Source: Desulfuromonadaceae bacterium (lineage in GTDB: Bacteria > Desulfobacterota > Desulfuromonadia > Desulfuromonadales > JAAYDE01). Taken from it: a stretch of DNA of 44,908 bases. Numbering within the stretch: the stretch's first letter is position 1; each line of letters opens with the position of its first letter. The stretch lies in assembly GCA_012512925.1 (NCBI GenBank), contig JAAZDE010000140.1, positions 1 to 44,908 on the forward strand. Reading direction: 5' to 3'. The position numbers and the translations under genes were made by a program. Below the pieces are notes generated by a model. The model was not told the origin of the DNA, did not search any database, and saw only the letters and a list, made by a program, of their open reading frames with translations. Shown piece by piece: positions 1 through 44,908 of the stretch.

Positions 1-128
1 TGAATGTCCCCTATCCCTCTCTGTCGCTCCGATTATGACAAAAAGCTTAACATGAAAAAAAAAATTATCACAAATAGAGGGTCCAAAAAAACCCGACCCA
101 TGAAAATATTTTATGAAATATTTTTATC

Positions 129-157
129 TTGTTTTTATTATCCAATTTAAATACTTT
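129..157 (+). promoter_or_regulatory. weak candidate promoter for the MepK-like gene
   Basis: TTGTTT at 129-134 and TACTTT at 152-157 are separated by 17 bases in an AT-rich tract ahead of the first gene. The spacing fits sigma-70, but both hexamers are poor matches and AT-rich DNA gives such hits by chance. The rest of bases 1-282 shows no gene that I can support. Confidence 0.25.
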
Positions 158-282
158 TACACAATTTAAACCTTCCGGGAAGGGGAGTAAGCAACAAAAA
201 ATTTGAGCCGAACAAATGGCATGTTCGCCGGAATAAGTTGTGCTCCATTGATTTTCCAAAAAGAATGGGAGGATTCCGGAAA

Positions 283-855
283 ATGGAATTGTTCGACGCG
301 GAAAAAATCTGCAGAAGAAATTTTTTAAAAATTTGCCTTTTCGGCGGCGCCGCCATGGCGCTTCCGGTCGATGCCCTGGCCAAGGCGGTCAAGAAAAAGA
401 CCTCCAGGGAAAAGATCTTAACCCTCTACAACCCCAATACCGGTGAATATTTAAAGGATATAGCCTTCTGGAAAAACGGTTCATATCTCACCCCCGAGAT
501 AAAAGAAATCAACCGGTTTTGCAGGGATTTTCGGAACGATGAGGTCACCTCCATCGATAAAAAACTTCTGGATATGCTTTACGATATCCACCAGAAGTTC
601 CCTTCGAAAAATTCGAAAATCATCCTCGTCTCGGCCTACCGTTCACCTGAAACCAACACCTTTCTGCGAAAAACCGGCCATAGGGTAGCCAAAAGAAGTT
701 ACCATATGGAAGGGAAGGCTTTCGACGTTCGTATCGAAGGGGTGAGCCTGGCCAATTTACGTAAAGTCGCCCTGCGATATGGCCGAGGAGGTGTGGGCTA
801 TTATCCCCGTTCAGGATTTGTTCACATCGACACCGGACCGGTAAGAAGCTGGTAA
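283..855 (+). CDS. MepK/YcbK-like (DUF882, peptidase M15 family) exported murein endopeptidase
   Basis: This 190-residue protein probably hydrolyses peptide cross-links in periplasmic peptidoglycan. The C-terminal half carries the LAS/M15 zinc-site pattern: His141 and Asp148 in SYHMEGKAFDVR, and His181 in FVHIDTGP, preceded by SAYRSPETN. E. coli MepK is the characterised relative and cuts 3-3 cross-links; the substrate here is inferred. The N terminus has a twin-arginine motif (RRNFLK, residues 11-16) followed by a short hydrophobic stretch, so Tat export is likely, as in E. coli YcbK. The ATG at 283 is chosen because GGGAGG (267-272) lies ten bases upstream; an ATG at 265 has no ribosome site. 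The gene is alone on its strand and ends about 200 bases before the candidate dif site. Confidence 0.85.
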   Translation: MELFDAEKICRRNFLKICLFGGAAMALPVDALAKAVKKKTSREKILTLYNPNTGEYLKDIAFWKNGSYLTPEIKEINRFCRDFRNDEVTSIDKKLLDMLYDIHQKFPSKNSKIILVSAYRSPETNTFLRKTGHRVAKRSYHMEGKAFDVRIEGVSLANLRKVALRYGRGGVGYYPRSGFVHIDTGPVRSW

Positions 856-1056
856 TTTCTCAGACAGATTAATTTCCAGCCGGCCATCAAGGCATTTTCC
901 TCAAATCAACTCGCAACCTTTCTTTTGTTCCCACTTCCCTTACCTGGTAAACCGGGGCAGGGGGTTCCTGGCGGCCCCGCCGCGATTCCGGCCTGACCTT
1001 CACCGGCCGGGCATACCTGCCAAGACAGGCAAAGCAAGTAATTCCAGCTATCCATA

Positions 1057-1084
1057 ATGTCGCATAATATATATTATGTAAACT
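1057..1084. other. candidate dif site (XerC/XerD recombination site)
   Basis: A 16-base perfect palindrome, CATAATATATATTATG (1063-1078), sits inside a 28-base segment that matches the E. coli dif sequence at 21 of 28 positions by my hand alignment. The XerC-side core CGCATAAT and the XerD-side TTATGTAAACT, close to the consensus TTATGTTAAAT, are separated by a 6-base centre. The match includes the two inward-facing arm cores that define dif sites in proteobacteria. The site lies 26 bases beyond the recG stop codon, in intergenic DNA. The gene to the left is on the plus strand and the 13 kb to the right is all on the minus strand, so transcription converges here, as expected at a replication terminus. 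I did not search for other copies. A Xer-using mobile element could carry a similar site, but no such element is visible. Confidence 0.72.
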
Positions 1085-1109
1085 TATGGCCCCAAATATA
1101 GGATGGCCA

Positions 1110-3278
1110 TCAGCCGATGGCAGCCAGCTCGAGTCTGGTTCCCCAGCGCCGCTGGAGCGTTCTTCGGGTCTTTTCCAATTCCGGTGAGGTGAAAAAATCT
1201 GAACGACCGGCGACCTGGAAAGCTTCCTCTCGGGCGATCGCCAGAATTTCCTGATGCTTTAGGATGCTGGCGACCCGAAAATCCACCAAACCATGCTGTC
1301 TGGTTCCCAGCAGTTCACCTGGACCCCGGATCTCCAGATCCGCTTCGGCGATGCGAAAGCCGTCCGCCGTCTCTTTCATGACCTGAAGACGCTTCCTGCC
1401 ATCGTCACTGATGGATCGGGACGCAATCAGGATACAAACGCTTTCCTGCCGGCCTCTGCCGACCCGTCCCCGCAATTGATGAAGCTGGGACAAGCCGAAA
1501 CGGTCGGCATTTTCAACCATCATCACCGTGGCATTGGGGATATCGATGCCAACCTCGATCACCGTGGTAGCCACCAGAATATCCAGATCGTGGTCCCTGA
1601 ACCGCTTCATGATGTCTTCTTTTTCCGCCGGCTTTAACCGGCCATGAAGCAGTCCAACCCTGAAAGTTGGAAAAATTTCATTTTTCAGAAGGATGAAATC
1701 CTTTTCCGCCGCTTGCAGCTCGGAATTCTGCGATTCTTCGATTAAGGGGTAGACGACAAAGGCCTGGCGACCCCCGGCCAGTTCTTCCCTCACCATGCGA
1801 TAAGCCGTCTCCCGATGTCCCACCGGGAATATCATGGTTTTGACCGGTTTTCTCCCCGGCGGCAATTCATCGATAATCGAAAGCGAGAGATCCCCATAGG
1901 CCGTCATGAACAGAGATCGAGGAATCGGCGTGGCGGTCATGACCAGCGTGTCCGGATGGGTTCCCTTGTTGCGCAAACCACCCCTCTGCAGCACTCCAAA
2001 GCGATGCTGTTCATCGATAACAACCAATCCCAATCGGGGAAAGTCAACCTCATCCTCCAGAATGGCATGGGTACCGACAAGCAGGTGGATTCGGCCGGCG
2101 GACAAGTCGCCCAGGATATTTTCTTTTTCCCTTTTAGCGATGGATCCGGTAAGGAGGGCCGCCTTCAGGCCCAGGTCGTCCAGATATCGGTGAAACTGCA
2201 GGAAATGCTGCTCGGCGAGGATTTCCGTCGGCGCCAGTACGGCCACCTGGAAATTGTTTTCGATGGCGATCAGGGCGGCCATCAGGGCGACTATGGTCTT
2301 GCCGCTGCCGACATCGCCCTGAAGGAGACGGTTCATCGGACTTGAAGCCATCATGTCCTGCTTGATTTCACCCAATACCCGCCGCTGGGCGGTCGTTAAA
2401 CGATAGGGTAATTTTTCCGCCAGAGGCTTTGTGTAAAGATGGGTAACCTGGAAGGCATTTCCCGGGATCTGGCTGATATCCCTTTTCTTCAAGGCCAAAC
2501 CCAGTTCCAGATAAAAAAATTCATCAAAAATGATACTTTTTCTGCCAGAAGAAATGTCCCCAGCCATTTCCGAAGATGAAATACTTTTTTGGAAGGTTTT
2601 GGGAAAATGGACCTCCAGAAAAGCCTCGGCCAAAGGAGGCAACTGAAGTCGCCGGAGGATTTCAACCGGAATGGTGCTGGAAACGGAAGAGGCATGCTTT
2701 TCAACCACTTTTTTCCAGATGCGGCGGGCCATTTTCTGGCTCAACCCTTCCGTCAGAGGATAGACCGGCAAAATCCCTCCCCAAAAATCGGAATCATTGC
2801 AACCGGATGAGGCATTATCACCCAGGGAATTGGTTTTACTGATTATTTCATATTCCGGATGTTCGATCTGGCGAACACCTCCAAAGAGTTTGATTTCTCC
2901 GAATATATGAAGGTGACAACCGACAGGAAATTCCTTTTCCATCCAGGGACGGCGGTAATGGAACCATTTCAGATCGACCTTGCCGCTGCCGTCACCCGCC
3001 AAAACGTGAAAGATCCTTTTCCGGGTGCGAGGATGGACATTCTCCCCCTTGGCCAGCACTTCCACCCGGAAAACGCCCCTTTCACCGGGAAGGGCGGAGG
3101 CAAGCGGACGGATGTTACGGCGATCCTCATATCTCAGGGGGAGAAAATAAAGGGCATCCTCCACAGTGCGGATGCCCAGCTTGGATAGTTTGAGAAGAAT
3201 TTGCGGCCCGACTCCAGGGATGGAGTCCATAGGAATGGAGGAAAGGTCAGGATTGAGGCCGGAAAGGGCTGCTGACAT
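1110..3278 (-). CDS. recG: ATP-dependent DNA helicase RecG
   Basis: RecG is a superfamily 2 helicase that remodels stalled replication forks and branched DNA (Holliday junctions, R- and D-loops). At 722 residues it is slightly longer than the E. coli protein (693). The N-terminal wedge/OB region is followed by helicase motifs that can be read directly: Walker A GDVGSGKT, DEQH box in VIDEQHRFGVLQR, motif III TATPIPRSL, and QLRGRVGRGR near the C terminus. The start at 3278 has a purine-rich ribosome site (GGGGAGGGGAG) directly upstream. It is the last gene of the pyrR-to-recG series and lies 77 bases after greA. A small hairpin GCCATC-GGCT-GATGGC spans its stop codon but lacks a T-run, so it is not a clear terminator. 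Confidence 0.97.
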   Translation of the reverse strand: MSAALSGLNPDLSSIPMDSIPGVGPQILLKLSKLGIRTVEDALYFLPLRYEDRRNIRPLASALPGERGVFRVEVLAKGENVHPRTRKRIFHVLAGDGSGKVDLKWFHYRRPWMEKEFPVGCHLHIFGEIKLFGGVRQIEHPEYEIISKTNSLGDNASSGCNDSDFWGGILPVYPLTEGLSQKMARRIWKKVVEKHASSVSSTIPVEILRRLQLPPLAEAFLEVHFPKTFQKSISSSEMAGDISSGRKSIIFDEFFYLELGLALKKRDISQIPGNAFQVTHLYTKPLAEKLPYRLTTAQRRVLGEIKQDMMASSPMNRLLQGDVGSGKTIVALMAALIAIENNFQVAVLAPTEILAEQHFLQFHRYLDDLGLKAALLTGSIAKREKENILGDLSAGRIHLLVGTHAILEDEVDFPRLGLVVIDEQHRFGVLQRGGLRNKGTHPDTLVMTATPIPRSLFMTAYGDLSLSIIDELPPGRKPVKTMIFPVGHRETAYRMVREELAGGRQAFVVYPLIEESQNSELQAAEKDFILLKNEIFPTFRVGLLHGRLKPAEKEDIMKRFRDHDLDILVATTVIEVGIDIPNATVMMVENADRFGLSQLHQLRGRVGRGRQESVCILIASRSISDDGRKRLQVMKETADGFRIAEADLEIRGPGELLGTRQHGLVDFRVASILKHQEILAIAREEAFQVAGRSDFFTSPELEKTRRTLQRRWGTRLELAAIG

Positions 3279-3355
3279 CTCCCCTCCCCTTCTTGAGGGA
3301 ACAACCGCTGCCGCCGGAACCGGTTGCGCAGTTCAGGCCTTGACGGACAATTCCG

Positions 3356-3835
3356 TTATTCATAGCAGATATTGATGATTTCGTAGATGCGGGTTCCCGA
3401 CGGAACCTCGATATGGACTTCGTCGTCAAGGAGATGGCCGATCAGGGCTCGTCCCACCGGAGAGGTCACGGAGATCTTTCCTTCTTTCAGGTCGGCTTCG
3501 TCCTCCCCGACCAGCTGATAGGTCACTTCATTGTCCATCTGGACATCAAACAGGGTGACCTTGGCGCCGAAAACCACCTTGTCCGAATTTTTGTATTCGG
3601 CAGGGTTGATGACCTGGGCACGGGATATTTTGGAGCTCAGTTCCTTGATTCGTCCTTCAACGAAACTCTGGTGGTCCTTGGCGGCCTCATATTCGGCATT
3701 TTCAGACAGGTCTCCATGGCCGCGCGCTTCGGCGATGGCCTGGACGGCGTTGGGGCGCTCCACCCGGAGAAATCTTTTCAGTTCTTCCTGGAGGCGTTGA
3801 TAGCCCTCCTGGGTCATGGGGATGAAATCATCCAT
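3356..3835 (-). CDS. greA: transcription elongation factor GreA
   Basis: GreA binds the secondary channel of RNA polymerase and stimulates cleavage of backtracked transcripts. The 159-residue length matches the family. The N-terminal coiled coil bears the tip motif GDLSENAEYEAAK, with acidic residues Asp42 and Glu45 that coordinate the catalytic magnesium. The C-terminal FKBP-like domain includes SVTSPVGRALIG. The ATG at 3835 is preceded by AGGAGAGGA (3841-3849) at five bases. It follows carB by 93 bases that contain a strong hairpin. Location between carB and recG suggests co-transcription, though its own promoter cannot be excluded. Confidence 0.96.
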   Translation of the reverse strand: MDDFIPMTQEGYQRLQEELKRFLRVERPNAVQAIAEARGHGDLSENAEYEAAKDHQSFVEGRIKELSSKISRAQVINPAEYKNSDKVVFGAKVTLFDVQMDNEVTYQLVGEDEADLKEGKISVTSPVGRALIGHLLDDEVHIEVPSGTRIYEIINICYE

Positions 3836-3860
3836 TTTTTTCCTCTCCTGAAAATGGATG

Positions 3861-3878
3861 GGGCGGGTTTCCCCGCCC
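3861..3878 (-). other. intercistronic hairpin with GAAA tetraloop between carB and greA
   Basis: In the transcript the arms GGGCGGG and CCCGCCC (seven GC pairs) enclose a GAAA tetraloop, a very stable GNRA-type hairpin. No T-run follows, so it is not a standard intrinsic terminator. It may protect or process the mRNA between the carB and greA portions. Function is inference only. Confidence 0.5.
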
Positions 3879-3928
3879 GGCGTTTATAAATGTGGATAAA
3901 AAAATATCCTGTCGCAACCTTGAGAGAT

Positions 3929-7192
<3,264 letters not shown>

Positions 7193-7223
7193 GGCTGATT
7201 TCCAGATGACCTTTCCGCGAAAG

Positions 7224-7250
7224 CAAAATAAAAGCGCCGGTATCAGCGCT
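7224..7250 (-). terminator. weak terminator-like hairpin between carA and carB
   Basis: In the transcript AGCGC and GCGCT form a five-base stem with an eight-base loop, followed by TTTTATTTT. The 5' arm overlaps the carA stop codon. The stem is short, so it would terminate only partially if at all. It could set the ratio of carA-carB read-through. Confidence 0.35.
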
Positions 7251-8367
7251 GTTTCTCTTTTTCCATCATGTCGACGAAACGCCCGAAAAGGTAGCGGGCG
7301 TCATGAGGGCCGGGCGAAGCCTCGGGGTGGTACTGCACCGAAAAAACGGGAAGGGTCTTATGGACCAAGCCTTCCAGAGTATTGTCATTGAGGTTGATAT
7401 GGGTCAGTATCGCTTCATCCGTGACGGAATCGCCCCGGACGGCGAAGCCGTGATTTTGGGAGGTGATCTCCACGCAGGGCCCCTCCCCTCTGCGAACCGG
7501 CTGATTGCCCCCGCGATGACCGAACTTGAGCTTGAAAGTTTGACCGCCAAGGGCCAGACCGATCAGCTGGTGCCCCAGGCAAATACCGAAGATCGGTTTT
7601 TTGCCGAGAAGTCGCCGGATGTTGTCCTGGGCATAAACAAGCGGCTCGGGGTCGCCAGGGCCGTTGCTGAGAAAAATGCCATCCGGTTTCATGGCCAGCA
7701 CCTCTTCGGGGGGAGTGGTGGCTGGGACCACAATCACCTCGCACCCCAGGGAAACCAGGTTGCGCAAAATGTTGCGTTTGATGCCGAAATCGTAGGCAAC
7801 GACCCGGTAACGGAACCCCCCGGTGGGGTTTTCATAGCCTCCGTCCAGATTCCACAAACCTTCCGTCCAGCGATAGGGTTCCTTGCAGGTGACTTCCCTG
7901 ACCAGGTCGCGGCCGACCAAATGGGGAGACCGGCGGGCTTTCTCGACAACGCGCGCGGGGTCGGGGTCGACGGTGGAAATGAATCCCGTTTGGGCTCCCC
8001 GGTTGCGGATATGGCGGACCAGGGCCCGCGTGTCCACATCCCAGATGCCGACGATGCCGCATCTTTTCAGATAATCGTCAAGGGTTTCACGGCTCCGCCA
8101 ATTGGAGGGGAATCGGCAGTATTCCTTGACGACAAAGCCGGCCAGGTGGGGATGCCGCGATTCCACGTCCTCGGGATTGGTGCCGCAGTTGCCGATCAGA
8201 GGATAGGTCATGGTGACGATCTCCCCCCGATAGGAAGGATCGGTGAGAATTTCCTGATAACCGGCCATACTGGTGTTGAAAACCACTTCGCCGCAGGATT
8301 CCCCTTCGGCCCCAAAGGACTTGCCGATAAAGTAACGGCCGTCTTCCAGCGCAAGAATTGCTTTCAT
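7243..8367 (-). CDS. carA: carbamoyl-phosphate synthase small (glutaminase) subunit
   Basis: CarA hydrolyses glutamine and channels ammonia to CarB. The class I glutamine amidotransferase domain in the C-terminal half shows the nucleophile elbow [10 protein letters not shown] and the His/Glu pair in [13 protein letters not shown]. The N-terminal CPSase_sm domain starts at [13 protein letters not shown] and includes [13 protein letters not shown]. The start at 8367 (374 residues) is preferred over an upstream in-frame extension because AGGAGA lies just before it and the extension would run into pyrC. The gap to pyrC is 28 bases. Confidence 0.97.
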
Positions 8368-8395
8368 CTTCTCCTTTTGACTCTCATTGGTGAAA

Positions 8396-9670
8396 TCAGG
8401 TTCGGCAAAATACGGTTTTTCCCCCGACCAGGGTGCGGTGAACCACTCCCGGCAGTTCCCAGCCGGCAAAGGGGGTGTTGCGGCCTTTGGATAAAAAGCC
8501 CCGGGGATCGACCGTCCATTTCTCCTCCGGATCGAAAATGACGATGTCGGCCGCGGCCCCGTCTCGAAGGCTGCCTCCCGGAAGGGACAGAACCCGGGCC
8601 GGGCCGCAGGACAATTTGTCCACCGCTTCGGACAAGGTGAGGACCTTCTTCTCGACCAGTCTCAGGGTGAGAGACAGGGCGGTTTCCAGACCCACGATGC
8701 CATTGAGGGCCAGATTGAATTCGACGTTCTTTTCGTCCCGGTGGTGGGGAGCGTGGTCGGTGGCGATGACATCGATGGTGCCGTCCGCCAGGCCCCGCCA
8801 CAGGGCCTCGATGTCCTCCTGGAGGCGCAGGGGAGGAGACATCTTGGCGTTGGTGTCGTAGCCCCGCACCGCCTCCTCGCTCAGGGTGAGGTGATGGGGG
8901 GTCGCCTCGCAGGTAACCAGAACGCCTGCCATTTTGGCGCCGCGGATGATATCCACCGATCCCCTGGTGGAGATATGGCAGATGTGAAGCCGGGTTCCGG
9001 TCAGGGCGGCCAGCATGACGTCACGAAACACCGCCGCATCCTCCGCAACCCAGGGAATCCCCTTGAGCCCCAGGTCGGTAGCGACAAACCCCTCGTTCAT
9101 CACCCCTCCGGCGGTCAGGGTGGTATCCTCGGCATGACTCACCAGGGGAACCCCGAAGGGCTTCACGTATTCCAGCGCCCGCCGCATCAGATCACCGTCC
9201 GCAACCCATCGGCCATCGTCGGAGAAGGCGACGCAACCTGCGGCAGTCAGTTCCCCCATTTCGACGAGAGTCTCACCTTTCAGTCCTTTGGTAATCGCGC
9301 CGATGGGGTAGACCCGCACCAACCCGTCGCGCAGAGAGCGATTTTTGATGTATTCGGTGACCGCCAGGGTATCGTTGACCGGAGCCGTGTTGGGCATGCA
9401 GGCCACCGCGGTAAAACCGCCGGCTGCCGCCGCCCGGGTCCCGGAGGCGATGTCCTCCTTGTATTCCTGCCCGGGATCACGCAGATGGACATGGATGTCG
9501 ATAAGTCCTGGGGCGACCACCAGCCCTTCCGCATCGATCACCTCGGCATCGTCATCGGCGATCGACCCACCCTGCCTGGCGATAAAACCATCGACGATTA
9601 AAATGTCGAGAATTTCATCCCTTCCCCGCGACGGGTCGACCACCCTCCCCTTCCTGATTACTGTTTTCAT
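8396..9670 (-). CDS. pyrC: dihydroorotase, class I
   Basis: Third step of UMP synthesis: interconverts carbamoyl aspartate and dihydroorotate. The protein has 424 residues, the size of class I dihydroorotases rather than the shorter E. coli type. Metal-binding motif [16 protein letters not shown] and the later TDHAPH and HICHIST motifs are clear. The start at 9670 ([13 protein letters not shown]) fits the family, with AGGA upstream; a longer in-frame reading would overlap pyrB heavily. It begins 23 bases after the pyrB stop. An adjacent class I pyrC and pyrB may form a complex in some bacteria; nothing here proves it. Confidence 0.96.
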
Positions 9671-9693
9671 GTCGTCCGTTCCTGTCTGACTTT

Positions 9694-10626
9694 TTATGGA
9701 TTGTCGGCAACCGGGCCACTGACCAGGTAAAGCAGGGCCATGCGCACGGCGACGCCGTTTTCGACCTGTTCCAGAATCACATTCTGGCCTCCGTCGGCCA
9801 CATCGGAACAAATTTCCACACCCCGGTTCATCGGCCCCGGGTGCATGACCAGGGCATCTTCCCTGGCCAGTTGCAGCTTGTCCCGGTTGAGGCCGTAAAA
9901 TCGGGCGTATTCCCGCAGGGAGGGAAGCAGAGAACGCCCCTGCCGCTCCAGCTGGATTCGCAGCATCATCACCACATCCGCCCCCGCCAGGGCCTCTTCC
10001 ATACTGGTGAAAACCTCGCATCCAAGCTTTTCGATGCCGGGAGGGATCATGGTCCCGGGACCGGCCAGACGAACCCTGGCCCCCATGGTGGTGAGGGCGA
10101 AAAGATTGGAGCGGGCGACACGGCTGTGGGTGATGTCGCCAATGATGGTCACGGTCAGACCCCTGATCCTTCCCCTGTGCTGACGCATGGTAAAGAGATC
10201 GAGGAGGGCCTGGCTGGGATGTTCATGGGCGCCGTCGCCGGCGTTGATGATGGAGCAGTCGAGCCGTCTGGCCAGATAGTCGGCGGCGCCTGATGCGGAA
10301 TGGCGGATGACGATGATGTCGGGACGCATCGCTTCGATGTTTCTGGCCGTGTCTTCCAGAGTCTCCCCCTTGACCACGGAGGAAGAGGAGGCGGAAATGT
10401 TGACGGCGTCGGCGGAAAGGCGTTTTTCGGCGATTTCAAAGGAGGTGCGGGTGCGGGTGGAGGCTTCGTAAAAAAGGTTCACCACCGTCTTGCCGCGCAG
10501 CGTCGGCACTTTCTTTATGTCGCGGGTGTTGATCTCCTTGAAACTCTCGGCCGTGTCCAGGATCATGGTGATGTCCTGAGCGGAAAGCTGCCGGGTGCCA
10601 AGAATATGCTTGTGCAAAAAGGTCAT
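9694..10626 (-). CDS. pyrB: aspartate carbamoyltransferase catalytic subunit
   Basis: PyrB condenses carbamoyl phosphate with aspartate. The 310-residue protein has the carbamoyl-phosphate binding motif [13 protein letters not shown] and the HPSQALLDL motif. Aspartate-binding and C-terminal [11 protein letters not shown] sequences are also present. No pyrI regulatory subunit lies nearby, so feedback control at this enzyme is probably absent and PyrR attenuation is the visible control. The gene begins 19 bases after the pyrR stop codon and is followed closely by pyrC. Confidence 0.97.
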
Positions 10627-10645
10627 GGCAGATTTTCCTTTCCCT

Positions 10646-11188
<543 letters not shown>

Positions 11189-11233
11189 TCACTTCTTTCG
11201 TTGTGAATAAAAGGATATTTCTGGATCCAGGCC

Positions 11234-11267
11234 AAAAAAAAACCTTTCCGCTAAAAAACGGAAAGGT
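11234..11267 (-). terminator. pyr leader intrinsic terminator (attenuator)
   Basis: In the transcript ACCTTTCCG and CGGAAAGGT form a perfect nine-pair stem with an eight-base loop, followed directly by nine T. It stands between the promoter and pyrR, the position expected of an attenuator. Confidence 0.92.
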
Positions 11268-11307
11268 CGCAATGGTTCCGGAATGTCTTTGTTGCTGGGG
11301 GCCTGCC

Positions 11308-11342
11308 ACCTTTGCTAACCTCTCGGGATTAACTTAAAAGGG
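11308..11342 (-). promoter_or_regulatory. PyrR-binding anti-antiterminator element
   Basis: The box AATCCCGAGAGGTT (11317-11330, minus strand) fits the published PyrR loop consensus ARUCCNGNGAGGYU at all 14 positions. It is flanked in the RNA by CCCTTT (11342-11337) and AAAGG (11313-11309), which can pair and present the box in a hairpin. The same AAAGGT (11313-11308), continued as gGC, can pair with GCgACCTTT, the 5' arm of the downstream terminator, which gives the competing antiterminator. All three states of a PyrR switch can thus be drawn. Pairings are by eye; no folding energies were computed. Confidence 0.88.
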
Positions 11343-11365
11343 ACATCGAGTTTCTTGTCTGAAAA

Positions 11366-11394
11366 ACTATAGCAGGGCGTCACCGAGGGATCAA
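11366..11394 (-). promoter_or_regulatory. pyr operon promoter
   Basis: On the minus strand TTGATC (11394-11389) and TATAGT (11371-11366) are separated by exactly 17 bases. Transcription would start near 11359, giving a leader of about 175 bases before pyrR that contains the PyrR element and terminator. Confidence 0.75.
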
Positions 11395-11413
11395 CAACAA
11401 ATTTTTTTCACCT

Positions 11414-12505
11414 TCAGTAAATGGGGCGTCCGATCCGCTCCCAGCGGGGGTGGCCTTTTTCTTGATCCCAGGACCAGTATTTCACCAGCGCCCGTCCCCT
11501 GATCTTGGTGTGATCGACAAAACCCCAGAAGCGGCTGTCAAAGGATCGGTCGCGGTTGTCCCCCAGAGTGAAATATTTCCCCGGGGGCACCCGGGTAGCC
11601 CGCATAAAATCCCGTACTGACACCTCGGGTGGCAGAACATCTTTTTCCTTATGGATCTCCTGCGGGAAAATCAGCGGTTGGCCGTTGACGTAGATCTTTT
11701 TGTTGCGAATCTCCACTACATCCCCAGGAATGCCGATGATCCTTTTGATAAAATCGCGGCGCTTGAGATAGGGTTCGTCAGCATCCTGGGGAAATTCGAA
11801 AACGATGACATCCCCCCGGTCCGGCTCACTGATCCGTAAAATTTCCCGGTCGAGAACCGGTATCCGGGTGCCATAGATAAATTTGTTGACCAGCAGATGG
11901 TCTCCTACCAGCAATGTATCTTCCATCGACCCGGAAGGGATCTTGAATGCCTGGACAAAGTAGATGCGAATGAAAACCGCCAGCACCAAAGCCACGAAGA
12001 GGGCTTCGAAAAGCTCAAAACGTTTGTTGGCCTGTCGGAAAAGTTGACGATCGGGGTTGAAGGTTCCTTTGCTGATCCTTTTCTCCAGGGTTGAGGAAAG
12101 AAAGATCACCAACAGGTCGCCGGGGACACCCGAGGTCAGAGCGAGGAGAAGAAAGCCAAGTAGATATCTTCCCATAACCTGGTCGGAAGTAAAATGAAAG
12201 TTGAAGATGGCATCGGTACAGAAAAAAGCCAGAACGGAATGAACCAGCAAACAGATCAGGGCGGTTATTTTGGCCGTGCGGACATGTTTGAGGTTTTCTT
12301 TCTGGAGGATGAGATAGGACAAGGTCAAAAAAAAGGCCGAGGAGATCAGGAGCGCCGTCAGTAAAATGATTCCCAGGGTGCCGGGGACGGTGTAAAACGG
12401 AAAAAGGACCCAGAATGTGCCCTGAAAAAGGCAGATCAGCCCCAAAAGGCGCATTTTCAGATAATCGTTCGACTGGAGGTCGGATTTGCCGGAACCTTGT
12501 CCCAT
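11414..12505 (-). CDS. lepB: signal peptidase I with an extra N-terminal membrane domain
   Basis: LepB removes signal peptides from exported proteins at the outer face of the inner membrane. The catalytic core occupies about residues 165-363: a membrane anchor, the box with Ser193 in IPSGSMEDTL, the general base Lys254 in FIKRIIGIPGD, and GDNRDRSFDSRFWGF. Ahead of it lie about 160 residues with four or so hydrophobic segments (roughly 18-40, 43-67, 78-96 and 113-138), which ordinary LepB proteins of about 220 residues lack. The ATG at 12505 follows the lepA stop by three bases, and no better start lies between the extension and the core, so the extension is probably translated. Pairing with lepA is the common arrangement. 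Confidence 0.93.
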   Translation of the reverse strand: MGQGSGKSDLQSNDYLKMRLLGLICLFQGTFWVLFPFYTVPGTLGIILLTALLISSAFFLTLSYLILQKENLKHVRTAKITALICLLVHSVLAFFCTDAIFNFHFTSDQVMGRYLLGFLLLALTSGVPGDLLVIFLSSTLEKRISKGTFNPDRQLFRQANKRFELFEALFVALVLAVFIRIYFVQAFKIPSGSMEDTLLVGDHLLVNKFIYGTRIPVLDREILRISEPDRGDVIVFEFPQDADEPYLKRRDFIKRIIGIPGDVVEIRNKKIYVNGQPLIFPQEIHKEKDVLPPEVSVRDFMRATRVPPGKYFTLGDNRDRSFDSRFWGFVDHTKIRGRALVKYWSWDQEKGHPRWERIGRPIY

Positions 12506-12508
12506 TTG

Positions 12509-14311
12509 TCAGGTCTCTTTCACTTTCAGAATGGCCAGGAAAGCTTCCTGGGGAATTTCCACCTTACCGATCTGCTTCATCCGCTTTTTCCCCTCTTTTT
12601 GCTTCTCCAGCAGTTTCCGCTTGCGGGTGATATCGCCTCCGTAACACTTGGCGGTGACATCCTTGCGCAGCGCCTTGACGTTCACCCTGGCGATGACCTT
12701 GTTGCCGGTGGCGGCCTGGATGGCCACCTCATATTGCTGGCGGGGAATGAATTCCTTCATCTTGACGATCAGATCCCGCCCCCGCTGGGAAACGTTGTCC
12801 CGGTGGACGATCAGCGACAGGGCGTCGACCGGCTCGCCGTTGATGAGAATATTGAGGCGAACCAGTTGACTGGACCGGTAATCGAGAAACTCGTAATCAA
12901 GGGAAGCGTAGCCGCGGGAAATGGATTTCAGCCGATCGTAGAAATCAAGGACGATCTCGTTGAGGGGCAATTCGTAAACCACGATCACCCGATCGGAGGT
13001 CAGATATCGGATTTCGTTCTGAATGCCTCTTTTTTCTTCGCAAAGGGCCAGCACCACGCCGACATATTCGTGAGGAAGATGGATGGAGGCGCGTATGAAA
13101 GGCTCCTCGATGCGGGCGATATGCTGTTCTTCCGGGAGTTTGGTGGCGCTGTCGACCCGAATCGTCTTGCCGTCGGTGGTATAGACAAAATAGACGACGG
13201 TCGGGGCCGTGGTGATCAGGGAAATACCGAATTCCCTTTCCAGACGTTCCTGGATGATCTCCATATGGAGCAAACCAAGGAAGCCGCAGCGGAAACCGAA
13301 ACCGAGAGCGACGGAAGTCTCCGGCTCGAATGAAAAAGAGGAATCGTTGAGCCGAAGCTTTTCCATGGCGTCCCGCAAGGCGTCGTAATCCCCCGGATCG
13401 ATGGGGTAAAGGCCGCTGAAGACCATCGGTTTCACTTCCTTGAAGCCGGGCAGGGGTTGTGCCGCCGGGCGGTGAAAATGGGTGATGGTTTCCCCCACCT
13501 TGGCATCCTGGACCACCTTGATTCCGGCGATGAGAAAACCGACCTCCCCCGCCCCCAAGGTTTTGCATTCTACGGGATGGGGGCTGAAAACACCCACCTT
13601 CAACACCTCATAACTCTTTTTGTTGGCCATCAGGAGAATCTTGTCTCCCTTGGCGACAACCCCATCGACGACACGGATCAGGATGATAACCCCCTGGTAG
13701 GGATCGTACCAGGAGTCGAAGATGAGCGCCTTGAGCGGCGCTTCGGGGTTGCCTCTGGGAGGCGGAATCCGCTGCACCAGAGCTTCCAGGATATCCTCGA
13801 TGCCGATCCCCTCCTTGGCGCTGGCCTCGATGGCGTCGTGGGCGTCGATGCCGATGATCTCCTCGATCTCCTGGCGGGCTTTTCCCGCATCGGCGCTCGG
13901 CAGGTCGATCTTGTTGAGCACCGGGAACACCTCCAGGTTCTGATCGATGGCCAGATAGACATTGGCCAGGGTCTGAGCCTCCACCCCTTGCGACGCGTCC
14001 ACCACCAGCAGCGCTCCTTCGCAGGCATAAAGAGAGCGGCTGACCTCGTAGGAAAAATCGACATGACCGGGCGTATCGATCAGATTGAGGATGTAATCCC
14101 GCCCGTCCCTGGCCCGGTAGGTCAGACGGACGGCCTGAGCCTTGATTGTGATCCCCCGTTCCCGTTCCAGTTCCATCTTGTCCAGAAACTGATCGGTCCG
14201 TTCCCGAATGGTCAGGGCGCCGGTCGCCTCCAGAAGACGGTCAGCCAGGGTCGACTTGCCGTGATCGATATGGGCAATGATGGAAAAATTGCGGATAAAT
14301 TTCTGATCCAT
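12509..14311 (-). CDS. lepA: elongation factor 4 (LepA) ribosomal GTPase
   Basis: LepA is a translational GTPase related to EF-G that acts on the ribosome during initiation or stalled elongation. Its 600 residues show G1 [11 protein letters not shown]2 region ERERGITI, G3 DTPGHVDF, G4 NKID, and the LepA-specific C-terminal domain ending in basic [15 protein letters not shown]. The start at 14311 ([10 protein letters not shown]) matches the family; an upstream TTG at 14359 has no ribosome site. The ribosome site for 14311 is also weak. It is followed with a three-base gap by lepB. Confidence 0.97.
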
Positions 14312-14552
14312 AGTTTTCAGCCGTGTGACCGTGTGAAGATTCCGCAGAAAAAGACTCAAATAAGCAACTTACAAAAAAGAGATGGTCTTGTAAAGACAAT
14401 AGAATTTTTCAATTATGGCAAATAAAGGAGGGCTTTTTTTGAAAAGTTCCACTTAATCTTTAAAAGAGACGCTTATTTTTAAATTTTTTCTGGCTGGAAG
14501 GTTTAAAAAATAATACGATTTTCCCACGGGGATAATAAGCGGAGATACCCCC

Positions 14553-14582
14553 TTGCCAAAATTTTCCTTTTAACGGTAGGAT
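14553..14582 (+). promoter_or_regulatory. candidate promoter for the acyl-CoA synthetase gene
   Basis: TTGCCA (14553-14558) and TAGGAT (14577-14582) are 18 bases apart, about 37 bases before the ATG. It lies in the AT-rich 308-base divergent region 14312-14619, which also must contain the lepA promoter; I could not pick that one with confidence. Nothing else is seen in this gap. Confidence 0.4.
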
Positions 14583-14619
14583 GTGCCAATTTTTTTAAAA
14601 AAATCAGGGATGGACCTTC

Positions 14620-16491
14620 ATGAAAACCATTGATGGACAAATTTATGAGTCCTGTCTCAAAATGGGGGACAAGGCCGCTTTCCAACAGAAGATTGGGAAT
14701 ATCTGGCAATCCTTTTCCTACCGCTCTTTGTGGACGGAATCCGAGCAGATCACTTCCGGGCTGCAAAAGTCGGGAATCAAAAAAGGCGACAGGGTCGCCA
14801 TCCTGGCCGTTCCTTCCTGCCGCTGGGTCACCGCTTATCTGGCCATTCTCAAATCCGACGGTATCGTGGTACCTATCGACAAGGAGCTCAAGGCCGGGGA
14901 GATCCGTCATATCCTGACCGATTGCGAAGCCAGAATTGTTTTCACCGAGGAAACCTATCTGGACACCCTGGTTTCCCTGGTGGCGGATCTCCCCAAACTG
15001 GAAAAAATCGTCATCATGCATCCGGATGGGGACAAGAAGATCGCCGACCCGGTCATGGAAATGATGGTTGATGACCTGGTTTCAGAATGGCGGCGGATTT
15101 CCCAGAAATATGAACTGCCCAAGGAAGAAATCACCAACTTCGAACAATTGGCCGACAAGTTCTACCTCTTCCTGCAAAAACAGGGGTCCTCTTCAGGATC
15201 CAGGAACGGTTTCGGCGGCCATCTTCTCGGAGGTCAGGAGATTCAGGTGAGGCGTCTTTTCAAGAAAAGGCGCCTGGAATATCTGAGCGGCTTCCGTCAG
15301 GAGGAGCCCCCCCTCCCCCCGCAGCATCACCCCTCCGATCCGGCCGTGATCATTTACACCTCCGGCACCACGGGACGCTCCAAAGGAGCCATTCTCTCCC
15401 ATTCCAACATCATGTCCAATGTCTACACGGGAATCGACCTCTATCGTCTCACCGATAAGGTCCATATGCTCTCGGTTCTGCCCATACACCATATTTTTGA
15501 ACAAGTGTTGGGGATCATCCTTCCTCTTACCCTCGGCGGGACCGTATCCTTTGTCGAATCCCTTAAAAAGATCGGCCCCAACCTTCAGGAAGTGCAACCC
15601 AACTTCATGTTGGGTGTGCCTGCCCTCTACCGGATTTTTTTCAACCGCATCCGCAAGAAAATCGAAGACAACCATGTGTTGAAAATGCTTTTTTCCCTTC
15701 CCGGAACCAACAAGATTGTCAAGGGTAAGATACTCAAGTCGATGGGTGGCGGCGAGATGATCTTCATCAGCGGCGGAGCGGCCCTGGATCCGGAAATCCA
15801 GGGAGGTTTGAAAAAATTCGGCCTGACTATCTATCAAGGCTACGGGATCACCGAAACCTCCCCGGTGGTTTCGGCGGAATCCCCTTTCTTCCAGCGCCTC
15901 GGCTCGGTGGGTAAAGTTCTGCCCGGTGTCGAGGTCAGGATTGTCGACCCCAACGATGAGGGTGTGGGGGAGATTCTGATCAAGGGACCCAATGTCATGC
16001 AGGGATATCACAATAATCCCAAAGCCACCGAAGATGTGCTCCGGGACGGCTGGTACTACAGCGGTGACCTGGGACGTCTCGACGCCGACGGATATCTTTA
16101 CATCTGCGGCCGGCTCAAAAACCTCATCGTTACCCCCAACGGCAAGAACGTTTACCCCGAAGAGGTGGAGGAAGAACTTCTCAAGAGTGATTTCATCGCT
16201 GAAGTCATGGTTTACGGCCACAAGATCGACAAGACCGCAGAGGAGGTCTATGCCCTGATCTATCCCAACCAGGAGGCCGTTGACAACTATGCCCGGGAGG
16301 CGGGGAAAACGCCGTTCGGCTCCCAGGAAATGGAGGAGTTGATCCGCCGCGAAGTGCTGGAACACTCCAAAAACCTGGCCGATTACAAACGGATCAAAAA
16401 ATTCTCCCTGCGCGAAGATGAATTCCCCAAAACCACCACCAGGAAAATCAAGCGTTTCGTCGTCGAACCCGACATCGCCGCTTTGGAATGA
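14620..16491 (+). CDS. AMP-forming long-chain acyl-CoA synthetase
   Basis: Activates fatty acids to acyl-CoA through an acyl-adenylate. The 623-residue protein has the ATP/AMP motif YTSGTTGRSKGA near residue 246, GYGITETSP near 407, and YSGDLGRLDADGYL plus GRLKNLIVTPNGKN in the C-terminal part. This is the ANL superfamily, long-chain (FadD/FAA1-like) subgroup. A low-complexity linker around residues 188-240 separates the N-terminal region from the P-loop and varies in this family. No transport or beta-oxidation genes adjoin it. It could serve membrane lipid recycling rather than catabolism. It ends at a strong bidirectional terminator. Confidence 0.9.
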   Translation: MKTIDGQIYESCLKMGDKAAFQQKIGNIWQSFSYRSLWTESEQITSGLQKSGIKKGDRVAILAVPSCRWVTAYLAILKSDGIVVPIDKELKAGEIRHILTDCEARIVFTEETYLDTLVSLVADLPKLEKIVIMHPDGDKKIADPVMEMMVDDLVSEWRRISQKYELPKEEITNFEQLADKFYLFLQKQGSSSGSRNGFGGHLLGGQEIQVRRLFKKRRLEYLSGFRQEEPPLPPQHHPSDPAVIIYTSGTTGRSKGAILSHSNIMSNVYTGIDLYRLTDKVHMLSVLPIHHIFEQVLGIILPLTLGGTVSFVESLKKIGPNLQEVQPNFMLGVPALYRIFFNRIRKKIEDNHVLKMLFSLPGTNKIVKGKILKSMGGGEMIFISGGAALDPEIQGGLKKFGLTIYQGYGITETSPVVSAESPFFQRLGSVGKVLPGVEVRIVDPNDEGVGEILIKGPNVMQGYHNNPKATEDVLRDGWYYSGDLGRLDADGYLYICGRLKNLIVTPNGKNVYPEEVEEELLKSDFIAEVMVYGHKIDKTAEEVYALIYPNQEAVDNYAREAGKTPFGSQEMEELIRREVLEHSKNLADYKRIKKFSLREDEFPKTTTRKIKRFVVEPDIAALE

Positions 16492-16508
16492 CAGCGGTCT
16501 GAAATATA

Positions 16509-16556
16509 AAAAAAGACAACGGTTCCGCCGCCTGAGGAGGAACCGTTGTCTTTTTT
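16509..16556. terminator. large bidirectional intrinsic terminator
   Basis: Perfect inverted repeat of 18 bases (AAAAAAGACAACGGTTCC at 16509-16526 and its complement at 16539-16556) with a 12-base loop. The A-run on the left and T-run on the right make it an intrinsic terminator on both strands, serving the convergent acyl-CoA synthetase and Fe-S genes. Confidence 0.93.
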
Positions 16557-16608
16557 GGGGCGGGCTTCGAACCGTTTCCAGTTTCAGAAGCGGCTTTCTG
16601 CAGCGGCG

Positions 16609-17883
16609 TCACCCATATTTCCGACTTAAATGCTCCAGGTAACGGGAGCGCACCTGCTGGCTTGCCATGAGACGTTTGACCGGCGGCAGACCCAACAGAA
16701 CCCCCAGCACCGCTCCAAGGATGCGATGACTCAAAAGCACCTGGTTGTCGAAGATGAGATTCTGGAGTTTGCCCCGTTCCAGCGCCATCAGGACCACCCG
16801 GTGAGTTGAATTGAGCGGCGGGATGATCCGCGTACCCCGTTCCCGGAAGCGAATGGCGCCATTGGGGCAGATGCGGTGGCAGATGCCGCAGCCGAGGCAA
16901 TCCTCCTCGTGGAGAACCACCTTGGGCAGCCCCTCGCCGGTTTCAACATGGTCATAAGAAACTGCCTCCACCGGGCAATATTTCATGCACAAGCCGCAGC
17001 CGATACATTTTTCCGGATCGATTTCAGGCAGATAGTTGCTGGTATGGATCGGATTGAGAACGCCGAACCGTCGGGCCGCGTTCATCGCCTCGCAGCAGCA
17101 GCGGCAACAGTTACAGATAAAACTGATACCTTCGCGGGCATTCTCCCCGAACTGGATCAGATTGTAGTCATAGGCCTGGGCCAGGAGATCGAGACATTCC
17201 GAAGCATCCACCCTCCTGGCGGCGCCATGGCGGATAAGAGAAGCCGCCGGAGCGTTGAAGGTCATGCAGATATCCTGAGGAGCGTCACAGGCTTGTCCGA
17301 CATGCTCCTTTTTATGGCGGCAGAAACAGAGACCGATGCCGATGTCGGAGGCGGAGCGGATCACTTCACTGGCCCGATCATAATCCAGCACGTGAAGGCT
17401 GTCTTCTTCGGCGATGGCCGGCTCATGGACGAAGATCCGTCCCATTTGGGTTTTTCCACCGCCGAACAAAGCTTTGGAAAAATCCTCCTCCTGGTCCAGG
17501 TAGTTTTCCAGCAACCGGCTGAGCAGTTTTTTGTCGAGGTTCCCTCCGCTGCGCATCAGGCTGAATTCAAAAAAACCCGCCATCGGTGGAGGAAGAAGAT
17601 AGAGGACGCTTCCATCCTCCTTTTCCAGATCGAGCAGAATGGAGCGGGAAGCCAAAGCCTCTAATGTGTTCCGGGCCTCATCCAGACCAACCTTCCAGAT
17701 ACGGGCCGCCTTGCCCACCGTAAAGGGACGGATGGGAAGCTGCGCCACCAGAGCGGCTTCCCTTTCACTGAACAGCAGTTCGAGGATTTCGTAAAGCAGG
17801 CGCGAAGGAGGGGCTCCGAGCGGAAAGCGGTTCAGCCGTTCGACCAGGTTGGAATATCCTTTTTTAAGCGTATGATGGGCCAT
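16609..17883 (-). CDS. cysteine-rich 4Fe-4S protein with winged-helix-like N terminus
   Basis: Function unknown; a probable electron carrier or redox sensor. Of 424 residues, about 35-110 look like a small winged-helix fold (TVGKAARIWKVGLDEA then a beta-hairpin). A first cysteine cluster has C186-x-C188 with C199 and C206; a second, ICNCCRCCC, holds six cysteines between 257 and 264. Two classical ferredoxin motifs follow: C293/296/299/303 and C329/332/335/339. Related Fe-S proteins with the same three blocks occur in anaerobes, to my knowledge without an assigned role. The C-terminal region (380-400) is hydrophobic and might associate with membrane. The start at 17883 has AAGGA six bases upstream. 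It is monocistronic by appearance. Confidence 0.8.
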   Translation of the reverse strand: MAHHTLKKGYSNLVERLNRFPLGAPPSRLLYEILELLFSEREAALVAQLPIRPFTVGKAARIWKVGLDEARNTLEALASRSILLDLEKEDGSVLYLLPPPMAGFFEFSLMRSGGNLDKKLLSRLLENYLDQEEDFSKALFGGGKTQMGRIFVHEPAIAEEDSLHVLDYDRASEVIRSASDIGIGLCFCRHKKEHVGQACDAPQDICMTFNAPAASLIRHGAARRVDASECLDLLAQAYDYNLIQFGENAREGISFICNCCRCCCEAMNAARRFGVLNPIHTSNYLPEIDPEKCIGCGLCMKYCPVEAVSYDHVETGEGLPKVVLHEEDCLGCGICHRICPNGAIRFRERGTRIIPPLNSTHRVVLMALERGKLQNLIFDNQVLLSHRILGAVLGVLLGLPPVKRLMASQQVRSRYLEHLSRKYG

Positions 17884-18037
17884 GCAAATCCTTTGCGGTA
17901 AAAATTTTTCCGGGAACCGGATGGGTCGTGGGATCGTCCAAACAGGACCATAAGCGATCCATTATGTTCAGGATATTCCTTCATGACAAGAGAAAACTCG
18001 TCCCTTCATCCTTCCTTCGAATGACAAGCCCCCGAGG

Positions 18038-18066
18038 TTGCGAATCCACTTTTTATCAGCTAGATT
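18038..18066 (+). promoter_or_regulatory. candidate promoter for the hemerythrin/LigD-PE pair
   Basis: TTGCGA (18038-18043) and TAGATT (18061-18066) lie 17 bases apart, 117 bases before the hemerythrin start. The 299-base divergent region 17884-18182 holds no other clear feature. Confidence 0.4.
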
Positions 18067-18182
18067 TTAAACGGTATCCCCATTTCCTGTACTGGTCACA
18101 CCTGGGCACCGCTGAAAAGATGCTCCCAAGGCAACACATTCAGCTTTCACTGAGGAATGATCCGACATCGGAAAGGACAGGG

Positions 18183-18716
18183 ATGAGTATCATTGAGAAG
18201 ATTCGTCGTGAACACCAGGAAAGCCTCGCCAGTCTCAAGGAGATGTCGCAACTGGCCCGTCACCTGGAAAAGGGCGCTCCCCTGAAGGTGGAACAGGTCC
18301 TCGACGTAGTTGCTTCGACTCTGGATTTCAACAATCGATGTCACCACTTCAAGGAAGAAAAGCTCTTCCAGCTTTTGGCCCTGAAACTGGACGAAAATGA
18401 GATCCCGCTTCTGATGGAGTTGGAAGCGGAACATAAAGCCTCCGATGAGCTGCTTAAAAACATTAACCGCCAGATTCTGCAGACCGTACCGCAAATACCA
18501 CTTCTGAAGAACCGTATAGTGGAAATTCTGTGGACCTTTGTCGAACTCAACCGCAGGCATATCGACAAGGAGGAAAAACGGTTCCTTCCTCTTTTTGAAG
18601 GACTCGTCACGCGGGACGAACAGGTCCACTTGTTGGAATATTTCCAGCCCAGGCAATCCACTGGTCCGATCCTGACCCTGCCGACGGTCAGCAGCTACCT
18701 TTCCAAAGAATTATGA
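18183..18716 (+). CDS. hemerythrin-like domain protein
   Basis: A 177-residue all-helical protein of the hemerythrin/HHE family, which can bind a di-iron centre and act in oxygen or nitric oxide sensing or iron storage. Candidate ligands follow the family order: His11 in REHQESL, the HH and EE of CHHFKEEKLF, the His in EAEHKASDEL, and NRRHIDKEEKRFLPLF near the end. The ATG at 18183 is used because AAGGA lies five bases upstream; an in-frame reading extends 85 codons further upstream but shows no family similarity. Its stop overlaps the start of the LigD-type phosphoesterase (ATGA), so the two are translationally coupled. Confidence 0.82.
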   Translation: MSIIEKIRREHQESLASLKEMSQLARHLEKGAPLKVEQVLDVVASTLDFNNRCHHFKEEKLFQLLALKLDENEIPLLMELEAEHKASDELLKNINRQILQTVPQIPLLKNRIVEILWTFVELNRRHIDKEEKRFLPLFEGLVTRDEQVHLLEYFQPRQSTGPILTLPTVSSYLSKEL

Positions 18717-19312
18717 GCGACTCAAAACCACTTTATGTGTATCGGCAAAAACGCAATTTCCAAAAGACCGCCGAACCCTATGGGAAACATCCCGGCCCCG
18801 GTGAAGCTCCCATATTCGTCGTTCAAAAACATCAGGCTTCGACCCTTCATTACGACTTCCGCATAGAGGTTGACGGTGTGCTCAAATCCTGGGCCATACC
18901 CAAAGGCCCTTCGCTTGACCCCAAAGATAAAAGACTGGCTGTCCCTACCGAGGACCACCCTTTTGACTATGCCGATTTCGAAGGAACCTTTCCCGAAGGG
19001 GAATACGGCGGAGGAACCGTCCTGATCTGGGATGAAGGAACCTACAGCCTCTTGCCGGACAAAAAAGGGGAACTCATCCCTGTTCAGGAGGGTCTGGAAA
19101 AGGGTCATGTGACGATTTTCCTCCACGGGAAAAAACTCAAGGGTGGCTTCGCCCTGAAACGATTCAAAACCGGCAAGGATGAAGCCTGGCTGCTGATCAA
19201 GATGGCGGATGAGGAGGCCACGACGGACAGGAACCCGGTTCGGGACGAGCCGCTGTCGGGGCGCAGCGGAAAATCCCTGGAACAGGTGGCGAAAGAAGCC
19301 GCAACCCGGTGA
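18713..19312 (+). CDS. stand-alone LigD-type DNA 3'-phosphoesterase
   Basis: A 199-residue protein consisting of the PE domain of bacterial DNA ligase D, which trims 3'-ribonucleotides and 3'-phosphates at DNA ends. All six residues reported to form the metal and substrate site of Pseudomonas LigD PE have counterparts at a constant offset of two: His40, His46, Asp48, Arg50, His82 and Tyr86 (QKHQASTLHYDFRIE; HPFDYADFEG). The glycine-rich PEGEYGGGTV motif follows. No ligase or polymerase domain is attached and no ku gene lies in the window, so it may work in a different repair route or with a distant NHEJ locus. It overlaps the upstream hemerythrin gene by four bases. Confidence 0.9.
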   Translation: MSDSKPLYVYRQKRNFQKTAEPYGKHPGPGEAPIFVVQKHQASTLHYDFRIEVDGVLKSWAIPKGPSLDPKDKRLAVPTEDHPFDYADFEGTFPEGEYGGGTVLIWDEGTYSLLPDKKGELIPVQEGLEKGHVTIFLHGKKLKGGFALKRFKTGKDEAWLLIKMADEEATTDRNPVRDEPLSGRSGKSLEQVAKEAATR

Positions 19313-19351
19313 GGGTCCAATCCGCCTCCTGGATGGGGAAATATATTGATC

Positions 19352-19380
19352 TTGACGGATCGATCCCTATTTTCTAGTCT
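19352..19380 (+). promoter_or_regulatory. candidate promoter for the SDR epimerase gene
   Basis: TTGACG (19352-19357) and TAGTCT (19375-19380) are separated by 17 bases, in the 162-base gap before the ATG at 19475. Confidence 0.4.
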
Positions 19381-19474
19381 TTCTCCGGGCACATTATTCT
19401 TTTTTATTTTCCCGGGGTCGGCCGACACCAATTCCCATTGTTGGCGGCCTCAATAAAGACGGGGAGGAACGAAA

Positions 19475-20404
19475 ATGAAAATTCTCATTACCGGTGGCTG
19501 CGGCAACATGGGCGGCCATGTGGCCAGGGTTTTCGCGCAGGAGGGACATGAGGTCCGGGTGTTCGACAAGAATGCCGAAGGGCTTAAAAAGCTGGCCGCT
19601 ACCGGGGTGGAAACAGTAGCCGGCGACCTCTCCGACAAAAATCTGATCGAGACTGCCGTCCAGGGCGTCGATGCCGTCCTCCATCTGGCCTGGAGTTTCT
19701 CCGAAGACCTGGTGGATCTTATCGACATAGACGTCAAAGGGTATAAATATCTTCTCGACGCCGCGGTGGAGCAAGGTGTGCAGCATGTCATCAATGCCAG
19801 TACGGCGGTGGCCTACGGAAAACCATTGACCTCGCCGGTGGATGAAACTCATCCCCATCTGGTCGAAAAGGCACGCAAGCCTTCCTACGCCCTGGCCAAG
19901 CTGATCACCGAGGAATTGGGGAAGATCTACTCCGAGAAACACGAACTGGCCGTCAACAACGTGATGATCTGGTATGCCTACGGGGATGAAATAGGGGGCA
20001 AGCATATCCGCGGCATGATCAAGGATGCGATCCAGAAAGGGGTCATCGAGGTTCCGGCCAATAGCGGCGGAAGCTTTCTCCAGTTGGACGATTTCATCAC
20101 CGGGGTCAAAGGTATCATTTCCGCCAGACCCAAGGGGGAGTTGTTCAACCTGGCCACCGTCTATCTTACCTGGGAAGAACTGGCCCAACTGATTATCGCT
20201 CAGGCCAATCCCCAGGCGAAGGTGTTGGCGATCCCCAAAGAGGAATGGACCGGGAGTTCTTTCCTCGCCGACGACTGGCATTTCAGTACCCGCAAGGCGG
20301 AGCAGATGCTCCTTTACCGGACCAGACTGACCAGAGAAAAGGCCATTGCCCATCTTTCCAGGGCCCTGGAAGCCTGCGTGGCCGAGGTCAAAGCCAAAAC
20401 ATGA
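19475..20404 (+). CDS. NAD(P)-dependent epimerase/dehydratase (extended SDR)
   Basis: Extended short-chain dehydrogenase of 309 residues. The Rossmann motif GGCGNMG is at residues 7-13 and the catalytic pattern is Ser109/Thr110, Tyr138 and Lys142 (SYALAK). Substrate cannot be read from sequence; relatives act on nucleotide sugars or sterol-like compounds. GGGGAGGA lies just upstream of the ATG. It stands alone between its own promoter candidate and a clear terminator, so the neighbours give no clue. Confidence 0.85.
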   Translation: MKILITGGCGNMGGHVARVFAQEGHEVRVFDKNAEGLKKLAATGVETVAGDLSDKNLIETAVQGVDAVLHLAWSFSEDLVDLIDIDVKGYKYLLDAAVEQGVQHVINASTAVAYGKPLTSPVDETHPHLVEKARKPSYALAKLITEELGKIYSEKHELAVNNVMIWYAYGDEIGGKHIRGMIKDAIQKGVIEVPANSGGSFLQLDDFITGVKGIISARPKGELFNLATVYLTWEELAQLIIAQANPQAKVLAIPKEEWTGSSFLADDWHFSTRKAEQMLLYRTRLTREKAIAHLSRALEACVAEVKAKT

Positions 20405-20433
20405 CGGCCGCCCCAGCCGTCAAACCCTCCACG

Positions 20434-20461
20434 CCGGGCCCATTTCAGGCCCGGTTTTTTT
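20434..20461 (+). terminator. intrinsic terminator after the SDR gene
   Basis: CCGGGCC (20434-20440) and GGCCCGG (20448-20454) form a seven-pair GC stem with a seven-base loop, followed by seven T. Confidence 0.92.
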
Positions 20462-20467
20462 AATTCA

Positions 20468-20540
20468 TTGATGTCATTCACAAAACTTAAAACAACTTTA
20501 CAGGCGCATCATTGACATCAAAGCGCCTCATGATTAATAA
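20468..20540 (+). promoter_or_regulatory. strong htrA promoter embedded in two inverted repeats
   Basis: TTGACA (20512-20517), a 17-base spacer and TAATAA (20535-20540) form a near-consensus sigma-70 promoter. Two inverted repeats surround the -35 box: TTGATGTCA (20468-20476) with TGACATCAA (20513-20521), and AGGCGC (20502-20507) with GCGCCT (20523-20528). They are candidate operators for a stress regulator; which protein binds is unknown. Confidence 0.68.
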
Positions 20541-20572
20541 AAAGGAAAACCCGTGACCCCATGGAGGACAAG

Positions 20573-21958
20573 ATGAGACCGATTAAAACCATTTTTTCCT
20601 GTTTGATGATCCTGTTGGCTGGCCTGGCCCTGGACGTTTCGGCACAGGTGGGACAAATTCCCGATTTTGTCGAACTCTCTCAAAAAATAAAGCCGGCCGT
20701 GGTCAATATCCGAACCTCGAAAACGGTTCAGTTTCGCAAACCCATGCTGCCAGGGACACGGGACGAATTCTTCAACGAATTTTTCGAGCGCTTTTTCCGC
20801 GACATGCCGAACACCCCCCGGAAGGAGAGATCTCTCGGCTCGGGGTTCATCATTTCGGCCGACGGCTTCATTCTCACCAACAATCATGTGGTCGACGGAG
20901 CTGATGAAATCGGCGTCCGCCTGGCCGACGGACGCACTTACAAAGGGGTGGTCAGGGGGCTCGATCCAAAACTGGACCTGGCTCTGATCAAGATCGACAC
21001 CGGCAAGGAGGAACTTCCGGTAGCCAAACTCGGTGACAGCGACAGCCTGCGGGTGGGTGAATGGGTCATCGCCATCGGCAACCCCTTCGGTCTCGAACAG
21101 ACCGTTACGGTGGGAATCGTGTCCGCCAAAGGCAGGGTTATCGGCGCCGGCCCCTATGACAATTTCATTCAGACCGACGCCTCCATCAATCCCGGCAACT
21201 CGGGCGGCCCACTTTTCAACGCCAAGGGGGAGGTGGTCGGAATCAATACCGCCATCGTCCGTGGCGGCCAGGGAATCGGTTTTGCCACTCCGGTCAATGC
21301 CGCCAAAAACGCCGTCCCGCAACTTCGCGATAAAGGGAAAGTGGTGCGGGGCTGGCTTGGGGTAACCGTCCAGGATGTTTCTTCCGACCTGGCCAAATCC
21401 TTCGGCCTCGAGGAAGCCCAGGGAGCCCTGGTTTCCGAGGTGGTCAAGGATTCCCCCGCGGACAAAGCGGGGATCCAGCGGGGGGACATCATCCTGTCCT
21501 TCAATGGCAATGAGATCAATATCCTCAACGACCTTCCCCGGTTGGTGGCGGACCGGACCGTGGGAGAAAAGGTTGAAATCGTGCTTTTCCGGGACGGCCG
21601 GAAAAAGACGGTCCAAACCACCCTGGGACAGGCACCGGAGGATGAACAGGTTGCCGAGGTATCCGGAGGCGACGCGGACAAACTGGGGATGACCGTTTCC
21701 GAAATCACTCCGGAAACGATGCGTTTTTACAACCTCAAGAGAAGCAAGGGAATCCTGGTCACCCAGGTGGCGCCTGACGGTCCCGCCGCCGCGGCCAATC
21801 TCAGACCGGGGGATCTGATTCTGGAGATCAACAACACGGAAACACCCGATCTGGCATCCTATCGGAAAGCCATCCAGGGAATGAAGCAGGGACAGATCAT
21901 TCGCCTTCTCGTGCAGAGGGGCTCCTATCTTTCCTACACCACCATTCAGGTCGAATAG
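20573..21958 (+). CDS. degP: periplasmic serine protease Do (DegP/HtrA family)
   Basis: Envelope quality-control protease and chaperone. The 461-residue protein has a signal peptide (cleavage near VSAQ), a trypsin-like domain with the triad His105 (TNNHVVDG), Asp135 (LDLALIKID) and Ser210 (GNSGGPL), and two PDZ domains (about 245-340 and 365-455). The ATG at 20573 is preferred because GGAGG (20563-20567) is five bases upstream; the ATG at 20561 has no properly spaced site. It is transcribed from a near-consensus promoter and ends at an intrinsic terminator, so it is probably monocistronic. Confidence 0.96.
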   Translation: MRPIKTIFSCLMILLAGLALDVSAQVGQIPDFVELSQKIKPAVVNIRTSKTVQFRKPMLPGTRDEFFNEFFERFFRDMPNTPRKERSLGSGFIISADGFILTNNHVVDGADEIGVRLADGRTYKGVVRGLDPKLDLALIKIDTGKEELPVAKLGDSDSLRVGEWVIAIGNPFGLEQTVTVGIVSAKGRVIGAGPYDNFIQTDASINPGNSGGPLFNAKGEVVGINTAIVRGGQGIGFATPVNAAKNAVPQLRDKGKVVRGWLGVTVQDVSSDLAKSFGLEEAQGALVSEVVKDSPADKAGIQRGDIILSFNGNEINILNDLPRLVADRTVGEKVEIVLFRDGRKKTVQTTLGQAPEDEQVAEVSGGDADKLGMTVSEITPETMRFYNLKRSKGILVTQVAPDGPAAAANLRPGDLILEINNTETPDLASYRKAIQGMKQGQIIRLLVQRGSYLSYTTIQVE

Positions 21959-21996
21959 GATAATATGGTTCCACCGTAGCCAAGCGGCCTTTTCCG

Positions 21997-22030
21997 AGTG
22001 GGCTCCAGCGGTTGCCGGGGCCCACTTTTT
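21997..22030 (+). terminator. intrinsic terminator after the Do protease gene
   Basis: AGTGGGC (21997-22003) pairs with GCCCACT (22020-22026), with further pairing CC/GG inside the loop, and runs into TTTTTCTTTT. Confidence 0.85.
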
Positions 22031-22073
22031 CTTTTCAGCGGTGGCCTGATTTTTTTAACACATCAGGATTTTT

Positions 22074-23108
22074 ATGCGTTCGGTCTTTTTCCCGCGATTG
22101 ATCAACGGTCCTTTCGGCGATCCCGCTCTCTATGTCAGAATTGCTCACCGGGGCAGCGCCCTGCTGTTCGACTGCGGCGACATCCATCCGCTGACGCCAA
22201 GGGAAGCCATGCAGATCCGGGCCGTGTTCATTTCCCACGCCCATATCGACCACCTGATCGGTTTCGGGGCGCTGATCCGCTTTTTCCTCTACCGGGAGAC
22301 TCCTCTTCTGGTTTACGGCCCTAAAGGGATAACCGAACGCATAAAGGGACAATTGGCCGGCTACACCTGGAATCTGATCCGCGACTATCCCCTTCAACTG
22401 ACGGTTCGGGAACTCCTTTCCGGCGCCATCCGCGAAACCCATTTCCGCGCCCGCCACTGCTTTTCGCCGGAAGACGCCGGAATGACGCCGATTGCCGGGG
22501 ACACCATTCTGCAAGAACCCCACTTTCTGGTGCGGGCCCTGGCTCTGGACCACGGCGACATCGACAGTCTGGCCTTTTCCCTGGCCGAGCCGACCCATAT
22601 CGCCATCCATAAGGATGCTCTCGAAGCCAATAACTTCCAGCCGGGCCCCTGGCTGGCCACCTTCAAGGATGCGGCCCGTGGTGATAATCCCGCCGATGCG
22701 CCGATGGACGTGCCTCTTGCCGGCGGAGGGGAAAACGTCGTCCCCTTCAAGGAACTTTTCCAGCGCATCGCACACCGGGAACGGGGAATGAAAGTAACCT
22801 ATGTCACCGATGTCTCTCCCACCGCAAACAATCTGGACAAGATCATCGCCCTGGCTGAGGATTCCCATCTTCTGGTCATCGAAGCGGTTTTTTCCCACCA
22901 GGATTTATCCCTGGCCGAAGAAAGGAACCATCTGACCGCCCGCTTGGCCGGGGAAATCGCCCGTCGAAGCCGGGCCGCCCGTTTCCTTCTCTTTCACCAC
23001 TCTCCCCGTTACCGGGGGGAGGCGGAACTTCTTCTCCGCGAGGCCTGGCAGGCTTTTCGTCAAGATAGCGGTGAGCCTGAAACAGGCCCCGGCCATGTGC
23101 TAAAATAA
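22074..23108 (+). CDS. MBL-fold metal-dependent hydrolase (RNase Z-like)
   Basis: A 344-residue metallo-beta-lactamase-fold protein. The metal motif SHAHIDHLIGF supplies His55, His57, Asp59 and His60; further candidate ligands are DHGD, TDVS and FHHSPRY. The overall pattern resembles RNase Z/ElaC-type hydrolases, but the long central insertion (about residues 120-235) and the absence of the usual RNase Z exosite make tRNA processing unproven. The start follows CAGGA by five bases. The threonine dehydrogenase gene begins 36 bases later, so the three genes here may form one transcript. Confidence 0.82.
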   Translation: MRSVFFPRLINGPFGDPALYVRIAHRGSALLFDCGDIHPLTPREAMQIRAVFISHAHIDHLIGFGALIRFFLYRETPLLVYGPKGITERIKGQLAGYTWNLIRDYPLQLTVRELLSGAIRETHFRARHCFSPEDAGMTPIAGDTILQEPHFLVRALALDHGDIDSLAFSLAEPTHIAIHKDALEANNFQPGPWLATFKDAARGDNPADAPMDVPLAGGGENVVPFKELFQRIAHRERGMKVTYVTDVSPTANNLDKIIALAEDSHLLVIEAVFSHQDLSLAEERNHLTARLAGEIARRSRAARFLLFHHSPRYRGEAELLLREAWQAFRQDSGEPETGPGHVLK

Positions 23109-23144
23109 ACCAAATCGGTTGTTCTCGCCTTGTGGAGCCGAAAC

Positions 23145-24116
23145 ATGGACGACAGCCTTGAAAACATGATTCTGGTGACCGGCGCCACCGGCCAGATCGG
23201 CAGCGACCTGGTCCCCGCCCTGCAAAAACGTTACGGCATGGAGCGGATCATTTCCTGCGGCCGAAATTTGCCCCGATCCCCAATGGGAAGGTTCGAAATT
23301 CTCGACGTCACCGACCGTCAGTCGGTTCTCAACACCGTTTCCCGACATGGCGTCACGACCATTTATCATCTTGCAGGTATCCTCTCCGCCAAGGGAGAAA
23401 GGCACCCCGAGGATTGCTGGCAGGTCAACATTCATGGCCTGCGAAATATCCTCGAGGCGGCCCGCGTCTGTCGGTGCCGGGTTTTCTGGCCCAGTTCCAT
23501 CGCCGCTTTCGGGCCGCGAACGCCGAAACAGAATACCCCTCAGGAGGCCGTCCTCGATCCGGTCACCCTTTACGGCATCACCAAGGCAACCGGCGAGTAT
23601 CTCTGCCAGTACTACTTTCTCCGCCACGGCGTCGATGTCCGCAGTCTACGTTTCCCCGGCATCATCAGCTATCGGACCCATCCGGGAGGCGGCACCACCG
23701 ATTACGCCGTGGAAATTTTTCACGAGGCTCTGGCCCAATCCCGATATCATTGTTTCGTCCGATCCGACACCCGTCTGCCAATGCTCTACATGCCGGATGC
23801 GCTCGATTCAATCTTCCTCCTGATGAAATCCGATCCGGCTTGCATCACGGTGCGCACCAGCTACAATGTCACCGGCATCAGCTTCACCGTCCTGCAATTG
23901 GCCGAGGAGATCCGCAAGCATCTGCCCGATTTCGAGATTTTCTTCCAGCCGGATGACAGGCAGCAGATCGCCGATTCGTGGCCTTCGGTCATTGACGATT
24001 CCCAGGCAAGGCTTGATTGGGGGTGGCGCCCCTCCCACGACCTGGCCGGTCTGGTGAAGGATATGCTTTCTCACCTGGCGAGACGTAAGGCGCGAAAGGG
24101 AAAAAAGAATGAATGA
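23145..24116 (+). CDS. tdh: L-threonine 3-dehydrogenase, SDR (epimerase) type
   Basis: Oxidises L-threonine to 2-amino-3-ketobutyrate with NAD+. The 323 residues are an extended SDR: GATGQIG (13-19), Ser117/Ser118, Tyr143 and Lys147 (YGITK). The blocks [41 protein letters not shown] and [11 protein letters not shown] are those of the SDR-type threonine dehydrogenase of animals, trypanosomes and some bacteria, not the zinc alcohol dehydrogenase type of E. coli. The ATG at 23145 has GGAG at seven bases. It overlaps kbl by eight bases, which strongly supports the assignment. Confidence 0.93.
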
Positions 24117-25296
24117 ACCGGCCAAATCCTTCTTCCGCCCCCTGCTCGAGGAGATTTCAGCTTCGGGATTGTATAAGGAAGAACGGTTACTCACCTCCCC
24201 CCAGGGAAGTCGCATCCGCCTCGGTGAAGGAAGGGAGGTTCTCAACTTCTGCGCCAACAACTATCTCGGCCTGGCCGGCCATCCGGAACTGATCGCCGCG
24301 GGCCGGGATGCCCTTTCCCGTTACGGCTACGGTATGTCGTCCGTGCGTTTCATCTGCGGCACTCAGGATATCCACAGAAAACTGGAGATTAAAATCGCCG
24401 AATACCTGGGAATGGAGGATGCCATCCTCTACAGTTCCTGTTTCGATGCCAACGGTGGCCTTTTCGAAACCCTCCTTGACGAGGATTGCGCCGTCATCAG
24501 CGATGCCCTCAACCATGCCAGCATCATTGACGGCATCCGCTTGTGCAAGGCCAAGCGCTTCGTCTACCGCCACGGTGACATGAATGATCTCGAAGAGTCG
24601 TTGCAAAAATCGGCTTCCGCCAAGATCCGCCTCATCGCCACCGACGGCGTTTTCAGCATGGATGGGGATGTGGCCAAACTGCCGGAAATCGTTTCCCTGG
24701 CGGAGCGTCATCGGGCTTTGGTCATGGTCGATGACAGCCATGCCACCGGATTTTTCGGTCCCACCGGGAGGGGAACCCCCGAACACTGCGGCGTATCGGG
24801 AAAAGTGGATATCATCACCAGCACCCTCGGCAAGGCCTTGGGCGGTGCGTCGGGCGGATTCACCAGCGGCTTTTCAGAAATGGTGGCCCTGCTGCGCCAA
24901 CGGTCCCGCCCCTACCTGTTCTCCAACACCCTGGCCCCGGTCATTGTCGCCACCTCCCTGAGGGTTCTTGAGTTGCTCGCCACGGCAGAGGAGCTGCGCC
25001 GGCGTCTCAGAGAAAATACGGAATTGTTCCGGGCCCAGATGACAGCCGCAGGATTTGCCATTAATCCCGGCATTCATCCCATTGTCCCCATCATGCTCTA
25101 CGATGCCCGACTGGCTAAAATCATGGCCGAGGATCTGTTGAATGAAGGAATCTATGTCATCGCTTTTTCCTACCCGGTTGTCCCTCAGCAAAAAGCCCGC
25201 ATTCGGGTACAGATTTCCGCGGCCCACAGCCGCCCGGACATCGAGCGGTGCCTTGCCGCTTTCCAGAAAACCGGCCGAAAACACGGCATTATTTAA
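24109..25296 (+). CDS. kbl: 2-amino-3-ketobutyrate CoA ligase (glycine C-acetyltransferase)
   Basis: PLP enzyme that cleaves 2-amino-3-ketobutyrate with CoA into glycine and acetyl-CoA. The 395-residue protein has the alpha-oxoamine synthase blocks [23 protein letters not shown], and the PLP lysine in [13 protein letters not shown]. It overlaps tdh, whose unstable product it consumes, so the pair performs threonine to glycine plus acetyl-CoA conversion. BioF is a close relative, but the tdh context argues for Kbl. Confidence 0.95.
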
Positions 25297-25325
25297 ACTC
25301 TCACCAAAAAATGTGGGTGGACTAC

Positions 25326-25667
25326 ATGAACAAATGGCCTAATTTCCTGGTGCTCGGCATCATTGTTGTCTTCGGCATTGTCATTCTCTCCCTGGTCATG
25401 CGCAACTATGCCAATTGGCGCCAGCAACGGGATCTTCCCCTGACCGGCGATGAGGCGGTGGTGGTCAGCAAGCGGGCCAAGCATCGGTATACCAGAGAGG
25501 ACAAAATACTTCCCAACAGCCATCATTTCATCACCTTTCACATAGGTCATAACGGGGACCAGGTGGAAATGCGGGTCAGCGCTGAGGATTTTTCCGTTTT
25601 GCAGGAGGGGGATCAGGGCATCCTCTGGCATCACGGCATCCTTTTCAAACGCTTTGACCGGAAGTGA
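25326..25667 (+). CDS. DUF2500 small membrane protein (YhhM-like)
   Basis: Function unknown. The 113-residue protein has one N-terminal transmembrane helix (about residues 6-26) and a soluble domain with VVVSKRAKH and the ending GDQGILWHHGILFKRF, which fits DUF2500, the family of E. coli YhhM. The ATG at 25326 is preferred over 25311 because GGTGG precedes it at about five bases. It begins 29 bases after kbl. Confidence 0.75.
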   Translation: MNKWPNFLVLGIIVVFGIVILSLVMRNYANWRQQRDLPLTGDEAVVVSKRAKHRYTREDKILPNSHHFITFHIGHNGDQVEMRVSAEDFSVLQEGDQGILWHHGILFKRFDRK

Positions 25668-25706
25668 TGGCGAATTTTTTCTGAATTTTCAAAAGGAGGA
25701 AAAGGA

Positions 25707-26183
25707 ATGGGGGTTCTTGAAGCAGGACAGAAAGCGCCGGAGTTTTGCCTGAAAAACAAGGACGAAAAGGATATCCGCCTGGACGATTACGCCGGGCGTT
25801 GGGTGGTTCTCTATTTTTATCCGAAGGATAACACCTCGGGGTGCACCCGCGAGGCGGCCGACTTTTCCGAGATGACCGAAGAGTTCGCTCAAAAACAGGC
25901 CGTCATCCTCGGCATCAGCCCCGATTCGGCCAAGTCCCACGGAAAGTTCATCGAAAAGCACGGCTTGAAGGTCGAACTGCTGAGCGATCCCGACCACCAG
26001 GCATGCCAAAGCTACGGAGTCTGGCAGTTGAAAAAAATGTGCGGTCGGGAGTACTTCGGCGTCGTGCGCAGCACCTTCCTGATCAACCCGCAAGGAAATA
26101 TTGAAAAGGTATGGGAAAAGGTAAAAGTGGACGGACATGCCGACGCGGTCCATAACCGGTTGTGCGCGTTGGCGGACGTCTGA
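25707..26183 (+). CDS. bcp: thioredoxin-dependent peroxiredoxin, Bcp/PrxQ family
   Basis: Reduces hydrogen and organic peroxides. The 158-residue protein has the peroxidatic Cys46 in YPKDNTSGCTREA. In the common form a resolving Cys lies five residues on (CTxEAC), but here that residue is Ala51. Cys100 and Cys112 are possible alternatives; otherwise it works as a 1-Cys enzyme. Ribosome site AGGAGG is strong. It ends at a bidirectional terminator. Confidence 0.94.
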   Translation: MGVLEAGQKAPEFCLKNKDEKDIRLDDYAGRWVVLYFYPKDNTSGCTREAADFSEMTEEFAQKQAVILGISPDSAKSHGKFIEKHGLKVELLSDPDHQACQSYGVWQLKKMCGREYFGVVRSTFLINPQGNIEKVWEKVKVDGHADAVHNRLCALADV

Positions 26184-26247
26184 TTTTCTATTATTTTTTG
26201 TTCTATTTCATTATATTGGGATATTACATCTAATCTATTACATGAAG

Positions 26248-26275
26248 AAAAAGGGGCGCTGTGCGTCCCTTTTTT
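26248..26275. terminator. bidirectional terminator between bcp and queE
   Basis: AAAAAGGGGCGC (26248-26259) and GCGTCCCTTTTT (26263-26274) pair with one G-T wobble around a three-base loop, with an A-run left and T-run right. It serves the convergent bcp and queE genes. Confidence 0.88.
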
Positions 26276-26287
26276 AAGATTTGCATC

Positions 26288-27043
26288 TCACAAAAGACCC
26301 AGCATGGGGTGCATTTGTGGGATCACCCGCACATCGGGATGCACCTCGGCGAGCTTTCCCTGGAGGCGGAGAATTTCAGGAGCCGAAAGCGGCTCGCCCC
26401 CGGTGCAGGGTTGCAGGATGAGGGGGAGAAAAGGCGCCTGCGCCGCCGCCATGCAGGCGGCTCGCATCATTTCTTCGCCATCGGCTCTCCGATCGATAAC
26501 GAGTTTGACACATCCCTTCCCTCCCCCGGCCAAACACAAAAATTCGCCATGCTCCTCCCACGTCGCCGCTTCTTGGGTCAGAGAGGGCAATTTGATGTCC
26601 ATGGCGACATAATCGATCCAGGGCAGCAGTTTTGACAGAGCCTGAGGAAGGGTGCCGTTGGTCTCCAGGTAGATCGGCAGAAGGGAACGTAAATCAGGCA
26701 GCCATTCGCGGAGAAGCCGCCAGTGAAGAAGCGGCTCCCCCCCGGTAAGACTCAAGGAGTGATGAGCGCCGGGAACGGTTTCCAGCCACCGGGTCAGGAT
26801 GGTTTTTATTTCGGCAAGGGAAACGGGATTGGGGATTTTCTCGAAATCTCCCAGGCCCGGGAATTTTTCCACGCGGCAGTAATCCGCCGGTTCGACCGGG
26901 GTATCGCAATAGGCGCAGGCCCGGTTGCAGCCGGCAAAGCGGATGAAAACCTGGCGCCGTCCCAGCCATGTGCCCTCCCCCTGGATGGAGGAAAACATCT
27001 CCAGCAATTGGGCCTCAGTCGCGGGTATAGGCGGCGCAGGCAT
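26288..27043 (-). CDS. queE: 7-carboxy-7-deazaguanine synthase QueE
   Basis: Radical SAM enzyme that converts 6-carboxytetrahydropterin to 7-carboxy-7-deazaguanine in the queuosine pathway. The 251 residues carry the cluster motif C39-x3-C43-x2-C46 (GCNRACAYCDTP), EMFSSIQGEG near the N terminus, and SLTGGEPLLH. The ATG at 27043 has GGAG seven bases upstream. It overlaps queD by 29 bases, so the two successive enzymes are coupled. queC and queF are not in the window. Confidence 0.94.
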   Translation of the reverse strand: MPAPPIPATEAQLLEMFSSIQGEGTWLGRRQVFIRFAGCNRACAYCDTPVEPADYCRVEKFPGLGDFEKIPNPVSLAEIKTILTRWLETVPGAHHSLSLTGGEPLLHWRLLREWLPDLRSLLPIYLETNGTLPQALSKLLPWIDYVAMDIKLPSLTQEAATWEEHGEFLCLAGGGKGCVKLVIDRRADGEEMMRAACMAAAQAPFLPLILQPCTGGEPLSAPEILRLQGKLAEVHPDVRVIPQMHPMLGLL

Positions 27044-27386
27044 TGTCCGACTCCCAGACGCCGACCCTTTCGACCGTCACCTGGTAAGGGGCGAAAATTT
27101 CCTCGAGCCGTTCGAAAAGGTAACGGCAAATATTTTCCGAGGAGGGACTGATATCCTGAAAAAAAGGAAGCTGGTTCAGATATTTGTGATCGAGTCCCTG
27201 AAGAAGTTTCTTCGTCTCCCCCTTGAGTATGCGAAAATCGATCCCGAGGCCGGCTTTGTCGAGATCACGGGTGGCAACAGTCACTTCCACCTTCCAGTTA
27301 TGCCCATGAAGGTTTTCGCAGTCCCCATGATAATGGAGCAGGTTATGGGCGGCGGCAAAATCGGTTTGAATGGTCAGATGGTACAT
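27015..27386 (-). CDS. queD: 6-carboxy-5,6,7,8-tetrahydropterin synthase QueD
   Basis: Makes 6-carboxytetrahydropterin from dihydroneopterin triphosphate, just before QueE. The 123-residue protein has the zinc His ligands (FAAAHNL; HGHNW) and catalytic Cys in GDCENLHGHN. The ATG at 27386 (MYHLTIQTDF) is the family start; a longer in-frame reading would cover yacG. The gap to yacG is four bases. Confidence 0.95.
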   Translation of the reverse strand: MYHLTIQTDFAAAHNLLHYHGDCENLHGHNWKVEVTVATRDLDKAGLGIDFRILKGETKKLLQGLDHKYLNQLPFFQDISPSSENICRYLFERLEEIFAPYQVTVERVGVWESDNACAAYTRD

Positions 27387-27390
27387 CCGC

Positions 27391-27597
27391 TCAGCTTTCT
27401 GTGGATGGAAAGTTTGTCCCCTCGTCCTCATCGTCCAGAGGCTTGCCACAGGGGATCCTGTACTCCTCCCCCGACCAGTTGCCAAGGTCGATCAGCCGGC
27501 ATCGCGGAGAGCAGAACGGCCGGTCGGAACCGGTGTCCCAATCAACCGCCCTGCCGCAGATGGGACAATGCACGATTAAGGTCTTTGGCGATTTCAT
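27391..27597 (-). CDS. yacG: YacG zinc-binding DNA gyrase inhibitor
   Basis: YacG binds GyrB and inhibits gyrase in E. coli. This 68-residue protein has the four zinc cysteines C11, C14, C29 and C33 (CPICG, FCSPRC) followed by the conserved LIDLGNW. It heads the yacG-queD-queE unit. No convincing promoter was found in the 179 bases upstream. Confidence 0.9.
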
Positions 27598-27696
27598 AAA
27601 AATGTCGGGATCAACTCCATTGCTTATGATAGGGGAAAATGACCTGGGATTTCATCAAATTTATTGATGCAGGCAGTTCCGGACGGAATCGCTGGC

Positions 27697-27729
27697 AAAA
27701 TTAAACAAAGCCCCATTTGGGGGGCTTTG
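27697..27729 (-). terminator. terminator of the helical hypothetical gene
   Basis: CAAAGCCCC and GGGGCTTTG (27706-27714, 27721-27729) form a nine-pair stem with a six-base loop. On the minus strand it is followed by TTTAATTTT, and it lies 47 bases beyond the stop of the gene at 27777. Confidence 0.75.
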
Positions 27730-27776
27730 CGCATTTTTTCTCCCTTTCAATATCGGACCCTGGAAGCGAATCAGAA

Positions 27777-28388
27777 TCACCCATGGAACAGGCGGATGAT
27801 CTCCTTTTCGTGATGGGAAATGTTGCGAATGCAATCCAGGATCGCCAGAAAGATCGGCGCAGCCTGGGGCTGACACAAACCTTCGATCAGACGCGCCTCG
27901 TGATCTGTGGCAAACTCGATGCAAAGCCGGTGCATGTCATCGATTTTGCCGTTGACATAGGTCACGAGAATGTTGTTTCCGGTTACCAGGATATCTTCAA
28001 AGGAGCGGAATATCCCCGCTTCATGGTCAAAAAGGAAGTTGGTCTGGGAAATAGCCTTGTCAGAGAAAAGAATCCCTCCCGATATCTGTTTCTTGACCGG
28101 ATCGAAAAGTTCCGAAACCTTTTCCTTGATCATTTCCACATGGGCGAGAATGTTCTGTAACTGGGCCGCTTTGGTTTTTTCGTCAGATGGGCCCTGAATT
28201 TTCTGAAGATCGGCTTTGGCGGATTCTATTGCCTCCTCAACCCGGCTTCGAATTTTGTCGGCATCGTTCAAAAAGGACGTTTTCTGCCGATTGAAGGCTT
28301 TCCGGGTCAGCAGAATCATCTCGGTGAGATTTTCCAGAATGGGGACCAGAAGATCGCTTTGTTTTTTTGACAATCCGAAATCAGTCAC
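27777..28388 (-). CDS. hypothetical helical protein, possibly PhoU-like
   Basis: I do not recognise it firmly. The 203 residues are almost wholly predicted helix with heptad-rich stretches (for example DADKIRSRVEEAIESAKADL) and a C-terminal segment that resembles PhoU-type helical bundles (FLAILDCIRNISHHEKEI). A role in phosphate or signalling is not shown. The GTG at 28388 is preferred because AAGGAGG lies five bases upstream; an in-frame ATG at 28406 has no ribosome site. It is followed by a good terminator. It lies 106 bases after the exported protein gene on the same strand. Confidence 0.6.
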   Translation of the reverse strand: MTDFGLSKKQSDLLVPILENLTEMILLTRKAFNRQKTSFLNDADKIRSRVEEAIESAKADLQKIQGPSDEKTKAAQLQNILAHVEMIKEKVSELFDPVKKQISGGILFSDKAISQTNFLFDHEAGIFRSFEDILVTGNNILVTYVNGKIDDMHRLCIEFATDHEARLIEGLCQPQAAPIFLAILDCIRNISHHEKEIIRLFHG

Positions 28389-28494
28389 GATTCCCTCCTT
28401 TTTCATGGCCGGTCATTCAAGGTGTCCATTCCTTTTCTTTAATCTTATCACCTGTCGGGAAATGGTACAGGGAGATTTGTATTTGCCATGACCG

Positions 28495-29031
28495 TTACGG
28501 TTTGGGAACCTTGGAACCGATTGGGGAAGAGACTGGAGAAGGATCACCCTTTTCGATGATTTCACAGGCAATCCCGATGTCGAAAACCTGCCCTCTCCGC
28601 GCCACGAAAACCTCTTCCTCGTCCTGAATCGGCTTAAACCTTTCGTGTCGCTCATCCGTGGCACAGCGGATAAGATAATTGCTGTGAAGTTTCAGGCCCG
28701 GGATGAATGCCGGCACCCGGTAAAGGATGCCGTCCACAACGCAGGCAATCTCATTTCTCAGAAAATCCTCGCCGGGGTCCTGGACCATGTTCTGGTTGCG
28801 GTCATGAAAGGCGTGAATAATCAGCAAACCTCTCTCGGTCGGCATGCTGGGCGCTGAACCGAACAGGAGATTGTAGATATTCCCCTGTTTTTCTTCCTCT
28901 TCCTCGATCTTCTTTTCCCGGGTCAGACTGGCTGGAGACTGCTGTGCCTGGCAGGTCTCCAGCCAAAGATGAAGACCAGGCCCTGAAACCAACAGAGAAA
29001 AAAGTACGACAGTGACGATTCTGACCGGCAT
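28495..29031 (-). CDS. exported hypothetical protein with an EF-hand-like loop
   Basis: Not recognised. The 178-residue protein has a signal peptide (basic start, hydrophobic to about residue 27, likely cleaved after CQA), an acidic run of glutamates, then a beta-rich domain with HDRNQNMVQDPGEDFL. That loop, D-x-N-x-N-x3-D, resembles EF-hand, dockerin or SdrD B-type calcium sites. The end is proline-rich. The ATG at 29031 is used because the upstream TTG has no ribosome site. Its role is unknown. Confidence 0.55.
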   Translation of the reverse strand: MPVRIVTVVLFSLLVSGPGLHLWLETCQAQQSPASLTREKKIEEEEEKQGNIYNLLFGSAPSMPTERGLLIIHAFHDRNQNMVQDPGEDFLRNEIACVVDGILYRVPAFIPGLKLHSNYLIRCATDERHERFKPIQDEEEVFVARRGQVFDIGIACEIIEKGDPSPVSSPIGSKVPKP

Positions 29032-29146
29032 GTAAATGAATTTTCCCAATAATGTTTTGAATTTATCATATCATCCCGGCAATGGAGAAGGAAGATGCCA
29101 TTCCCTCATCTTCCGGAGATTTGGTCTCAACTCTAAATTCTCTTGT

Positions 29147-29174
29147 CTTGACCAGTCAAGGGGCAGATTATAAA
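29147..29174 (+). promoter_or_regulatory. candidate promoter and operator before the 29194 gene
   Basis: CTTGAC (29147-29152) and GTCAAG (29155-29160) form a short inverted repeat with a two-base centre. The first arm overlaps a -35-like TTGACC (29148-29153). TATAAA (29169-29174) follows at 15 bases, shorter than the optimum. A spacing this short often needs an activator, or the match is by chance. Confidence 0.35.
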
Positions 29175-29193
29175 CTGTGTTCTGGGAAGAATC

Positions 29194-29709
29194 ATGAATA
29201 AAAATAAAAATACTAATGGTTTCAATATGATATTCGATTTGGAAGATTTTTCGATCGCCTCGCTGCAGGATGAAATCGCTGTCGATGAACTTTGCAGCCG
29301 TCTTCTGCGAATTTTCTACGAAGATTTGACAAGCCGCCAGGCAATAGCCGCAGACGAAGCCGGGATGAAAGCGCGAGGCGCCGACTATTTTCTTCGGGAT
29401 TACGTGATTTCCGACCGTCGTTTAAACATCTTTGAGGTGACAGCCCAGGAAATCACCGCCTTCGCCGGCAACTGGTACATCATGAAAAACCTTGAGCCCA
29501 ACATCAAGGAATTGGCCGCTATTCTGGATGGCGTCGAGAGTTTCTATCGTTTCTGTCTGACCGCGGAAACTATCGGCGAAGAGCGGTTTCGGGAGTTGGC
29601 CGAAGCCTGCGCCCGGACCGCCTATTACCATCAACGGATCGAAAATTTCTGGGCCATTACGGGCGACGGCTATTTCCTCTGGAATGCCGCCTGTCCCATG
29701 AAAAAATAG
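29194..29709 (+). CDS. conserved hypothetical protein
   Basis: Not recognised. The protein has 171 residues, soluble and mostly helical. No signal peptide, metal motif or known domain is visible. Features include ADYFLRDYVISDRR and GNWYIMKNLEPN, and a few cysteines without pattern. GGGAAG precedes the ATG. It is followed after 39 bases by the cation efflux gene, which may share its transcript. Confidence 0.65.
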   Translation: MNKNKNTNGFNMIFDLEDFSIASLQDEIAVDELCSRLLRIFYEDLTSRQAIAADEAGMKARGADYFLRDYVISDRRLNIFEVTAQEITAFAGNWYIMKNLEPNIKELAAILDGVESFYRFCLTAETIGEERFRELAEACARTAYYHQRIENFWAITGDGYFLWNAACPMKK

Positions 29710-29748
29710 CTTTTTCAGGATCATTTTCTGTCGCGGTTGCCGAATCCC

Positions 29749-30717
29749 ATGACCCTTTCCAACCCCAAAATCCGCGCCGCTCTCTTCTCCGTCGTCACCG
29801 CTTCCTTCCTGTGCGCCGTAAAGCTTGCCACCGGCCTGTTTACCGGTTCCCTGGCCGTTCTCTCCTCCGGGATCGATTCCCTTCTTGATATTTTCATGTC
29901 GGGAATCAATTTCATGGCCATCCGGCGCGCCGAGGAACCGCCCGACAAGCAACATCCCTTCGGCCATGGCAAATTTGAAACCCTGGCAACCCTGGCCCAG
30001 GCGCTGTTTATCTCCCTTTCCGGATTATGGGTACTCTACGAATCGGGCCGCCGTCTGCTCCAGGGGATGGAACTGAGGGAACTGGAAGGTGGAATGGCTG
30101 TTCTTCTTCTGGGCACGGTGGTTTCCTGGCTGATCAGCCGCTACTTAAAGAAGGTGGCCAAAAAAACTGAATCGGCGGCCCTTCATGCCGATTCCATCCA
30201 TTTTTCCATGGATGTTTATACCAATGCCGCATTGCTGATCGGCCTGGCGGTGATCAGCCGTTTCGGGATCACCTGGCTGGACCCCGTGCTGTCCATGCTG
30301 GTCGGGCTGTATATCCTTTACGAGGCCTTCTTCCTGCTCCGCCACGGCATTCGGGACATCCTTGACGAGCAACTTCCCGAAAACCTGCGGGAACAGATCA
30401 CCCAATTGATCGAGGATTCCGGCGAATGCTTCGTCGGCTATCACAATCTTCGCACCCGCCGGGCCGGCTCCCAGAAGATCATGGATCTCCATCTGGTGGT
30501 CTGTCGCAAACTCTCCCTTGAGGATGCCCACCATATCGCCGATGCCCTCGAAAAAAGGATCGAGAGCGCCATCAAGGGCGCGGACGTCACCATCCACCTG
30601 GAGCCCTGCATGATTCAGCCCTGCCCTGGACCGGGCCAATGTCCGTTGCCCGATCACTGTAAAAACAGCGCCCTCTCCAAATGCTGGCAGGATAAAGAGC
30701 AAAAAACCTATTTTTAG
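29749..30717 (+). CDS. cation diffusion facilitator transporter
   Basis: Proton-coupled metal exporter of the CDF family, inner membrane, about six transmembrane helices. The 322 residues show the transport site Asp43/Asp47 (SSGIDSLLD) and His151/Asp155 (IHFSMD), plus HPFGHGKFE. This pattern is nearest the FieF/zinc-iron group; the ion is not certain. A cytoplasmic domain follows. It ends in an unusual 36-residue tail with five cysteines (287, 292, 298, 304, 312), a possible metal-binding addition. The ATG at 29749 is taken although the ribosome site is weak; a TTG lies 12 bases upstream. Confidence 0.9.
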   Translation: MTLSNPKIRAALFSVVTASFLCAVKLATGLFTGSLAVLSSGIDSLLDIFMSGINFMAIRRAEEPPDKQHPFGHGKFETLATLAQALFISLSGLWVLYESGRRLLQGMELRELEGGMAVLLLGTVVSWLISRYLKKVAKKTESAALHADSIHFSMDVYTNAALLIGLAVISRFGITWLDPVLSMLVGLYILYEAFFLLRHGIRDILDEQLPENLREQITQLIEDSGECFVGYHNLRTRRAGSQKIMDLHLVVCRKLSLEDAHHIADALEKRIESAIKGADVTIHLEPCMIQPCPGPGQCPLPDHCKNSALSKCWQDKEQKTYF

Positions 30718-30718
30718 G

Positions 30719-30746
30719 AGGCTGCCCAAAATGTTTTAAGCAGCCT
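30719..30746. terminator. hairpin between convergent CDF and macrodomain genes
   Basis: AGGCTGC (30719-30725) and GCAGCCT (30740-30746) form a seven-pair stem with a 14-base loop, immediately between two convergent stop codons. The T-runs are short on both sides, so termination strength is uncertain. Confidence 0.55.
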
Positions 30747-31283
30747 TTAAACCTCGGCGTCGGCGTCCGAAATCTCCGCGAGAGCCTGCCGATAAACCTC
30801 CTCATCATGGTTTGAAAAACAGACAAACCACACCTTTTGAATGGCGCTTCCCGCGGCCAGAAAATTCCGCACTTCCCGCAGCGCGATGCGGCACGCCCTT
30901 TTAATGGGAAAGCCATAGACGCCGGTGCTGATGGATGGAAAAGCTATTGTTTTTACGGAATTTTCTTCGGCCAGGGCAAGGGAACTGCGGTAGCAGCGGC
31001 GTAAATTCTCGTCTTCGTGATGCCCCCCGCCTTTCCAGACCGGTCCCACGGTGTGGATGACATACTTTGCGGCAAGATGATAGCCCCTGGTGATCCGCGC
31101 CTCACCCGTCGGACATCCCCCCAGGGTGCGGCACTCCTCCAGCAGCTCAGGACCGGCGGCGCGGTGAATGGCGCCATCCACCCCCCCTCCGCCGAGAAGG
31201 GAATGGTTGGCGGCGTTGACGATGGCGTCCACCGCCATCGAGGTGATGTCTCCAAGAACCACTGTCATTTCGGACGTCTTCAC
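30747..31283 (-). CDS. macrodomain protein, ADP-ribose deacetylase type
   Basis: Binds ADP-ribose and probably removes acetyl from O-acetyl-ADP-ribose or ADP-ribose from protein (MacroD/YmdB group). The 178 residues have NAANHSLLGGGGVDGAIH, GPVWKGGG and ISTGVYGFP. The start is the GTG at 31283, with GGAGG five bases upstream; the ATG at 31268 has no ribosome site. It is last in a minus-strand run from 35011. No sirtuin or ADP-ribosyltransferase is adjacent. Confidence 0.9.
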   Translation of the reverse strand: MKTSEMTVVLGDITSMAVDAIVNAANHSLLGGGGVDGAIHRAAGPELLEECRTLGGCPTGEARITRGYHLAAKYVIHTVGPVWKGGGHHEDENLRRCYRSSLALAEENSVKTIAFPSISTGVYGFPIKRACRIALREVRNFLAAGSAIQKVWFVCFSNHDEEVYRQALAEISDADAEV

Positions 31284-31332
31284 TTGGTCCTCCCCTTCCG
31301 AATAAGGAAATTCCCGCCTTCAAAAAAAAGTT

Positions 31333-32319
31333 TCAGGCCTGACGCGGCATGAAGCCCAATTCCCGCAGCATCTCCAGATCGTCGTGCAACTGCCGCCCTT
31401 CGGTGGTCAGATAGTGGCCGGTCATGATGCCGCTGGCGCCGGCGCTGAAAACCAGGGGATGGAGCGAGCGGAGGTTTCTCTCCCTTCCCCCGCAGACCAG
31501 AATCTCCCGGTCGGGAAGAACGAACCGGAAAAGGGCGATAATTTTCAGACAACGCCATGGAGTCAGAAAATCGGCAGATTCCAGGGGCGTTCCGGGAATA
31601 GGGGTAAGAAAATTGATCGGCACCGCATCGACGGAGAGATTTTTCAGTTCCAGAGCCAACTCGAGGCGTTGCTCGTCGCTCTCGCCCAGACCGAAGATCC
31701 CGCCGCTGCAGACCGATAATCCGGCCTTTTTGGCTTCCCGGACGGTAGCGGCACGCTCCTCCCAGGAATGGGTGGTACAGACGGCAGGGTAAAAACTGCG
31801 GGACGTCTCCAGGTTATGATGATAGCGGCTGACCCCCGCTTCTTTCAGGCCCACCAGGGTATCGCCAGCCACCAGGCCCAGAGACGCACAATAGGCCAGC
31901 CGGTCTTTTTTCAGGTCTGATACGGCAGCCAGAATCGTTTCAATTTCCGCGGTGCACAACCCCTTCCCGCTGGTGACCAGGGAAAAACGGTGAATAGGGG
32001 AATTTTGCGCCTTATCCGCCTGTTCGCGGATCATCGCCGGTGATTTGAGGGGATAGACCGGGCCCGGGTTTCGAGAGAAGCGGGACTGGGCGCAAAAGGC
32101 GCAGTTTTCCGAACATTGCCCCGACTTGGCGTTGACGATGGTGCAGAGATGGATGCACCGCCCGCAGAAGGAATGACGCAACCGGTCGGCGGCGGGGAGG
32201 AGATGCAGGACCTCTTCGTCGCGAAGGCCGGCCAGGCGCAGATAGCTGTCCATTGGCGGCTGGCGGCCGGCCAGGATATCGTCGGCCATTCGCAGAAAAA
32301 ATCGCGCCGTGTCGGACAT
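31333..32319 (-). CDS. bioB: biotin synthase BioB
   Basis: Radical SAM enzyme that inserts sulphur into dethiobiotin. The 328 residues have the cluster motif C69-x3-C73-x2-C76 (GQCSENCAFCAQ), YHHNLETS, and GGIFGLGE. Its ATG directly follows the stop of the aminotransferase gene (TAAATG), so coupling is likely. No other bio genes lie in the window. Confidence 0.95.
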   Translation of the reverse strand: MSDTARFFLRMADDILAGRQPPMDSYLRLAGLRDEEVLHLLPAADRLRHSFCGRCIHLCTIVNAKSGQCSENCAFCAQSRFSRNPGPVYPLKSPAMIREQADKAQNSPIHRFSLVTSGKGLCTAEIETILAAVSDLKKDRLAYCASLGLVAGDTLVGLKEAGVSRYHHNLETSRSFYPAVCTTHSWEERAATVREAKKAGLSVCSGGIFGLGESDEQRLELALELKNLSVDAVPINFLTPIPGTPLESADFLTPWRCLKIIALFRFVLPDREILVCGGRERNLRSLHPLVFSAGASGIMTGHYLTTEGRQLHDDLEMLRELGFMPRQA

Positions 32320-33444
32320 TTATCGAACCTCTTCGGCGGTGGGGAAAGCCAGATACTCCTCGAGACGCTGCAGTGCCTGAGGCAGATTGCTCCGCCCGAA
32401 ACCGATGCGGAAGTGATTGCCGTCATGATCGTATATCGTCCCCGGCAAAAGCAACACCCCGCTCTTTTTCACCAATCGATCGCAGAAGACATCCACCTTT
32501 TCGCCGACCAGGCGGGGGAAGGCGATAGGACCCGCATCGGGTCGCCGCCAGCGAAATCGATGATCATGGCGACTGAAAAAATCGTCCAGGTGGGCCAGGT
32601 TGGACCGGATGATCGCCAGATTGCGATCTGCCAGGCCCTGCCGATGACGAAGGGCGATTTCGGCCAAAAGTTCGCTCGGGGCGCTGTTGCAGATCGTCGT
32701 GTAATCCTTGAGAACGGCCATCCCTTTAAGGATCTTTGCGTTGCGGGTAGCGGCCCAGCCGATGCGGAGCCCGGCCAGACCATAGGTTTTCGACATGACG
32801 CCGAGGGATACGGCGTGCTCGCTCAAATCACAGGCGGCGGGAAGACGGTCCTCCTCCCGATATTCACAGCCGCGATAGACCTCGTCGGAAAAAAGAATCA
32901 CCCCCCGCTCATCGGTCACCCGGATCACCTCGTCGAAACAACGACGATCCATCAGGTATCCCGTCGGGTTATGAGGAGTGTTCAGGATGACCGCCCGGGT
33001 TTCCGGCCGCATCAGACCTTTGAGTTCATCTGTATCGAGCCGCCAGCCTTGCTCCTCCCTGGCGATCCACGGGGAAACACGGCAGCCGATGGCACGGGCC
33101 ATCTCGGCGAGGGATTGATAACAGGGCCAGTGAACGATGACATGGTCATCGGGGCCAAGCGTCGCCTGCATGAAAAGGAAGATTGCTTCTTCGGCGCCGC
33201 TGTGGACCAGAATCTCCTCGGGATGGATGGATTTGTAGATGGAGGCGATTTCCCGGCGCAGCCCCGGGCTCCCCGGCGCTTCGGTATAGCCCAGCCGAAG
33301 ACGCTTCAGGCGCTCCTCGGCATCCGGTTCCAAGGCCAGGATTTCGTTTACCGTAACCGATTCGCAGTCGGAACAACACAGCAGATGGGCGGCATGAAAT
33401 TCGTAGCGGGCGAAATAGCGTTCGAGTTTGAAAGGATTGAGCAT
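32320..33444 (-). CDS. fold-type I PLP aminotransferase (aspartate aminotransferase family)
   Basis: Class I/II aminotransferase of 374 residues. PLP lysine in VMSKTYGLAGLRIGW; other marks are LNTPHNPTGY, SDEVYRGC and the C-terminal RIGFGR arginine. Substrate unknown; coupling to bioB does not make it a known biotin enzyme, as BioF and BioA differ in motifs. The ATG at 33444 is chosen because a longer reading begins with TTG inside the acylphosphatase gene. A GGAG lies 13 bases upstream, farther than ideal. Confidence 0.85.
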   Translation of the reverse strand: MLNPFKLERYFARYEFHAAHLLCCSDCESVTVNEILALEPDAEERLKRLRLGYTEAPGSPGLRREIASIYKSIHPEEILVHSGAEEAIFLFMQATLGPDDHVIVHWPCYQSLAEMARAIGCRVSPWIAREEQGWRLDTDELKGLMRPETRAVILNTPHNPTGYLMDRRCFDEVIRVTDERGVILFSDEVYRGCEYREEDRLPAACDLSEHAVSLGVMSKTYGLAGLRIGWAATRNAKILKGMAVLKDYTTICNSAPSELLAEIALRHRQGLADRNLAIIRSNLAHLDDFFSRHDHRFRWRRPDAGPIAFPRLVGEKVDVFCDRLVKKSGVLLLPGTIYDHDGNHFRIGFGRSNLPQALQRLEEYLAFPTAEEVR

Positions 33445-33496
33445 TTTGCTGATTGTCTCCAAACCGTTTTTGAGGACTCCGCCCCAGGTAAAAAAG

Positions 33497-33775
33497 CTAC
33501 CAGTAACGGATTTCAAAATCCGCCGGATTCCTCAATATATCCGAATAGTCGACTTGCACCTGAACCACTTTTGCGGCGGGCGGGCCATGATGGGCCCACT
33601 CCACCAGGGATTGCAGGGCATCCTCCTCTCCTTCGGCCTCCATATAGACGCTGGCGCCCGGCATGTTTTTGACAAAGCCCCTCAAACCGAGCTGGACAGC
33701 TTTTCTTTGGGCATAAGCCCGGAAACAAACCCCCTGAACCCTGCCGAAAACCTGAATGGTGACATGTCGCTTCAT
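33497..33775 (-). CDS. acyP: acylphosphatase
   Basis: Hydrolyses acyl phosphates such as acetyl and carbamoyl phosphate. The 92-residue protein has the catalytic Arg19 (VQGVCFRAYAQ) and Asn37 (GFVKNMPG). The ATG at 33775 overlaps the patatin stop (ATGA) and has AGGA upstream. A longer start would overlap the upstream gene further. Confidence 0.93.
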   Translation of the reverse strand: MKRHVTIQVFGRVQGVCFRAYAQRKAVQLGLRGFVKNMPGASVYMEAEGEEDALQSLVEWAHHGPPAAKVVQVQVDYSDILRNPADFEIRYW

Positions 33776-34671
33776 CGGTTTCGTCCTGTTTTGGCAAAGT
33801 CCGGCCACCTGGAATGGAGAAAACCTTCCAAGGCCGAAAAGGAGGAGCGGGCGTCCGCGTATCCCTGCTCAAACGTCTGGTTAAGACGATCCTGATCCCG
33901 TTCCGCCCGGCCGACACCCAGGTCGCGGGACGGCCTGATGACAAACGCCGAGCCGTCCCGCACCAGGGAATCGATATGATCCATGGCCCGATTGTAAAGC
34001 AAATGGCGCCGGGAGATAGCCTGCCGAAGGCCATTGAAACGGGGATAGAAAAGACCGGTCAATCCGGCCAAGGGAAATGGTTTTTTTCGGTATCCCGGGG
34101 GACGGGTCAGAATCAGCACATGGCGTTCATTCCCGTCGGCGATGCTTTTGCCAACGGGAAGGGCATCGGCAATTCCGCCGTCCATCAGCACGCGTCCCGC
34201 GAAGGATACCGGCTTGGAGATGAAGGGGAGACTGCAGGAGGCTCGCAGCGCGGTCATGAAATCCTTCCCCAAGGTCGCTTTTTCATAGTAGACAGGGGTA
34301 CCGGAATGGCAGTCGGTAGCCACGATCCAGAATTTTTCCTCGGCAGCGGCGAACCGTCGATAATCGAAAGGGACCAGTTGATCGGGAATGGTGTTGAAGA
34401 TGAAATCCATCCCGAACAGTTCTCCGCCCAGCAGCAGGCGCAGACGGCTCAGATAGCGCCGGTCGCGGACGAACTCGATGTTGACGATCCGATTGCGCTC
34501 CAACTGACGGGAAAGGTAGTTGGCGGCATTGCAGGCTCCCATGGAAACTCCGACCACATAGGGGAAATAGAGTTTCTTCTCCATGAAAAAACGGAGGGCG
34601 CCGGAGGTGTAGACCCCGCGCAGGCCTCCTCCCTCCAGAACGAGGCCGGTCTGGTCAAAAAACCATTCCAT
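33772..34671 (-). CDS. patatin-like phospholipase
   Basis: Serine-aspartate acyl hydrolase of the patatin family, 299 residues. Oxyanion motif GGGLRG (14-19), nucleophile Ser43 in GVSMG, and Asp164 in DGG. Closest to the YjjU/RssA-like cytoplasmic group by arrangement; no signal peptide. ATG at 34671 follows an in-frame GTG. Overlaps acylphosphatase by four bases. Confidence 0.92.
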   Translation of the reverse strand: MEWFFDQTGLVLEGGGLRGVYTSGALRFFMEKKLYFPYVVGVSMGACNAANYLSRQLERNRIVNIEFVRDRRYLSRLRLLLGGELFGMDFIFNTIPDQLVPFDYRRFAAAEEKFWIVATDCHSGTPVYYEKATLGKDFMTALRASCSLPFISKPVSFAGRVLMDGGIADALPVGKSIADGNERHVLILTRPPGYRKKPFPLAGLTGLFYPRFNGLRQAISRRHLLYNRAMDHIDSLVRDGSAFVIRPSRDLGVGRAERDQDRLNQTFEQGYADARSSFSALEGFLHSRWPDFAKTGRNR

Positions 34672-34720
34672 CACTTGTCGGTCTCAGGATTTCAAGGATT
34701 TCGGGGAATGCGGCATTTCA

Positions 34721-35011
34721 TCATTTCGAACGGTTGCCGGGATTGAAAAGGGCGCCGCACTTTTTACAGCGGAAGCCGGAGGAAGGCCAGAGGACCAGCC
34801 CGATGGCCCCGAAAAGGATGATGGCAAAAATTCCCGTATAAACCCCCTCCCCGTCCCTCGTGAACCGCAATCCGGTATCCACGATGGCATACAAGGCCAA
34901 CCCCAGAAAAATCAGGCTGGGTAGGGATATCCTGCGAGCTAATCCTGGGGCGTTGCAGGAAGGGCAGATCCGTTTTTCCTTGGCCTGATTCCGGTCTTTT
35001 TTTTCCGTCAA
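34721..35011 (-). CDS. small zinc-ribbon membrane protein
   Basis: Function unknown. The 96 residues contain CPSC near the start, two hydrophobic helices (about 29-47 and 58-76), then CKKC, so the two CxxC pairs flank the membrane hairpin and could form one zinc site. The start is a TTG at 35011 with GGAGAG five bases upstream. It has its own promoter candidate and heads the run to the macrodomain gene. Confidence 0.7.
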   Translation of the reverse strand: MTEKKDRNQAKEKRICPSCNAPGLARRISLPSLIFLGLALYAIVDTGLRFTRDGEGVYTGIFAIILFGAIGLVLWPSSGFRCKKCGALFNPGNRSK

Positions 35012-35099
35012 AGCGTCTCTCCGTTGTAATGGTTTGATTTCACATCAGCAGCTGATTTCGAACAAGCGACATGATCGGCCCAGGACCGGCCGACCATTC

Positions 35100-35128
35100 A
35101 AGATAAGGATAAAAGGTCCAAAAATCAA
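35100..35128 (-). promoter_or_regulatory. promoter for the zinc-ribbon to macrodomain run
   Basis: On the minus strand TTGATT (35128-35123) and TATCTT (35105-35100) are 17 bases apart, about 90 bases before the TTG start. The 245-base gap 35012-35256 also has a short GGGGC/GCCCC hairpin but no gene. Confidence 0.55.
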
Positions 35129-35256
35129 CCGGAGAACCTTCAACGGTCCGTCAGAAGATGATGACCTGGCCGGCCGTTTCCCTTCGGGCCGGCGGGGCAG
35201 AAAGCCCCTTCATCTCTGCGTTCAAAGAAAGTCCCTGGCTTCCGGCCGCTCCTCGA

Positions 35257-37269
35257 TCATTGAACAAAGGTGCTTTTTTCACCTTCCGCCGTTGGTTCAT
35301 GGTGATTTCTCCCCCCACCGCCAACCAGCGTTTCGAAGGCGGTACATTCCTGAGATCTGCCGATGACGGCCACCATGTCCTCGTCATTAAAAATAAATTC
35401 GGGTTCGGGGTTCGGATATAGAATGCCTTTGCGCATGATGCCCACAACGCTTGCTCCGGTCAGGTTGCGGATTCCCAGATCCCTGATCGATTGTCCGGCG
35501 CCGAAGTTCCCTTGCTCCAGCTTCACCCAGGTCAGTTCCAGCTGATCTGAGGCTTTGTGCAGGTCGGAAAGGGTCTTGAAATCGTAGCGGTCACGATAGA
35601 GGGGTGCATAGAGCTCGGAACGGATGTGATCGGTAAGTTTGAGGATCTCCGACGCCGGAATCTCCAGATGGAGAAGGGCCTGTCGGGTCATTTCAAGACC
35701 TGCCTCGAATTCGGGCTGGATCACTTCCTGGGCGCCGCATTCATAAAGTTCCTTCATCATCTCCACCCCTTCGACCCTGACGGTGATGTGCAGTCCCGGC
35801 CTAATGTCCCGACCCTGCTCCACCACCCTCCTGGCCACCACCGCGGCCGGGGTGGTCACCAGCAGAAGGGCGGCCCGGTGGATCCCGGAGGCTTCCAGAA
35901 CGACCGACTGGGCGGCATCGCCGTAAATCAGGGGGAAACCGGCTTGGCGGATTTGATCGACACGGTGGCTGTCGTTTTCGATGATCATGAAAGGGAGTTC
36001 CATGCGCCGGAGAACCCCGGCGACAAGTTGTCCGACCCTTCCCCCGCCGGCGATCACCACATGATTGTCCATTTCGACCCCGGGAAAATTGATCAACTGC
36101 AGCGGCTCGCTCTTGAACCATTTTCGTCCCAGAGCATAAAGGGGAACCACCAGGCGAAAGAGGAAGGGAGTCATCATCATGGTGATAATGGCCGTGGTGA
36201 GGACCAGGGAATAAACCTCGGGGCTGATCGAATTGGTTTGCAGGCCGATCCGCCCCAAAACGAAGGAAAATTCGCCGATCTGGAAAAGTCCCAGACCGAC
36301 GGCCAGCGGCACCAGATTCTCATAACCGAAAAGGAAGGTCAGAATGAAGAAGATGAGCCCTTTGCCCAGAGCCACCAGCGCCACCAAAAGGGCGATCGTG
36401 GAGATGTTGTCCACCAGAAAACGGGGGTCGAGAAGCATCCCCACCGAGGCGAAGAAGAGCAGTCCGAAAAGATCCCTGAGAGGAATGATGTCGCTCAAGG
36501 CCTGATAGGAATAATCCGATTCACTCAGCACCATGCCGGCGACGAATGCCCCGAAGGCAAAAGAGAGTCCGAAGAGATAGGTGGCGTAGCCGATGCCGAG
36601 GCCGATGGCGGTGATGGCAAGGAGAAAGAGCTCGCGGGAGTTCCAGCGGGCCACCCGCGCCATGATCCAGGGGAGAACGCGGTTGCCCGCCACCACGATC
36701 ATGAACAGGAAGAAAACCGCTTTCAAGGCAGCCCAGCCGAGCACAGGTAGCCCCATTTCCGGGTTGCTCAACTGGGGGAGGATAATCATCATCGGCACCA
36801 CGGCGAGATCCTGCACGATCAGCATGCCGATCATGACCCGGCTGGGGAGTGTTCCCATCCACCCCCGGCTCATGAGGGTCTTGAGCAGAACCATGGTGCT
36901 GGACAGGGAGATCAGAGAGCCGAACCAGAGGGAAGGAACCGGTTCCCACCCAAGGCCTTTGCCGATCAGGAAGCCAAAGGCCATAGTCAGCAGAATCTGG
37001 ATCGGGGTGCCGATCAGGGCGATCCTGCGCACCGGTTGCAGTTTTTTGAGGGAAAATTCCAGACCCAGAGCGAAAAGGAGCAGAGCCACACCGATCTCGG
37101 CCAGAAGTTCGATGTCGTGAACCTTGATGATGAAGCCCAGATCGTGGGGTCCGATCAGAATGCCGGCAACGATATAGCCGAGAATCAGCGGCTGTTTAAG
37201 TCTCTGGGCGATAATCCCGGCGGCCAAAGCGGCCAGAACGATGATAATGATATCGGAGGCAATTCCCAT
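35257..37269 (-). CDS. Kef-type monovalent cation/proton antiporter (CPA2) with RCK domains
   Basis: Inner-membrane potassium or sodium/proton antiporter. The 670 residues contain the Na_H_Exchanger domain with about 12 helices (roughly 5-385), a TrkA-N/RCK_N domain with NAD-binding [16 protein letters not shown] (near 405), and a TrkA-C domain (about 570-645). Glutathione gating as in E. coli KefB/C cannot be judged from sequence. It lies 95 bases beyond gspB, and the short upstream inverted repeat is noted separately. Confidence 0.93.
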
Positions 37270-37320
37270 GATGGTCTATTCTTAAAAAATCCTGTTTTCA
37301 GATTGCGGCCAGGCCCATGG

Positions 37321-37360
37321 CCCTTGCGGGAACATTTCGTCATGAACAGAGGCGCAAGGG
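37321..37360. repeat. inverted repeat just downstream of gspB
   Basis: CCCTTGCG (37321-37328) and CGCAAGGG (37353-37360) form an eight-pair stem with a 24-base loop, four bases after the gspB stop. No T-run follows, so it may be a stability element or a weak terminator. Confidence 0.5.
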
Positions 37361-37364
37361 AAAT

Positions 37365-38069
37365 TCATCGGGCGGATTTCCCCATCACCAGTTCGATGGT
37401 TTTTCCTTGCCAGGACAGGTACACCTTGTCGGAAAATATTTTTTCGACCCTGGCGCCAAGAATCGACTCCCCTTCGGTCAGGGTGCGGTGGTTGATGATC
37501 ACCAAGGCATTCCCTTTCCCTTCTTCGAAAGCAATTCCGATCAATTTCAGGGAAGGAACCCCGCTTGTCCGAACCGAGGCTGAACCAGGGCGCACCGCTT
37601 GACTTTGAGCGGCTGTTGGAATGGTCTTCCCGGTGGCGGCGGGCCGTTGAATGGCTTCCGGCTTTTTTGATGGGAGCCCGGCCATTTCGGCCCCCGGAGT
37701 GGAGCCTGTCCCTTCGGCGCCCATAGCCGATACCGCCTTCGCCGGTGCCGGCCGCGAAACTCCGGCGGCGGCAGGTGGCAGGCTTTCGGCGGAATAATCC
37801 CTGGCAGGTTCGGCCGTTGGCGGAGAGGTTCCGGCCATGGGTGGAGGCGAGGTCTGATAGCGCCAGAAAACACCGCCGCCAACGAGAAGGCAAAGCACCA
37901 CCCCGGCGCCTGCCCACACAGGACCGCGCCACGACTTTATCCTTCGCTCGGGCCTGGGACCGTCGCTATCCTGCAAAATTTCCGGGGTGATATCAAAAGT
38001 TTTTTCTTTCTGGTGGGGCAAGGCCCTTTCGCGTTCCAGCTTTTTAAGGGCTTCCAGGATTGAACTCAT
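37365..38069 (-). CDS. gspB: type II secretion accessory protein GspB
   Basis: Partner of GspA that helps carry the secretin through peptidoglycan. The 234-residue protein has a short cytoplasmic N terminus (MSSILEALKKLERER), one transmembrane helix (about 52-73), a long proline/alanine-rich periplasmic linker, and a GspB C-terminal domain (from about 175: SLKLIGIAFEEGKGNALVI and TEGESILGARVEKI). The ATG at 38069 has AAGGAGG six bases upstream. It overlaps gspA by four bases. Confidence 0.88.
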   Translation of the reverse strand: MSSILEALKKLERERALPHQKEKTFDITPEILQDSDGPRPERRIKSWRGPVWAGAGVVLCLLVGGGVFWRYQTSPPPMAGTSPPTAEPARDYSAESLPPAAAGVSRPAPAKAVSAMGAEGTGSTPGAEMAGLPSKKPEAIQRPAATGKTIPTAAQSQAVRPGSASVRTSGVPSLKLIGIAFEEGKGNALVIINHRTLTEGESILGARVEKIFSDKVYLSWQGKTIELVMGKSAR

Positions 38070-39106
38070 CTGGCGCCTCCTTCCCGGCTGGAAGATTCGG
38101 GCAAAGTTTCTGGAACGGCGGCAGCCGGAGCCATGGAAGGCGATTGATGGCCGATGGCGGGGGAATTTTCTTTTCCCCGCTCCGTCATCCACTTCGGCGA
38201 ACCCCTGCCGACCAGCATCCCGATACCAAAGGAAAGGACCGCAGCCAAACAGATCACAGGAAGCCACCTTCCCATAGACGGCCTGGCAAGGAAAACGCCC
38301 TTCAGTTCCTGTACCGCCTCATGGATGATCTCATCGTCGATGATGGCAGCCTCCCGGGTGTAGGCAACCAGAAAAGCCCGATCGCAGACCAGATTGATCA
38401 GACGTGGCAGTCCTCCGGAAAAATCATAAATCTTTTTCAGGGCTGGGGAGGTGAAAAGACCGGATTTGGCCCGGCCGGCCAATTGCAAACGATGACGGAT
38501 GTAGGCACAGGTATCCTCAAAATCGAGGGGCTCGAGATGAAAGCGCACCGGAATCCGCTGATTGAGCTGGACCAGCTCCGGACGATTCAGGATAACCCCC
38601 AGTTCCGGTTGACCAGCCAGAATGATCTGGATGAGCTTTTCCTTGTCGGTTTCCAGATTGGATAACAGACGAATCTCTTCCAGTGTTTCAATGTCAAGAT
38701 TCTGGGCCTCGTCAATGACCAGCACGACGCTGCGTCCGGCCCCGTTCTCGTCCAGAAGGAAGCGGTTGAGCCGTTCGAACAGCACGGCTCTGCTCTCCCC
38801 CTGATGATCCAGGGCGAACTCCTGGCAGATGACATGGAGCATTTCGTGAGGGGTCAGGGTGGGGTTGAAAATGTATGCGATGCGATTGGCGTCGCAGTCC
38901 AGCCGTGTAAACAGGGCGCGCAGAACAGTGGTTTTCCCCGACCCGATCTCGCCGGTCAAGGCGATGAACCCGCAACGCCGGGTCAGTCCGTAAAGGAGAT
39001 GGGCAAGAGCCTCCCTGTGGTGTTTGCTAAAGAAGAGGAAAGCCGGATCCGGGGTGATCCGGAACGGTTCCTCGCGGAATTCGAAGAATTGAAGATAAGG
39101 GGACAT
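38066..39106 (-). CDS. gspA: GspA/ExeA-type AAA ATPase
   Basis: Cytoplasmic ATPase with a membrane anchor that, with GspB, aids secretin assembly. The 346 residues show Walker A GEIGSGKT (52-59), Walker B VVLVIDE (127-133), a sensor region LAGQPEL, and a transmembrane helix at about 280-300. It lacks a peptidoglycan-binding domain at its end, which ExeA of Aeromonas has. The other gsp genes are not here, so the pair serves a system encoded elsewhere. dgt precedes it by 42 bases. Confidence 0.9.
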   Translation of the reverse strand: MSPYLQFFEFREEPFRITPDPAFLFFSKHHREALAHLLYGLTRRCGFIALTGEIGSGKTTVLRALFTRLDCDANRIAYIFNPTLTPHEMLHVICQEFALDHQGESRAVLFERLNRFLLDENGAGRSVVLVIDEAQNLDIETLEEIRLLSNLETDKEKLIQIILAGQPELGVILNRPELVQLNQRIPVRFHLEPLDFEDTCAYIRHRLQLAGRAKSGLFTSPALKKIYDFSGGLPRLINLVCDRAFLVAYTREAAIIDDEIIHEAVQELKGVFLARPSMGRWLPVICLAAVLSFGIGMLVGRGSPKWMTERGKENSPAIGHQSPSMAPAAAVPETLPESSSREGGAR

Positions 39107-39148
39107 CTTCCTCTTTCCGAGGCACAGGATGTTTTCGAAAAATTCTCC

Positions 39149-40282
39149 TCAGGCCCTTTCAAAGGGCTCGAAAAGCTTGCGGTATTCATCCATGGCGTAA
39201 CGGTCGGTCATATCGGCGATGTAATCGCAGATGACCCTTTCCTTGCCGAAGCGTTCGATCCGCTGCTGATATCTTCCCGGCAAAAGAGAGGAATGGGCGG
39301 CATAGCTTTCGAAAATTCGCGTGATGAAGAATTCCGCCTTGATTCTCATCCTTTCCACCATGAAATGGCGGTACAGGTGCTTGCGGAGAAAGGTTTTGAG
39401 CTGACGGGTTTTGGCCAGCGTATCGGGATGAAAAGCGAGCAGACGTTCCGGAGCATAGCGGACATCCTCCAGAGAGCGAATGCCCTGGGCGGCGATGGCG
39501 GAGCGGGTGTGATCGACCACATCGTCGATGAGGGAGCCGATCAGATAGCTGATGGTCTGGTATACATGGCGCCTTTCATCGAGGGAGGGATATTTCTTCC
39601 CCACCATGGCGAAGGTCTCCTGCCAGACCTCGACCTGTTTCAATTGCTCCAGGCTGATATACCCGGCCTTGAGGCCATCGTCGATGTCGTGGTTGTTGTA
39701 GGCGATTTCATCCGCCACATCGATGATCTGAGATTCCAGAGGGGGACGCAGACCCCGGAAATATTCATCCTCGTCGAGCAGATCGGAATTTTCATAGCGC
39801 GGCGAGTGCTTGATGATCCCTTCCCGGGTCTCCCAGGTCAGATTGAGACCGTTGAAACCGGGATAGCGCTCCTCCAATTCCTCGACCACCCGCAGGGATT
39901 GTTTGTTGTGGTCAAAACCGCCGTAATCCTTCATCAACCGGTTGAGAATCTCTTCCCCGGTATGACCGAAAGGGGTATGCCCGAGATCGTGGGAAAGGGA
40001 CAGGGCCTCGACCAGAGCCTCGTTGAGATGCAGGCGGGTGGCGATTCCGCGGGCGATCTGGGCGACCTCCAGGGAATGGGTCAGGCGGGTCCGGTAATAG
40101 TCCCCTTCATGGTTGACGAAAACCTGGGTCTTGTATTCGAGACGACGAAAGGCGGCACAATGGATGATCCGGTCCCGATCTCGCTGAAAAGCGGGACGAT
40201 CATCCTTGTAGTTCTCCGGGTGGCGGCGGCCAAGACTCCGATCGCTTCGGGCGGCGAAAGGCGCTAGTTCCGTTCTCTCCAT
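39149..40282 (-). CDS. dgt: deoxyguanosinetriphosphate triphosphohydrolase-like protein (dGTPase)
   Basis: HD-domain enzyme that splits dNTPs into deoxynucleoside and triphosphate. The 377 residues have RTRLTHSLEV (His69) and LSHDLGHTPFGHTGE (His98, Asp99), and IIDVADEIAYNNHD further on. The shorter dGTPase-like subgroup often has broad dNTP specificity. ATG at 40282 with GGGGAG eight bases upstream. Its promoter faces away from rsmD. Confidence 0.92.
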   Translation of the reverse strand: MERTELAPFAARSDRSLGRRHPENYKDDRPAFQRDRDRIIHCAAFRRLEYKTQVFVNHEGDYYRTRLTHSLEVAQIARGIATRLHLNEALVEALSLSHDLGHTPFGHTGEEILNRLMKDYGGFDHNKQSLRVVEELEERYPGFNGLNLTWETREGIIKHSPRYENSDLLDEDEYFRGLRPPLESQIIDVADEIAYNNHDIDDGLKAGYISLEQLKQVEVWQETFAMVGKKYPSLDERRHVYQTISYLIGSLIDDVVDHTRSAIAAQGIRSLEDVRYAPERLLAFHPDTLAKTRQLKTFLRKHLYRHFMVERMRIKAEFFITRIFESYAAHSSLLPGRYQQRIERFGKERVICDYIADMTDRYAMDEYRKLFEPFERA

Positions 40283-40335
40283 CGATCTATCTCCCCTGAT
40301 GCAAAAAATCCATAATTTCAAGGCATTAAAAATAT

Positions 40336-40363
40336 ACTATAACACCAAGAGGGATGCCTTCAA
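40336..40363 (-). promoter_or_regulatory. candidate dgt promoter
   Basis: On the minus strand TTGAAG (40363-40358) and TATAGT (40341-40336) are 16 bases apart, 54 bases before the dgt start. Confidence 0.55.
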
Positions 40364-40378
40364 AAGGGCGAATTGACC

Positions 40379-40407
40379 TTGACGACATATCCTCTTCATG
40401 CTAATTT
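40379..40407 (+). promoter_or_regulatory. candidate rsmD-coaD promoter
   Basis: TTGACG (40379-40384) and TAATTT (40402-40407) are 17 bases apart, divergent from the dgt promoter. Confidence 0.5.
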
Positions 40408-40466
40408 TTTTCAATTATTTTCATTATGTGCAGAAGATCGGGTGAAGTTGGGGAGGAGTTTCCGGC

Positions 40467-41033
40467 TTGCGCGTCATCAGCGGTTCCGCCAAAGGAAGTA
40501 TCCTGGCCGGTTTCCCCGGCAAGGATATCAGACCCACCTCCGACCGTATCCGCGAGGCGATTTTCAGCATACTTTACAGCCGCCTGGGCGGCATGGCGGG
40601 GAAAAAGGTTCTGGATCTTTTCGCCGGCACCGGCGCCATGGGCATTGAGGCTTTGAGCCGGGGCGCCGCCGAGGCCTGGTTCGTGGAAAGAAGTTGCCAG
40701 GCCGTCGCCCTGATCCGCAAAAATCTGGGCCATTGCCGGCTCGAGAATGCGGCCCGCATCCTGGCGGAGGAGGCGACGGCTTCCCTTCCCCTGCTTCGCG
40801 GAAACCGCTTTGATCTGATTTTCGTCGATCCTCCCTATGGGGAAAATTTTCTGCCCCCCGTTTTAACGATGATCGACGATGGCGGATTATTGTCGGAAAA
40901 AGGGGTGGTCTGCGCCGAGGGGGGTAAAAAGGACCAGGTTCCGGAAGCCTTTGGTTCCCTGATCCGCTTCAAAATGAACACCTATGGTTCCACGGTGATA
41001 CACTTCTTTTGTCATCTTCCCGAAAAGGATTGA
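40467..41033 (+). CDS. rsmD: 16S rRNA (guanine-966-N2)-methyltransferase RsmD
   Basis: Methylates G966 of 16S rRNA using S-adenosylmethionine. The 188 residues show MRVISGSAKG, the SAM loop DLFAGTGAMGIEALSRGA and the catalytic DPPY. The start is TTG at 40467 with GGAGGAG eight bases upstream. coaD follows after one base, the usual pairing. Confidence 0.95.
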   Translation: MRVISGSAKGSILAGFPGKDIRPTSDRIREAIFSILYSRLGGMAGKKVLDLFAGTGAMGIEALSRGAAEAWFVERSCQAVALIRKNLGHCRLENAARILAEEATASLPLLRGNRFDLIFVDPPYGENFLPPVLTMIDDGGLLSEKGVVCAEGGKKDQVPEAFGSLIRFKMNTYGSTVIHFFCHLPEKD

Positions 41034-41034
41034 G

Positions 41035-41556
41035 ATGAGGAAATCGATCGCCGTCTATCCCGGTTCCTTTGACCCGATCACCCTGGGACATCTCGACATC
41101 ATTGAACGGGGTCTGGAGATCTTCGACCGCCTGATCGTGGCGGTGGCCCGCAACACGGGAAAAACCCCGCTGTTCAGAATCGAGGAACGGCTGGACTTGG
41201 CCAGGCGGGCACTGGGAGCCGATTCCCGCCTCGAGGTGGATACCTTTGACGGCCTTCTGGTCAATTATGTCCGCGGCAAGGGCGCCCATGTCATCCTGCG
41301 CGGCCTGCGGGCGGTTTCCGACTTCGAATACGAATTTCAGGTGGCCCAGACCAACCATCAGCTGGACAGAGGCATCGAAACCCTCTTTTTGATGACCTCC
41401 ATCCCCTACGCTTTCCTCAGTTCCTCCGTCGTCAAGGAGGTCGCCAGCCTTCACGGACCGGTCGACTCCTTTGTCCCTCCGGTGGTCAGGGAAGCCCTGA
41501 AGAAAAAATTTTTTTCAGGAAACCTCCTACACAAGGACTCCGATCATGATCCATAA
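41035..41556 (+). CDS. coaD: phosphopantetheine adenylyltransferase
   Basis: Fourth step of coenzyme A synthesis, transferring AMP to 4'-phosphopantetheine. The 173 residues have the nucleotidyltransferase motif YPGSFDPITLGHLDII and the later MTSIPYAFLSSSVVKEVA. It is one base downstream of rsmD and overlaps the DUF1858 gene by 11 bases. Confidence 0.97.
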   Translation: MRKSIAVYPGSFDPITLGHLDIIERGLEIFDRLIVAVARNTGKTPLFRIEERLDLARRALGADSRLEVDTFDGLLVNYVRGKGAHVILRGLRAVSDFEYEFQVAQTNHQLDRGIETLFLMTSIPYAFLSSSVVKEVASLHGPVDSFVPPVVREALKKKFFSGNLLHKDSDHDP

Positions 41557-41743
41557 AGAGATGACTTTGGAAGAGATAGCCCGCCATTATCCCCAGACCC
41601 TGGAGGTTTTCAAACGTTTCGGTCTGGACTGTTTCGACTGCCAGCTGGCCTCCCTCGGTTCCGTCGAGCATTGCGCCGAATTCCATGAACTCGATGTCGA
41701 AAAGCTCCTCCTGGCACTGAACGCCGCGATTGAAAAAGGGTAG
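41546..41743 (+). CDS. DUF1858 / hybrid-cluster-associated disulphide protein
   Basis: A 65-residue protein with TLEEIARHYPQTLEVFKRFG and CFDC, then a GSVEHCAEFHELD segment, matching the DUF1858 family often found with hybrid cluster proteins. A redox-active CxxC is likely; the precise role is unknown. The ATG at 41546 is preceded by AAGGA and overlaps coaD. Confidence 0.85.
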   Translation: MIHKEMTLEEIARHYPQTLEVFKRFGLDCFDCQLASLGSVEHCAEFHELDVEKLLLALNAAIEKG

Positions 41744-41751
41744 CGGCCCCC

Positions 41752-42480
41752 TCATTCCTGTTCCTCGTTCCAGTTTTCCAGCGTCTCCAACAGGCGTCCC
41801 AGAGCCGAAACCACCAGCGCTTCGATCTGTGCGCCCTTGTCGGCGCTGGCCGCAGCGGGATCTCCCCAAACCCCGCCCGGCCAGAAACGGCGCTTGTCGC
41901 GTACCAGAATCCCTTTCGGAAATTTGGGAAATTCCCTCTCCCCTCTCCCCTTGACCAGGTGGGGATGGGAATGGAGCATCCGTGAAGTCTCGATTTCTCC
42001 GGCATGTGAGTCTCCCGGGGTTTCGACAATTCCCCTGCCCTCTTCCGCCGCCAGCTGATATTCGGTGACGGCGGCGATGCGGATATCGGCGAATCGTTGC
42101 AGCAATTCTTCTCCGGCATCGACGAGAGCGGAAAAATGGGTGCCCCCCGCATGTCCGGTCAGAAGGATGAAGTTGCGCAGACCCTGGTCCCGCAAGGAGA
42201 CGACGATATCCCGTGTAAGCCCCTTGAGGGTGGCGGTGGTGATGGAGACGGTGCCGGGGTGCCTGGATGTCGAACGGCACACCCCGTAGTGGATCGGCGG
42301 CGCGACAAAGACAGGCCGCTGCTGGGCCAGTTTGGCCGAAACCTCCATGGCCTGCAGGGTATCGGTTGAGAGGGGGAGATGCCTGCCGTGTTCTTCGGTG
42401 GAACCATAGGGAAGGATGACGCTGCGTGTTTTCTTCAGGCCGGCTTCGAATTCAGCCATGGTGATATCGGTCAACAGCAT
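41752..42480 (-). CDS. creatininase-family amidohydrolase
   Basis: Metal-dependent amidase of the creatininase fold, 242 residues. Ligand motifs are GSTEEHGRHLPLSTD, GHAGGTH and SHAGEIETS. Relatives include creatininase, MftE and 2-amino-5-formylamino formamide hydrolases; none can be chosen here. The ATG at 42480 is preferred because AGGA lies five bases upstream; another in-frame ATG at 42492 lacks a site. Convergent with the DUF1858 gene. Confidence 0.85.
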   Translation of the reverse strand: MLLTDITMAEFEAGLKKTRSVILPYGSTEEHGRHLPLSTDTLQAMEVSAKLAQQRPVFVAPPIHYGVCRSTSRHPGTVSITTATLKGLTRDIVVSLRDQGLRNFILLTGHAGGTHFSALVDAGEELLQRFADIRIAAVTEYQLAAEEGRGIVETPGDSHAGEIETSRMLHSHPHLVKGRGEREFPKFPKGILVRDKRRFWPGGVWGDPAAASADKGAQIEALVVSALGRLLETLENWNEEQE

Positions 42481-42625
42481 GGGGATCCTCATTGTTTTCG
42501 TTGATCAGTGAAAAACCTTTGGCAGGAGACAAATTCCAAAAAAAGGATATCCTGTCATATTAGGGGAAAACTTGAAAAAAGTGGAAAAACTCTCTGCCCC
42601 GCCGAGCGAAAGAATATAATCGGCC

Positions 42626-42678
42626 TGTTTAAAATATCTAAACATGGGCATTGACATTGAAACGGAAATGTATAGAAT
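42626..42678 (+). promoter_or_regulatory. promoter and palindromic operator of the XRE-cupin gene
   Basis: TTGACA (42651-42656) and TAGAAT (42673-42678) are 16 bases apart. Just upstream TGTTTA (42626-42631) and TAAACA (42639-42644) form an inverted repeat with a seven-base spacer, the size of an XRE repressor site. The palindrome abuts the -35 box, so autoregulation is plausible. Confidence 0.6.
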
Positions 42679-42721
42679 CCGCATCTGTTTTTTTTCGTTT
42701 ACGGGCCAGCGGATCGAGGAC

Positions 42722-43276
42722 ATGAAAATCGGCGCCAACCTCAAACGATTGCGATTGCTGAATTCTCTCACTCAGGAGGAACTGGCCAATCGCACCGATC
42801 TCAGCAAGGGCTTCATCTCCCAACTGGAAAACGACACCACCTGTCCCTCCATCGCCACACTCAAGGACATTCTCGATGTTTTCGGAGTAAGTCTTCAGGA
42901 GTTTTTCAGCGAAATCCAAACCGTCCAGTTCACATTCGGAACCGATGATCGCGTCCGTCCCACGGGGAATGACGATCCGGTCGCGGTTGAACTGTTGGTG
43001 CCCGGCGCCCAGAGGCGGCGGATGGATCCGGCACTGGTGACCCTTCGTCCCGGCGCCGTAATGGGAGAACAGGATATCCATGGAGGGGAGGAATTCGGTT
43101 ATGTGCTTCAGGGAAGAATCGAATTGCGCCTGAACGATACGATCTTCCCGGTGCGAAAGGAAGAGTGTTTTTTCTTTTCTTCCGACCGCCGCCATTCCGT
43201 GCGCAATGTCGGCAAGGGGATGGCGAAAATCCTCTGGGTGGTTTCTCCGCCCACCTTTGATTACACTGGCAGGTAA
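42722..43276 (+). CDS. XRE-family regulator with cupin domain (PuuR-like)
   Basis: Transcription regulator of 184 residues. The N-terminal helix-turn-helix covers about residues 6-60 (LTQEELANRTDLSKGFISQ), then a cupin domain (about 110-180: HGGEEFGYVLQGRIELRL) that likely binds a small ligand. E. coli PuuR has the same layout and senses putrescine; here the two following polyamine genes make a polyamine ligand likely. The ATG at 42722 is preferred, as a longer reading would start inside the promoter. Same strand, 52 bases before the synthase. Confidence 0.9.
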   Translation: MKIGANLKRLRLLNSLTQEELANRTDLSKGFISQLENDTTCPSIATLKDILDVFGVSLQEFFSEIQTVQFTFGTDDRVRPTGNDDPVAVELLVPGAQRRRMDPALVTLRPGAVMGEQDIHGGEEFGYVLQGRIELRLNDTIFPVRKEECFFFSSDRRHSVRNVGKGMAKILWVVSPPTFDYTGR

Positions 43277-43328
43277 ACGGTACCATTCCGGAAATCATGT
43301 TTAACCTTTTAGCGAAAGGACCATGAAC

Positions 43329-44531
43329 ATGGGCAAAGTACTGATTATCGGGGCCGGCGGCGTCGGCCGGGTTGTCGCCCATAAATGCGCCCAGGCCAAG
43401 GATGTCTTCACCGCCATCACCCTGGCGTCACGGACCAAATCGAAATGCGACGCCATCGCCGCCGAGATAACCCATTTCCCGATCGCCACCGCCCAGGTGG
43501 ATGCCGACAATATCGCCGAGATGGTAACCCTGATCCGCCGGGAAAAGCCCGACCTGGTCATCAATGTCGCCCTCCCCTACCAGGATCTGGCTATCATGGA
43601 GGCCTGCCTCGACACCGGGGTGGACTATCTCGACACGGCCAACTACGAACCCCTCGACACCGCCAAATTTGAATATCACTGGCAGTGGGCCTACCATGGG
43701 CGTTTCCATGGCCAGGGGATCATGGCACTCCTGGGCAGCGGCTTCGATCCGGGGGTTACCAACGTCTACACGGCCCTGGCCGCCAAAAAATACCTCGACG
43801 AAATCGAGGAGATCGACATCATCGACGCCAACGCCGGCAGCCACGGCCAGCCCTTCGCCACCAACTTCAATCCGGAGATCAACATCCGCGAGGTTACCGC
43901 CCCCTGCCGCCACTGGGAGAACGGACGCTGGGTCGAGACCCCGCCGCTGGCCACCAAGCGGAGCTTCGATTTCCCCGACGGCATCGGTCCGATGAATATC
44001 TACCGGATGTACCACGAGGAAATGGAATCGCTGGTCAAGCACTTCCCGACCATCCGCAAGGCCCAGTTCTGGATGACCTTCTCCGACAACTACCTGAACC
44101 ATCTGCAGGTGCTCCAGAATGTCGGCATGACCCGCATTGACGAGGTGGAGTTCCAGGGGCGGAAGATCGTCCCCCTGCAGTTTCTCAAGGCGGTTCTCCC
44201 CGACCCCGGCAGCCTGGGCCCGCTGACCAAGGGCCGCACCTGCATCGGCGTGGTCGCCAAGGGAACCAGGGACGGCCGGAAAAAACAGGTTTACATCTAC
44301 AACATCTGCGATCATCAGGTGGCTTACAAGGAAACCAACTCCCAGGCTATCAGTTATACCACCGGTGTTCCGGCAGTGACCGGCGCCATCATGATGTTGA
44401 CCGGAACATGGCATAAGCCCGGCGTCTGGAATATGGAACAGTTCGATCCGGAACCTTTCCTCGAAAGGCTGGCCCATCTGGGACTTCCGACCCAAATCAG
44501 CGAAGGTGAGAAATGGCTGGAACTGACCTGA
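43329..44531 (+). CDS. carboxynorspermidine synthase (saccharopine dehydrogenase family)
   Basis: Reductively condenses aspartate semialdehyde with putrescine or diaminopropane to carboxyspermidine or carboxynorspermidine using NADPH. The 400 residues start with the Rossmann motif KVLIIGAGGVGRVV. YLDTANYEP, GSGFDPGVTNVY and IDIIDANAGSHG are typical of this enzyme, not of lysine-pathway saccharopine dehydrogenase. The ATG at 43329 has AAGGA eight bases upstream; the ATG at 43323 is only two bases from it. It overlaps nspC by 19 bases. Confidence 0.92.
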   Translation: MGKVLIIGAGGVGRVVAHKCAQAKDVFTAITLASRTKSKCDAIAAEITHFPIATAQVDADNIAEMVTLIRREKPDLVINVALPYQDLAIMEACLDTGVDYLDTANYEPLDTAKFEYHWQWAYHGRFHGQGIMALLGSGFDPGVTNVYTALAAKKYLDEIEEIDIIDANAGSHGQPFATNFNPEINIREVTAPCRHWENGRWVETPPLATKRSFDFPDGIGPMNIYRMYHEEMESLVKHFPTIRKAQFWMTFSDNYLNHLQVLQNVGMTRIDEVEFQGRKIVPLQFLKAVLPDPGSLGPLTKGRTCIGVVAKGTRDGRKKQVYIYNICDHQVAYKETNSQAISYTTGVPAVTGAIMMLTGTWHKPGVWNMEQFDPEPFLERLAHLGLPTQISEGEKWLELT

Positions 44532-44908
44532 CCCCCCCCCCGCTGCATGTGGTGGAGATGACTCGTCTGGCCCCTTCTCCTTCCTTTGTGATCGATCTGG
44601 GAAGGCTGCGCCACAATCTCGCCATTCTGGAGCATGTCCAGCGTCAGAGCGGGGCCAAGATTCTGCTGGCGCTCAAGGCCTTCGCCATGTGGAGCCTGTT
44701 TCCGCTGATCCGCCGCAGTCTGGACGGGGTATGCGCCAGTTCTCCATGGGAGTCCCGCCTTGGCTTCGAGGAGTTCGGCGGCGAGGTTCACTCCTTCGCC
44801 GCCGCCTTGCGGCAAGACGACGTCGAGGAACTGCTGGAAGTATCGAGTCACATCTCCTTCAATTCCTTCAACCAACTGGAACGCTTCCGCCCCCTCTGGG
44901 AAAAGGAA
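44513..44908 (+). CDS. nspC: carboxynorspermidine decarboxylase, 3'-truncated by the window edge
   Basis: PLP decarboxylase that finishes norspermidine or spermidine synthesis after the preceding synthase. The frame stays open from ATG 44513 to the last base (132 codons). The translation includes SPSFVIDLGRLRHNL, then the PLP lysine in LALKAFAMW and CASSPWESRLG, all marks of NspC. AGGTGAG precedes 44513; an in-frame ATG at 44558 with GTGGAG is an alternative. The remaining two thirds lie outside the window. Confidence 0.9.
   Translation, partial: MAGTDLTPPPLHVVEMTRLAPSPSFVIDLGRLRHNLAILEHVQRQSGAKILLALKAFAMWSLFPLIRRSLDGVCASSPWESRLGFEEFGGEVHSFAAALRQDDVEELLEVSSHISFNSFNQLERFRPLWEKE

Follow-up and report, generated by a model that had tools for sequence, protein, structure and literature searches.

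A dif site beside recG

The 28 bp at positions 1057 to 1084 of the contig analyzed here (44,908 nucleotides, referred to as the window) are almost certainly the chromosomal dif site of the source bacterium, a member of the Desulfuromonadaceae. The segment reads ATGTCGCATAATATATATTATGTAAACT on the plus strand and has the 28-bp, 11-6-11 layout of a dif site, with an ATTATGT-type core in its XerD arm; it occurs in single copy in a genome that encodes XerC, XerD, and an FtsK with a gamma domain. The parts of the site are listed below, with the arm boundaries placed by analogy with the dif sites of E. coli and B. subtilis.

1057..1084, plus strand: dif site, 28 bp
1057-1067, plus strand: XerC arm, ATGTCGCATAA
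1068-1073, plus strand: dif center, TATATA
1074-1084, plus strand: XerD arm, TTATGTAAACT
1063..1078, no strand: perfect 16-bp palindrome, CATAATATATATTATG, inside dif, formed by the inner part of both arms and the center

A preliminary description of this DNA had reported a 28-base segment here that shares 21 positions with E. coli dif, contains a perfect 16-base palindrome, and retains both Xer arms; alignment confirms the first of these, and the palindrome and the two intact arms were found as well. Its placing of the site between converging genes also holds, as dif begins 201 bp past a plus-strand gene (238-855) on the left and ends 25 bp from the stop codon of the minus-strand recG gene (1110-3278) on the right.

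The E. coli system of dif, XerCD, FtsK, and KOPS supplies the sequences and the mechanism with which the site is compared. The window resembles that system in its 28-bp, 11-6-11 site (21/28 positions are equal to what we take to be the E. coli dif sequence), in the presence of XerC, XerD, and the FtsK gamma domain in its genome, and in the polarity of GGGNAGGG, but it differs in the neighboring genes and in the center, which is TATATA in the window and TGTATA in E. coli. Against what is presumably the B. subtilis dif sequence, 23/28 positions are equal and the last 17 bases are identical. For Geobacter sulfurreducens PCA, Carnoy and Roten (2009, PMC2731167) reported a chromosomal dif, ACGTCCCATAAGATATATTATGTAAAGT, close to the terminal switch in GC skew. 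With that published sequence as the reference, 24/28 positions of the window 28-mer are equal and the arm layout is the same; G. sulfurreducens and the source bacterium are probably of one class. The XerC arm has CCCATAA in G. sulfurreducens and CGCATAA in the window. The 28-mer is the top match in the window to each of the three references.

In its own 2.6-Mb genome (a draft with completeness listed as 100), the site gave a single match at up to 3 mismatches, and the 17-base stretch comprising the center and the XerD half gave a single match at up to 2 mismatches. The preliminary description had proposed a genome-wide uniqueness check and had named a better dif match elsewhere as a possible refutation; one copy was found, and the genome search returned no better match. 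XerD is encoded on contig C152 (locus L112, 369.5 bits) and XerC on contig C79 (locus L113, 348.0 bits), both above their NCBIfam equivalog cut-offs, and an FtsK with the gamma domain is encoded on contig C24 (99.5 bits against a cut-off of 30.6). With a single copy, this recombination machinery, and the terminal position of the site in relatives described below, the chromosomal dif proposed at the outset is upheld.

With up to 3 mismatches allowed, the 22-base core of the site was recovered from 80 of the 98 relatives from the order, mostly once per genome, against no hits for a reversed-pattern control; the 18 relatives without a core match at 3 mismatches include genomes that are incomplete or diverged. 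Across the class, the core was found in 186/244 genomes, against 3 hits for the reversed control. In a set of 31 different dif sites taken from relatives, the arms are nearly invariant at GTCG, ATAA, and ATTATGT, and likewise at the terminal AAC; these sites were chosen by similarity to the 22-base core, so that conservation is inflated within the core, which does not reach the outer GT and C columns. The site also yields a dif consensus, ACGTCGCATAAKATATATTATGTAAACT, for an order that is probably Desulfuromonadales.

Terminus region and KOPS-like polarity

As the source genome consists of 213 contigs, the position of dif and the skew switch were assessed in relatives alone. Among nine single-contig relatives, eight have dif approximately opposite dnaA, the shorter arc between the two covering 0.482 to 0.498 of the circle (G006, 0.487; G015, 0.484; G022, 0.497; G026, 0.498; G035, 0.489; G043, 0.482; G049, 0.490; G052, 0.496), and in two two-contig assemblies the arc is 0.46 (G053) and 0.43 (G041). 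The ninth single-contig relative (G016, site at G016:C1:851098) has its dif at 0.347 of the chromosome from dnaA, which may reflect uneven arms or a recent rearrangement.

GC skew was sampled in two closed relatives, G006 and G049, with twenty 20-kb samples each. In both, samples ahead of dif have a skew above or close to zero, and most of those beyond it have a skew below zero; an exception in G049, some 100 kb past the site, is a 20-kb sample that is still positive. Within 10 kb of dif in relatives, the skew is too weak to place the switch, and in the window it is approximately flat (mean of −0.007 to the right of dif). The preliminary description had expected the skew extremum to fall at this site; the sign does flip around dif in the two closed relatives, but the window itself shows no such change. 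In closed relatives sharing the site, then, dif is found near the skew switch and opposite oriC, with G016 off-center. The further claim that the window begins at the replication terminus is retained here in the form of the terminus region rather than the exact terminus, because dif marks the place of dimer resolution and not necessarily that of fork meeting (PMC3025954).

KOPS have been described in E. coli (PMC2680272). The KOPS-like motif GGGNAGGG points toward dif on the right side of the site in the window and on both sides in 19 relatives. The arm of the window concerned is as follows.

1085..44908, no strand: arm right of dif with KOPS-like polarity toward dif, 20 CCCTNCCC versus 5 GGGNAGGG on the plus strand (binomial P, 0.004)

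In the loci of the 19 relatives, 42 copies point toward dif and 5 away from it on the XerC side, and 57 point toward dif and 5 away on the XerD side; the XerD-side counts are not independent, as they come from a homologous operon, whereas the XerC side is largely nonhomologous, which makes the 42-versus-5 count the cleaner one. When 12,785 gapped octamers built like it are ranked by polarity, GGGNAGGG comes first (121 versus 15).

By analogy with E. coli, XerC is expected to occupy the arm on the left (1057-1067) of the window site and XerD that on the right (1074-1084), and the cleavage and dimer resolution expected there would take the following course. Once a chromosome dimer has arisen after replication, FtsK, steered by GGGNAGGG motifs pointing to dif, would join the two dif copies, its gamma domain would activate XerD, and XerCD strand exchange within the central TATATA would yield two monomers.

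Genes on either side of the site

The genes adjoining dif in the window are the following.

238..855, plus strand: MepK-type peptidoglycan endopeptidase (M15_2/DUF882), the XerC-side neighbor (NF053624, 202 bits, above cut-off; PF05951)
1110..3278, minus strand: recG, ATP-dependent DNA helicase RecG, convergent with the XerC-side gene (TIGR00643, 712.7 bits; NF008168, 921 bits; both above cut-off)
3356..3835, minus strand: greA-type transcription elongation factor, in the gene run ending at dif (Pfam GreA_GreB N and C domains)
3929..7192, minus strand: carB, carbamoyl-phosphate synthase large chain, predicted from its length, its position by carA, and conserved synteny
7243..8469, minus strand: carA, carbamoyl-phosphate synthase small chain (Pfam CPSase_sm_chain and GATase)

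The minus-strand run of recG, greA, carB, carA, pyrC, and further open reading frames (ORFs) extends to about 14.36 kb in the ORF list, in agreement with the 13 kb of unbroken minus-strand genes noted previously; family searches of the run covered genes other than carB up to about 10 kb. The predicted carB product is 71% identical to that of an ORF adjoining greA-recG in a Desulfuromusa locus (L118), and carB also stands next to greA-recG in relatives. A PyrR binding site (Rfam RF00515; 11234-11345, minus strand; 56.7 bits against a gathering threshold of 54) lies upstream of the pyrimidine genes, and the gene run ending at dif is therefore probably under PyrR attenuation control. On the other side, mepK is likewise the XerC-side neighbor of dif in G001, a relative of the same genus (locus L106, 9103-9720), and it was not found in the loci fetched from the other relatives.

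Integrated elements and alternative explanations

Xer-using elements are present at dif in several relatives. In G052, a 7.6-kb element (L103, 6412-14030) is flanked by a full dif and by a site whose XerD arm is intact and whose XerC arm is foreign, and it carries genes for a Zot-family assembly ATPase and a Rep_trans rolling-circle initiator, a set typical of filamentous phages. The same pattern of a Zot-family ATPase, Rep_trans, and an XerD half-site end recurs over 6.75 kb in G185 (L245, 5300-12066). Smaller inserts with a half-site are found at dif in G015 (L109, 7733-9961), with a G2P-like Rep gene (REP_ORF2-G2P), and in G001 (L106, 9755-11376), with two ORFs, neither of which has a Pfam match; a G2P-like Rep gene (REP_ORF2-G2P) also lies between dif and recG in G045 (L250, 7250-9100). 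Xer-using integrative elements include CTXphi-like and UPphi-like filamentous phages (PMC7307601), and the G052 and G185 elements resemble them in carrying a Zot-family ATPase and Rep_trans between a full dif and an XerD half-site. In some relatives, then, filamentous-phage-like elements have integrated at dif, with a complete site remaining at one end and an XerD half-site at the other. Such elements are seen in relatives only, with no sign of an integrated element in the window.

Long gaps between dif and recG are due partly to integration at dif, and nonmobile gaps also occur, with an M20 peptidase gene in the gap of G052 and G013 and metabolic genes in others. In three assemblies, two contigs share about 100 to 127 bp around the same dif (G009, L099 and L100; G077, L095 and L096; G088, L097 and L098). 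In G088, the XerC-side flanks diverge past the shared stretch, as if strains differed in what adjoins dif.

These elements raise the alternative that the 28-mer is the attachment site of an integrated Xer-using element, either a filamentous phage or another IMEX, with the native dif beyond the contig end. This we consider very improbable. An attachment site of this kind would be marked by another dif, or half of one, where the element ends, as found in G052, G185, G001, and G015, but neither a second site nor a half-site was detected in the source genome. The contig does end 1,056 bp to the left of the site, and dif is found within 300 bp of contig ends in excess (7/26 versus 0.69 expected; P, 9e-7); the excess, however, probably arises from assembly forks at dif and inserted elements and is not a property of the window. 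Moreover, both arms are intact, the spacing of the XerD arm and recG (25 bp) is like that in relatives without an interruption, and the left neighbor, mepK, is shared with G001 of the same genus, whose contig continues for 45 kb.

Still further from what we would credit is a chance palindrome, or a terminator of the recG operon, that resembles dif by accident. In its favor, the site holds a perfect inverted repeat and closely follows the stop codon of recG. Base composition, however, predicts only about 0.001 matches to E. coli dif at 21/28 or better for the window and 0.08 for the whole genome, and 100 shuffles yielded no copies of the site at 3 mismatches. The site is also conserved where genes part dif from recG and in orders in which recG is far away. 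It has neither a G+C stem nor a T run and receives no call in a terminator scan, and on these grounds a terminator role for the palindrome was dropped.

Linkage of dif and recG across the order

The preliminary description had recorded recG as a neighbor of the site; what is added here is the conservation of this arrangement throughout the order, with the XerD arm toward recG. Among the 79 genomes of the order with a dif, 68 have a convergent recG on the XerD side within 10 kb, and the two are linked in 68 of the 69 genomes in which they share a contig. The remaining 11 genomes comprise 10 with dif and recG on separate contigs and one (G020) that is differently arranged. In 29/68, 135 to 200 bp separate the recG domain from dif, the window equivalent being the 25 bp from stop codon to dif. 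In other orders of the class, recG was found within 10 kb of dif in 0/25 genomes, the nearest being 29 kb away; the sampled orders differ from the window in this respect.

On the XerD side, homologues of recG and greA occur in all 19 relatives examined and carB in 17 of them (some loci are cut short), whereas on the XerC side, among the genes in the eight genomes listed, none is common to more than 7 of the 19 relatives. A search of contigs by RecG alignment, with matches from across bacteria, provided a useful match, among the matches listed, in the Desulfuromusa locus L118, where carB-greA-recG is followed by a dif about 1 kb after recG with its XerD arm facing recG. Judged by this locus and by RecG similarity, the window probably belongs to the order Desulfuromonadales. 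In three genomes of genus g4 in family f2 (G004, G024, and G036), the linkage has probably been lost, because dif and recG are on separate contigs, away from contig starts; G045, of the same family, retains it. A literature search covering Geobacter and Pelobacter, with most subscription journals outside its reach, yielded no report that dif and recG are linked.

Throughout the order, the carA-carB-greA-recG run has dif tied to its 3' end. The simplest account, and a sufficient one, is passive retention: on this reading, the linkage persists because the operon stays unbroken, only tens of bases separate it from dif, and tolerated rearrangements are confined to the opposite side of dif. What counts against purely passive retention is that the linkage holds where 0.6 to 9 kb of other sequence fills the gap. 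RecG is a helicase that limits over-replication at fork fusions, and in E. coli it is tied to the terminus. It is conceivable, if unlikely, that the linkage is more than a passive relic and is kept by selection, with a functional benefit either from a RecG helicase gene beside the terminus or from operon transcription, RecG dosage, or the operon 3' end acting on dif.

The site itself is an ordinary dif of a well-known kind; its order-wide attachment to the recG operon is less ordinary, a small extra for specialists. The site locates the terminus region within a fragmented genome, and in this group Xer-using, phage-like elements are encountered in the gap between recG and dif. The linkage may also help to explain how one side of dif can stay fixed while the other changes, and the tie between RecG and the terminus in E. 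coli makes it a testable question.
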